Shown piece after piece: positions 1 to 64,000 of a DNA stretch of 64,000 nt. The notes under the pieces were generated by a model. It saw only the letters and a program-made list of their open reading frames with translations. It was not told the origin of the DNA and searched no databases. The stretch is from NCBI GenBank assembly GCA_964017235.1, contig OZ024938.1:61805816-61869815 (forward strand). Reading direction: 5' to 3'. This DNA comes from Sabellastarte sp. h YS-2021. Its lineage: Eukaryota > Annelida > Polychaeta > Sabellida > Sabellidae. A program made the translations under genes and the position numbers. Every line of letters begins with the position of its first letter. The first letter of the stretch is position 1.

Positions 1-2952
1 TACACAAATGTCTCGTTCAGAATTTAGTGAAGATTTGACAAACATAATGCTTGTCTGGCAAAGGATTAACATAGATAAACACATAGTACAGATTGATAGA
101 TTTTTGTCATTCAAGTAGAGCTAATAAATAGTAGGTTGCTAATATCATTAGACAAATAATCCTATATAGTGAACTTACATGGTATTGATCTAAATTTGAA
201 GTATCAAACACATAGTTGTGGGACACCAGTTTAAGCTGAAAACAAATCGAAAATCAAGTTAGAATACTTTACTTTAGAATTTGTTGAATATTTGAACTCT
301 TTTCTATTTTAAAGTTGATCTATCTCAGGTGGTTTCTTGATCAAAGATTTATGTTCTCTTGTGATACTCATGTCCACCAGGCACCAGAGAACTTGTCACA
401 AAACATATCTGTGATGGAAGAGAAGACCATCAGATCTTCATATTTTCACAACTTTTTGTTCATCTAATTTATGCCAAAAAATTATTTTGATGCCACAAGT
501 GAAATCAATCACATGACAACCTACATAAAAACATGGAAAAAAATGCAGTAAAACTGCAACTTTTCTTGCAATATTATCTGTTTCATAATTTTTTTTAAGA
601 TAATTACAGTAGGCCAAATATATGTCGCTGTCAGATGTGATTGGAACAGTAAATATATTGATCCTGTTAAGCAATTACAGCTGGTGTGTGAATAGCTGAT
701 ATCTGATATTTGCCTTTCATTCATATCATTTATAAATATCCCATCACAAGGTTCCACAGACTGAAGTCACAGTCCCGTTAATCTCATGAATTAACCAAAG
801 GCAGCATGTTGCTAATCATGTGTGTTCAACCTTGATAACAAGTACTGTTTAACTAAGCATTCCCCTCAACTGCTTAGGTTTTAGTAAATTAAAGTAGATT
901 AGGTTTTAAAAAAACTTTCACACTGTCGAATTTTTCGATATAATCATTCCTTGATACAGATTTTATAACATGAAATGAATTTGCTGCAGTAGTTGTTACT
1001 AAAGCCACACCAATAAGAATAAGAACTGAATACAATGCAAATTTGTTAAGTGAAAATTTTCACTTTCTATGAATTTTAAATGTTTTAGCTTTTGACATTG
1101 GATAGTGAAATTAATTCATAGTGAAATTTAAATCTTTGTCTCTTTTAGAAACAATTAAGTAGATTTTAAGATTTTATCTTTGTTAAAACAGTAAGAATGT
1201 TCAAAGGGAAAATATACAGTTATAACCACTCCAGCAGGAGTTAGTTCCGTGAAGTTTTGTTCACAGGAGTGTTTGAACTAGTGAAGCTTTTTCAATAGAC
1301 ATTACCATTGACTCTGTGAAAAGGCATAACACCCTGATCTTGTTGATCTACTTGGTTTAAGTGAATTAAGATTAAATATAACAGGATGGTAATGACAGAT
1401 TTCAAGTGAAAAAGTATACTAAAGTTAGATTACTATCAATAAGACAGTGTCAATTCACAGTGGAGGGTATTTATTTTTACGTCTTTAAATATATCTAAAC
1501 AAATACCTGCACAGAATTTACAATCCACACAGTGAGTAGTATATGGACGTATAATTCAAGCCCTGGGGGTTTGTAATGTACCATATAAATTATAAATATT
1601 TGGTATCACTTTTGACAAGCAGTATTTCTTTCTTTAATTATCCTTGTCATTTCAGGCTCTTTCATATTGTAACTTCTTTGTAATACCTTAAGTTTATAGA
1701 TTGCTTCAGGGGACTTCTAGTCTTTGTATTGTTACAAAGATATTCTTTTTTTTTCTCATGTGAATTTAAATCAAATTGTAACAACTTTCTTTGAACTTAC
1801 AAAAAACATATTTAAATACAAATAATGAAAGGTTTCACACACACACACACACAAAAAAAATTAAAAAAAAAACAAACAAAAAAAATATTTAAGAATGTAT
1901 CAAGGTGTAAAACATCTTTGATAATATCTTTAGGGCACCTACCTTATGATGTATGTGATACCGGAATAGTTGTTGAAAATTGACACATTGAAAGCTAGAG
2001 ATGTATTATACTCTGTTGTACTGTGAAGATGGTTGAAGTTAAATAATTATTTGTTTATACTGGTAATTGCATTTATGTCTGCATACTCTTGCCTGTGGGT
2101 AGACTCAAATTTTATTCCAGGTTAAAATAAAGGTTACATTGACACAGGTACATTGACAGTGGTACCTTTTCCTGAAATTATCAGAATATTTTAACAAGAG
2201 TGGTGATTATTGAGATTTGTTTGAATATATACCATTTATTAGCATCTCACGAGTTCATGCAGATAATTGATGATGATTTATAATGCATGAACTTTGATGT
2301 CTTACACAACTACTTTTGAGTTTAGAAAAGAGAAAAAGCCTGTAGTTATAAGTTTTCAAAAGTAGGATTTTTGATCTTATACAAACTACCATAGATTAAG
2401 TATAAACTATAAAGTACAGTTAATTGTTAATTCGGAGTGAATCAAGAAATGAATCAAGGGTTTTGTTACAATGTAACACCTGTATTGCTGTTGTATACAT
2501 ATTGTGTTGTAGTTGTTTGTTTTGCAAGTGAAACCATTTATTCTTTCATGTAAAAGTGAAAATTTTAACTAGAAGAAAGTTGACTAGCTAATATTTGACA
2601 AACAATTAAAAAAAAATCACAAGTTGGTTTTCTCAACTAGCCAGCGACTTTTTTCTAGAGATTAACATATATTTAAAATTTTAGGAATACATTTTATTTT
2701 TTTCAAGTCAATGGACTAATTAAGTTTCAAAAGAAACAGTAAAACTTTTCACTTATATAGTATACATTTTGTTGTAACTTTATTTTTTTATTATACATCC
2801 ATACTGTTACTTAGTTTAATTATCATCACATTATTGCATGTTATATATTGCCCAGTTCTTTTCACTTGCATCTGTATTTATTATTGTTTCTTTGCTTTCT
2901 GTTTCATTCCGACTCGTAACCCATCCTTGCGACTGTTTACTCATGGTGTCAG
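1..2952 (+). other. Intron of the PLXDC-like gene
   Basis: No exon of the family was found. The stretch holds AT-rich unique-looking DNA, a short CA repeat at 1836-1852 followed by an A-rich tract to about 1890, and no element with recognisable ends. Confidence 0.6.
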
Positions 2953-3046
2953 GTGCCTAAAAGTTTGCCGTCTCTCAATACAAAAGACCACCCGGTCAAG
3001 GTCGGACTGTCAGATGCCTTTTACATTGATGAGCAGATTTCTGAGA
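2953..3046 (+). CDS. PLXDC: PLXDC-like exon: end of extracellular domain
   Basis: The exon is 94 nt, entered in phase 0 after a TCAG acceptor and left with one extra base before GTATGT. It encodes VPKSLPSLNTKDHPVKVGL then SDAFYIDEQISE. The HPVKVGLSDAF stretch is a hallmark just before the PSI region of PLXDC proteins. The polypyrimidine tract is weak, so the exact acceptor is slightly uncertain. The preceding exon is not found in bases 1-2952. Confidence 0.88.
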
Positions 3047-6000
3047 GTATGTACAGTTGTGTGTGTTATTTTTATTACCTGTTTGTGTGTCCATTTGTTT
3101 GTTATCAGGATTATGAAATACTACTAGTTGGATCTTTCTGGATCTTGGTCCAACTTGTCTTGGTCCATTTAATATGGAGAGTGATCTGGATCACCATCTG
3201 AATACAGAAAAAAATTGAATTTACACATTATTACCTGACTTGGCAGAGGTATGCGCTCTCCAAGTCCTGTTGTTAAAGAATAATGCAAATGTGTTGCTGG
3301 CATATTGAAATGAGTAGGCTCTTAGAATTTATATTGGAAACAAAAATTCAAATGGCAAGGAGGACTCTAAGATTGGTCTTTTTTGCTCATTTTTTACACA
3401 CTGATGGAGTGTGGGGACTGCATGTATTTAGGGTAGATCACCAGTACTGTATTGTTATCCCATCCAGGGTTCACACACTTGCAGCTGTTTAGATGCAGAT
3501 CATGTCTTTGAGACTCTTGTCAATGGGGATCTTTAACCAGGGCATTAACCAATTTGCCACTGAAAGGAAATGCAAAATTTTTCCAGTTTTTAGGCCGAGA
3601 ATGACAGTATCTACAGACTGCCTTGAATGGTTATTTACTATCCTCGCATTGTAATGTTGCTTAAAGTAAATAAACCATCATGCTGTGGGCTGTGTGAAGC
3701 ATGTAGTGGTGCTTGCATAATTTTGCTGCATGTAATAGTTGCCCCTTGGTGTGTAGTTTTGTGGGTCGGACTTGGGACATCACATAATCCCTTGCAATAG
3801 CTGAGGTCCTATCAGAACTGGCCTTTAGTGAAGCCCATATGCTGTTATCAGCAAGAATTGAACCCATGACTACAGAAGTGAGAGATAAGCGATTTTATAT
3901 GCAAAACTTGTTGAAAAATTAGCCCTCTGATGCCGTGTAGTTTAATGGATATCATACCTCAGTGGTCAGGTTTTGTGGCTAAACATTACAACACGTCATG
4001 TGACGTGATGTGTGGTCCATTAAAATGGTCATATCATACCTTTTAAGACATAGTGTGTCACTTGATGTTGTGAATAAATCAAGGGATATTTGTGAAATTG
4101 AATCTATCTTATGCATCAGTGGATATATTGGATTACAGTTCATTACCCTGCCACTGATGTATGTGAGAACATTTTCTCATTAATCCTCTCGGGAAAAGTT
4201 TTACACCTGGATTCCTGAAATTTACATTATGTTCTTTGCGATAAAAGCTTGTGCAAAACTAACTTGATCTTATTTTGAAAAATGAAATTGCCATCACAGC
4301 TATTTCTGTAAAAATAATTAAATTTTAAGTATATACTGTATTAAACTTTTACAATTGACAAAGTGTGGCTGTTTGTCAGCTGCAGAAAGTTGAAGAGATA
4401 CAATTATCCCTGTAGTTCCAAAGTATTGTACTTAGCTGATTTTGGCCAAGGTTAAAAGTGCCTGTAATTAGCTTATTATCAGTCCCACAGGTTTAGTTGA
4501 TGAATTCAACCTAGTGGAAAATATTGGCGAGAAATCTTTTGGTGTGATCAGATTTGACCGTTAGACCACTGTTTAAGTTCAAATGGGGTCAACCAAACTT
4601 AAAAGTGCTTGTAACCATTTATAGTTTGGGATGTGAAACCAACCTATAGAAAATCATAGGGTGGGAGTCTTGATGTGGTCACATGTCATTGTAAGGCCAC
4701 AGTGTAAGTGCCCTACAAGAAATCGATGGCAGGAAACAAGGAATTGCTGGTCAGGGAACTTTGACTTTCTGGTGGATGCATTTATGCATCACTTCTCTGA
4801 TGCACTAAGTCTAGTTGATACATGTAATCATTGTAATGTTTTCTATGACAAATAGTACCTGGTATTGTTAGTAAATCAAGAAGATGTTGGTGAGAAATAT
4901 CTATAAATTCTTAATCTTACATAGTCTAAACATACTCTAATCAAGTTCCTTTATAATGAAGTTCAATTTCAAGTTAAGATAAATGTAGATTAGAAGTTGA
5001 ACCATCTTATCACTGACATAGTATAGATGTTGTTCACTTTTTAACACATTGTGCACTGTTTTTAGATGTCAAAAGGAGGACTATCTATGAATACCACAGA
5101 GTAGAAATCATGCTGGCAAGAATCGCTGACAATGGCGCAGTTCTTATCAACCCCAAACGAAGTATGTCCTTCAAATACTAATGTAGTGTTTTTCCTATGC
5201 TGTGTAGTCACTGTATTATGACTAGGTCTCCAGTAACAGGAGTTTGGTATACCGTAACATACTTTTATTGTGACACAACTATCTGATATTTATCTGGTAA
5301 TATGAATTTATAAACAACTACTGAGATTTTGTATATAGTTCTAAACCTCTGTTACCTACCAATATGTTTGTATGCATGATCACAGGAAGGTACTTTTACA
5401 GAGCTTCTGCCCACCTTTGTTGTAGTTAAATATACACAAAATAGCAGAGAAATGTATGGTTAAAAGTTGTAGTTTTTGTGTCCTCTGGCACCACCTTACT
5501 AATCATACATTTCAAGATTCATATTTTTGTTCAAGTTTAGACAGATATATATGTCATGGTAGAAAGTCCAATCTGGTAGAATTTAGGGATGGGTCGGTAG
5601 GTCCGGTATCTTGGTATCAAGAGTGTTTTACTGAAATACCGTGATGAGATTTTTAAAACCGCAACTTCGCTTGCCAATGTATATAATGGAAGGAAGAGTT
5701 AAAATATTAGAAACATAACCAAAATCTGAAGAAATTATTTATAAGCTTTTATCCCCATATTTTTGTCCATTAGCAGACTTTTATAGCGACACATTGAGCA
5801 GAACTGCCATGTTGTAGTTACGACACTTTATAACCAAAATCTCGCTTGAAAACATATAAAATGGAATGAAAACTTAAAATATTGGGAACAAACAAGAAAT
5901 CTGAAGAAATTATACAGGTTTCTCTCATATTTTGTCCATTTGGGGACTCAAATTACGATGTCGTTAAGAGGAAATGTCCATGTTTGATTGGGCTGTACTA

Positions 6001-9000
6001 AAACGCAGAGTCCCGGAATTGGTACGGTTTTGCATTGGCAACCTCCCGATGTACACATTTTTGATACCGACCCATCCCTAGTAGAATTTCAAATTCTACC
6101 AGTAGAAAGTCCAATCTATAAGATTTGGGTATTTCCCTGGGGTCCGAAATCTAATAAACTTGGTAGATATTACAATCTCCAAGATTTAGGTATTGCTCTG
6201 TGTACCAGAATGCAATCTCTTTAGAAACTTAATATAAGATTGAAAGTAAGTCTAACTGAAACACAAAAAGCGTGTCTTCCATACATCTAAATCTGCCATT
6301 TAATCTGCCATTTAAGCAAGGTACAGCTTGTATAATGCATATTGAAGAAAAATTTATTGCAACACAGACTTAACATAAATAAACATAACAGCAACTGAAA
6401 GTTTCAGTCTATTACAGGAATTTTGCAATACCCAAATCTCCTAGATTGGACTTTCTACCAGTAGAAACTCCAATTGGACATAAACTTGGTAGAAAGTCCA
6501 ATTGGCCTTTATCCTGGTAGAAACTCCAATTGGACTTTCTACCGGTAAAATTTGAAATTCTACCAGATTGGACTTTCTACCATGACATATATTTTGCTTA
6601 TTATTCAAGAAAAATGGAGGAAAACAAAATGTAAAATGATCCCTATCTGTGAAGTATATCTTTACATTTTGTCACTCAAAAAGACAAACAAAAAATTGTT
6701 ATTGTCTTTCCTTAGGATAAAATTTAAAAAAAAACCCCAAAATTCTTTAAGAATATACATCTACTAGATACTTTTTCTAGTGTATCAGTTGCGGAGCTCT
6801 GCTGTCTGATTGTGTATCTCTTTGACTTTCAGCCTGTGTGATGATAGATAACTGTGAGGGTTGTGTGAGTGCAGACATAGGCTTCAACTGTCACTGGTGC
6901 ATCTCTCTGCCCACGATGAGGTGTTCTGATGGTCTGGACAGACACAGACAGGAGTGGCTGGAGTCCAGTTGTCACCTGCAGGTGAATCTCTTCTATTCAG
7001 ATCAAACCTAGACTCGAGGAATTAAACAGGAATGGTTCTCAAACCTTACATGGCCTGAGTGTGGTGTTGGGAACCAACCTCAACTTTCCAGAGTCAATCA
7101 TCTATTTTTCAGACCGATGATTGAGCCATATAGATCGATTGTGTTTGTTTTTATTGATTCGGTGATCAGTGTAGCCTGTTAAACTTTATGGGAGGAATTA
7201 TGTGTTGTGACAGAACTTAAAGTCAGATAGAATTTGAAATATATATTAATTTGGTAAGATTTTTGATTGTTTTAAAACTCGAAATATTTAGCTTCTAATG
7301 AATATAACTTCTTTCTTTAAATGTGGGGATGGAGTGATTGATGTCTTGACTTGGCACCTTATATGCATGCAATGGGAAAGCAAAAACTTTGAGATAACTT
7401 GGGTACCTTCTGCTTACTGTTCATTAATGGTTGGATCGGACGCTGTTTTTAAATATTGAGCCTCATTTTGGCAAAATGAGTTATGGTTGAGTGGAATTTG
7501 AATTGGTTTACTGCAGTGAAATGGCCAGAAAGGACCCTTCATTTTGAACAAGTTTTGCCATTAAAATTCTTCTAATTTATTAATTAATTAAAAAAAGTGT
7601 TTTCTTACCTCATATAGGTAAAATCAATGTTCTTTTCATGTGGCTATTACAATGCATGATGTAACTTATTGGTTGTCAAACATTGCAATCTTTAGTCAGT
7701 TACCATTGAGAATGTTTGAAAATCAAAATAGTAATCAAAAGTTTGCAATAAAATATGTGTTATGTAATGCAGATAGTGCCACAAAATTACAAAAATTAAT
7801 TCTGGATCCATGATCCAAATAACTTTTGAGGAGCAAATCATGGGAGGACCTTACCCTATCTGAGAATATGATGCTGATCTTATGTATAGCCTTATAGTTA
7901 TTTGCACGGATAAACAGAAAAACAGATGGGATTCACTTTGGCGGGATTAGGGCTTTAATGTATGACAAAGACAAAAGGTGATCATATTTGAAGTGGATAT
8001 GTTTTAATTGATATGTAATGCAATTTTAATTAATGTTATTGTATATACAAAACTGGTAGGTGAACTGGGCACCTTCCACATTCTCTTTTGTTGTATCCCC
8101 GGATGAAAGTCGGGGATACTTAGGATTCAGTACGGTCACGCCGCCGCCGCCGCAGAGATTTCCTTTTGGACGCGATAACTTAAAAAATAATTTAGTTAGA
8201 ACTTTCAAATTTGGTATGTGGGTAGATATGGGCAATGCCACGAACGCTATTGTTTTGTGACCTTGACCTTCAATCTCAAGGTCTCTGGTGTCCACTTAAA
8301 GGTCAGATTTTGGCCATTTTTTTCACTTTTTGGCCCAGTTCTCATATACAGAAAGTCAGATCATCCTATGGCTGGTATATATAATACATATATATGACCT
8401 CTGTAAGCATGCACAAATTTGACCTTTAAGCTCTTCATTTAAGGTCATCCACTGACCGCCAAAGTACCTGACCGAGGGTCATTTTTGGCCTTTTTGGAGA
8501 TATTTTCACACTTAACTCGTATACAGAAAGTCAGATCATCCTATGGCTGGTATATATAATACATATATATGTCCTCTGTAAGCATGCACAAATTTGACCT
8601 TGAAGCTCTTCATTTAAGGTCATCCACTGACCGCCAAAGTACCTGACCGAGGGTCATTTTTGGCATATTTGGAGATATTTTCACCTTTAATGCTGACGAC
8701 ATTGCTTGGAAACTAATGAAAATGGCTTTGGAGGTTGAGTACATGATGGAGTACCCGCATGCAGGCTTACCGGTTACAGATCTTCATTTAAGGTCATCCA
8801 CTGAGCGCCAAATTACCTGACCGAGGGTCATTTTTGGTCCTCTATTTGTTTGTTTGTTTGTGAACAAGATAACTCAAAAACTGACAGATGGATTTTGATG
8901 AAATTTTCAGGATATGTCCAAAATGGTAAAAGGAAGATATGATTAAATTTTGGGAGTTATCCGGATCACTGTCTGGATCTTCTGGATCCATGAAATTTAA

Positions 9001-12000
9001 TTTTTAAAGACAGATAACTCAAAAACTTATGGGTAGATTTTGATGAATTTTTCAGGAAATGTCCTTAATGAGACGAGGAACAAGTGATTAGATTTTGGGA
9101 GTGATCTGGATCACTGTCTGGATCATCCGGATCCAGGCTGCCAGATGTGTTTCTGTACAGTATAGCTCAAAAAGTTATGGATGGATTTTGATGAATTTTT
9201 CAGGATATGTCTGAAAAGGTAAAAGGATGAAATGATTGAATTTAGAAGTGATCCGGATCACTATATGGATCTTCTGGATCCATGAAATGTAATTCTTAAA
9301 GATAGATACCTCAGAAGTTATGGATGGATTTTGATGACATTTTCAGCAAATGACCTAAATGGTGCAAGGAACAAGTGATTACATTTTTGGAGTTATCTGG
9401 ATCACTGTCTGGATCATCCGGATCCAGGCTGCCAGATGTGTTTGTGTACAGTATAGCCCAAAAAGTCATGGGTGGATTTTGATGAAATTTTCAGGAAATG
9501 TCCTAAATGGGACAAGGAACAAGTGATTAGATTTTGGGAGTGATCTGGATCATCTGGATCCAGGCTGCCAGATGTTTGTGTACAAGATAAATCAAAAACT
9601 TATGGACGGATTTTGATGAAATTTACAGGATATGTCTGAAAAGGTAAAAGGATGAAATGATTGAATTTTGGAAGTGATCCGGATCACTATATGGATCTTC
9701 TGGATCCATGAAATGTAATTTTTAAAGACAGATACCTCAAAAAGTTATGGATGGATTGTGATGACATTTTCAGCAAATGACCTAAATGGTGCGAGGAACA
9801 AGTGATTAGATTTTGGGAGTGATCTGGATCACTGTCTGGATCATCTGGATCCAGGCTGCCAGATGTGTTTGTGTACAATGTAGCTGCAAAACTTATGGAC
9901 GGATTTTGATGAAATTTTTGGGATATGTCTCAAAAGGTAACAGGATGAAATGATTGAATTTTGGAAGTGATCCGGATCACTGTATGGATCTTCTGGAACC
10001 ATGAAATGTAATTTTTTAAGACAGATACCTCAAAAAGTTATGGATGGATTGTGATGACAGTTTCATCAAATGACCTAAATGGTACAAGGAACAAGTGTTT
10101 ACATTTTTGGAGTGATCTGGATCACTGTCTGGATCATCTGGATCCAGGCTGCAACAGAATTTTAGGATGAATTTTGATGATATTTTTAGGATATGTTACA
10201 AATGGTAAAAGGACGAAGTGGTAAAGGGAAGAAATGGTTCAATTTTGCGAGTGATCTGGACCACTATCTGGATCTTCTGGATCCATGAAATATAATTTTA
10301 AAGACAAATAGCTCAAAAAGTCATGGGTGGATTTTGATGAAATTTTCAGGAAATGTCCAAAAAGGGACAAGGAACAAGTGATTAGATTTTGGGAGTGATC
10401 TGGATCCTCTGGATCCAGGCTGCCAGATGTGGTTGTGTACAAGATAAATCAAAAAGTTATGGACAGATTTTGATGAAATTTTGAGGATATGTCTGAAAAG
10501 GTAAAAGGATGAAATAATTGAATTTTGGAAGTGATCCGGATCACTATATGGATCTTCTGGATCCATGAAATGTAATTATTAAAGACAGATACCTCAAAAA
10601 GCTATGGATGGATTGTGATGACATTTTCAGCAAATGACCTAAATGGTGCGAGGAACAAGCGATTAGATTTTGGGAGTGATCTGGATCATTGTCTGGATCA
10701 TCTGGATCCAGGCTGCCAGATGTGTTTGTGTACAATGTAGCTAAAAAACTTATGGACGGATTTTGATGAAATTTTCGGGATATGTCTCAAAAGGTAACAG
10801 GATGAAATGATTGAATTTTAGAAGTGATCCGGATCACTATATTGATCTTCTGGAACCATGAAATGTAATTTTTAAAGACAGATACTTCAAAAAGTTATGT
10901 GGTGACATTTTCATCAAATGACCTAAATGGTACAAGGAACAAGTGATTACATTTTTGGAGTGATCTGGATCATCTGGATCCAGGCTGCAAAAGAATTTTA
11001 GGATGAATTTTGTGATAGTTTTAGGATATGTTACAAATGGTAAAAGGAAGAAATGGTAAAAGGAAGAAATGATTCAATTTTGAAAGTGATCTGGACCACT
11101 ATCTGGATCTTCTGGATCCATGAAATATAATTTTAAAGACAAATAGCTCAAAAAGTCATGGGTGGATTTTGATGAAATTTTCAGGAAATGTCTTAAATGG
11201 GACAAAGAACAAGTGATTAGTTTTTGGGAGTGATCTGGATCACTGTCTGGATCATGTGGATCCAGGCTGCCAGATCTGTTTGTATACAAGATAACTCAAA
11301 AATTTATGGACGGATTTTGATGAAATTTTTAGAATATGTCTGAAAAGGTAAAAGGATGAAATGATTGAATTTTGGAAGTGATCCGGATCACTATATGGAT
11401 CTTCTGGATCCATGAAATGTAATTTTTAAAGACAGATATAAGTGAAAGAATTAGTGATTAGCTTTTGGGAGTAATCTGGTACTATGGAGAATCCTGACCT
11501 GGTGCTCCAGGAAACAGGCTCAAGACGAACACATTCACGCCTTAACTATGTCCCGTCCGGGGATACACTGCGTCGAGACGCAATCTCTAGTTTTTAATGG
11601 AGGACAAGAAGTAGTTTGAACCAGAAATTATTGACAACATTTAGACCTTTTATGGAAAATGTCATAATAAATGCATCCAACCAGCATCCCAGTCATCAGC
11701 ACATAAAGCAATGGTATAACCTGCAATATTAGAAATAGTAATCAATTTGAAACATGCCTCACTTGTTCCTTATGTCAGCTGTATACTAAGACTGTGGGAG
11801 AAAAATCAATCTAGATTTTCATTTGTCAAGAACTGACTAGATTCTTCTTCGCCATATTTTAGTAGAAGCCACCGGGAAGTAGCTGTAAGTAAATATAACA
11901 GAAGAACGTAAACCAATTTACCAAAGATAAAATGTCAGATTATCTGTGAAATATGTGTTATCTGAACATTAATAATAAGTTGTGTTCAGTGAGCACTACA

Positions 12001-15000
12001 CAGTGGATGTTCTGGTGATAGCAGTGCAGTGATTAAGTTGTGATCTCTAAAGAAAATAAATCCTAGCTCACAAGCTCTTCTGGTGACCACCACATAATAC
12101 TCAGAAGATGTATTGTAATGCCCATAACATCTTCTGGTGATAACATGATTAAGTAATATCAACAAAATCAACAAGGAAGCTTGTATATCATGGAGACAAA
12201 GCAAACTGTGGCCTGGAGTAAAAGTACATGTAATTGTAAAAGATCTAGATGGCTTCAAATACTTCAGATTTGCAGTCTAAATATCCACTCATTAATGACC
12301 AAAGTTGTATTTGCTTTAATTGCAGTATTGGCCATCTGGACATTCTCATCAAGCATTGTATGTTTTACTTAAAACAAGAGCACTTGGAGAGTGCATACCT
12401 CTGCCAAGGCATGTATGATTTGTTTAAATAAATAACTCACTAATAAGTAAATGGGAAAATTCAAATGGGAAAATCTGGATTTTTGATATTTTGATATTGA
12501 TTTTATGCAGGCAGTGATCCAGATCACTCGCAAAACTTATTTGATCTAAGTTGGACCAAGACCCATCTTCTCATTTTTTTGCCATGAAGATCCTACCAGT
12601 GTTATTTGCATAATCCTACTAATAGACAGACAAATAAACAGTCATGAATTTAATACTCCCTTGGCAGAGGTAATGAACATTTACTCCATATGCTAGTGCC
12701 ACCAAGTAATAGAATGTTGAAATACAGAATCTTGTGTGTCTTCATTTAATGCTCCCCTGACCAGAGCAGTCTCTAGTACTCTATTGTTTGTTGGATACAA
12801 AAAAGAAATAATATTCGCAAGCTTGTACGTTCACTCATATTATGAGCAAGTTTTCGAAGCATGGAAAGTGACAAGAGTTTCTTAACAGTCGGCAGATTTT
12901 GTCACCGTTGGGCTTACAGTGGAAAACTTTCTCCTCACTGTTTAGGCGGAATATCTCTAGATTTGACCTCTGTAGGGTAAGTGAGTTCGCTTATTGTGTG
13001 GTTTCTACTCTTCTCAGTGACTTGCCAGCTTCAGACCAATTTAGCATCTCCAGAAAAAAAAACGTTTTCGCCATTGGTGACTGTTAACATCAGACCAACA
13101 TGTGCTGATGTTTTGCTAACATTGGAATGCAATTATTTACTTCAAATAAAAAAGACTTTATACCCCTGTTTCATTATTGTGAGGGAGATGGCCAACCATC
13201 CTGATTATGGGCAAACAGTCCAGTTATGAAGATTATACCACCATGGCAATCTTTCAACACTTTTCAAACTCGGGAGCCCAATCACATCACTCATTTGTTT
13301 CTTTGTATCTGTAAATGTATAATAATAGTTGTGTTTTAATTAAAAAGAACACAGTCACTTAATTTTCAGTTTCATCAACTTTACAAATGCTTTAAATGAA
13401 TACTAAAATGCTTGTAAAATAACAACTTATGAAATCTATTCGCCTTTGTGTAAATTTTTTTTATTGCAATAACAGCGTCTGTGATATTATTGTTTGGGTC
13501 AGTAACTAAAATTAAAATCTGGTTATTTGAATAGATACACATACAAGTTTTGAGCAATTAGACTAATTGGTTGTTGAATTGCTTCATATAAAAAATAGCC
13601 AAAACCGAAAAAAATTACCTCTAATATACCCTTTGTCCATTGTCATGTGTCAACTAGTTTGTGGGCTAGAGAATCCAATTTTGAGGGTCACTCAACAGTT
13701 TTTAGGGTCAGGAGCCTAATCATGATGCTTATGCTTGTTCATAGAAAATACTCCACCTCTGCAAGTGATAATTTTGTGTCTTGGCTAACTATGTCTTATC
13801 TTTTGGGTGTTAATGCTTTACAAACCAAACTTAAGGGTGCCATGACTGATCTTTGGAGTGCTCAAATGGAAAACTTTTCAGATTTGCCAGTGCTGTACTT
13901 TTCCAAAAAAAACCCGATATACATGACTGATTTACTTGGCCACAGTGAACACTTGTTGTAATCGATGTCCATCCTTGGTGAAAAACTGCAATTTTGTTTC
14001 AGTACTCAAAGGCAAGAAATAAACATCATGTTGTCACAAATGTTAAATACCTTTTTAAAATAATTTGGTTTTGTGATAGTATGCTGAAAATTTTTGTGTT
14101 ATTGTTTGATGTTATTTTTTTACCAGTGTGATATAGTTTATTTTATTTAAAAACCAAGAAGCAAGCCACCAAAAGAAGTCATACAAGTGGAACATGTCTA
14201 GATTGGACAGAGTTTCAGCTGGGTTTTTTTTTTAATTCAAAACAGTGCACGGATTGAGAGTTTGTCGAGGGTTTGATTTCTTCCGTCCAAACGTGTTTCG
14301 GATAATGCTTATTGACAATGTGGATTCGTGATCGTTTATGAAGTTGTGAAAGAACTCAAAAATAATGTGTACTATAAACACTATTGACGTATACTACACC
14401 CAAAAATATAAAATCAAGCATACATTGGATTGTTACTTGAAAAATGGAGGCAAGAAAACGATATTGACAGTCAGAATTCTAGCAACAATTGGCCAGTCAT
14501 ACCGGTGCTAACCCTACTGACTGTGTACTTTACCAGTACATCCCAGAGCCACGACTCGGCTGTAAAATGGTATAAATACTTGCATAAACTACAATTAAGC
14601 TGCTTTTCTGTGTCACTTTATGGTCATGATATAATGCAAACAACTGCATGATTGTTATTTTCGAATCGTTATTTGTTCAAAATTTTATTTTGTTTCTATT
14701 TAATTAGGTCAATTATTGTCCCCTGAACCGTAACATTTCCTAGCAAAGGGATCCAACTTTTGGCCCCTATATAAAAATTAAGGCACAGTTAAAATAATTA
14801 ACCAGCCCGTCAGGGGAGCTTATTTTTCACGGGGATACGAGCATCTTGTGACCATGGCAGCTCGTGACCAACAACTTGTAGCCAAGATTTTTTTTAAAAT
14901 ATTACTAGGAAACCCCATGGATGTCTGTCTCCTCACATTTTCTAATTTACATATTTTATAATAGTTCTAGGAAACCCCCACGGAATTCCATGACATCATG

Positions 15001-18000
15001 TTTTCTAATTTGCATATTTTATTTCATAATATTGCTAGGAAAACCCCACGGAAGTAAGAGAATTTGAAGTATTTGATCTTTAACCTAACAGACTTAAAGC
15101 AGCATTTCTATTCATTAAATATAAAATGTTGTTAGAAATTCCCACCTAATTGGGTAATCTCGTATTTCTTCATTAATATTATAACCTGCGTGTGCAAGTA
15201 TTTGATATTTAAGTAGAAATAATATTTATTATTATAAAATGATTGTGTACGAGTTGTGGGTATGAGTTGTTGGTCATGAGATGCTGTGGTCACGAGTTGC
15301 ATGTAAATCATTTTCATGTAGGTTTGACTGATCACTGCCGCCAGATTATGGTCTCCCTTAAATAATTATATCCCCAGATGAAAGTCGGGGATATATTGGA
15401 TTCAGGTCCGTCGCGCCGCCGCCGCCGTAGAAATTTCCTTGTGGACGCGATAACTCAAAAACGGATTAATATTTTTTTTTCAAACTTGGTACACATGTTA
15501 AGGATGCCCAAAGGAAGATCCCTATTTTAAGGTGACCTTAAACTCCCAATAATAAAGAACTTATGGCCACCTTAAGGTCAGAAATTGCACTTTTGGCCAC
15601 TTAGAGCCCTCTAGGTCACAAACTATGAGGCTTATCTGCCTCAAATTTTACCTGAGAACACATTAATATATTCTTAGTACATGTGCCGAAAATCAAGACT
15701 TTAAGTTGAGGAGAAAATTGTCTTTGAGGCCCATAAAGACCCCACTTAGGACTTTTTGGAAGTGGTAATTCTGATGAGTCTCAAACTGCACTAGATGTAA
15801 CTCTTATATGTAATCCTTGTCTGTGAAAAATTTAAAGGCTGTAGGTTTACCTGTTAGGCCGACTTAAGATCTCAAAATTGCCCACAGAGACCCAATTTAT
15901 GGACTTTTTGCCATCTTCAAGCACTGTAGCTTTCAAACTATGTCTCTCATCTAAGTGAAATATCATCTGAGAATATATCAATATGTTTTTCTTGTATGTA
16001 CTCCAAAATTTAGGCCTTTAATAGACATTTAACCCATGTATGAGGACCATAAACACCCACCCGAGTGACCCTTTTAAGACATTTTTCACATATTTTGCTC
16101 TGTAACTTGGAAATGGTAAGTTTGAGAAGTTTCAAACTGTATTAGATATATATTCTATGTGTAATGTTAGTATGTAACAGATTTTAAGTCTGAAGCTTTA
16201 ATTAGATTTAATTAGTATTTGAACAAGGATGGATGGTCTGAGCAGGTGAAATCTTCTAAGCAGGAGTTTTGCAATTGTTTGGAAAGAATGTTGATGGAAA
16301 TTAGAAATAAAAATATACAATAGTAAATTGGAATGTGCAGAGAGTAGATTGGATATACTGTCTTTCAGATTACTTTCTCCTAAATGGGATCTTTGGACAT
16401 TTAAAAATCATGTGTCTTTTTGTATCAATATGGTTTAATTAATACAAGTTTAATACTTGAGTGTTAAAAGACAGATTTGAACAATCAATTTAGTTTGCAT
16501 GTGATTGAGGCTAAACAATTTAAAAAGACCTCAGTGCAGTGTAAATCTTTTTGGACAACTTGCATTGTGACAAAGTTGGACAAATTAAAAGACAGATTTG
16601 AACAATCAATTAAGTTTGCATGTGTTTGAGGCTAAACAATTTAAAAAGACCTCAGTGCAGTGTAAATCTTTTTGGACAACCTGCATTGTGACAAAGTTGG
16701 ACAAACAAGCTTGACAAACTAATTATAGTTCAAAAAGAAGTGAATTAGTGAAAGAGGGCTAAATTGGGCATTGAATAATAAAAACATGCACCTTTTGTCA
16801 ACCTGCCTGACTGGTTTACCTGAGAAAACAAAGTTCATTGGATATCACTTGTCACCATATGAAAAAGGAACAAACTATTAACTAATCTGGTTTATCAAAC
16901 ATACAGTGTTAGTGTCTTGTGAAGTTAGATTATCCTTTGACTATAAAAAAAAGGAAAGTTAATCTACCAAAATAGTTAAAGATGTCAGGAAAAAACACTG
17001 TTTGTAGTTTACGTGATGGAAGGAGATCTAGTTCACAGCCTAATGTGTCTAAGTCACAAAAAAGATCCATTGACTTTGTTTCTCCCACATCACCAGAAAA
17101 CACACTTACTTTGTCTTCCATGCGGATACTCCTCAAGGAAAGCATGGCTCCTGTTACTGCTGACCTTGATGACTTGAAAGCTTCAGCTCAATCTACTGAT
17201 GCAAAACTGGATGAGATAACTTCCTTGACCAAAAGAATAGACAACTTAGAAAAAGAGAATTCTGATTTGAAAAGTAAGTTAGAAAGATCAGATGCAAGGT
17301 GTAAAGCACTTGAAGAGCGTGTGATCTCTATGGAAAGTTACAGCAGGCGTCATAATCTTAAATTCATCAATGTTGCAGACCAGTCAGCCAGTGAGAATTG
17401 CGAGCAACTTATCCTAGAGCTCTGTAACAGGCTTGATATTCACTTGGATGATCATCAGATAGATCGTGCCCACAGGCTTGGAAGTAAATCGAAAGTAAAA
17501 GCTCCAATTCTGGTTAAGTTCCTGAGCTACAAGGTCAGGCAACGTGTGTTAAGAGAGAAAGCAAGGTTTAAAGAGAAGGGTATTCTTGTTGTGGAAGATT
17601 ATCCAAAAGAAGTCCTACAGCGCCGCAAAATGTTCACACCTACACTGAATGCTGCTTATAACTCCCATTCACACAAAGCAAGGCTGCAAGGTGACAAGTT
17701 GTTACTTGATGACAAGCTGTACTCCATTAACGATTTCAACAAGCTGCCTGAAGAGTTAAGACCTGAAAACCTCACCACAATCACAAAGCAAAACATGACA
17801 GCCTTCTTTTCGCGTCACTCCAAGCTATCAAACCACTATCCATGTGAATTTATGCAGGATGGCGTTTTTTATGTGTCTGTTGAACAATGCCTAATGCATA
17901 AGAAAGCTGCTCTCTTTGATGACTATCACACTGCCACTGCTATCCTGAAATGCAAGGATCCAGCTGACGCAAAAGCCTTAGGGAAAAAGGTGCATAACTA

Positions 18001-18721
18001 CAACTCAGATGTCTGGAACAAAAATAGGGACTTGATCATGAAGTCCGCCATAGATGCGAAATTTTCCCAAAATCACTCTCTTGCTGAGTTCCTCAAGAGT
18101 ACGGGCAACAACATTTTAATTGAAGCTAATCCTTTTGACCGATACTGGGGTGTAGGTCAATCCCTACAAGATGCTAATATTTGGAAGAAGGACTTGTGGA
18201 ACGGTCGTAATAAGCTTGGGACCATACTAGCTGAAATTCGTGCTAAGTTGTCTAGACAGTGATTCTGTATGAAAAACTTGAAATAGTTACTCTGTCTTTT
18301 TAAAAAAACTTTAAACTAAATGTTAATCGTATTGCAAAAACAGCCTGACCATATCGAAAAAATAAGATGTTTATATGTTATTTGAACCTGTTTTTTAACT
18401 GCTATTAAAAACTACCTATATTTGTTAAAGATAATGTAAGTCAGATTACTTTTACATACAAAAACTATGTCCAAATAGTTTAATAATCAAAACTGCCTAT
18501 AAAACAGTGTTCTAATGTATTTAAAGTTGTTTCAAACTACCTTTTTGATCATGTTTTGTTAACATAATTAAAAACTGCTTTGATTATAATTATACGCAAT
18601 ACTGACTAATACTTAAAAGATTCATTTTATAAGATATGTTTCAAGTTAATTACATATATTCAACAAGAACCTTATTGGTAGATACATCAATTTGTGCAGA
18701 TCACTCTCATTTTATTTAAAA

Positions 18722-18782
<61 letters not shown>

Positions 18783-21700
18783 AACTGTTTCTAATTGTAA
18801 ATTGGCTGAAGGCTAACACTCTAAACTAATACTGATAATGTTTTGTAATTAAAACATCCCAACCTACTAAAGAAAATTATAGATCATGTTTTGTTAACTT
18901 TGATTATGATTATACGCAAATACTGAATATCAATTAAAAGACTAATTTTATGTGATATGTTTGAATTTGATTACATTTATTCAACAAGTATCTTATTTGT
19001 ACTTACATCATTTTGTGCAGATCACTCTCATCTTATTTAAAACTATTGAAAATTGGTGTTTTTTGTTTTACGGTTCCTAATTGTAAATTGGCTGAAGGCT
19101 AACTTTCTAAAACAAATACTGATGTTATTGTAATTAAAAGACCATTTTTAATAGTTTTTCCTTATATGTATTTTTTTTTTTTTTTTTTACAAAATAAAAA
19201 CTGCTTATCATTATGATTATACATAAATACAGAATATTAATTAGAAGACTTATTTCAATAGTCCTTTTCCTTATATGTATTTTTATTCTATCTAAGTTTG
19301 TTATTTTCAAAATTATTCTTTGATTTAATGATACACCTACCCAGAAATCCATCATAGAGTTTTAACATTAATGCCTAATATATTTTGGATATTACAAAAT
19401 CCTGCAGTGGAGTTTCCCTTCCCCATTTGACCATATGCTTGTTCTGTATGTCATATTGTATATAAACATTGTACATATGTTTTTCCATGTAAATGCCAGG
19501 TATTCAGTTTTTATAAATGTCAACGTTCATGATAGAGTCCTCTATAAAAATTACAGCAAGTGTTGCAGTGAATTATATTTAAATCTTTATAAGGAAGTGC
19601 ACATTTTAAGTTTATTTTTTGAGTCTAAAAATATGTTATGGCTAACAACCCTGAAACATTGAATATCTTTAGCCTAAATGCAAGAGGCTTGGGAGATAAA
19701 AAGAAAAGACAGGCTGTTTTCAATTGGTTAAATGACAAAGGTCCTGGTATATTTCTTATTCAGGAAGCCCACTCATGTCCTGAAAAGGAAAACGAATGGC
19801 GTTCTATGTGGAATGGTGTTATAAAATTTTCTCATGGCACTTCAAACAGCAGGGGACTTGCAGTTTTGATTTCCAGTGGCTTTGATATTAATATCACAAA
19901 AACCGTTACCGATAATGATGGAAGGTTTTTAATCCTTACTTGCACTGTTTCAGATTTAAATCTTACATTTGTAAATATTTATGCACCTACTATTGATAAG
20001 AGAAGTGAACAAGTGGCTTTTGCCAACTCTATCTGTGAAACATTAAGTAACTACAAAGAAGAAAATATTATCTTAGGCGGTGATTTAAATATCAATCTTG
20101 ACACCTATGCCACAGATGGACTGTATAGCAAAAAGCCAAGCTATAGGAAAGCCTTATTATCGTTAATGGATCCACATGATCTTGTTGATATCTGGAGAAT
20201 TCAGCACCCAGATATTCTGCGTTACACACGTCGAGAAAAGACTAAATCTGGTTTGAAGCAGTCCCGATTAGATTACTTTCTCATCCCATGTAATATGGGT
20301 TATATCACAACTCACACTGATATCAAGCCTAGTATTAAATCTGACCATAGTCTTCTTCATATACGTTTAGCTCTTTTAGGTCAACAAAGACGAGGAAAAG
20401 GATTTTGGAAGTTAAATGTAAAACTACTATCGGATAAAAAATACATAGAGCTTATTAAAAATGTGATAAAAGACTCGATTTCTGATGCTAAAAATCTTAC
20501 ACAAGACTCTCTAATTTGGGATTTCATAAAATGTAGAATACGATCTGAGAGTATATCTTATTCCATAGCCAAAAGAAAAATGGAGAGGCAAGAGATTGAA
20601 TCATTAACTAAACACTTAAGTGAATTAGAAGAAATAATATCTACCTCACCTACTACAGAATCCTTGGATGAGTATAGCCTTATTAAAACACAGCTAAATG
20701 GTCACTATGAGGAATTAGCAAAAGGTTCTATAATCAGATCACGCTGTCAACAAATTCATGAATCGGAAAAGCCAACCCAATACTTTTTCAACTTAGAAAA
20801 GGCCAATTACAACATTAAGCATATTAGGTCCTTAAAACATAATGATGAATACATTTCTGATCCTCAAAAAATTTTAGATCTACAGAAAAGGTATTTTTCA
20901 AAAATCTATACTGAAACAATTCATGACAGTGAAAAACTGCAATCTGAAACTAACTTTTATTTAAATAAAATTAACATTCCATCTATTTCAGAGGACAGTA
21001 AGTTTTCTTGTGACCTTCCCATTTCTTTGGAAGAAGTAAAGACAGCAGTCCAAAGTATGGCCAATAACAAATCTCCTGGCCCGGATGGCATTCCTACTGA
21101 GTTTTACAAAACCTTCTGGCCTGACATTGGCGAGTCAGTTTATAGAAGTTTTACACTTGCTTACGAGCTAGGTAAATTATGTGGTAGTCAAAAACAGGGT
21201 GTAATCACCCTTATACCGAAAAAAGACAAAGATTTAACAGATTTGAAGTCATGGCGCCCACTTTCTATCTTGAACACGGACTACAAAATTATTGCAAAAG
21301 TATTAAGTACCAGGCTAAAATCTGTTTTAAAGGAAATTATAAACCCAGATCAGGTAGGCTACATGAAAGAGAGACTTTGTGGGGAGAATACTAGACTTAT
21401 TTCAGATGTGATAGAATATTGTACAATTAAAAATCTTCCAAGCATAATCTTATTGGCGGACTTCGAAAAAGCTTTCGATTCAGTAAAATGGTCTTTTTTG
21501 ACACAGATCTTGGGCTTTTATGGCTTTGGACAAAACTTTAGAAAGTGGATCTCTATTTTGTATAAAGACTCTGAGAGTTGTGTGACAAACAATGGGTATT
21601 TGTCTTCATTCTTTAAACTGTCAAAAGGCATCAGACAAGGTTGCCCAATAAGCGCACTGCTATTTTTGTTAATAGCTGAAATTGTAGCCATTGTTTTAAG

Positions 21701-24700
21701 AAGCTCCGAAAGGATACATGGCATAAATGTCAATGGGAAAAATATAAAATTCTGTCAATTAGCTGATGATTTAACATTGTTTTTATCCAATACCCCTTCT
21801 GTCTTAAGTGCAATAGAAATTTTTGAAGAATTCTACAGATATGCTGGCTTAAAGTTAAATAAATCAAAAACTATTGCTTTTCTTTTAAAAACTGATCAGG
21901 AAAAGGTCTATCAAGATGACAACATTGGTATTCAATGGACATCAAAACCATTCAAAACTTTAGGTGCATGGTTTTCCCCCGACATTGGTGAGTCCTCGCA
22001 GCTAAATATACAAGGTAAAATGATAACAATTAAAAAAATTTTAAATTCCTGGTCTGCTAGATGCCTTACCTTAAAAGGTAAGATTACTGTTATAAAGTCT
22101 CTGGTAATCCCACATATTCTGCAGCTTGCTTCTATTGTAACTTTTAGCCACAATCTGATATCGGATATAGATAAAATACTGTTTGAATTCATTTGGAAAA
22201 AAAACACCTAGTTTCAAAAAATACTTTACAGCTGTCTTACGACCTAGGAGGTTTAAAAATGGTATCTGTCAACCACATTGTAGAAACAGCAAAAATCATG
22301 TGGGTTAAAAGGTTTTTCAGTGAAATAAATGCAAGTTGGAAAATCTTGGCATCAGAGCTGATGGGACTTGGAAAACATGTCTTGTTGAAAAAACAGTCTT
22401 TCAATAGTATCAAAAATAATGTGAAGACTATCTTCTACTATGATCTATTACGTATTTGGTTTCAATTTCTGATGAAAAATTTAAAAAATGTAGATAACGT
22501 GCTTCATGAGCCAATTTTTAATAATCCCCATTTCTTGGTGGGAAATCATCCATTATCATCTCAGAATGTGAAAAATCCAGTGTTAAAGTGTTTCACTGTC
22601 CAGGACATTTGGGACAGTGATCATGATACTTTCAGATCTAGAAATTATATTGAAAATTTTTATAACATTAGTTTGCCATATATGTTATACAATCAGGTTG
22701 TTAGATCAGTGTCATCTGTAATGAAGTTGATTAACAAATGTGGTAACAACATTGCCCTGGAAAGATGCTGTAATATTCCTGATAAGTGTCTGTCTAACAT
22801 AAGCCAAATAAAAAGTTCAGAGGTTTATTCATATTTCTTAGCACTTGAGTATAAGACACCAAAGAGTCAGGAAAAATGGATTGAAAACTACCCATTTCTT
22901 GAAAGTTTGGACTGGAAACCAGTGTATTTACTTCCAAATTTAATCCTAAATGATGCTTACCTGATCACCTTTCAATATAAAATACTACATAGAGTTTTTG
23001 CCTGCAATTATAACCTCTTTAAGTGGAATATTAAAAATTCACCTCTCTGTGACATCTGTCAAAAAATAGACAATCTTGAACATTATTTCTACTATTGCAT
23101 AGACACAAATGTATTCTGGGTTCAAGTAAAGAGCTGGCTGAACCAGTTGTTATCTATTGAATTGAGCTTGACTGTCTTGGAGATATTTTTCGGAGTCTTA
23201 AAGTTGGACCCAAAGGACTGGTATACAGTTAACTTTGTTATACTAATAGGGAAAAAATTTATATCAAAGTGCAAAAAAAATAACAAAGAATTATTTTTTA
23301 ACAATTTTCTGGAGTACCTAAATTGGATGTTAAGTTTAGAAGAGGGGGTCTACATCAGGCAGGGAAAATCAACAGCATTCTCTGCAAGATATAGCCTCTT
23401 GCAAGCACATTTTTTCTAATTTTCTAATTTATCCATATAATGAGTGAATATGTATGTGTATCTTCCTGTACAATTTATTTTCTCTTTTTGTTCTAATTAT
23501 TGTCTGCTCACCTTTTGTATCTTTTTGAATATCTTTTTAGATCTATTGTACATCTTGTGTCATGCTGTTTTTCTGGCAATAAAAACAAATAAAAAAAAAA
23601 AAAAAAAAAAAAGTCTGAAGCTTTAATTTGAAGGTCAAATTGAGGTCTCTGACGGGCTCCCAAAGACCCAATATATGGACTTTTTGCCACCTTTAAGCCC
23701 TGTGACTGTTAAACTATGTTATTGATGGAGCTGAAATCCCATCTGGGAATGCATTATTATGTCCTTTTTACATGTGCCGAAAATCAAGGCTTTAAGTAGA
23801 CATTTAACCTGTGTTTGAGGACCATAAATCCCCACCCGAGTGACCCTTTTTAGACATTTTTCACATATTTTGCCCTGTAACTTGGAAATGGTAAGTCTGA
23901 GAAGTTTCAAACTGTATTAGATATATATTCTATGTGTAATCTTAGTATGTGACAAATTTTAAGTCTGAAGCTTTAATTTGAAGGCCACATTGAGGTCTCT
24001 AAAAGGCCCCATAGAGACCCACTATTTGGACTTTTTGCCAGTTTTAAGGCCCATGACTGTTAAACTATGTGACTGATAGAGCTGAAATCTCATCTGGGAA
24101 TACATTATTATGTTCTTTTTACATGTGCCAAAAATCAAGGCTTCAAGTAGACATTTAAACTGTGTTTGAGGACCATTAACACCCACCCGAGTGACTGTTT
24201 TAAGACATTTTTCACATATTTTGCTCTGTAACTTGGAAATGGTGAGTCTGAGAAGTTTCAAACTTTATTATTAGATACATATTCTATGTGTAGTCTTAGT
24301 ATGTAGCAGATTTTAAGTCTGATGCTTTAATTTGAAGGCCACATCGAGATCTCTAAAAGGCCCACAGAGACCCAATATTTGGACTTTTTGCCACCTTTAA
24401 GCCCTGTGACTGTTAAACTATGTGATTGATTGAGCTGAAATCCCATCTGGGAATGCATTATTATGTCCTTTTCACATGTGCCGAAAATCAAGGCTTTTAG
24501 TAGACATTTAACCTGTGTATGAGGGCCATAGACACTTGCCCAAGTGACCTTTTTTGACATTTTTTTTCTGTATTTTGCCCTGTTATTTGGAAATGCTTAG
24601 TGTGACAAGTCTTAAACTGTATTATATATAATTTTTGTTGGTTGTGTATGCCCCCCAAAAAGTTTCAGTTCTGTAGTTTAATTGCTAAGGTCTCTTTAAC

Positions 24701-27700
24701 AATTGTCTCTTTAACAAATGCCCACAGAGACCCAATTTTATGGATATTATGTAGGGCTGCCACGAGTAGTAATTTTACTACTCGAGTACACTTTAACCAT
24801 TACTCTACTCTTGAACGAGTACTCTTTTTTACAATGAAATCAAGAAAATGTACCATTTCACTGTATAATTTGATATATTGCACATCATTTCTGACAAAAA
24901 TATAGTGGAAAATTCAAAATTTTAATGCAGACGAGTACTCTTTTCCTGATTTTGTACTCTAAATAATCCAGTACTCTACTCTTTGACGAGTACTCTACTA
25001 CTCTGTGGCAGCCCTAAATTATTATGCCACTTTAAAGCCCTGTTACTGTCAAACTATGTGGCTCATAGAGCTGAAATCTTTGAATTTTGCAAAGGAAGTG
25101 CCTGTCTATTTAAATTTTGAATATTAATAATGGTATGGCTATCTTAGGCTTTTAAGAACTTATTTTTGTGTGTTATCTCTCTGCTTGCTGAGTTTTTAAC
25201 TTTTTAATATGAAACTGGTTAAACATATTCAAGTAGGCAAAATGGACACTGTTATTTTCTGGTGAGCTTTAAGTCCCAAATATTAATGAAATTATAGCCT
25301 TATGTAGTAAAAATAGGGGATTTTTAACCCTCAACTAGCCCAGTTTTATTCAACTTGCCTTAATTTTGACACAGCTCCTACAGTTATGAACTCATTTCAA
25401 TTGATAATCACATACTTAAAATTCTCAATTCTGAATTATTATTATAAATCTGTTCTTGTCGTTAGATAATTTATATTTAATTCTGGAGGTATATAATCTT
25501 CCTGTTGGACATTCCTTATTTATATATTTGATTTTATTTTAGTGATAAGATTAACTGAGCTTTTTGTATTTGATTACCCCTTTTATATTATAAGTGTTTG
25601 TTTACCATTTGTGCTACAGCACTCCATCTCTTTGTAGTCCCACCCCCCATCCCCCACCCACCTCTGGGACCTCCAGCTATTAAGTGACACTAAATAAACA
25701 AAGGTATACAGATCTTCTGTAATAGTGAGATAGGTGTGGAGAAGGGGAGAGAGGTGGGGTGGGGGTGGGAGGTGGTGTTTGGTTCATTATCTAATTATCT
25801 AAGACAAAGGGAGTCAGAACTGAGATTGTGTCACATATTTAGGTTGCATATATATGGACCACATATATAGGAATTGAGGAAATGAATAACTGAAAAACAA
25901 TGCAAATTCTAAAAATAATATAATAAAATAATAATATAAATAATATATGATTTTTAAATAATATTTTATTTGTGAACAAATATAGAAACAGAGATACGCT
26001 TTTGGAATTATGAATTTAGAATGGACATTCAATCATCAATCATTTAAATACTTTGAAAATAGGTTCAGAGTTACCCTTTGCAGGAAGATTGAAAAGTATG
26101 ATGAGTTGAGTTAAAAATAATATTTTATTTGTCAACAAATATAGAAACAGATATGCTCTTTTGAGATTATTAATTTAGAATGGACATTCAATCATCAATC
26201 ATTTAAATACTTTGAAAATAGGTTCAGAGTTATCATTGCAGGAAGATTGAAAATATGATCTGTTGAGTTATGTATTCGACGTCTGGGGATACACCATCTT
26301 CCTTGGGAAGATATAAACTTAGTAGATTGATGTGCTGAAGTTCATATAACTTTTCCCAATATTTATGGCATACAACAAATGGATTAAATAAAAAATTCCC
26401 GATCAAAACCTGTGGCGTGAGTGATGACCTGTCTGGGGATATGTTGGCGCCGAGTTGGCCCAATCTAGTTTCTTGAGCTTTCATTTTTTTTTTAAAAAAT
26501 TTATTACACCAGACTATCAACCAACATTTACTTTTGTACATAGCTGTTCACAGTGAGCCAAGTGGCCTTGATCAGTAACAGAAGTCCACTGTTAAAAATG
26601 ACTAAATAAATAAGTGTTTTTCATTAATTTAAACTTATGAAATTATCCCCAGATTTTTTAGCTCCTCCCCCACATTTTGTGCAGTGGTGGGGGACTTTTT
26701 GAAATTCCTAGAATCAACACTGTTTAATCCTGCATCAGGAGAACCACACACATTAGTTTACAGTTTGCATCACCAAGCGGTTAACCATTTCATACTTTAA
26801 TTACTTAGCCCCTAACATATTGGTTGAATCAAGCTCATTGGTAACACATTGGATGTACAGCCTATTCTGCTATGACCTCATTGAAAGGGATGTAAAGCTG
26901 AAATTTTGACCTTTGACCTCAGAATCTAGGCTGAAAATTTGAAAAATTTAGTATTTTTATTTATTAATTTTTTTTTGACAAATTCTTTTTAGAATGATAC
27001 AGATTGTAGCAGCCTTACTTCTACCACTTCTTCACCCAAAATAAGTAGCATCAGTACTCAGTCTGAGGAGATTCCAGTGACAGCAAGCCAGCCAACTCCA
27101 CAACCTCATGGCTGTGACACTTCAAAGGTTAAGCATTGTCACCTAGCATTTTTGCCTAACTTTTTTTTATGCTTTCATATCCTAACTTTTGTTGGCATCA
27201 AACTACCAGGAAAAGGGAATGTGGCCATCACAAAGCTTGTTGAGAGGATATTTTGAAATGAAATATGTATTATGAAATATTCAATTCCTTTAAATAGAGT
27301 TCTTATTAGGAGAAGTAAGCATTTTACTTTATTGTCACCATTATCTAGGAACAGTGATGAAGTAGAAGTAGTTTTGTGGTATCATAGAGATTTGATTTAA
27401 ATAGGGTTCCACAGTAGAATTCCTTTCCAGTAAATTTCTGGAATTTCTATTATTATTCAGGTGAATATAATGTTAACATGTCCTGGTATATGGGAGGAAA
27501 ATTCATGCAATTGTACCTGCTGACTCCTGCCTATTTTCTCTTCAGTAACCGTAACACTATTGGGCGAGATTTCATTCAACTTTAGTATGTATATAGCATG
27601 GGCCCAGGAGAAGTTTTCTGATACTCTCTATTAGACGTTTGATCTTTCAGAAGGTCACCTGCCCAAATTTACTGGGTTTTTTTTTCTCTCTTTTAAGGAC

Positions 27701-30700
27701 CTGCTTGTTGGTATTTTTGGTTGAAAACTATTGTAGCGGTAGCAGTGATCAGTGTAAAGGGAGCTTGTATCAGGCCTTCTTGTATGAGATCAGTCTACAG
27801 GCCTTTACACTGTAAAGTGTTGTCTTTCTGGGAGAAAAGTATCTCCATATTTACATGCGAGCATGTGGCCATATTTTTTATTCCTAGGATTGTGATGATC
27901 TTCAAGAAGAACTCCTGTTGTAATTGCCAATTCATACATTATTTTGGGCCTTCAGAAACTGCCTGTTTCATGAAAATGGTCGGTGATCCCCCAGATTAAT
28001 TTATTATCACCCTCTTGATTGGTAAACTCTGGCCATCTACAACAATGGAAATTTTATGCTATGTGAGAAAAATACCAGTAACCATGCAAAAATATAGTAT
28101 GAGCTGGTAACAGAGCCCATATCCAGATATGTGGGGCTTCACGGATAAAGTCTTGCAATATTTGGATGTTATTATTTGATGTCAGCAATGTACAATTGAT
28201 AGGACATATTCAGGCTTGTTATCAGCATGCTGTTTAGTGTTTAGTGGGGTGCAGGGTAAATCATCTTAATATTAAATGTGAAATTTGCCACAGTATGTGG
28301 ATATCACTTGTTCACAAGAAGAAGATATTCCACCTTCTACCTCTTTCATTCTACAGTTATGATTTTTGCACCTCTAATATCCCTTGATGCAAGATTAGCA
28401 CAAATTTTGATTATTTTGTTTTAGTTTTCACCTTGGTGCTTCCCTGTCTCTCTCTCTCTCTCTGACAAGTCTCAAACTATATCGGTTTTTAATTTTAAAT
28501 TATAGATTTTTTGCCACTTTTAAACCCTGTAGCAATCAAACTATGTGGCTCATAGAGCTGAAATCTGATCAGGGAATATATTAAATAATTATGTTCTATA
28601 TACATGTACCAAAAATCAAGTCTTTAGCTGGACATTTAACTTGTGTATGAGGACCGTAAAAACCTACTTTTAACATCACCTTAAGGTCTCTAAAATACCC
28701 ACAGAGACCCAATATATGTTTTTTTGCCACTTTTAAGCCATGTAGCTGTCAAACTATGTGGCTAATGTACCTGAAATCTCATCTGGGAATATAGTAATGT
28801 GTTCTTTTACATGTACCAGAAATCAAGGCTTTAAGTAGACATTTAACTTGTGTATGAGGACCATAATACCCATCCGAGTGACCTTTGTTTCTACATTTTT
28901 CCAAATATTTTCCCATTATTTGGAAATGGCAAGTCTGATTCAGTTGAAACTGCATTTGATATAAAGTGGCATGAGTGATGACCTGTCTGGCGATATCTTG
29001 GCGCTGAGATGGTCTAATCTGGTTACTTTTGGAGTAATATCAGACAGAAAGAATATGATCCGGATCTTTCCCCAAATTTAGTCATTTCTTCCTTTGGCTT
29101 GGCCCAACTCAGAAAAAAAAATAATCAAGATCCCTTAATTGCTCTTAACGAGAAAATATACAGGACAAATGATCTCACCCAAAATCATAACATCCTGGTG
29201 ATGGGAATGACACTGATATTTTTATGTATCATAACATGCTATACTATAGCTAGCCTGTTGTTCAGCCATATGAATGTGTAGTAATCATCGTCTTTTTGTT
29301 GTCATGATTAGTTTATCACTTTGTTTTATTAAACTGTGTTCACACCACTGTTTATCTTGTAGGGGGCTTGGAGAATATCAAAACCGTAAAATGTGAATGT
29401 TATAAAAAAATTAACTGTACAATTGATGTATCCCACCTCCTAAAAGATATTTATTTGCTGAGAGAGTTTCCATTTTGTTCAAATTACCTGACATGAACTT
29501 TGGCTATTGTCATATGGTTGTGATGTTGTAGCCTTGGTACAGTATTTATCCGTATAAACGCTCCCTCCCTATTAATCATCCCCCCTCTTCTCAACCCCCA
29601 GGGCATTTATACGGATGAATACGGTACTACACAAATGGTAATATAGGCTCTGTGGACACAGTGGTGTAAAACATTAGTGATGACACATACATGTCACCTT
29701 TGTGGTTGTAGCATTAAATCAGTGTCCTAACCTTTGAGTAGGAAAGTTAGTACTAGCACATAGTCTAGCTGTTTGGAAGTGATCATTGGTTTAAAGTGCC
29801 GAGTCATGATATATTCACTAACATTCTTTGTATATTCCTTAGCTTAGTACTTTTGTAAGAATAAGAAATTTTTTAAGATTGAGAAATTTTAAATTGATAG
29901 ATAAATGTGAAAAAAAAAACATATTGCAAATATTCTTTTTATGGAAATTTTGGAAAAAAGAAAAAAAAAACATTTTTTTTCTCCAAATTTGTCTTATTCA
30001 AAGAGTTTTTTTTTCTCAGAAGATGCCTATAATTCTAATAAACTCCTTATTCTAAGAATAAGAATGTTGGTTAAGATGGTCCCTGATATTCAATAGCTTT
30101 CTTATTTGATGGGATACTGCTGCCATTTAAAATAGTAGACACTGCTTCTCCTTTTACTCCCAGATAGAAGGTCATAATACAACTAAAGTCTTGTACATTG
30201 ACAATGTTTTGCCCTTGGGAAGTTGGGATGGTTATCCGTAACCATAGACACTTTGTCTACTACTATATCAATTAGTGGTGTGAACTGTTAAATGGGATTC
30301 AAGTTTAACTTAGTATTTTGTTGTGGCATAAATAACAAAATCTGCAGAGAAAATTTATGGACTGGGAATTGAAAACATTGCTTTTAACTTTTTCTAATGG
30401 CTTCACCAAAGCAATTAACTAACCTGTAAATTTGGTGATCAGAAATATATCACATTTTGTTTATATTGGGTTAAAGGAGTCAATTAACTTTAAATCATTA
30501 TTATTTTATGTTTTAAATTATGGCTCATGTAGGACCAGGCTTAAGCTTTATCACGCAAGTGACAAGTATACCAGTTAACAGATTTTGTTACTTTAAAAGA
30601 CTGGAAAGCGATGCTTTGTGTTTTTGCAAAAGCGGGAATTTATAATGACTAAAAGCACTGGTATATACCAAAGTTAAACAACCACTTTTTACCCTACAGC

Positions 30701-33700
30701 CCTTAGGGGCTGTCGGGGTATTGTTTTCACCCATGGTGTCCGGATGGGCGGGCGGGCGGCGGGAAAAAGTTTGTCTGGGCTGTATCTCAGAAACTGTAAG
30801 GTGTAGGAAGTTGATACTTGGTAGGGACATTGGTTAGGGGGTGTAGGTGTGCACCGTCATGGTGTGACCTTGATTTGACCTTGCCGCAGTGACCTTGAGT
30901 TTGAAAATCTTATCGGTAAGTACTATTCGTGTCGACACCGAATAGCCGTCGAATTTATAAAACAATCAAAAATCTTAAGTTTCATATTGTAAAAAGCATT
31001 GAAAACAATAAATATGTGAAATAAAATGAAAATATGTGTATACAACCTGCAAAGTTTAATAAATTTGCTGTTTTTCTGCAACTTTTACTTCGTTTATTTC
31101 AGACAGGAAGTGGGCGATATAAGAGGTAATTATATGGTACTTCCGGTTTTACGTGAATGCATAAACAATGCAGAAAACGTGGCTGTTTTTGGATTTTAGC
31201 TTATTTTATGTGACAATATGGACATATTTCATAGATTCAGATCTTCTGCCATCTTTTACACTACATTGAGCGATTAGTCGGACTTTAAAATATGAGTCGG
31301 TATATACCATTATTCTAACCGTTGTCGATTAGTCGGCTAGTCGTGACGGCCCTAGTCCGGGCTATATCTAGGAAACCGTAAGGTGTAGGAAGTTGATACT
31401 TGGTAGGGACATTGGTTAGAGGGTGTAGGTGTGCAACATCATGGTCTGACCTTGATTTGACCTTTGACCTTTCTGTAGTGAGCTTGATCCATAAAATCTA
31501 GTCCGGGTTATATCTCGGAAACCGTAAGGTGTAGGAAGTTGGTACTTGGTAGGGACATTGGTTAGCGGGTGTAGGTGTGCAACATCATGGTCTGACCTTG
31601 ATTTGACCTTTCTGTAGTGACCTTGATCCATAAAATCTTGTCCGGGCTATATCTCGGAAACCGTAAGGTGGAGGAAATTGATACTTGGTAGGGACATTGG
31701 TTAGGGGGTGTAGGTGTGCAACGTCATGGTCTGATCTTGATTTTGACCTTTAACCTTACCGTAGTGACCTTGACCTATAAAATCTTGTCCGGGAAATATC
31801 TCGGGAACCATAAGGTGTAGGAAGTTGATATGTGGTATGGACATTGGTTAGGGGCTGTAGGTGTGCAATGTAATGGTCTGACCTTGATTTGACCTTTGAC
31901 CTTGCTGTAGTGACCTTGACCTATAAAATTTTGTCTGGGCTATATCTCAGAAACCGTGAGGTGTAGGAAGTTGATGCTTACTGGGAACATTGGTTAGGGG
32001 GTATTGGTGTGCAACGTCATGGTCTGACCTTGATTTGACCTTTGACCTTGCCGTAGTGACCTTGACCTATAAAATCTTATCCAGGCTATATCTCGGGAAC
32101 CATAAGGTGTAGGAAGTTGATATGTGGTATGGACATTGGTTAGGGGCTGTAGGTGTGCAACGTCATGGTCTGACCTTGATTTGACCTTTAACCTTGCTGT
32201 AGTGACCTTGACCTATAAAATCTTGTCCAGGCTATATCTCGGAAACTGTAAGGTGTAGGAAGTTGATGCTTGGTAGGGACATTGGTTAGGGGTTGTAGGT
32301 GTATGCTTGGTAGGGACATTGGTTAGGGGTTGTAGGTGTGCACCATCATTGTGTGACCTTGATTTGACCTTTGACCTTGTTGTAGTGACCTTGACCTTTA
32401 AAATCTTGTTGCACCTTTTGGTCTATATTTTGATGCAGATTAAGCACTGTTAAAGTCATATTAGAATTCATTAAGAATTTTACTTTTACAACTTCCCATT
32501 GTAACAGATGGAATTTCATCAAGTGAGCCACACATTTGGCTCCAACACCACACATAATAATTAGCATTCATTGAATGTATTACCACTTCTGTATGCATGG
32601 TAATATTCAAAACATCTAAACCATAATTCGGCCATACCAGATGTAGATAAAGAGTACATGCATTATCTTTCTCAGACATTATTTTCTCTATTTAAACATT
32701 GTTTAAATTTATATAACTGACAGTGCTCTGAAATTATCCTGAACTTTGTACTAATTACAGTACTTCTATCTCTCATGGTGTTAAAAATATTTCCCTAGGC
32801 TGTGGTGTACGGGCATCTCTGATGCTATTTATAATAATTACATTTAGTTCTGTCTCTCTGTAGTATTTTTCAGACATTTTCAGACACAAAAATCCTAAAA
32901 TATACCAATCTCCGGACTTTTTGCAACTGAGTACTGTTTGCTTTAGTTTAAGACCCTTGCTAGCTAAATATTTTTGGTGAAATTGTGCTGGGGCTGTAAT
33001 TAGAGGAGCATTTATTACAGAAATTACGGTAAAAGTTACACAAGATAACAAGAAAGTTCAATTGAAAAATAAATTGTACTTCAGTCACTAATTTCAAAAT
33101 GTCTGTTTCCATCTGTGTCTGTATTATTCTGACTGTGTCATAATTTTAATGTTTTCTGGTTAAAACTTTTGTTTTTCAGGAAAAAATAAAATCAGAAGAC
33201 TGTCCAGTCCCACAGAGTCAGAAATCTGGTAAGTGGTTTACAATACATTTGGTTTTTGAGTGCTTCAGTAGTAGACTCTATATAACTAGAATACCCAGTA
33301 TTCAATATCATTCATAATAGGAAAACTTCCCGAATGACACATACAGAAAAAATATATCACGAATGAAGATAACACTATTATATAGTGCTGCGACTCGGTC
33401 GGCCAAAATCACTCGATTATCGCCCACATGTGATCGATTCATCATTCGATGCATCGTCAGACATTAAAATCATACCAAACTTACAGAGTAAATAATTAAT
33501 CCAAACTTTTAGATAATATTTTTGTACATTTCAACAATTCTAAGGCGATATCTCTGGGACAAAAACTGCTCCATTTTTATTTTACGGAAAATCACTTCCT
33601 CTTCCGTTTGATTTGACTGGAAACATACTAGAACTCAACCCTTTTTCGGCATCCCGAATTTTGTTTTTTTGATCGATGCATCAAAATTAATGCCGTCATC

Positions 33701-36340
33701 GATCAATGCATCGAATGGACCACTAATCGGCGCAGCACTACTATTATACGAGTGCGAAGCACGGGTATTATGTTCATATCTTCATGAATGATATATTTTT
33801 TATGTATATATCTGATGAGGGATGTTTTTCATTTATTACCCACCATTTTGTATAATTTATGGTTTAAATAATACAAACGTTTAATGAGAGAATGTGAAAA
33901 AGGCCGTCAAAAAGTAATGGCAGTGACTATAAAAACTTCAATCATTTAACTTGCAATATCTCAGTCATTTCTGCATGGATTTTTATGTAATTTACATGAG
34001 CATAGCAGAAGCGCTGTAAGAATACCTTTCTAATGATATTAATATACATATTTGTTAGTTACATACTTTCAGAGATGTTGAAAAAAAAAGAGAAAGTTAT
34101 TCACACTCATTATCCATAGTACCGGGGCCCCAGTGTGTACAAAAAAACACAAAAAAACATCCTGGTCTGTTTTTCCCATATTTAGGGCAAATACGTCTCG
34201 TGATGGATAATAAAATACAGTTTCTGCTGTTGGCACCTGACATCTGGCTGATGTATACTACTTAAATGTAGTAGCTTGTATTAGTTCTACTTATTCATGG
34301 TGTGATCTATATTTACCATGTATTCGCCTTACACCCATATAAAGTTGAGTTGTTAGATTGAGGTCACAGAAATGTACCATCAGTGATTGATATTTCAACA
34401 TTACAAAGGTTGTCATAAAAATGCCAATCATTGTGCTGTATCGCCAAGAAATAAAGACCATAAACTGGACAAATCAAGTTGTTGTTTGATGACGTGGCAT
34501 AAAGACTTTTCACTTTCACAAATTTCAAAATTGATAGTTGTAGTAGTTGACTGTATAATGGTTATTTTTCTGTCAGCTTATTATAAAACTGGCTAGTTAG
34601 TGACTAGTAGTAAAACCTGTTCACCACCTATGCATTGAATCTTGTCTCAGTACAAGTTAAGGCTTCCATGCATAAGTTTGTTTATGATCTGCATCTTCAT
34701 GTAGGAGGAATAACTGTAGACAACTGCCTTGTGTGCTTATTTATGCTGTGGCTGTATTTTATTTACAAACTACACATATTGACTTGAGTTAATACTTTAC
34801 CTGTACTCTACTTTTTTTACGGAGTGGTTATTTACTTTATTTTATGACTTGTCTAGTCTGACCTTAGTTAATTTCCCACCACTCTGACTGCAGTTTGTTT
34901 GTAAGTCACACAACAAAGTTATTTACTATATTTATTATCTACCCATCCCTACTTTAATTCTGAAACTCATCGCTATGAGGGCTCTTTGATTTCTAGCCAG
35001 CCGGAGAGGGGAGCAATATGGCCAACTGATCCTTTGCTTAATTTCTGAACTAAGCTAGCTTAAGTTTATAATATGATCTACACATCCCTACTTTATTTAT
35101 AATCTACTCCCCCAGTCTATTGGTGATTTTAGTGTTTTACTCCTGATTTATTTCTGTTGACTAGGTTCTAATTCGGGCACACTGGCTGCTGTGATTGTGG
35201 TTGTCATCCTGATTGTGATCATCATTGCTGCAGTCACCGGCTGGTTTGTGTATGCCTACAGGAACCCCAACAGTGACTCTGGCAGATGGCTCATAGAGGT
35301 ATTGTGATCAGTTTCATTCCATTTCAAATACCTCAGTGGAATGTGATGTTAGATCACTCCATTCTCGCCTGGTTGTGGGTTTGATTTCAACTCATGGTAA
35401 CATGTAAAATACACTAAAGCCCTGGACTGAGTGGACCCTGGATGCAGAAAGGGACATTACTGATAATGTCTTGATCAAGAGATGAGTCAAGAGTCATCAG
35501 CATATTGTTTATGTTTACAGAATGATAATGCCTGGTCCACACAAGAAAAACCAAGAATTGTGAATGTTTTAGCATTAAGCGCTTATTTGCTAAAGATATA
35601 AAGGCTACTATGTTGAGAAAGTTTTGTGTAATCAGTCCTTTGTAGGCATATGTTTACACAAACCTCTGATCTTTAGGGTCAGGGTTCAGATACAAATGTC
35701 TTTAATTATGTAAGCCCTTGGGGACCTTATTTCCCAGGTAATGTCCATGCATAGACTTTCTAGTCTTTAGTAGGACTTCGTGTCAAGGAGTTCTAACTTA
35801 CGTGTTTGCAAAGGCCTATCCACCATAGCCTCCTGCCTCACCCCTGTGTCTCCTTGGTATGACCTGGCTATGTCCTTCGATTAACGTTAAGTGCCTTGCT
35901 TTATGTTCAGATGCGCCTTAGAATCCATCAGTGATGGAGATTAAGCGCTATAAAAGTCCACATCAGATTAGATTCTCTATTTTCTGGAAATAAGAAACCA
36001 TTTTCAAAAGAAAACTTGTTCACTTGTGTGGTTTGCTAAGATGTCTCAGTAGCATTAATTTGCATTTTCTTTTCATTTTCTTTCAGTGTTTCCTAATCTA
36101 CTTCTTGGGCAATTTATAGTAGCTTCACTTTTCACTCCTAACTTTAGTTTAAATGTCATCTTGTTACCTAAGGGAGGATTTGTTTTTGTTTGTAAACACA
36201 GTTGTTTAGTTTGTATAATTTTATTCTTCCAGCACCGTCCAAGTCAGATCAGAGAGTCGCTGAGCAAGGTGAAATTCTGGAAGAAAGACAACGCAGCAGA
36301 CAAGTATGGAGTGTCAGTCGGGGCAGAGGCTAATGCGTAA
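2953..36340 (+). CDS. PLXDC: Plexin domain-containing protein (PLXDC/TEM7-like), 3' part of gene, seven exons
   Basis: Single-pass type I membrane protein of the PLXDC family; vertebrate members are cell-surface receptors (for example PEDF receptors) with a nidogen/plexin-like ectodomain, a PSI module, a transmembrane helix and a short tail. Seven exons at 2953-3046, 5066-5161, 6833-6981, 26993-27127, 33180-33228, 35165-35298 and 36233-36340 join in frame to 765 nt (254 codons plus TAA), all with AG acceptors and GT donors and matching phases. Recognisable stretches are HPVKVGLSDAF, RRTIYEYHRVE, an eight-cysteine PSI region, and a helix followed by a basic tail. The signal peptide and most of the ectodomain lie upstream of base 1. 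Introns are up to 20 kb and full of transposons. The family call is firm; choosing between PLXDC1 and PLXDC2 is not meaningful in an invertebrate. Expression and the 3' UTR end are not visible. Confidence 0.92.
3118..3275 (-). mobile_element. Short dispersed element, reverse copy of the 12373-12672 family
   Basis: Read on the minus strand it begins with an AACAAG-type stretch and an imperfect hairpin in which CTTGGAGAG pairs with CTCTGCCAAG, then carries a GATCCAGATCAC motif and a GGACCAAGA stretch. The same order of motifs is seen on the plus strand from 12373. The far boundary is approximate. Confidence 0.5.
3276..5065 (+). other. Intron sequence, nothing recognised
   Basis: Moderately AT-rich, no protein-family match in any frame, no terminal repeats recognised. 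The stretch at 3660-3900 is somewhat richer in GC but gives no recognisable product. Confidence 0.5.
5066..5161 (+). CDS. PLXDC: PLXDC-like exon: IYEYHRVE segment
   Basis: The exon is 96 nt. The acceptor is TTTTTAG and the donor is A|GTATGT. The split codon A+AT gives Asn, then VKRRTIYEYHRVEIMLARI and ADNGAVLINPKR. The RRTIYEYHRVE block is strongly conserved in this family and follows the previous exon directly in the protein. It leaves one base for the next exon. Confidence 0.92.
5547..6592. mobile_element. Foldback-type element with 38-bp terminal inverted repeats
   Basis: The first 38 bases (5547-5584) are the reverse complement of the last 38 (6555-6592), containing ATGTCATGGTAGAAAGTCC. 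The interior is built of further direct and inverted copies of a GGTAGAAAGTCCAAT unit (near 6100, 6450, 6490 and 6520). There is no coding capacity. It was later split by the hAT-type element at 5584-6080. A two- to four-base AT target duplication cannot be resolved in the flanking ATATAT. Confidence 0.75.
5584..6080. mobile_element. Non-autonomous hAT-type element (497 bp) with perfect 8-bp TSD
   Basis: The ends are TAGGGATGGGTCGGTA and its inverted partner TACCGACCCATCCCTA. It is flanked by the identical octamer GTAGAATT at 5576-5583 and 6081-6088. Eight-base duplications and TAGGG-type ends are the hAT signature. The interior contains a degenerate duplication of about 165 bp (ATGGAA...AAATCTGAAGAAATTAT...TTGTCCATT twice) and no transposase. 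Confidence 0.88.
6833..6981 (+). CDS. PLXDC: PLXDC-like exon: PSI domain
   Basis: The exon is 149 nt with acceptor CTTTCAG and donor CAG|GTGAAT. It encodes a cysteine-rich PSI module: TC, NCEGC, GFNCHWC, MRC, a DGLDRHRQEWLES stretch and SC. Seven cysteines lie here and the eighth is in the next exon (NDTDC), giving the full PSI set. The FNC-WC and CSDGLDRHRQEW patterns are what identifies PLXDC rather than plexins or semaphorins. It ends in phase 0. Confidence 0.95.
6982..8095 (+). other. Intron sequence between the PSI exon and Helitron-like element 1
   Basis: AT-rich DNA with no recognised repeat ends or exons. Confidence 0.5.
8096..11590 (+). mobile_element. Non-autonomous Helitron-like element 1 (3.5 kb) with internal minisatellite
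   Basis: It starts A|TCCCC with a cap hairpin (ATCCCCG...CGGGGAT) and ends with TGCGT-CGAG-ACGCA hairpin, AATCTCTAG and a host T, which fits the Helitron A|TC...CTRR|T rule. A GTCCGGGGATAC stretch near the 3' end is the inverted partner of the 5' cap. Next to the cap is a CCG repeat (about 8140-8154). No Rep/helicase gene is present, so it would need helper proteins. Two direct repeats of about 178 bp (from about 8340 and 8518) precede the main array. Confidence 0.8.
8860..11440 (+). repeat. Minisatellite inside Helitron-like element 1
   Basis: Monomers of about 136-150 bp alternate as dimers of about 291 bp, with a higher-order period of 857 bp (for example 9854 and 10711). Each unit has AACTCAAAAACTTATGGATG, a TTTTGATGAAATTTTCAGG block and GGATC-rich palindromes such as GTGATCCGGATCAC and TCTGGATCCA. 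Short open frames in it are by-products of the repeat. Confidence 0.88.
11591..12372 (+). other. Intron sequence, nothing recognised
   Basis: AT-rich DNA without a convincing exon or element ends; GTTCTGGTGATA-like words recur a few times between 12010 and 12150. Confidence 0.45.
12373..12672 (+). mobile_element. Short dispersed element with CTTGG hairpin, about 300 bp
   Basis: It begins AACAAGAGCACTTGGAGAG, forming a hairpin with ACCTCTGCCAAGG, and ends near CCTTGGCAGAGGTAAT, an inverted copy of that stem. The middle has GTGATCCAGATCACTC. A reverse-oriented relative lies at 3118-3275. There is no coding capacity. It may be a small Helitron-like or MITE family. Confidence 0.55.
12673..14819 (+). 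other. Intron sequence, nothing recognised
   Basis: Contains only short open frames without recognisable domains. A 104-codon frame at 13647-13961 has no family resemblance. No element ends were found. Confidence 0.45.
14820..15310. mobile_element. Probable MITE with repeated CTCGTGACCA motif
   Basis: The left part (about 14840-14880) carries GTGACCATGGCAGCTCGTG and ACCAACAACTTGTA; the right part (about 15245-15300) carries the same words inverted. Between them are three tandem units of about 65-70 bp built on CTAGGAAACCCC...TTTTCTAATTTGCATATTTT (14905-15055). Boundaries and target duplication are unresolved. Confidence 0.5.
15450..16203 (+). repeat. About 351-bp monomers, part upstream of the LINE
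   Basis: Contains GGACTTTTTGCCA...AAACTATG...GAATATAT...ATGTGCCGAAAATCAAG...TAGACATTTAACC units. The last monomer is cut by the LINE exactly after AAGTCTGAAGCTTTAATT (16186-16203) and resumes after it at 23611. Confidence 0.85.
16186..16203 (+). repeat. Left target-site duplication of the LINE (18 bp)
   Basis: AAGTCTGAAGCTTTAATT, identical to 23611-23628. Uninterrupted paralogous monomers near 23955 and 24311 read TTTTAAGTCTGA-GCTTTAATTTGAAGG straight through, showing what the empty site looked like. Confidence 0.93.
16464..16705 (+). promoter_or_regulatory. Two tandem 121-bp monomers in the LINE 5' UTR
   Basis: 16464-16584 and 16585-16705 are near-identical, beginning TTAAAAGACAGATTTGAAC and ending TTGTGACAAAGTTGGACAAA. 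They differ at only a few positions. Tandem 5' monomers act as promoters in some LINEs (mouse L1 is the known case); a promoter role here is inference. Confidence 0.7.
16982..18262 (+). CDS. LINE ORF1 protein with coiled coil, RRM-like region and C-terminal NADAR domain
   Basis: A 426-aa intact ORF. Residues about 60-118 form a heptad-rich coiled coil (IDNLEKENSDLKSKLE). SRRHNLKFINV at 121 starts the RRM-like core typical of L1 ORF1p (Transposase_22), and about 155-260 (DRAHRLG, ILVKF, DYPKEVLQRRK) is the RRM end plus C-terminal RNA-binding domain. These parts should trimerise and bind LINE RNA. Residues about 272-426 are an added NADAR (YbiA/DUF1768) domain: FFSRHSKLSNHYPCEF, GVFYVSVEQCLMHKKA, DPADAKALGKKV, KFSQN, LIEANPFDRYWGVG and GRNKLGTILAEIR. 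Known NADAR proteins hydrolyse N-glycosidic bonds of ADP-ribose-type or riboflavin-precursor substrates, and some remove ADP-ribose from guanine in DNA. Family-conserved residues (E301, K360-F361, D387, W389-G390, N410) look present. The function in the LINE is unknown. The ATG at 16982 is the first in frame. Confidence 0.9.
   Translation: MSGKNTVCSLRDGRRSSSQPNVSKSQKRSIDFVSPTSPENTLTLSSMRILLKESMAPVTADLDDLKASAQSTDAKLDEITSLTKRIDNLEKENSDLKSKLERSDARCKALEERVISMESYSRRHNLKFINVADQSASENCEQLILELCNRLDIHLDDHQIDRAHRLGSKSKVKAPILVKFLSYKVRQRVLREKARFKEKGILVVEDYPKEVLQRRKMFTPTLNAAYNSHSHKARLQGDKLLLDDKLYSINDFNKLPEELRPENLTTITKQNMTAFFSRHSKLSNHYPCEFMQDGVFYVSVEQCLMHKKAALFDDYHTATAILKCKDPADAKALGKKVHNYNSDVWNKNRDLIMKSAIDAKFSQNHSLAEFLKSTGNNILIEANPFDRYWGVGQSLQDANIWKKDLWNGRNKLGTILAEIRAKLSRQ
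18263..19637 (+). other. Long AT-rich spacer between LINE ORF1 and ORF2, with internal duplication and T54 tract
   Basis: A segment starting GATCATGTTTTGTTAAC at 18547 recurs at 18882 (offset 335 bp), including GTGCAGATCACTCTCAT and TTGGCTGAAGGCTAAC words. A shorter third part occurs at about 19194-19285. A run of 54 T at 18725-18778 lies inside the first copy. No open frame with domain content. How ORF2 is translated across this distance is not evident. Confidence 0.75.
19638..22211 (+). CDS. LINE ORF2, endonuclease and reverse transcriptase part
   Basis: 857 codons. An APE-type endonuclease occupies residues 8-245 with N14 (LNARG), E43 (IQEAH), Y115 (NIYAP), D149/N151 (GGDLNIN), R210-LDYFLI and SDH at 235-237, all catalytic positions of the fold. 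The reverse transcriptase spans about 455-745: NNKSPGPDGIPTEF, LIPKKD, SWRPLSILNTDYK, D608 in LLADFEKAFDS, KGIRQGCPIS and the catalytic LADD at 708-711. It performs target-primed reverse transcription. ATG at 19638 gives MANNPETLNIFSLNARG and is the natural start. The frame ends early at TAG 22209-22211 just after FIWKK, where this family normally continues. Motifs appear intact, so enzymatic damage is limited to loss of the C-terminus. Confidence 0.93.
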   Translation: MANNPETLNIFSLNARGLGDKKKRQAVFNWLNDKGPGIFLIQEAHSCPEKENEWRSMWNGVIKFSHGTSNSRGLAVLISSGFDINITKTVTDNDGRFLILTCTVSDLNLTFVNIYAPTIDKRSEQVAFANSICETLSNYKEENIILGGDLNINLDTYATDGLYSKKPSYRKALLSLMDPHDLVDIWRIQHPDILRYTRREKTKSGLKQSRLDYFLIPCNMGYITTHTDIKPSIKSDHSLLHIRLALLGQQRRGKGFWKLNVKLLSDKKYIELIKNVIKDSISDAKNLTQDSLIWDFIKCRIRSESISYSIAKRKMERQEIESLTKHLSELEEIISTSPTTESLDEYSLIKTQLNGHYEELAKGSIIRSRCQQIHESEKPTQYFFNLEKANYNIKHIRSLKHNDEYISDPQKILDLQKRYFSKIYTETIHDSEKLQSETNFYLNKINIPSISEDSKFSCDLPISLEEVKTAVQSMANNKSPGPDGIPTEFYKTFWPDIGESVYRSFTLAYELGKLCGSQKQGVITLIPKKDKDLTDLKSWRPLSILNTDYKIIAKVLSTRLKSVLKEIINPDQVGYMKERLCGENTRLISDVIEYCTIKNLPSIILLADFEKAFDSVKWSFLTQILGFYGFGQNFRKWISILYKDSESCVTNNGYLSSFFKLSKGIRQGCPISALLFLLIAEIVAIVLRSSERIHGINVNGKNIKFCQLADDLTLFLSNTPSVLSAIEIFEEFYRYAGLKLNKSKTIAFLLKTDQEKVYQDDNIGIQWTSKPFKTLGAWFSPDIGESSQLNIQGKMITIKKILNSWSARCLTLKGKITVIKSLVIPHILQLASIVTFSHNLISDIDKILFEFIWKKNT
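22197..23419 (+). pseudogene. LINE ORF2 C-terminal part, displaced to the -1 frame
   Basis: Continues ORF2 after an A8 run (22197-22204) in the next frame: HLVSKNTLQLSYDLGGLKMV is the GGL region that follows F-W-K in L1-group proteins. It extends about 405 codons to TAA and includes a CCHC zinc knuckle, CDIC-x7-H-x4-C (SPLCDICQKIDNLEHYFYYC). The break is most simply loss of one base from an A9 run. The junction also reads A-AAA-AAC in the zero frame, a heptamer used for -1 ribosomal frameshifting elsewhere, so translational bypass cannot be excluded. I favour mutation. Confidence 0.88.
23578..23610 (+). terminator. LINE polyadenylation signal and poly(A) tail
   Basis: AATAAA at 23578-23583, a second AATAAA-like hexamer overlapping the tail start, then about 20 A ending against the right target duplication. 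Confidence 0.88.
23611..23628 (+). repeat. Right target-site duplication of the LINE (18 bp)
   Basis: Identical to 16186-16203. The first two A cannot be separated from the poly(A) tail. Confidence 0.93.
23629..24751 (+). repeat. About 351-bp monomers, part downstream of the LINE
   Basis: GGACTTTTTGCCA landmarks recur at about 23677, 24028 and 24381, giving a 351-353 bp period. Small minus-strand frames repeat with the same spacing and are not genes. Confidence 0.88.
24752..25016. mobile_element. Short hAT-type element (265 bp)
   Basis: The ends TAGGGCTGCCAC and GTGGCAGCCCTA are perfect 12-bp inverted repeats. The interior is rich in ACGAGTACTCTACTACTC words. The flanks ATATTATG and AATTATTATG suggest an imperfect 8-bp duplication. 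It sits inside a monomer of Helitron-like element 2. Confidence 0.75.
25626..25778. other. Polypyrimidine/polypurine pair, potential hairpin or G-quadruplex
   Basis: A C-rich run (CCCACCCCCCATCCCCCACC, about 25632) is followed about 110 bp later by a G-rich run (GGTGGGGTGGGGGTGGGAGG, about 25751). They are roughly complementary, and the G-run on its own resembles a quadruplex former. Confidence 0.5.
25957..26276 (+). repeat. Tandem duplication, 159-bp period
   Basis: TAATATTTTATTTGTGAACA...TTTAGAATGGACATTCAATC...AATAGGTTCAGAGTTA appears twice (offset 159) with few differences, just before the 3' end of Helitron-like element 2. Confidence 0.85.
26469..26992 (+). other. Intron sequence with an orphan hairpin
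   Basis: At about 26666-26696 TCCCCCAC and GTGGGGGA form an 8-bp stem, similar in style to the caps of the Helitron-like elements but without a following array. It may be a truncated element. Confidence 0.4.
26993..27127 (+). CDS. PLXDC: PLXDC-like exon: Ser/Thr-rich stalk
   Basis: The exon is 135 nt (45 codons, phase 0 on both sides), with a T-rich acceptor TTCTTTTTAG and donor AAG|GTTAAG. It starts NDTDC, supplying the last PSI cysteine, then becomes low-complexity Ser/Thr/Pro/Gln, as expected for an O-glycosylated juxtamembrane stalk. It sits 20 kb from the previous exon; the intervening intron holds two Helitron-like elements and the LINE. Confidence 0.85.
27128..28469 (+). other. Intron sequence, nothing recognised
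   Basis: AT-rich. A CT microsatellite at 28446-28463 abuts the repeat that follows. Confidence 0.5.
28464..29017 (+). mobile_element. 5'-truncated copy of Helitron-like family 2
   Basis: Two degenerate copies of the 351-bp monomer (TTTTTGCCACTTTTAA...AAATCAAG...GACATTTAACTTGTG) are followed by GTGATGACCTGTCTGGCGATA, a short hairpin region and CTAATCTGG|T. The 3' end closely resembles that at 26421-26468. No cap hairpin is present. Confidence 0.65.
29018..29535 (+). other. Intron sequence, nothing recognised
   Basis: No exon or element ends seen. Confidence 0.45.
29536..29627. mobile_element. Very short foldback element (92 bp)
   Basis: GTAC-GTATT-ATCCGTATAAA-GC arms of about 26 bp face each other, with three mismatches, around a C/T-rich loop. 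This could be a miniature inverted-repeat element or a stem-loop. Confidence 0.55.
29628..30697 (+). other. Intron sequence, nothing recognised
   Basis: Contains A- and T-rich tracts at 29910-30020 only. Confidence 0.45.
30698..32408 (+). mobile_element. Hairpin-capped tandem-array element 3
   Basis: The cap is ACAGCCC-TTAG-GGGCTGT, followed by CGGGGTA and a GGGC/GGCG-rich tract at about 30747-30762. Then come about eight units of about 145 bp (starts near 30778, 31361, 31505, 31645, 31790, 31936, 32083 and 32229) with TATATCTCGGAAACCGTAAG, AGGAAGTTGATACTTGGTAG and TGACCTTGATTTGACC. The architecture matches elements 1 and 2 but the sequence differs. No convincing CTRR end was identified, so the 3' limit is where the units stop. 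Confidence 0.65.
30914..31354. mobile_element. Probable degenerate hAT-type insertion in element 3
   Basis: It separates the first unit from the rest of the array. The right end is CGATTAGTCGGCTAGTCGTG then ACGGCCCTA; the left contains a diverged inverted match (CCGAATAGCCGTCGAAT). No target duplication could be recognised, so the limits are approximate. Confidence 0.45.
32409..33179 (+). other. Intron sequence, nothing recognised
   Basis: No element ends or exon-like stretch apart from the exon that begins at 33180. Confidence 0.45.
33180..33228 (+). CDS. PLXDC: PLXDC-like short exon: stalk
   Basis: This is a 49-nt microexon with a strong acceptor (TTGTTTTTCAG) and strong donor (G|GTAAGT). 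It encodes EKIKSEDCPVPQSQKS plus the first base of a Gly codon. Its identity rests on phase continuity with the flanking exons and good splice sites; it has little sequence conservation of its own. Confidence 0.8.
33383..33740. mobile_element. Short hAT-type element (358 bp) with perfect 8-bp TSD
   Basis: The ends TAGTGCTGCG and CGCAGCACTA are inverted. The octamer CTATTATA is repeated exactly at 33375-33382 and 33741-33748. The interior has ATCGATGCATCG palindromic words near both ends (GATCGATTCATCATTCGATG and ATCGATCAATGCATCGAATG). No transposase. Confidence 0.88.
33749..35164 (+). other. Intron sequence, nothing recognised
   Basis: AT-rich, without identifiable repeats. Confidence 0.45.
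35165..35298 (+). CDS. PLXDC: PLXDC-like exon: transmembrane helix
   Basis: The exon is 134 nt. After GSNSGT it encodes a 26-residue hydrophobic helix (LAAVIVVVILIVIIIAAVTG then WFVYAY), followed by RNPNSDSGRWLIE. The helix after a Ser-rich stalk and followed by a basic start to the tail matches the type I topology of PLXDC proteins. The acceptor is GACTAG; the donor GAG|GTATTG is weak at positions 4-6. Confidence 0.9.
35299..36232 (+). other. Last intron, possible SINE-like remnant
   Basis: A GGTTGTGGGTTTGATTTCAA stretch at about 35372 vaguely resembles a tRNA-type B box, and GATTAAGCGCTATAAAAGTC at about 35939 resembles the tail of some invertebrate retroposons. They may or may not belong together. 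Confidence 0.3.
36233..36340 (+). CDS. PLXDC: PLXDC-like terminal exon: cytoplasmic tail and stop
   Basis: The last coding exon has acceptor TTCTTCCAG, 35 codons and TAA at 36338-36340. It encodes HRPSQIRESLSKVKFWKKD then NAADKYGVSVGAEANA. The IE-HRPS...VKF arrangement resembles the FIERRPHHWPAMKF-type tail start in vertebrate PLXDC. No PDZ-type or kinase motif is visible. Confidence 0.88.
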   Translation, partial: HRPSQIRESLSKVKFWKKDNAADKYGVSVGAEANA

Positions 36341-37260
36341 AAACATCTGGGCCTGTTTACTAAAAAGCCTAGGTTAAGTGTAAAGTTGGTTGGGCAATCT
36401 GTTAAGACATTTTTAAATGATGAAATCTTTTAAAAACTGGAAAAAAATTGAAAAATCCTTAGCAATATCCAGTCATGGTTTCATAATGGCCACATTATGG
36501 TTGCATTGTTTTAGATTAAGTACAAACATGTACATTGTACTGTATTTTAGATAATTTTAGTTTTATCTGTGCATTCGTTTGTCAAAGCAAGATAATTTGT
36601 GCAAGAGAAATTTATTATCCCAAAATTATCTGTTTATGGATTAAGTTTTACTTCTTTTTAGTTATTCCGCAATGGACTACCATGAAATTGTGTTACCATG
36701 GTACTTCACATTTAATGTTTTCAAGTATTGGCACAATACTGCAAGCTATGAGATGCTAACTAGAATATCTGTTGCTTAAAATTCAAAACAATGCCAGATG
36801 CAATTTTCAGGTAGAGACTTGTGAAGAAATATCCATGTCGTAATAATTGAGATATGTTTCAGTTACATATTAGTAAGATCCTTACGCTTCAGGTTACTTA
36901 CTCTGTATGGCCTAAACTTCCAGTAGTCACATGACTTGCTTCGGGTTACGGCAAACTTCCACGTATGGTTTATTCAAATACTGTGTTTTCTGATGTTGGC
37001 TTTCCACAAACTATTCCTTTAAACCTAAATCTGACTTCAACTAATTACACTTAGTCTACTGTTGTGTGTGAATATGTGGTTCAGAATATCTGAAATTATG
37101 TTCCTGACGTTGTAAAGGCATTAGTTATTACATTATTTTGGTACACATATTTCACTGGCATTAGCTATTTATTTTGATTTCTTGGGTTTTTTGACAGATG
37201 CTGATTGATCTTGATTGCAAAAATTGGATACCAGTTTAAATATAACATTTTATCATTATG
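36341..37260 (+). other. Probable start of the PLXDC-like 3' UTR
   Basis: AT-rich sequence directly after the stop codon, with no further splice-consistent exon. No AATAAA was seen before the repeat element that begins at 37261, so either a variant signal is used or the transcript continues into the repeat region. AATAAA hexamers beyond it lie at 54871-54876, in the 42-bp repeats and at 56120-56125. Confidence 0.5.
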
Positions 37261-38549
37261 TCCACCCCCCTGGGGGGTGGATATATTATTTTTGCTTTTT
37301 TCGCCGTCCGATGTCCGATGTCCGGCGTCCGGCGTCCGGCGTCCGATGTCCGGCGTCACGCATGGTTTCCGCTCATTTAAAGGAAAAGTATTAGAGCTAT
37401 TGTCACCAAATTTGGTATGCAGGCTTATTGGGTCAGTAGCTTGCTTGGGATTGCTTTTGGCTGTTGTACCTCTTTTGCTTACTGAGTAATACTTAAGTAC
37501 AGCTATTTTCAGTACCCATTGGTTTCCGTGCATTTAAGCCAAAATAATTAAAGATATTTTACTACAATTTTGAATACAAGATTGTTATGCCCATAGCTCG
37601 CTTGGTATTGCATTTGGGACTGATAGCTTTGTCAGTACATGAGTAATAGCCATTTAGGTACTTCATTGTGTATTTTCAGTACTACTTTTGAGTAATTTGC
37701 TAATATCTCAGAAACCGTGTGAGATAGAGCGATTTCGTCGAAATTTTCGACCCACAGGGTATTTAAGGAATGTAATATTTGCAATTTTCAAAAAATTTTC
37801 CCCTCCCCAAAAATGGCGGCCATTTTGAATTTTCGAATTTTTGCCAAAAATGGCAAAACACTAATTTGCTTCTATCTCCTTAACCGTGCGAGATAGAGCG
37901 ATTTCGTCAAAATTTTCGACCCACAGGGTATCTGAGCATTGTACTCTTGGTAATTTTAAAAAAATTTTCCCCTCCCCAAAAATGGCGGCCATTTTGAATT
38001 TTCGAATTTTTGCCAAAAATGGCAAAACACAAATTTGCTTCTATCTCCTTAACCGTGCCAGATAGAGCGATTTCGTCAAAATTTTTGACCCACAGGGCAT
38101 CTGAGCATTGTGCTCTTGGTAATTTTTCCAAAAATTTTCCCCTCCCCAAAAATGGCGGCCATTTTGAATTTTCGAATTTTTGCCAAAAATGGCAAAACAC
38201 TAATTTGCTTCTATCTCCTTAACCGTGCGAGATAGAGTGATTTCGTCGAAATTTTCGACCCACAGAATATCTAAGGAATGCAATTTTTGCAATTTTCAAA
38301 AAATTTTCCCCTCCCCAAAAATGGCGGCCATTTTGAATTTTCGAATTTTTGCCAAAAATGGCAAAACACAAATTTGCTTCTATCTCCTTAACCGTGCCAG
38401 ATAGAGCGATTTCGTCAAAATTTTCGACCTACAGGGTATCTGAGCATTGTGCTCTTGGTAATTTTTACAAAATTTTCCCCTCCCCAAAAATGGCGGCCAT
38501 TTTGAATTTTCGAATTTTTGCCAAAAATGGCAAAACACTAATTTGCTTC

Positions 38550-41500
38550 TATCTCCTTAACCGTGCGAGATAGAGCGATTTCGTCGAAATTTTCGACCCA
38601 CAGGGTATCTAAGGAATGTAATCTTTGCAATTTTCCAAAAATTTTCCCCTCCCCAAAAATGGCGGCCATTTTGAATTTTCGAATTTTTGCCAAAAATGGC
38701 AAAACACAAATTTGCTTCTATCTCCTTAACCGTGCGAGATAGAGCGATTTCGTCGAAATTTTCGACCCACAGGGTAACTAAGGAATGCAATCTTTGCAAT
38801 TTTCAAAAAATTTTCCCCTCCCCAAAAAATGGCGGCCATTTTGAATTTTCGAATTTTTGCCAAAAATGGCAAAACACAAATTTCCTTCTATCTCCTTAAC
38901 CGTGCCAGATAGAGCGATTTCGTCAAAATTTTCGACCCACAGGGTATCTGAGCATTGTACTCTTGGCAATTTTTAAAAAAATTTCCCCTCCCCAAAAATG
39001 GCGGCCATTTTGAATTTTCGAATTTTTGCCAAAAATGGCAAAACACTAATTTGCTTCTATCTCCTTAACCGTGCGAGATAGAGTGATTTCGTCGAAATTT
39101 TCGACCCACAGGGTATCTAAGGAATGCAATCTTTGCAATTTTCCAAAAATTTTCCCCTCCCCAAAAATGGCGGCCATTTTGAATTTTCGAATTTTTGCCC
39201 AAAATGGCAAAACAAATTTCCTTCTATCTCCTTAACCGTGCGAGATAGAGCGATTTCGTCGAAATTTTCGACCCACAGGGTATCTAAGGAATGCAATCTT
39301 TGCAATTTTCAAAAAATTTTCCCCTCCCCAAAAATGGCGGCCATTTTGAATTTTCGAATTTTTGCCAAAAATGGCAAAACACCAATCTGCTTCTATCTCC
39401 TTAACCGTGCGAGATAGAGCGATTTCGTCAAAATTTTTGACCCACAGGGCATCTGAGCATTGTACTCTTGGTAATTTTTAAAAAATTTTCCCCTCCCCAA
39501 AAATGGCGGCCATTTTGAATTTTCGAATTTTTGCCAAAAATGGCAAAACACAAATTTGCTTCTATCTCCTTAACCGTGCCAGATAGAGCGATTTTGTCAA
39601 AATTTTCGACCCACAGGGTATCTGAGCATTGTGCTCTTGGTAATTTTTACAAAATTTTCCCCTCCCCAAAAATGGCGGCCATTTTGAATTTTCGAATTTT
39701 TGCCAAAAATGACAAAACACTAATTTGCTTCTATCTCCTTAACCGTGCGAGATAGCGCGATTTCGTCGAAATTTTCGACCCACAGGGTATCTGAGCATTG
39801 TGCTCTTGGTAATTTTCCAAAAATTTTCCCCTCCCCAAAAATGGCGGCCATTTTGAATTTTCGAATTTTTGCCAAAAATGGCAAAACACTAATTTGCTTC
39901 TATCTCCTTAACCGTGCGAGATAGAGCGATTTCGTCGAAATTTTCGACCCACAGGGTATCTAAGGAATGCAATCTTTGCAATTTTCCAAAAATTTTCCCC
40001 TCCCCAAAAATGGCAGCCATTTTGAATTTTCGAATTTTTGCCAAAAATGGCAAAACACAAATTTCCTTCTATCTCCTTAACCGTGCCAGATAGAGCGATT
40101 TCGTCAAAATTTTCGACCCACAGGGTATCTGAGCATTGTACTCTTGGTAATTTTCCAAAAATTTTCCCCTCCCCAAAAATGGCGGCCATTTTGAATTTTC
40201 GAATTTTTGCCAAAAATGGCAAAACACAAATTTGCTTCTATCTCCTTAACCGTGCCAGATAGAGCGATTTCGTCAAAATTTTCGACCCACAGGGTATCTA
40301 AGGAATGCAATCTTTGCAATTTTCCAAAAATTTTCCCCTCCCCAAAAATGGCGGCCATTTTGAATTTTCGAATTTTTGCCAAAAATGGCAAAACACAAAT
40401 TTCCTCCTATCTCCTTAACCGTGCCAGATAGAGCGATTTCGTCAAAATTTTCGACCCACAGGGTATCTGAGCATTGTACTCTTGGTAATTTTCAAAAAAT
40501 TTTCCCCTCCCCAAAAATGGCGGCCATTTGAACTTTCGAATTTTTGCCAAAAATGGCAAAACACTAATTTGCTTCTATCTCCTTAACCGTGCGAGATAGA
40601 GTGATTTCGTCGAAATTTTCGACCCACAGGGTATCTAAGGAATGCAATCTTTGCAATTTTCCAAAAATTTTCCCCTCCCCAAAAATGGCGGCCATTTTGA
40701 ATTTTCGAATTTTTGCCAAAAATGGCAAAACACAAATTTGCTTCTATCTCCTTAACCGTGCCAGATAGAGCGATTTCGTCAAAATTTTTGACCCTCAGGG
40801 TATCTGAGCATTGTGCTCTTGGTAATTTTTCCAAAAATTTTCCCCTCCCCAAAAATGGCGGCCATTTTGAATTTTCGAATTTTTGCCAAAAATGGCAAAA
40901 CACTAATTTGCTTCTATCTCCTTAACCGTGCGAGATAGAGTGATTTCGTCGAAATTTTCGACCCACAGGGTATCTAAGGAATGCAATTTTTGCAATTTTC
41001 AAAAAATTTTCCCCTCCCCAAAAATGGCGGCCATTTTGAATTTTCGAATTTTTGCCAAAAATGGCAAAACACAAATTTGCTTCTATCTCCTTAACCGTGC
41101 CAGATAGAGCGATTTCGTCAAAATTTTCGACCCACAGGGTATCTGAGCATTGTGCACTTGGTAATTTTTACAAAATTTTCCCCTCCCCAAAAATGGCGGC
41201 CATTTTGAATTTTCGAATTTTTGCCAAAAATGGCAAAACACAAATTTGCTTCTATCTCCTTAACCGTGCGAGATAGAGCGATTTCGTCGAAATTTTCGAC
41301 CCACAGGGTAACTAAGGAATGCAATCTTTGCAATTTTCCAAAAATTTTCCCCTCCCCAAAAAATGGCGGCCATTTTGAATTTTCGAATTTTTGCCAAAAA
41401 TGGCAAAACACAAATTTCCTTCTATCTCCTTAACCGTGCCAGATAGAGCGATTTCGTCAAAATTTTCGACCCACAGGGTATCTGAGCATTGTACTCTTGG

Positions 41501-44500
41501 CAATTTTTAAAAAAATTTCCCCTCCCCAAAAATGGCGGCCATTTTGAATTTTCGAATTTTTGCCAAAAATGGCAAAACACTAATTTGCTTCTATCTCCTT
41601 AACCGTGCGAGATAGAGTGATTTCGTCGAAATTTTCGACCCACAGGGTATCTAAGGAATGCAATCTTTGCAATTTTCCAAAAATTTTCCCCTCCCCAAAA
41701 ATGGCGGCCATTTTGAATTTTCGAATTTTTGCCAAAAATGGCAAAACACAAATTTGCTTCTATCTCCTTAACCGTGCGAGATAGAGCGATTTCGTCGAAA
41801 TTTTCGACCCACAGGGTATCTAAGGAATGCAATCTTTGCAATTTTCAAAAAATTTTCCCCTCCCCAAAAATGGCGGCCATTTTGAATTTTCGAATTTTTG
41901 CCAAAAATGGCAAAACACCAATCTGCTTCTATCTCCTTAACCGTCCGAGATAGAGCGATTTCGTCAAAATTTTCGACCCACAGGGCATCTGAGCATTGTA
42001 CTCTTGGTAATTTTTAAAAAATTTTCCCCTCCCCAAAAATGGCGGCCATTTTGAATTTTCGAATTTTTGCCAAAAATGGCAAAACACAAATTTGCTTCTA
42101 TCTCCTTAACCGTGCCAGATAGAGCGATTTTGTCAAAATTTTCGACCCACAGGGTATCTGAGCATTGTGCTCTTGGTAATTTTTACAAAATTTTCCCCTC
42201 CCCAAAAATGGCGGCCATTTTGAATTTTCGAATTTTTGCCAAAAATGACAAAACACTAATTTGCTTCTATCTCCTTAACCGTGCGAGATAGCGCGATTTC
42301 GTCGAAATTTTCGACCCACAGGGTATCTGAGCATTGTGCTCTTGGTAATTTTCCAAAAATTTTCCCCTCCCCAAAAATGGCGGCCATTTTGAATTTTCGA
42401 ATTTTTGCCAAAAATGGCAAAACACTAATTTGCTTCTATCTCCTTAACCGTGCGAGATAGAGCGATTTCGTCGAAATTTTCGACCCACAGGGTATCTAAG
42501 GAATGTAATCTTTGCAATTTTCCAAAAATTTTCCCCTCCCCAAAAATGGCGGCCATTTTGAATTTTCGAATTTTTGCCAAAAATGGCAAAACACAAATTT
42601 GCTTCTATCTCCTTAACCGTGCGAGATAGAGCGATTTCGTCGAAATTTTCGACCCACAGGGTAACTAAGGAATGCAATCTTTGCAATTTTCAAAAAATTT
42701 TCCCCTCCCCAAAAAATGGCGGCCATTTTGAATTTTCGAATTTTTGCCAAAAATGGCAAAACACAAATTTCCTTCTATCTCCTTAACCGTGCCAGATAGA
42801 GCGATTTCGTCAAAATTTTCGACCCACAGGGTATCTGAGCATTGTACTCTTGGCAATTTTTAAAAAAATTTCCCCTCCCCAAAAATGGCGGCCATTTTGA
42901 ATTTTCGAATTTTTGCCAAAAATGGCAAAACACTAATTTGCTTCTATCTCCTTAACCGTGCGAGATAGAGTGATTTCGTCGAAATTTTCGACCCACAGGG
43001 TATCTAAGGAATGCAATCTTTGCAATTTTCCAAAAATTTTCCCCTCCCCAAAAATGGCGGCCATTTTGAATTTTCGAATTTTTGCCCAAAATGGCAAAAC
43101 AAATTTCCTTCTATCTCCTTAACCGTGCGAGATAGAGCGATTTCGTCGAAATTTTCGACCCACAGGGTATCTAAGGAATGCAATCTTTGCAATTTTCAAA
43201 AAATTTTCCCCTCCCCAAAAATGGCGGCCATTTTGAATTTTCGAATTTTTGCCAAAAATGGCAAAACACCAATCTGCTTCTATCTCCTTAACCGTGCGAG
43301 ATAGAGCGATTTCGTCAAAATTTTTGACCCACAGGGCATCTGAGCATTGTACTCTTGGTAATTTTTAAAAAATTTTCCCCTCCCCAAAAATGGCGGCCAT
43401 TTTGAATTTTCGAATTTTTGCCAAAAATGGCAAAACACAAATTTGCTTCTATCTCCTTAACCGTGCCAGATAGAGCGATTTTGTCAAAATTTTCGACCCA
43501 CAGGGTATCTGAGCATTGTGCTCTTGGTAATTTTTACAAAATTTTCCCCTCCCCAAAAATGGCGGCCATTTTGAATTTTCGAATTTTTGCCAAAAATGAC
43601 AAAACACTAATTTGCTTCTATCTCCTTAACCGTGCGAGATAGCGCGATTTCGTCGAAATTTTCGACCCACAGGGTATCTGAGCATTGTGCTCTTGGTAAT
43701 TTTCCAAAAATTTTCCCCTCCCCAAAAATGGCGGCCATTTTGAATTTTCGAATTTTTGCCAAAAATGGCAAAACACTAATTTGCTTCTATCTCCTTAACC
43801 GTGCGAGATAGAGCGATTTCGTCGAAATTTTCGACCCACAGGGTATCTAAGGAATGCAATCTTTGCAATTTTCCAAAAATTTTCCCCTCCCCAAAAATGG
43901 CAGCCATTTTGAATTTTCGAATTTTTGCCAAAAATGGCAAAACACAAATTTCCTTCTATCTCCTTAACCGTGCCAGATAGAGCGATTTCGTCAAAATTTT
44001 CGACCCACAGGGTATCTGAGCATTGTGCTCTTGGTAATTTTTACAAAATTTTCCCCTCCCCAAAAATGGCGGCCATTTTGAATTTTCGAATTTTTGCCAA
44101 AAATGACAAAACACTAATTTGCTTCTATCTCCTTAACCGTGCGAGATAGCGCGATTTCGTCGAAATTTTCGACCCACAGGGTATCTGAGCATTGTGCTCT
44201 TGGTAATTTTCCAAAAATTTTCCCCTCCCCAAAAATGGCGGCCATTTTGAATTTTCGAATTTTTGCCAAAAATGGCAAAACACTAATTTGCTTCTATCTC
44301 CTTAACCGTGCGAGATAGAGCGATTTCGTCGAAATTTTCGACCCACAGGGTATCTAAGGAATGTAATCTTTGCAATTTTCCAAAAATTTTCCCCTCCCCA
44401 AAAATGGCGGCCATTTTGAATTTTCGAATTTTTGCCAAAAATGGCAAAACACAAATTTGCTTCTATCTCCTTAACCGTGCGAGATAGAGCGATTTCGTCG

Positions 44501-46440
44501 AAATTTTCGACCCACAGGGTAACTAAGGAATGCAATCTTTGTAATTTTTAAAAAATTTTCCCCTCCCCAAAAAATGGCGGCCATTTTGAATTTTCGAATT
44601 TTTGCCAAAAATGGCAAAACACAAATTTCCTTCTATCTCCTTAACCGTGCCAGATAGAGCGATTTCGTCAAAATTTTCGACCCACAGGGTATCTGAGCAT
44701 TGTACTCTTGGCAATTTTTAAAAAAATTTCCCCTCCCCAAAAATGGCGGCCATTTTGAATTTTCGAATTTTTGCCAAAAATGGCAAAACACTAATTTGCT
44801 TCTATCTCCTTAACCGTGCGAGATAGAGTGATTTCGTCGAAATTTTCGACCCACAGGGTATCTAAGGAATGCAATCTTTGCAATTTTCCAAAAATTTTCC
44901 CCTCCCCAAAAATGGCGGCCATTTTGAATTTTCGAATTTTTGCCCAAAATGGCAAAACAAATTTCCTTCTATCTCCTTAACCGTGCGAGATAGAGCGATT
45001 TCGTCGAAATTTTCGACCCACAGGGTATCTAAGGAATGCAATCTTTGCAATTTTCAAAAAATTTTCCCCTCCCCAAAAATGGCGGCCATTTTGAATTTTC
45101 GAATTTTTGCCAAAAATGGCAAAACACCAATCTGCTTCTATCTCCTTAACCGTGCGAGATAGAGCGATTTCGTCAAAATTTTTGACCCACAGGGCATCTG
45201 AGCATTGTACTCTTGGTAATTTTTAAAAAATTTTCCCCTCCCCAAAAATGGCGGCCATTTTGAATTTTCGAATTTTTGCCAAAAATGGCAAAACACAAAT
45301 TTGCTTCTATCTCCTTAACCGTGCCAGATAGAGCGATTTTGTCAAAATTTTCGACCCACAGGGTATCTGAGCATTGTGCTCTTGGTAATTTTTACAAAAT
45401 TTTCCCCTCCCCAAAAATGGCGGCCATTTTGAATTTTCGAATTTTTGCCAAAAATGACAAAACACTAATTTGCTTCTATCTCCTTAACCGTGCGAGATAG
45501 CGCGATTTCGTCGAAATTTTCGACCCACAGGGTATCTGAGCATTGTGCTCTTGGTAATTTTCCAAAAATTTTCCCCTCCCCAAAAATGGCGGCCATTTTG
45601 AATTTTCGAATTTTTGCCAAAAATGGCAAAACACTAATTTGCTTCTATCTCCTTAACCGTGCGAGATAGAGCGATTTCGTCGAAATTTTCGACCCACAGG
45701 GTATCTAAGGAATGCAATCTTTGCAATTTTCCAAAAATTTTCCCCTCCCTAAAAATGGCAGCCATTTTGAATTTTCGAATTTTTGCCAAAAATGGCAAAA
45801 CACAAATTTCCTTCTATCTCCTTAACCGTGCCAGATAGAGCGATTTCGTCAAAATTTTCGACCCACAGGGTATCTGAGCATTGTACTCTTGGTAATTTTC
45901 CAAAAATTTTCCCCTCCCCAAAAATGGCGGCCATTTTGAATTTTCGAATTTTTGCCAAAAATGGCAAAACACAAATTTGCTTCTATCTCCTTAACCGTGC
46001 CAGATAGAGCGATTTCGTCAAAATTTTCGACCCACAGGGTATCTAAGGAATGCAATCTTTGCAATTTTCCAAAAATTTTCCCCTCCCCAAAAATGGCGGC
46101 CATTTTGAATTTTCGAATTTTTGCCAAAAATGGCAAAACACAAATTTCCTCCTATCTCCTTAACCGTGCCAGATAGAGCGATTTCGTCAAAATTTTCGAC
46201 CCACAGGGTATCTGAGCATTGTACTCTTGGTAATTTTCCAAAAATTTTCCCCTCCCCAAAAATGGCGGCCATTTGAACTTTCGAATTTTTGCCAAAAATG
46301 GCAAAACACTAATTTGCTTCTATCTCCTTAACCGTGCGAGATAGAGTGATTTCGTCGAAATTTTCGACCCACAGGGTATCTAAGGAATGCAATCTTTGCA
46401 ATTTTCCCCTCCCCAAAAATGGCGGCCATTTTGAATTTTC
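38550..46440 (+). repeat. Overlapping higher-order repeats with 3,887-, 2,536-, 1,858- and 5,734/5,745-bp offsets
   Basis: The short monomer TTTGCCCAAAATGGCAAAAC lies at about 39196, 43083 and 44941 (offsets 3,887 and 1,858). The 39531 and 42067 monomers match at 2,536. The block at 40038-42290 recurs from 45783 to 48025, with an offset that changes from 5,745 to 5,734 because an 11-bp piece is missing near 46405. The offsets are all near whole multiples of the monomer (23, 15, 11 and 34), as unequal exchange would give. Confidence 0.85.
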
Positions 46441-49400
46441 GAATTTTTGCCAAAAATGGCAAAACACAAATTTGCTTCTATCTCCTTAACCGTGCCAGAT
46501 AGAGCGATTTCGTCAAAATTTTTGACCCTCAGGGTATCTGAGCATTGTGCTCTTGGTAATTTTTCCAAAAATTTTCCCCTCCCCAAAAATGGCGGCCATT
46601 TTGAATTTTCGAATTTTTGCCAAAAATGGCAAAACACTAATTTGCTTCTATCTCCTTAACCGTGCGAGATAGAGTGATTTCGTCGAAATTTTCGACCCAC
46701 AGGGTATCTAAGGAATGCAATTTTTGCAATTTTCAAAAAATTTTCCCCTCCCCAAAAATGGCGGCCATTTTGAATTTTCGAATTTTTGCCAAAAATGGCA
46801 AAACACAAATTTGCTTCTATCTCCTTAACCGTGCCAGATAGAGCGATTTCGTCAAAATTTTCGACCCACAGGGTATCTGAGCATTGTGCACTTGGTAATT
46901 TTTACAAAATTTTCCCCTCCCCAAAAATGGCGGCCATTTTGAATTTTCGAATTTTTGCCAAAAATGGCAAAACACAAATTTCCTTCTATCTCCTTAACCG
47001 TGCCAGATAGAGCGATTTCGTCAAAATTTTCGACCCACAGGGTATCTGAGCATTGTACTCTTGGCAATTTTTAAAAAAATTTCCCCTCCCCAAAAAATGG
47101 CGGCCATTTTGAATTTTCGAATTTTTGCCAAAAATGGCAAAACACAAATTTCCTTCTATCTCCTTAACCGTGCCAGATAGAGCGATTTCGTCAAAATTTT
47201 CGACCCACAGGGTATCTGAGCATTGTACTCTTGGCAATTTTTAAAAAAATTTCCCCTCCCCAAAAATGGCGGCCATTTTGAATTTTCGAATTTTTGCCAA
47301 AAATGGCAAAACACTAATTTGCTTCTATCTCCTTAACCGTGCGAGATAGAGTGATTTCGTCGAAATTTTCGACCCACAGGGTATCTAAGGAATGCAATCT
47401 TTGCAATTTTCCAAAAATTTTCCCCTCCCCAAAAATGGCGGCCATTTTGAATTTTCGAATTTTTGCCAAAAATGGCAAAACACAAATTTGCTTCTATCTC
47501 CTTAACCGTGCGAGATAGAGCGATTTCGTCGAAATTTTCGACCCACAGGGTATCTAAGGAATGCAATCTTTGCAATTTTCAAAAAATTTTCCCCTCCCCA
47601 AAAATGGCGGCCATTTTGAATTTTCGAATTTTTGCCAAAAATGGCAAAACACCAATCTGCTTCTATCTCCTTAACCGTCCGAGATAGAGCGATTTCGTCA
47701 AAATTTTCGACCCACAGGGCATCTGAGCATTGTACTCTTGGTAATTTTTAAAAAATTTTCCCCTCCCCAAAAATGGCGGCCATTTTGAATTTTCGAATTT
47801 TTGCCAAAAATGGCAAAACACAAATTTGCTTCTATCTCCTTAACCGTGCCAGATAGAGCGATTTTGTCAAAATTTTCGACCCACAGGGTATCTGAGCATT
47901 GTGCTCTTGGTAATTTTTACAAAATTTTCCCCTCCCCAAAAATGGCGGCCATTTTGAATTTTCGAATTTTTGCCAAAAATGGCAAAACACTAATTTGCTT
48001 CTATCTCCTTAACCGTGCGAGATAGAGCGATTTCGTCGAAATTTTCGACCCACAGGGTATCTAAGGAATGCAATCTTTGCAATTTTCCAAAAATTTTCCC
48101 CTCCCCAAAAATGGCGGCCATTTTGAATTTTCGAATTTTTGCCAAAAATGGCAAAACACAAATTTCCTTCTATCTCCTTAACCGTGCCAGATAGAGCGAT
48201 TTCGTCAAAATTTTCGACCCACAGGGTATCTGAGCATTGTACTCTTGGTAATTTTCCAAAAATTTTCCCCTCCCCAAAAATGGCGGCCATTTTGAATTTT
48301 CGAATTTTTGCCAAAAATGGCAAAACACAAATTTGCTTCTATCTCCTTAACCGTGCCAGATAGAGCGATTTCGTCAAAATTTTCGACCCACAGGGTATCT
48401 AAGGAATGCAATCTTTGCAATTTTCCAAAAATTTTCCCCTCCCCAAAAATGGCGGCCATTTTGAATTTTCGGATTTTTGCCAAAAATGGCAAAACACAAA
48501 TTTCCTCCTATCTCCTTAACCGTGCCAGATAGAGCGATTTCGTCAAAATTTTCGACCCACAGGGTATCTGAGCATTGTACTCTTGGTAATTTTTAAAAAA
48601 TTTTCCCCTCCCCAAAAATGGCGGCCATTTGAACTTTCGAATTTTTGCCAAAAATGGCAAAACACTAATTTGCTTCTATCTCCTTAACCATGCGAGATAG
48701 AGTGATTTCGTCGAAATTTTCGACCCACAGGGTATCTAAGGAATGCAATCTTTGCAATTTTCCAAAAATTTTCCCCTCCCCAAAAATGGCGGCCATTTTG
48801 AATTTTCGAATTTTTGCCAAAAATGGCAAAACACAAATTTGCTTCTATCTCCTTAACCGTGCCAGATAGAGCGATTTCGTCAAAATTTTTGACCCACAGG
48901 GTATCTGACCATTGTGCTCTTGGTAATTTTTACAAAATTTTCCCCTCCCCAAAAATGGCGGCCATTTTGAATTTTCGAATTTTTGCCAAAAATGGCAAAA
49001 CACTAATTTGCTTCTATCTCCTTAACCGTGCCAGATAGAGCGATTTCGTCGAAATTTTCGACCCACAGGGTATCTAAGGAATGTAATCTTTGCAATTTTC
49101 CAAAAATTTTCCCCTCCCCAAAAATGGCGGCCATTTTGAATTTTCGAATTTTTGCCAAAAATGGCAAAACACAAATTTGCTTCTATCTCCTTAACCGTGC
49201 GAGATAGAGCAATTTCGTCGAAATTTTCGACCCACAGGGTATCTAAGGAATGCAATCTTTGCAATTTTCCAAAAATTTTCCCCTCCCCAAAAAATGGCGG
49301 CCATTTTGAATTTTCGAATTTTTGCCAAAAATGGCAAAACACAAATTTGCTTCTATCTCCTTAACCGTGCCAGATAGAGCGATTTCGTCAAAATTTTTGA

Positions 49401-52190
49401 CCCTCAGGGTATCTGAGCATTGTGCTCTTGGTAATTTTTCCAAAAATTTTCCCCTCCCCAAAAATGGCGGCCATTTTGAATTTTCGAATTTTTGCCAAAA
49501 ATGGCAAAACACTAATTTGCTTCTATCTCCTTAACCGTGCGAGATAGAGTGATTTCGTCGAAATTTTCGACCCACAGGGTATCTAAGGAATGCAATTTTT
49601 GCAATTTTCAAAAAATTTTCCCCTCCCCAAAAATGGCGGCCATTTTGAATTTTCGAATTTTTGCCAAAAATGGCAAAACACAAATTTGCTTCTATCTCCT
49701 TAACCGTGCCAGATAGAGCGATTTCGTCAAAATTTTCGACCCACAGGGTATCTGAGCATTGTGCACTTGGTAATTTTTACAAAATTTTCCCCTCCCCAAA
49801 AATGGCGGCCATTTTGAATTTTCGAATTTTTGCCAAAAATGGCAAAACACAAATTTCCTTCTATCTCCTTAACCGTGCCAGATAGAGCGATTTCGTCAAA
49901 ATTTTCGACCCACAGGGTATCTGAGCATTGTACTCTTGGCAATTTTTAAAAAAATTTCCCCTCCCCAAAAAATGGCGGCCATTTTGAATTTTCGAATTTT
50001 TGCCAAAAATGGCAAAACACAAATTTCCTTCTATCTCCTTAACCGTGCCAGATAGAGCGATTTCGTCAAAATTTTCGACCCACAGGGTATCTGAGCATTG
50101 TACTCTTGGCAATTTTTAAAAAAATTTCCCCTCCCCAAAAATGGCGGCCATTTTGAATTTTCGAATTTTTGCCAAAAATGGCAAAACACTAATTTGCTTC
50201 TATCTCCTTAACCGTGCGAGATAGAGTGATTTCGTCGAAATTTTCGACCCACAGGGTATCTAAGGAATGCAATCTTTGCAATTTTCCAAAAATTTTCCCC
50301 TCCCCAAAAATGGCGGCCATTTTGAATTTTCGAATTTTTGCCAAAAATGGCAAAACACAAATTTGCTTCTATCTCCTTAACCGTGCGAGATAGAGCGATT
50401 TCGTCGAAATTTTCGACCCACAGGGTATCTAAGGAATGCAATCTTTGCAATTTTCAAAAAATTTTCCCCTCCCCAAAAATGGCGGCCATTTTGAATTTTC
50501 GAATTTTTGCCAAAAATGGCAAAACACCAATCTGCTTCTATCTCCTTAACCGTCCGAGATAGAGCGATTTCGTCAAAATTTTCGACCCACAGGGCATCTG
50601 AGCATTGTACTCTTGGTAATTTTTAAAAAATTTTCCCCTCCCCAAAAATGGCGGCCATTTTGAATTTTCGAATTTTTGCCAAAAATGGCAAAACACAAAT
50701 TTGCTTCTATCTCCTTAACCGTGCCAGATAGAGCGATTTTGTCAAAATTTTCGACCCACAGGGTATCTGAGCATTGTGCTCTTGGTAATTTTTACAAAAT
50801 TTTCCCCTCCCCAAAAATGGCGGCCATTTTGAATTTTCGAATTTTTGCCAAAAATGGCAAAACACTAATTTGCTTCTATCTCCTTAACCGTGCGAGATAG
50901 AGCGATTTCGTCGAAATTTTCGACCCACAGGGTATCTAAGGAATGCAATCTTTGCAATTTTCCAAAAATTTTCCCCTCCCCAAAAATGGCGGCCATTTTG
51001 AATTTTCGAATTTTTGCCAAAAATGGCAAAACACAAATTTCCTTCTATCTCCTTAACCGTGCCAGATAGAGCGATTTCGTCAAAATTTTCGACCCACAGG
51101 GTATCTGAGCATTGTACTCTTGGTAATTTTCCAAAAATTTTCCCCTCCCCAAAAATGGCGGCCATTTTGAATTTTCGAATTTTTGCCAAAAATGGCAAAA
51201 CACAAATTTGCTTCTATCTCCTTAACCGTGCCAGATAGAGCGATTTCGTCAAAATTTTCGACCCACAGGGTATCTAAGGAATGCAATCTTTGCAATTTTC
51301 CAAAAATTTTCCCCTCCCCAAAAATGGCGGCCATTTTGAATTTTCGGATTTTTGCCAAAAATGGCAAAACACAAATTTCCTCCTATCTCCTTAACCGTGC
51401 CAGATAGAGCGATTTCGTCAAAATTTTCGACCCACAGGGTATCTGAGCATTGTACTCTTGGTAATTTTTAAAAAATTTTCCCCTCCCCAAAAATGGCGGC
51501 CATTTGAACTTTCGAATTTTTGCCAAAAATGGCAAAACACTAATTTGCTTCTATCTCCTTAACCATGCGAGATAGAGTGATTTCGTCGAAATTTTCGACC
51601 CACAGGGTATCTAAGGAATGCAATCTTTGCAATTTTCCAAAAATTTTCCCCTCCCCAAAAATGGCGGCCATTTTGAATTTTCGAATTTTTGCCAAAAATG
51701 GCAAAACACAAATTTGCTTCTATCTCCTTAACCGTGCCAGATAGAGCGATTTCGTCAAAATTTTTGACCCACAGGGTATCTGACCATTGTGCTCTTGGTA
51801 ATTTTTACAAAATTTTCCCCTCCCCAAAAATGGCGGCCATTTTGAATTTTCGAATTTTTGCCAAAAATGGCAAAACACTAATTTGCTTCTATCTCCTTAA
51901 CCGTGCCAGATAGAGCGATTTCGTCGAAATTTTCGACCCACAGGGTATCTAAGGAATGTAATCTTTGCAATTTTCCAAAAATTTTCCCCTCCCCAAAAAT
52001 GGCGGCCATTTTGAATTTTCGAATTTTTGCCAAAAATGGCAAAACACAAATTTGCTTCTATCTCCTTAACCGTGCGAGATAGAGCAATTTCGTCGAAATT
52101 TTCGACCCACAGGGTATCTAAGGAATGCAATCTTTGCAATTTTCCAAAAATTTTCCCCTCCCCAAAAAATGGCGGCCATTTTGAATTTTC
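46440..52190 (+). repeat. Higher-order repeat, two consecutive 2,875-bp blocks (17 monomers each)
   Basis: Private variants recur at exactly 2,875 bp: TCTGACCATTG at 48905 and 51780, AACCATGCGAG at 48688 and 51563, TTTTCGGATTTTT near 48467 and 51342. All monomers from about 46,450 to 49,320 reappear in the same order from about 49,325 to 52,200. Confidence 0.9.
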
Positions 52191-54180
52191 GAATTTTTGC
52201 CAAAAATGGCAAAACACAAATTTCCTTCTATCTCCTTAACCGTGCCAGATAGAGCGATTTCGTCAAAATTTTCGACCCACAGGGTATCTGAGCATTGTAC
52301 TCTTGGCAATTTTTAAAAAAATTTCCCCTCCCCAAATATGGCGGCCATTTTGAATTTTCGAATTTTTGCCAAAAATGGCAAAACACTAATTTGCTTCTAT
52401 CTCCTTAACCGTGCGAGATAGAGTGATTTCGTCGAAATTTTCGACCCACAGGGTATCTAAGGAATGCAATCTTTGCAATTTTCCAAAAATTTTCCCCTCC
52501 CCAAAAATGGCGGCCATTTTGAATTTTTGCCAAAAATGGCAAAACACAAATTTCCTTCTATCTCCTTAACCGTGCGAGATAGAGCGATTTCGTCGAAATT
52601 TTCGACCCACAGGGTATCTAAGGAATGCAATCTTTGCAATTTTCAAAAAATTTTCCCCTCCCCAAAAATGGCGGCCATTTTGAATTTTCGAATTTTTGCC
52701 AAAAATGGCAAAACACCAATCTGCTTCTATCTCCTTAACCGTGCGAGATAGAGCGATTTCGTCAAAATTTTCGACCCACAGGGCATCTGAGCATTGTGCT
52801 CTTGGTAATTTTTACAAAATTTTCCCCTCCCCAAAAATGGCGGCCATTTTGAATTTTCGAATTTTTGCCAAAAATGGCAAAACACAAATTTCCTCCTATC
52901 TCCTTAACCGTGCCAGATAGAGCGATTTCGTCAAAATTTTCGACCCACAGGGTATCTGAGCATTGTGCTCTTGGTAATTTTTACAAAATTTTCCCCTCCC
53001 CAAAAATGGCGGCCATTTTGAATTTTCGAATTTTTTCCAAAAATGACAAAACACTAATTTGCTTCTATCTCCTTAACCGTGCGAGATAGAGCGATTTCGT
53101 CGAAATTTTCGACCCACAGGGTATCTGAGCATTGTGCTCTTGGTAATTTTCCAAAAATTTTCCCCTCCCCAAAAATGGCGGCCATTTTGAATTTTCGAAT
53201 TTTTGCCAAAAATGGCAAAACACTAATTTGCTTCTATCTCCTTAACCGTGCGAGATAGAGCGATTTCGTCGAAATTTTCGACCCACAGGGTATCTAAGGA
53301 ATGCAATCTTTGCAATTTTCAAAAAATTTTCCCCTCCCCAAAAATGGCGGCCATTTTGAATTTTCGAATTTTTGCCAAAAATGGTAAAACACAAATTTGC
53401 TTCTATCTCCTTAACCGTGCGAGATAGAGCGATTTCGTCGAAATTTTCGACCCACAGGGTATCTAAGGAATGCAATCTTTGCAATTTTCCAACAAATTTT
53501 CCCCTCCCCAAAAATGGCAGCCATTTTGAATTTTCGAATTTTTGCCAAAAATGGCAAAACACAAATTTGCTTCTATCTCCTTAACCGTGCGAGATAGAGC
53601 GATTTCGTCGAAATTTTCGACCCACAGGGTATCGAAGGAATGCAATCTTTGCAATTTTACGAAAAATTTTCCCCTCCCCAAAAATGGCGGCCATTTTGAA
53701 TTTTCGAATTTTTGCCAAAAATGGCAAAACACAAATTTGCTTCTATCTCCTTAACCGTGCGAGATAGATCGATTTCATCAAAATTTTCGACCCACAGGTA
53801 TTTCAGCATTGTATTCTTGGCAATTTAAAAAAAAATTTCCTGTCCCCTAAAATGGCGGCCATTTTGAATTTTCAAATTTTTGCCAAAAATAAAAAAACAG
53901 GAATTTGCTTCTATCTTCTTAACCGTGCCAGATAGAGTGATTTCGTCAAAATTTTCAACCCAACCAATGCAAAAAGGCATGAAGCTGAAATAATTTACAT
54001 CTACACTAACAAATATTTAAGCATCATTGATATATTTTACAAATGAAACAGGGTCTTGTAAGACTACTGTACAATTTGGGCAAAAGGTTCATGGGTGGAC
54101 ATTACACATGATAATGTGTGTTCTTCTATGCTATCCTGTTTCTATTCGCATCTACTATCAACAGGGCGGCCGATTTCTAG

Positions 54181-54952
54181 TTTTGTGTTATTTTTTATCT
54201 CATTTCTGTTGTTGATTAATTTTATCATTGAAATAATAACATATTTAACGCCATTTTGAATTTTGTTAAAAAAAAAGTGGAAATGTTGTGTGTTTTTGAT
54301 ATTTACCAGAATCTCACACATTTTATACCCGAATGTTTTTACACTATTCTACAGTTTCAAATTATTTCTCTTTTTATCAGGGTGAATAGGTTAAGATCTT
54401 ACAAAAAAAACCTCGGTTCTACACATTCTCAAGTGTTTGCAGTGTGATGTGACAGTTTTATTATGTTCTTGTTTATTTTAATGTATCAAACCCTGTATTT
54501 TTGGAAAAGGAGATTTGTTCTTACTAAAACTCAATTGTGCACTTTCTCATATGTATCAGTACTTTGTGATGCGACAGTAACTTGTACATGTTTGAAATCT
54601 CAATATTCACATATCTGTCTGCATTTATTGTAAACAAGTGGAAGTTTCACCAGCATTTTAGTGAATTGTACTATTATTTGCTTTGAATTTTAACATATTT
54701 TAAATGCTTTTTACAATTAGCAAGTTGGGGATACTTATTCAAATACTTTGTCTTGCAAAAGTTTACATTCTTTAACTTGAAGATAGGGTTAATCATACAA
54801 ATTTATATTTGAAATGTATTTATATTGATTATATTGTGATTTGGTAGCACCAGATAAAAACCTGGGGTTAAATAAAGAGCTGAACATAATTAGCTATTTG
54901 ATAATAATTTTGGTGCTATAGATAATCTTTGTCCTCTCCTTTATATTTATTA
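54181..54952 (+). other. AT-rich DNA, possible distal 3' UTR
   Basis: No gene recognised. AATAAA at 54871-54876 is a possible polyadenylation signal. Confidence 0.4.
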
Positions 54953-55324
54953 AGCCAATTTCAGTGTTTTATAGAGCAATGGCAAAATAAATATAGCCAA
55001 TTTCAGTGTTTTATAGAGCAATGGCAAAATAAATATAGCCAATTTCAGTGTTTTATAGAGCAATGGCAAAATAAATATAGCCAATTTCAGTGTTTTATAG
55101 AGCAATGGCAAAATAAATATAGCCAATTTCAGTGTTTTATAGAGCAATGGCAAAATAAATATAGCCAATTTCAGTGTTTTATAGAGCAATGGCAAAATAA
55201 ATATAGCCAATTTCAGTGTTTTATAGAGCAATGGCAAAATAAATATAGCCAATTTCAGTGTTTTATAGAGCAATGGCAAAATAAATATAGCCAATTTCAG
55301 TGTTTTATAGAGCAATGGCAAAAT
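54953..55324 (+). repeat. 42-bp minisatellite, 8.9 near-identical copies
   Basis: The unit contains AGCCAATTTCAGTGTTTTAT and AGAGCAATGGCAAAATAAATAT. The period of 42 is divisible by three, so frames stay open on both strands (152 and 123 codons), giving a repetitive 14-residue peptide. Eight copies contain an AATAAA; the last partial copy does not. The lack of divergence among copies shows recent expansion. Confidence 0.97.
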
Positions 55325-56625
55325 CCAAAGTTAAAAATTTCTTCCATGAATATGCTACAGTGTATGATTTCTTATCAAGTATATTAAAACGTACAAAATG
55401 GGGGCGAGACATTTGAAGCAGGAAGTTCCACACGACACTGTATTGAACTGGATATTTGTTTGGACAAGTTATCAGTGATACCAATCAAATAGTAAAACAA
55501 GTCAGATAGAAGTCTGAAACTGTAGTTGTGATACAAAGAACTAACAAATGCAAACATATCTTTCAGCAGTTGTTAAATTATTTTGTCATTTCGAAATTCA
55601 CTCAGTCGTGTAATATACTCGATAGTTGTGTATGTCATTGCTGAAGCAGCGTGAACTTTTGGGGAGTCTTCTCCATGTTAACCCGTTGAAGTAACTAGTG
55701 AGTTGATTGTGGCAGCAGAGAGATTGTGTGTTGTTGGCCTATTAAAGATGGCTGTATGCACACCTGTTAAAGTGTCTGATGTGCGAGTTGATTGTGTACA
55801 AATACAAAGTGCCCAGGATCATATGGTAACAGTTCTTTGTACTGATTTACAGCTATGAATCAAAAGAATAGTCACTTTATTTTGTATTTCAATGATTTTT
55901 AATTTGATAATCAGGAGATATGATACAAGTTTCATATCACTTATTATATCTATCTTATTGGAAGTTCATGGTGGCTATGATTGATGTGTAGTGTTTTTTT
56001 TTTCTGTTTTTTTTTTTTTTTTTTGTATATCTCGCTGGCATTTTCTTCTGATGCATAAAGAAGATAAAGTGAATACAGTGTGTATATATTTATATATACA
56101 TATGCATCTTAACTATGTAAATAAACTTGTCTAAAATATATTTATATATTGAAGTCTGTGCTCTGATCATTCCATCCCAGTATAAAGTTATTCTTTTTTT
56201 GGTTTCCAAACTGTTTTTATTAACTGGGTATGTGATAAATACCAAGTAGTATCCATTGTTTTTAGTGGGTAAATCTACCTACTAATTGTTTACTTTGATG
56301 TTCTGTATACCTGTTCTGTCACGTTATCACAACTGCACCCGACCTGTTCCAGGTGTCTATTTAATTTGTTAAAAGTGATTCAATCATCACTAACATTCCA
56401 TGCCCACACACAGTGTATGAACGTATTATGTGGATGCATATTTTTTCTTGATAAACATTGTTAAATTTTTTTTTTTCATAAAAACCCTGTTACTTCAGAA
56501 ATCCCTTTTTTCAGTGGAAGTAAACTGCATTAAAATATCATCATGATCTGTAATTCCTGATGAACAAGAAACATTTCTTGGTATCGTGATGTTTGACCTA
56601 ACAGCGCAGTGTGTAGGGTAATAGA
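55325..56625 (+). other. AT-rich DNA with poly(T) tract and AATAAA
   Basis: No gene recognised. An interrupted poly(T) tract lies at about 55993-56024 and an AATAAA at 56120-56125 in a TATA-rich context. Confidence 0.4.
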
Positions 56626-57001
56626 TAGTGTTGGTATCAAGCAAAAATATGTGTCTCAATATCAAACCATATTTTTACATATACTATTGATCGATATTGA
56701 AATATTGGGGTATGAGATGCTTTCCTCAGGAAGAGTTTCCAAATGCTTTTGCAAGTTTTAGTAACTCCCGAAACATAAACAAATATGGCAGTTCCGTATT
56801 TACGGTGAGTAAAAGTTGCCGAAAATGATATGTAATGCTATATGATCTTCAAATTTTCTGCTTTATTTTAATGGAAGACAGCAGAGGTGCATCTATTTAG
56901 TACTATGTTCTGATATTGATATTGTACCCTACATTATCGATATAAGCATATTTAGCACGAATTGATAGATATTTCAATATCGATAAACAATACCAGCTCT
57001 A
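56626..57001. mobile_element. hAT-like short element (376 bp)
   Basis: The ends TAGTGTTGGTATC and AATACCAGCTCTA are imperfect inverted repeats. Flanking octamers GTAATAGA (56618-56625) and GTAATACA (57002-57009) match at seven of eight positions. The interior carries ATCGATATTGAAATAT and its inverse ATTTCAATATCGAT, extending the fold. Confidence 0.7.
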
Positions 57002-57009
57002 GTAATACA

Positions 57010-60000
57010 TAGGCCAAACCATAACGCTTTGAGTAGAAAACTCAGCTTTTAAATTTATGTGTATGGTTGAGATGAATACTATTTATGGTTCTTCTTAAAT
57101 CAATGCAGTGGAATCATTTCAGTTTCAATATAAAATATTGTTTAGTGAAATTATAACTGTTGTGGCACAATGTTAAAACTTTGTTTTAACATATTTGGAA
57201 TTTTAATTTTTATAAAGTCATGTGAAATTACATACTATACATTCACCAGTGTAAAATGTTCAAAGTGAATAATTTTTATTTTGTTCCTCATAAAATCCAT
57301 CTGAAAAGTTTGCAAGAGCTTTGTCCAAAAGAAAAGAAATAATGATTGTCTCCTTGTTGCCCCATTAATTTAATATGAAGAATTAATTTTTGTATCTCTT
57401 TCATTAAATTTGTCTTTTATAACGACTTTGCTGTATTTAAGCAATTGCAACAAATGCTGAATTTCCTTGGTTTTGCACTTGCAGTGTTGTAGTGATATTC
57501 AGTTCTTTATTAGTAGGTTTGTATGCAATTTTGGAATTTTTTTGTTTCTCTTTCTGATTCACAACGAACACACACACGTCTTTAGTGTTGAGCGAGAAAG
57601 AATCTGTGATAATGTTGATTTGGTCCAAGTGCATGTGTATGGTATGTTTCAGTATATGGGGTTGTAGTGGTTTTAATTGTCATATATATTTATAATTATC
57701 CATTCATGTTCCTATGTATTTAGTATTTACTAGCACCATGAACTGTGCATTTTTAGTGACATACTGTCCGTTTTGTTAAACTTCTTACTTTTACTGTGTG
57801 AGGTCGACTTCAGTTATTCTCACTAGTGCTTTCTGGTTTAGAGGACCCAAACACGACAAAAGAAAAATATAAAGAGGTACTAATTATGACTATTCAAACA
57901 CAAAAATAGCCTCAAATAATTATTTAGGGGGTTTATTTGTGACTAAAGTGTTGAATATGTTTTCTTCAATGCTTCCTGTAAATTTATTTTTTCTTAGAAT
58001 TTGTTTTTATGATTATATCAAAAAATCATGTTTATTGAATGTAGCAGCAATGATTAGTCTGTATATTTTCCCACAAAATTCACAGAGGTACATTTTTGCC
58101 AACTGCTCAGCTTCCTGTTTTACAATGTATGATCATGCAAACAGGGCTGTACTTGGAACAAGTATGAATTCTAAAAATTAATGTACATTTTGCTTCTGCG
58201 GATTTGGTTCCATTAAACTAAGAGCACTAGTGAGGATACTGTAAGTATTTGACTGAAACTGAGTCAGATTGCACTGAATATTCTTTGCAATTGGCTGAGA
58301 TTAATTGGGAAGTATGTGATCATTTTTACCAAAAAGAAAAATACTCCCTTAACTTTACCGTGGCAGGCAGTGTAAAGCAGCAGGAGTCGTGGGTTTGGGA
58401 GAGTCGAACTGCGTCTGTAAAATCAAATTCTCAGAAAATAGAAGTTCAGATAAAGGAGGTTCTGCAGTTTATGTTTATTTACCAATATATAAAACAGATA
58501 TGCAATAAATCACACTCATTAATTCTTCTTGAATGATATGTGAAAATTTTAAGTGAATCTTTACAAGCTGTGTTGAATCTGTGATAAAATTTTACTATCT
58601 GAATACTCAATCTATTAATATTACTTTCTGCCCAAAGGAAAGTTTATTTTCACTTGTGGTAAATTAAGTTTTGCAAATTTTACTTGTTCACATAAATGTG
58701 AAAATATTCCCTCCTGAGATTATATGCTATTGTAATATTCGTGAAATGTTTTAGTGCAGTAACAATTTCAAGAGGTTGCAGCTGTGTTAGATTTGAGCTC
58801 TGTTGATGGCATGTCAAGCTTTTTGTTGTGGCTTTCCTGTTGTAGCTTTTCTGTCAAATAATTAAGTGTATTTCATGTTCATAAGTAAACAGCAAAAAAT
58901 TCAAAACTCGCACATTTTAGTAAGGATTTCTCAAAACGGAAAATAAGAATGAAGTGGTGAATTTCCACTACTGTGGCAGATTTTCATATTACTTGCACGG
59001 AGTAATTCAATTGAATATACTGATACGACTTGAATTTCAGTTCTGTCACAGTGACCTGCATTATCAACATCATCCTCATCACCGAGTTGCTCAGACCTTC
59101 TCATTCTTTGTAGTCTTTGTAATTACACAGCCAGAATGTTATTGTTTGTAACTTCAAATACATTAACACGAAGAAAAAAACCTCTGACCTCCTAGAGAGG
59201 CAAGGAGATGGAACACTATAAAAGTGGCTTAGAATTACAATAACTTTTTGTCTTTTAACTGTGTTAAGAGGACACAGCTTCATACAGCTTTCTCTCCACA
59301 TTAGTAGGGTCATGTCTTTACACGTGTAGTGTACACTGGTGTTGTATACACCACAGTAGTCGGTTTTAATTAGACATTGAGACCTGGTTACAAATTAACG
59401 TACATAATTTTTATGGCTAACTGTATTTTTTGTTGTAGTTGGTCTGGTTTAGCACAAGGTTTAAAATGTTCAGGGGTGTTGAGCAGTGTAGATGGTTTTA
59501 AGTTGATAATCTTGACAACTGGTATGCACTGGTTTCCTCCACTAATTAAAAGGATATTTACTGTGATATGATCTGTACAATATGTTGACATCGAAATTAA
59601 ACCCAAATAGATTAAATCTCTAATCAGTGGCCCTGCATCCTTATTGGAAGAGATCTGAAGTAAAACTCACCACAAATGCCATTTAAAAATCTCAACCCAG
59701 TGTACTTTATTTAGTTGTCCATTATATTGTAAAATGTTTTACTGTAACGTATAAAAATCTGATTTTTTTTTACAAATACTTGGTTTCAGTTGAAATTTTT
59801 AAAGTTTGTAAATGTATTTAATATCTGATGCTTTTTAGCACTTTTTGTACACACATTTAATTCATATTTCTTTTAAACTGGCAAAGATCTTGCTGTATTT
59901 TATTGTTCAAGCATTTAAAATCTGTTTTGTGAGATCTGGCATGTTATCCAAGCAATTTTTGTATGGTTAAATGTTGTAATCTTTAGTGCACTCTTTTATA

Positions 60001-62578
60001 AAGCTGTTGAAATGTTTAAAACAAAGTTTGTTGGCAGAAACCTTTCACTTTCAATCTGTAATTGAGAAAGATTTCACTTTCAATCTGTAATTTTGTATTT
60101 AATTAATTAAGTTTTAACATTGACTTTAACATTGGCACCCTTTAAGAGTCAGACAAAATAATCAAAATTTGTGCCAGTTTTACATCTGGAAGATCAAAGG
60201 CATTATATTGTCACAAAAATCACAATGGTGTAAGATTTTCCCACAAGCCAGGGTAACAGATGAAGGGAGTGTAGGGGTTTTCACATACCATTTCAACCAC
60301 TGTGCTCTATCATGTGCATATCTATAAGCCTGTATAAAATAATAAGATATACCAACTACGGACACTATAAACATTCCATAATTTAATGTGATATTAAACA
60401 TTTTTTGGTTCTGGAGAATGAAATCTGCAATTTATTTGATATTTGTAAGTTTGTATCTGAAAGTATTTTAATGTCTGGTGTCTCTATGTTGAGTTTTTGA
60501 CAGCAGATTTCTTTGAACATGGTTTATAGTACAGATCAGTACAGCTGGGAACAGTAACTGTTGCTGAAGCAGGGCTTCGGTTAGAGTAGTGATTATATGT
60601 TCGTATTGAAGCAGTGAAGGGGAAATAAAAGAGGTAAAAGTTGAATATGAATTCACTCGTTATTTGGGCCAACTATATACACGTACATAGTGAGAAACCC
60701 ACCAATAATAATGCTAGTTTACTAAAGTGAAAAAAATACCTTTGTTCTTTGTTTCTTTTGTGTATCGTTCTCTGGTAGGTTTTCTAGCTTATTTCATCAG
60801 CCACCTCTTTGTTATTTGCAAACACAACCCTATAAAGAGATTGATGTTTCTATGGTTTGTAATAAAATACATGACAAATAACTTGCTTGTTTTTGTTTCA
60901 ATCATATTTGTGCTTCTGATCAGATTTGTGTGGGTGAATCAATGCCTTTAACATTGTATAAAGGTCAAATTTTATTGCACTACAATAGCTTACCATGTGG
61001 AACTGAATGCTTTCTCGGGAGGCCGCAGGCTTCCGGCCAACGTCCAAGAAAAATAGACATTTAGTATTGACTGGATCCCCATGCTGACAGTGTACCAAAA
61101 CAGTGTAATCTCGCGTCTAACCCTTCCTCTCTTGTTGGCTGCATGACTAGCAAGCGTTTGAAATAAGCTCTCAATATTTTACTGTTTTGTTACTGATATG
61201 TTTATGTGCGCATGCAAAGTATCCAGAAAACATAATAATACATAATTACAAATACTAGAAAATGTAAACCATAATGTTGTTCTCATCAACAGGGTTAATC
61301 TCATTACACGTATATTGTTCTGTGAACAAAGTAAGCACTGAAACTTTATATGACTGTCCTTAACTATCCCAACAGAGAATCTGTCTTCACACATAAAACT
61401 TCTGTAGAACTGGCAACTAATTTCAGTTCCTCAATTGTTGTATTATACCCCGGTATAGGGGTATTTGGTATCAGAACTTTATTATCAGTTTTATGTTTTT
61501 TGAATAGCTCAGTTTTAAATTTCTCTTGTCATGGTCAGACCCCAACTAACTAGTGTGTTAGCCAGAGATAATCGCACAACAAGAAGGAAAGAATTTGTTT
61601 TAACTAAATTACTTTATTTACAATATGTACAAATCAGTGTTAAACCAACCAAATCAGAATACACATTTAAAACAATAATACCTCAAACTTATACACCTGT
61701 TAATGACATAAAAAACTTTAAATATTATTACAAGAGTACTTAAATAGTTTCTTGCTGATCACTCACAGATTATTGTCCATATGGCTGGATCAATGTTCAA
61801 AATAGAAGTTATAGCCTGATCACATGAAAGTTTGTAGTCACCTGGTCTTGAATTAGTTGTAACAAACAGCTCTGAATAGTTGACTGCCTATGGTTGATGT
61901 AGTTTCGAGAACAATGTGTTCGACTGTCACTGACATAAGAATTTCCTCACTTGGCACTGTGCTGGACTTCTTGCCCCTGAGGTCTTCCATGAGTCTTCCC
62001 CTTTATTGCTGTGCTCGACTTCTTTGCTCTAGTGGACTTCACTCCCAGTTAATCTGCTGGATAGTGTCCTTTTTACCACACTGGTTCTTCAGTTAAAAGT
62101 CTTTTGACTATTTTAACAATCTTTCAAAGCTTCCAGTCGGCAATACAATATCATCTGGGGTATAGAACTCCTGTCCCAACAATGCCAATCTGTAGCTGTG
62201 ATATGTCCAGCTTATATAGAGGAGTGATCAGGAACTTTACCATTACAACATACATATTTTCTAAGAGATTAACATCCTAAAACTTATACTTACATTAATT
62301 ACTCATGATAAACATTTCTTGGAAAGAATCCTGTTTTTGTTAAAACTGCAACTCACCTATTTCACCATTTCACAATTTGACACACTTCCTTATAAACCAC
62401 ACATTCATCAGGATATGAAACTGTAGGGTCAGTAAGTGTAATATATCTCTGCTGTAAACATCAGCAGAGGAGGCCTGTGACTATATATATACACCTTGTT
62501 ATTCTATCACACTCTTCAAAAGTTTTACTGAGTAATATATCCGTAATCTGTCTTGTCAAGAAATTATATCAGTTATTA
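57010..62578. other. About 5.5 kb without a recognised gene
   Basis: Only short open frames lacking family resemblance, including a 95-codon frame at 58249-58536 that starts with TTG and a hydrophobic one at 60727-60951. A 21-bp word TTTCACTTTCAATCTGTAAT(T) is directly repeated at about 60043-60091. A palindrome ATACCCC-GGTATA-GGGGTAT at about 61445 looks like a cap without an array. At 61600-61620 the minus strand has a TGTAAATAAAG context, possibly the end of a reverse-oriented retroelement or transcript. Confidence 0.45.
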
Positions 62579-64000
62579 TCTCCCGCCCGGCTCGCCAGCG
62601 GGAGATTATAATCTGCACCATGTGTGTGCGTGCGTGCGTGGGTTACGCAGTTTTCTCTGAAACTACTACAGTTACACATTTTTGGTAAATTACTTGTCTT
62701 AATGAATTTTTACGCTCTTCAAAATTTTTTTGGTTTGGTGAACTTTGGCCTACTTTTGAGTGAGTAATAGCACTTTTACCTAATGTAATTATATGGCTTA
62801 TAACTCTCAAACTATTGCATTTAGAGTATTTTGTTGCAATATGTTGTTCAGCTACTTTCTCCACAGCTACAACATGGTCAGTAGTTTGTAAGTGTATCTC
62901 CATAGCTAAGTGAGTAATAGCTACTTTGTCACTTTTTAATGATAACCATAATGAGTAAATGGCTTATATCTTCAAAAGTATTGCAGCTACACAATTTCTC
63001 TCAAATATGTTGTTCATCTACTTTTTTGTGAACTGTAACACATTGAAGTTTCACAACTGTTGCTCAATGTACAATAAGTAATGGCTACTTTATTGCTACT
63101 TTTAGTGAAAATGTGAAAAATCACAAATATCTCACAAACCATAAGAGCAAAATGAGTAAATGCTAATTATCTGTAAAAGTATTGCGGATACCCAATTTTT
63201 ATCAAATAACTCATTCATCTACTTTTGGGAGAGCTTTCACATGGTGAAGTTTCAGACCCGTCGATAATTACTCGCCTACTCAAAATGAGTAAATGCGAAT
63301 TATCTCTTAAAAGTATTGCAGATAGCCAATTTTTCTCAAATAACTCATTCATCTACTTTTGAAAGAGCTTTCACATGGTGAAGTTTCAGACCCATAGCTA
63401 ATTACTCACCTACTCAAAATGAGTAAATGCGAATTATCTCTAAAAGTATTGCAGATAGCCAATTTTTCTCAAATAACTTATTCATCTACTTTTGGGAGAG
63501 CTTTCACTTGGTGAAGTTTCAGACCCGTAGCTAATTATTCACCTATTCAAAATGAGTAAATGCTAATTATCTGTAAAAGTATTGCGGATACCCAATTTTT
63601 ATCAAATAACTCATTCATCTACTTTTGGCAGAGCTTTCACATGATGATGTTCCACACCCGTAGGTAATTACTCATCTACTCAAAATGACTAAATGCTAAT
63701 TATCTCTAAATGTATTGCAGATAGCCAATTTCTCTCAAATAACTCATTCATCTACTTTTGGGAGAGCTTTCACATGGTGAAGTTTCAGACCCGTAGATAA
63801 TTACTCACCTCAAAATGAGTAAATCCGAATTATCTCTTAAAAGTATTGCGGATAGCCAATTTTTCTCAAATAACTCATTCACCTACTTTTGGGAGTGCTT
63901 TCTCTTGGTGAAGTTTCAGACCCATAGCTAATTATTCACGTACTCAAAATGAGTAAATGCTAATTATTTCTAAAACTATTGCGGATACCCAATTTTTATC
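62579..64000 (+). mobile_element. Hairpin-capped tandem-array element 5, incomplete at window edge
   Basis: A|TCTCCCGC begins a cap whose 9-bp arms are ATCTCCCGC and GCGGGAGAT. A TG(CGTG) microsatellite follows at 62621-62640, then diverged units and, from about 63150, regular units of about 134 bp (AAAATGAGTAAATGC, AATTATCTCTAAAAGTATTG, AAATAACTCATTCATCTAC, CACATGGTGAAGTTTCAGAC). It continues past 64000, so the 3' end is unseen. The A|TC start is compatible with a Helitron. Confidence 0.65.

Follow-up and report, generated by a model that had tools for sequence, protein, structure and literature searches.

A young, recently active LINE assigned to the L1/Tx1 type in the annelid Sabellastarte encodes an ORF1 protein (ORF1p) that ends in a NADAR domain, and this domain may erase ADP-ribose from guanine bases and so protect the element's retrotransposition intermediate, a reading judged slightly better than even (probability about 0.55). 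The copy that anchors the analysis lies in the window, the 64,000-nucleotide stretch of DNA under study, in which positions 16982-18262 of the forward strand form a single open frame, ORF1, of 426 codons. The original prediction had described one uninterrupted frame here with NADAR motifs, and frame, coordinates and motifs are all as it described them. The features of the element and its flanks are as follows.

16186-16203, no strand: left target-site duplication, AAGTCTGAAGCTTTAATT; the identical 18 bases recur at 23611-23628, and 16 of them are sure, the first two A overlapping the poly(A)
16204-16981, + strand: 5' untranslated region (UTR), from comparison with copies L002-L004 and from the flanks
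16982-18262, + strand: ORF1, 426 aa, with coiled coil, RRM+CTD and NADAR in a single frame (ORF reading, Pfam, PDB matches and profile)
17198-17347, + strand: coiled coil, residues about 73-122 (alignment; generic coiled-coil Pfam matches only, e.g. bZIP_1 at 2.5e-4, under its cut-off)
17348-17776, + strand: RRM-like and C-terminal domain (CTD) of an L1-type ORF1p, residues 123-265 (profile matches to 2ykp, 6.6e-9 over 79-227, and 2ldy, 5.1e-4 over 124-227)
17804-18250, + strand: NADAR domain, residues 275-423, including E301, K308, W345, E381, D386 and W389 (PF08719, 3.5e-40 over 278-423; residue map to 8bau)
18263-19637, + strand: AT-rich spacer between ORF1 and ORF2, about 1.4 kb, with a long T run (sequence; aligned in L001-L004, L006 and L007)
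19638-22211, + strand: first part of ORF2, with AP-type endonuclease and reverse transcriptase (PF03372, 5.2e-7; PF00078, 2.9e-35; L1 ORF2p, 5.8e-90)
22193-23419, + strand: remainder of ORF2, in a different frame (zf-RVT, 5.2e-4, under its cut-off)
23591-23612, + strand: poly(A) tail
23611-23628, no strand: right target-site duplication, matching the left 18 bases

The C-terminal part of ORF1 matches the NADAR model PF08719 at an E value of 3.5e-40 (138.4 bits, where 35.1 is the cut-off) over residues 278-423 and profile positions 9-162 of 163, and matches TIGR02464, an equivalog-domain model for riboflavin-intermediate N-glycosidase, at 6.4e-41 (score 140.1; cut-off 73.7). By these models it is a complete NADAR of the YbiA subfamily; the profile check proposed for the predicted C-terminal, YbiA-like domain thus returned a strong match rather than none. 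The best solved relative of the domain is PDB 8bau (6.7e-22), followed by E. coli YbiA (2b3w, 2.3e-4). For the N-terminal part, the match to human L1 ORF1p (2ykp) stands at 9.7e-4 over residues 81-225 with a single sequence as query, and at 6.6e-9 over positions 79-227 with a profile of 23 rows. Pfam Transposase_22 is absent from the 22 families listed for the window ORF1 at E<=1, and the same model (PF02994) places two of five weak in-genome relatives narrowly above its cut-off (23.1 versus 22.4 bits). Judged by these matches the first half is an L1-type ORF1p, albeit a distant one, so the earlier description of a 'standard L1-type ORF1' was right as to kind and overstated as to closeness.

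ORF1 sits within a LINE insertion that has both ends intact, spanning 16204-23612. Within the 5' UTR a 121-bp unit occurs twice in direct orientation (16464-16584 and 16585-16705). The 5' end common to L003 and L004 corresponds to window position 16223 and L002 starts at 16225; the window copy has 19 additional bases ahead of 16223. ORF2 of the window copy is frame-broken near 22200, and in several others it is uninterrupted at about 1263 aa. When compared with solved structures only, ORF2 is best matched by L1 ORF2p (5.8e-90 over 8-855), with R2 at 4.7e-24. A 351-bp tandem array begins at 23611, where the LINE ends. Target-site duplications were compared for the window copy, L003, L004, L006 and L007: the ends of L003 and L004 have 15 and 14 common bases, of which three and two, respectively, overlap the poly(A), and their sequence differs from that of the window copy, while just 8 and 6 bases are common to the two ends of the 5'-truncated L006 and L007. 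Site-specific insertion was rejected, since the sequences that flank the window copy, L003 and L004 have no target in common. The L1-closest APE-RT ORF2, the coiled coil/RRM/CTD organisation of ORF1p, the poly(A) and the target-site duplication together identify the element as an L1-type LINE on sequence grounds; the Tx1 label rests on resemblance to oyster elements named in PMC12477816, which were likened by description.

The fusion is found across the genome. Searching the 1.79 Gb assembly with the whole of ORF1 gave 102 matched stretches from the best 98 of 3114 candidates, 79 of the 102 rows being free of stops by hand count, and among these 98 scored candidates a 100% identical ORF1 protein is encoded at no fewer than six loci, the window's own included. 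A chance or assembly fusion is excluded because there are many copies at separate places, and with it a one-off capture, dozens of diverged copies matching along their full length with NADAR included. That the window copy alone reflects a single gene capture or an assembly artefact is therefore refuted, and so improbable as to be negligible. In the same assembly of 647 contigs, C647 (15,345 bp) carries COX1 with one TGA in it and, judging by its ORFs, further mitochondrial genes; ARAGORN under the bacterial code reported no tRNA.

As lists of whole-protein matches comprise the best-scoring copies, and are biased towards intact ones, a second search used query residues 73-265 only, so that NADAR itself was not selected for, and scored the best 150 of 1472 candidates. 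Twenty of these 150 rows, selected for short frames or stops and including one odd 1370-aa frame, were sampled and the DNA downstream was read. NADAR lies at the expected junction in 18 of the 20, often frame-shifted through decay, and in the remaining two (L115 and L117) homology ends ahead of the junction. It is likewise present in all five PF02994 matches, split across two frames in L103 and L105. Hence NADAR follows ORF1 at 23 of the 25 loci examined through N-terminus-based or PF02994 searches, so the recurrence of the fusion in related copies, on which the original prediction had hung, is confirmed, and among the loci sampled every ORF1 of this lineage that extends as far as the junction has NADAR. 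A further search, based on reverse transcriptase (RT) and directed at NADAR-less relatives, gave 78 matches (the best 78 of 29615 candidates), and upstream DNA was read for 16 RT loci, with a second slice for 13. Four have NADAR upstream of RT (L063, L073 and L074, and L075 as a 23-residue tail); the other 12 have neither ORF1 nor NADAR homology upstream by tblastn at 1e-3, and count for neither side. In two of the 12 the stretch next to ORF2 (753 or 908 bp) is almost the same as in a NADAR-bearing copy, L062 resembling L074 and L065 resembling L063, which is what 5'-truncated copies would show.

Conservation was assessed on an alignment of 20 rows, consisting of 18 of 20 fetched ORF1 loci (the broken-frame L039 and L040 being left out), the window and L008, which represent 19 families, since L043 and L044 are one. 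Over the 190 pairs NADAR has the highest mean identity (0.507), ahead of RRM+CTD (0.464), and the values for the coiled coil (0.354) and the N-terminus (0.357) are lower still. NADAR leads in the mean only: RRM+CTD is equal or higher in several close pairs, such as L041/L045 (0.72 versus 0.68). In five distinct pairs at 64-75% NADAR identity, pS in the domain is 0.76-0.87 and pN is 0.14-0.22. Because pS is near saturation while pN is this low, dN/dS in NADAR is well below 1, its exact value being out of reach; selection acting across copies, which the original prediction had proposed to look for, is thus evident. Distances in RRM+CTD and NADAR are correlated (Mantel r 0.63, p 1e-4, 19 families; r 0.86 on adding four more). 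The simplest reading is that NADAR has been passed on as part of ORF1 and maintained by selection as the lineages replicated.

Such retention might in principle reflect a structural or additional RNA-binding part of ORF1p for which catalysis is irrelevant, and a parallel exists in SNA-3, a protein with three NADAR domains that works in an RNA-protein complex and whose chemistry is described as unknown (PMC9303266). This explanation is unlikely, given that the mean identity of NADAR exceeds that of RRM+CTD and that retention is site-specific, falling on residues of the ADP-ribose pocket.

These residues were located through the ADP-ribose contacts listed for a Phytophthora NADAR in PMC11543638. 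PDB 8bau is taken to be that Phytophthora nicotianae protein, because all thirteen residue labels given in PMC11543638 match the letters of the chain at a constant offset of two. Across the 19 families (Phytophthora residue first), E43 (E301), G78 (G334), W89 (W345), D130 (D386) and W133 (W389) are retained in 19/19, and K50 (K308) and E125 (E381) in 18/19. K75 (K331) is retained in 15/19 and R93 (R349) in 12/19; R79 corresponds to K335 (K or R in 16/19) and V81 to V337 (V or I in 17/19), F prevails in place of Y84 (16/19), and D86 lacks a conserved counterpart. Under the classification of PMC11543638, E381, which corresponds to E125 of the Phytophthora protein, is a catalytic glutamate of the YbiA type and not the BC4488-type aspartate. 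It is the distal-ribose glutamate, equivalent to D171 of the C7 NADAR, which that paper reports as required for hydrolysis.

There are exceptions. At family level, E381 is K in L045, and K308 is A in L053, which has a K one place earlier. Single copies and more distant lineages show further changes: W389 to L in L063, loss of E381, D386 and W389 in L113, E381 to K in L116, both K308 to R and W345 to Y in L074, and W389 to Y in P0016. The distant ORF1-NADAR proteins P0009, P0010 and P0012-P0015 keep E301, E381 and W389 but not K308 and D386, which are R and N there. In the C7 NADAR the equivalent of R at K308, K95R, is described as active in vitro and as giving no rescue from DarT1 (PMC11543638). 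Joint mutation of E251, D343 and W346 impairs SNA-3 (PMC9303266); judging by motif and spacing, E301, D386 and W389 seem to be their counterparts. For the 19 families taken together a loss of catalytic residues was rejected, changes being seen in single copies, distant lineages, L045 and L053; nearly all of the families have kept them, as the original prediction required. The NADAR of ORF1p is accordingly predicted to be catalytically equipped, with most of its ADP-ribose-site residues retained.

A binding module would explain the retention of most ADP-ribose-contacting residues equally well. NADAR could then be a reader instead of an eraser, binding ADP-ribose or poly(ADP-ribose) and bringing the ribonucleoprotein to PARP-marked nicks or replication forks, where it would aid target-primed reverse transcription. 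Pure ADP-ribose readers often lose catalytic residues, and we know of no NADAR that binds poly(ADP-ribose), both of which count against such a role. Since E381, the counterpart of the hydrolysis-essential D171 of the C7 NADAR (PMC11543638), is kept in 18 of the 19 families, a reader is considered rather unlikely.

Alternatively, the substrates could be small molecules: the domain would then be an N-glycosidase like YbiA, directed at riboflavin intermediates or at other N-glycosides that are reactive, and nucleic acid would not be involved directly. NADARs do have activities of other kinds, riboflavin intermediates being substrates of YbiA (PMC9303266), and both the TIGR02464 score (140.1 against a cut-off of 73.7) and the YbiA type of E381 in the scheme of PMC11543638 are in keeping with this. 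Attachment to an RNA-binding protein that accompanies LINE RNA, however, offers no grounds for a metabolic role, and activity on guanine-ADP-ribose has been reported for YbiA and other NADARs (PMC11125620, PMC11833690), making this option improbable.

The favoured reading, that the domain erases ADP-ribose from guanine, draws on the reported hydrolysis of guanine-ADP-ribose by NADARs on DNA (PMC11543638) and on RNA (PMC11833690), an activity also described for the eukaryotic YbiA-type protein of Phytophthora (PMC11543638); the physiological role of NADARs in animals has been called unclear (PMC11125620). From these precedents we infer the activity of the ORF1p domain, its substrate and its benefit to the LINE. 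ORF1p would coat LINE RNA via its coiled coil and RRM/CTD, and the hydrolase would thereby be held on the LINE RNA, the first cDNA strand and the nicked target. There it could, as the original prediction proposed, strip ADP-ribose from the RNA, cDNA or target strand, most likely from guanine bases, and this erasure would guard the intermediate against host or environmental ADP-ribosylation that blocks reverse transcription.

A source of such modification was sought in the genome. The DarT family, PF14487, gave no genome match at E<=1, the same profile matching in one of 14 control genomes, and DarT is not among the Pfam matches of the three window ORFs scanned. The Scabin-like family, presumably PF22596, likewise had no genome match, and the control genomes were equally silent. 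Among other invertebrates, clams are reported to have a guanine-N2 DNA ADP-ribosyltransferase, CARP-1, with such activity found in six edible clams (PMC11209040). More speculatively, the NADAR-bearing ORF1p may be a LINE-encoded antitoxin that counteracts ADP-ribosylation of guanine in DNA or RNA, whether the work of the host or of its microbes, in which case nucleic-acid ADP-ribosylation would be an unrecognised anti-retrotransposon defence of invertebrates to which LINEs carry the counter-defence; this extension is put forward tentatively, as a possibility well below even odds.

Protein searches retrieved ORF1-NADAR relatives very close to copies of the window's genome (P0002, P0003 and P0006), as well as divergent ones at 26-35% identity, namely P0009 and P0012-P0015 (613-629 aa) and P0016 (419 aa). 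The bare NADAR domain as a query gave one match only, P0017. The junction aligns unbroken in the 19 in-genome families and in P0005, P0009, P0013 and P0016, and the linker LP..L.P ahead of NADAR is common to these four aligned proteins. A NADAR tree was built from 50 rows including bacterial, archaeal and standalone NADARs, P0004 being dropped as too short, and its bootstrap had not settled. In it the 35 LINE rows are strongly clustered and do not form one clade, there being three label changes, at least two of which are required by branches with good support. P0016 sits next to standalone NADARs (94/71) on a long branch. The shared junction argues for one fusion; on the NADAR tree there may have been one capture or several.

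Should the domain have the function that its residues point to, abundant LINE families carry their own eraser of nucleic-acid ADP-ribosylation, selected through deep divergence, and ADP-ribosylated nucleic acid would, if the reading is true, be a real obstacle to animal retrotransposition. Some NADAR (DUF1768) annotations in invertebrate genomes may also be LINE ORF1 copies. The role is directly testable, as it concerns one domain with known chemistry and known residues.

Of the known systems, human L1 shares the coiled coil/RRM/CTD ORF1p (2ykp) and the APE-RT ORF2p, and to our knowledge its ORF1p has no NADAR. NADARs as a group have been called absent from vertebrates (PMC11543638). An enzyme domain in a LINE ORF1p is also seen in ZfL2-1 (PMC3905857), although that domain is a lipid-binding SGNH-type esterase with other chemistry. 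With the DarT1-NADAR toxin-antitoxin pair (PMC11543638) the likeness is functional, as the LINE NADAR would act like the antitoxin in erasing guanine-ADP-ribose; by contrast, the LINE resides in a genome without a DarT profile match, and its NADAR has E381 in place of the BC4488-type aspartate. The Phytophthora nicotianae NADAR, taken as 8bau and the best PDB match, has the YbiA-type glutamate and a largely identical ADP-ribose pocket, but is not described in the available text of PMC11543638 as part of an ORF1p or mobile element. Retrotransposons carrying NADAR are known in Ectocarpus, for which possible horizontal acquisition has been suggested (PMC12477816); these are Gypsy elements of a brown alga, thus LTR elements with the domain in another protein. 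The closest parallel is provided by Tx1 LINEs of the oyster Crassostrea gigas (Repbase), since one sentence of PMC12477816 states that the ORF1 proteins of several families appear to contain a YbiA-family NADAR, and suggests a part in processing RNA intermediates. The question of novelty that the original prediction left open is thereby answered: this kind of fusion is already in print, and no further report of a LINE ORF1-NADAR fusion was found among the open-literature matches listed, subscription papers being mostly outside their scope. The oyster account, as far as its available text extends, includes neither a survey of copies nor a test for selection nor an analysis of the active site, and what is new here is the anatomy of the element, the survey of its copies, the parallel divergence of NADAR with ORF1, purifying selection on the domain and the retention of its active site.

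Open reading frames encoding the YbiA-like NADAR domain on its own, around 165-180 aa in length and dispersed through the host genome assembly (G000), lead the list of matches in the NADAR search of this assembly (loci L009-L038), with scores of up to 168.3 bits that exceed those of the LINE copies. A single motif is common to 29 of the 30 best-ranked matches. These standalone frames are embedded in a repeat, some copies of which align with each other across at least 3 kb, and which contains tandem units of roughly 165 bp each downstream of the frame; on this basis, NADAR seems to be carried in G000 by a second mobile or amplified unit, besides the LINE.

At G000:C14:61311159-61329744, two standalone NADAR units flank a copy of the window's LINE, the ORF1 of which is located at 61316517. 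Close to one of the standalone units, L023, lies an open reading frame resembling an inhibitor-of-apoptosis protein.

Tandem repeats in the window, and two further ORF1 loci in G000, are as follows:

Window 16464-16705, LINE 5' region: two direct copies of 121 bp each, 97.5% alike
Window 37694-53962: satellite array of a 169 bp unit, ~96 copies, 92% matches
Window 54953-55324: perfect tandem repeat of a 42 bp unit, 8.9 copies, inside a repetitive 152 aa ORF
G000:C5:1865739-1868339 (L074): a far-diverged ORF1-NADAR lineage
G000:C11:26050700-26055200 (L117): ORF1 RRM and CTD fragment without NADAR

The L117 stretch also contains a long unrelated open frame, 718 aa within the fetched part, perhaps representing another element inserted there. 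The 121 bp copies, also matched in L001-L004, are possibly promoter monomers. The NADAR of L074 shares 33% identity with that of the window, and its ORF2 is an open frame of 1257 aa; judged by equal scores, ORF2 is apparently open in several other copies of this lineage too.
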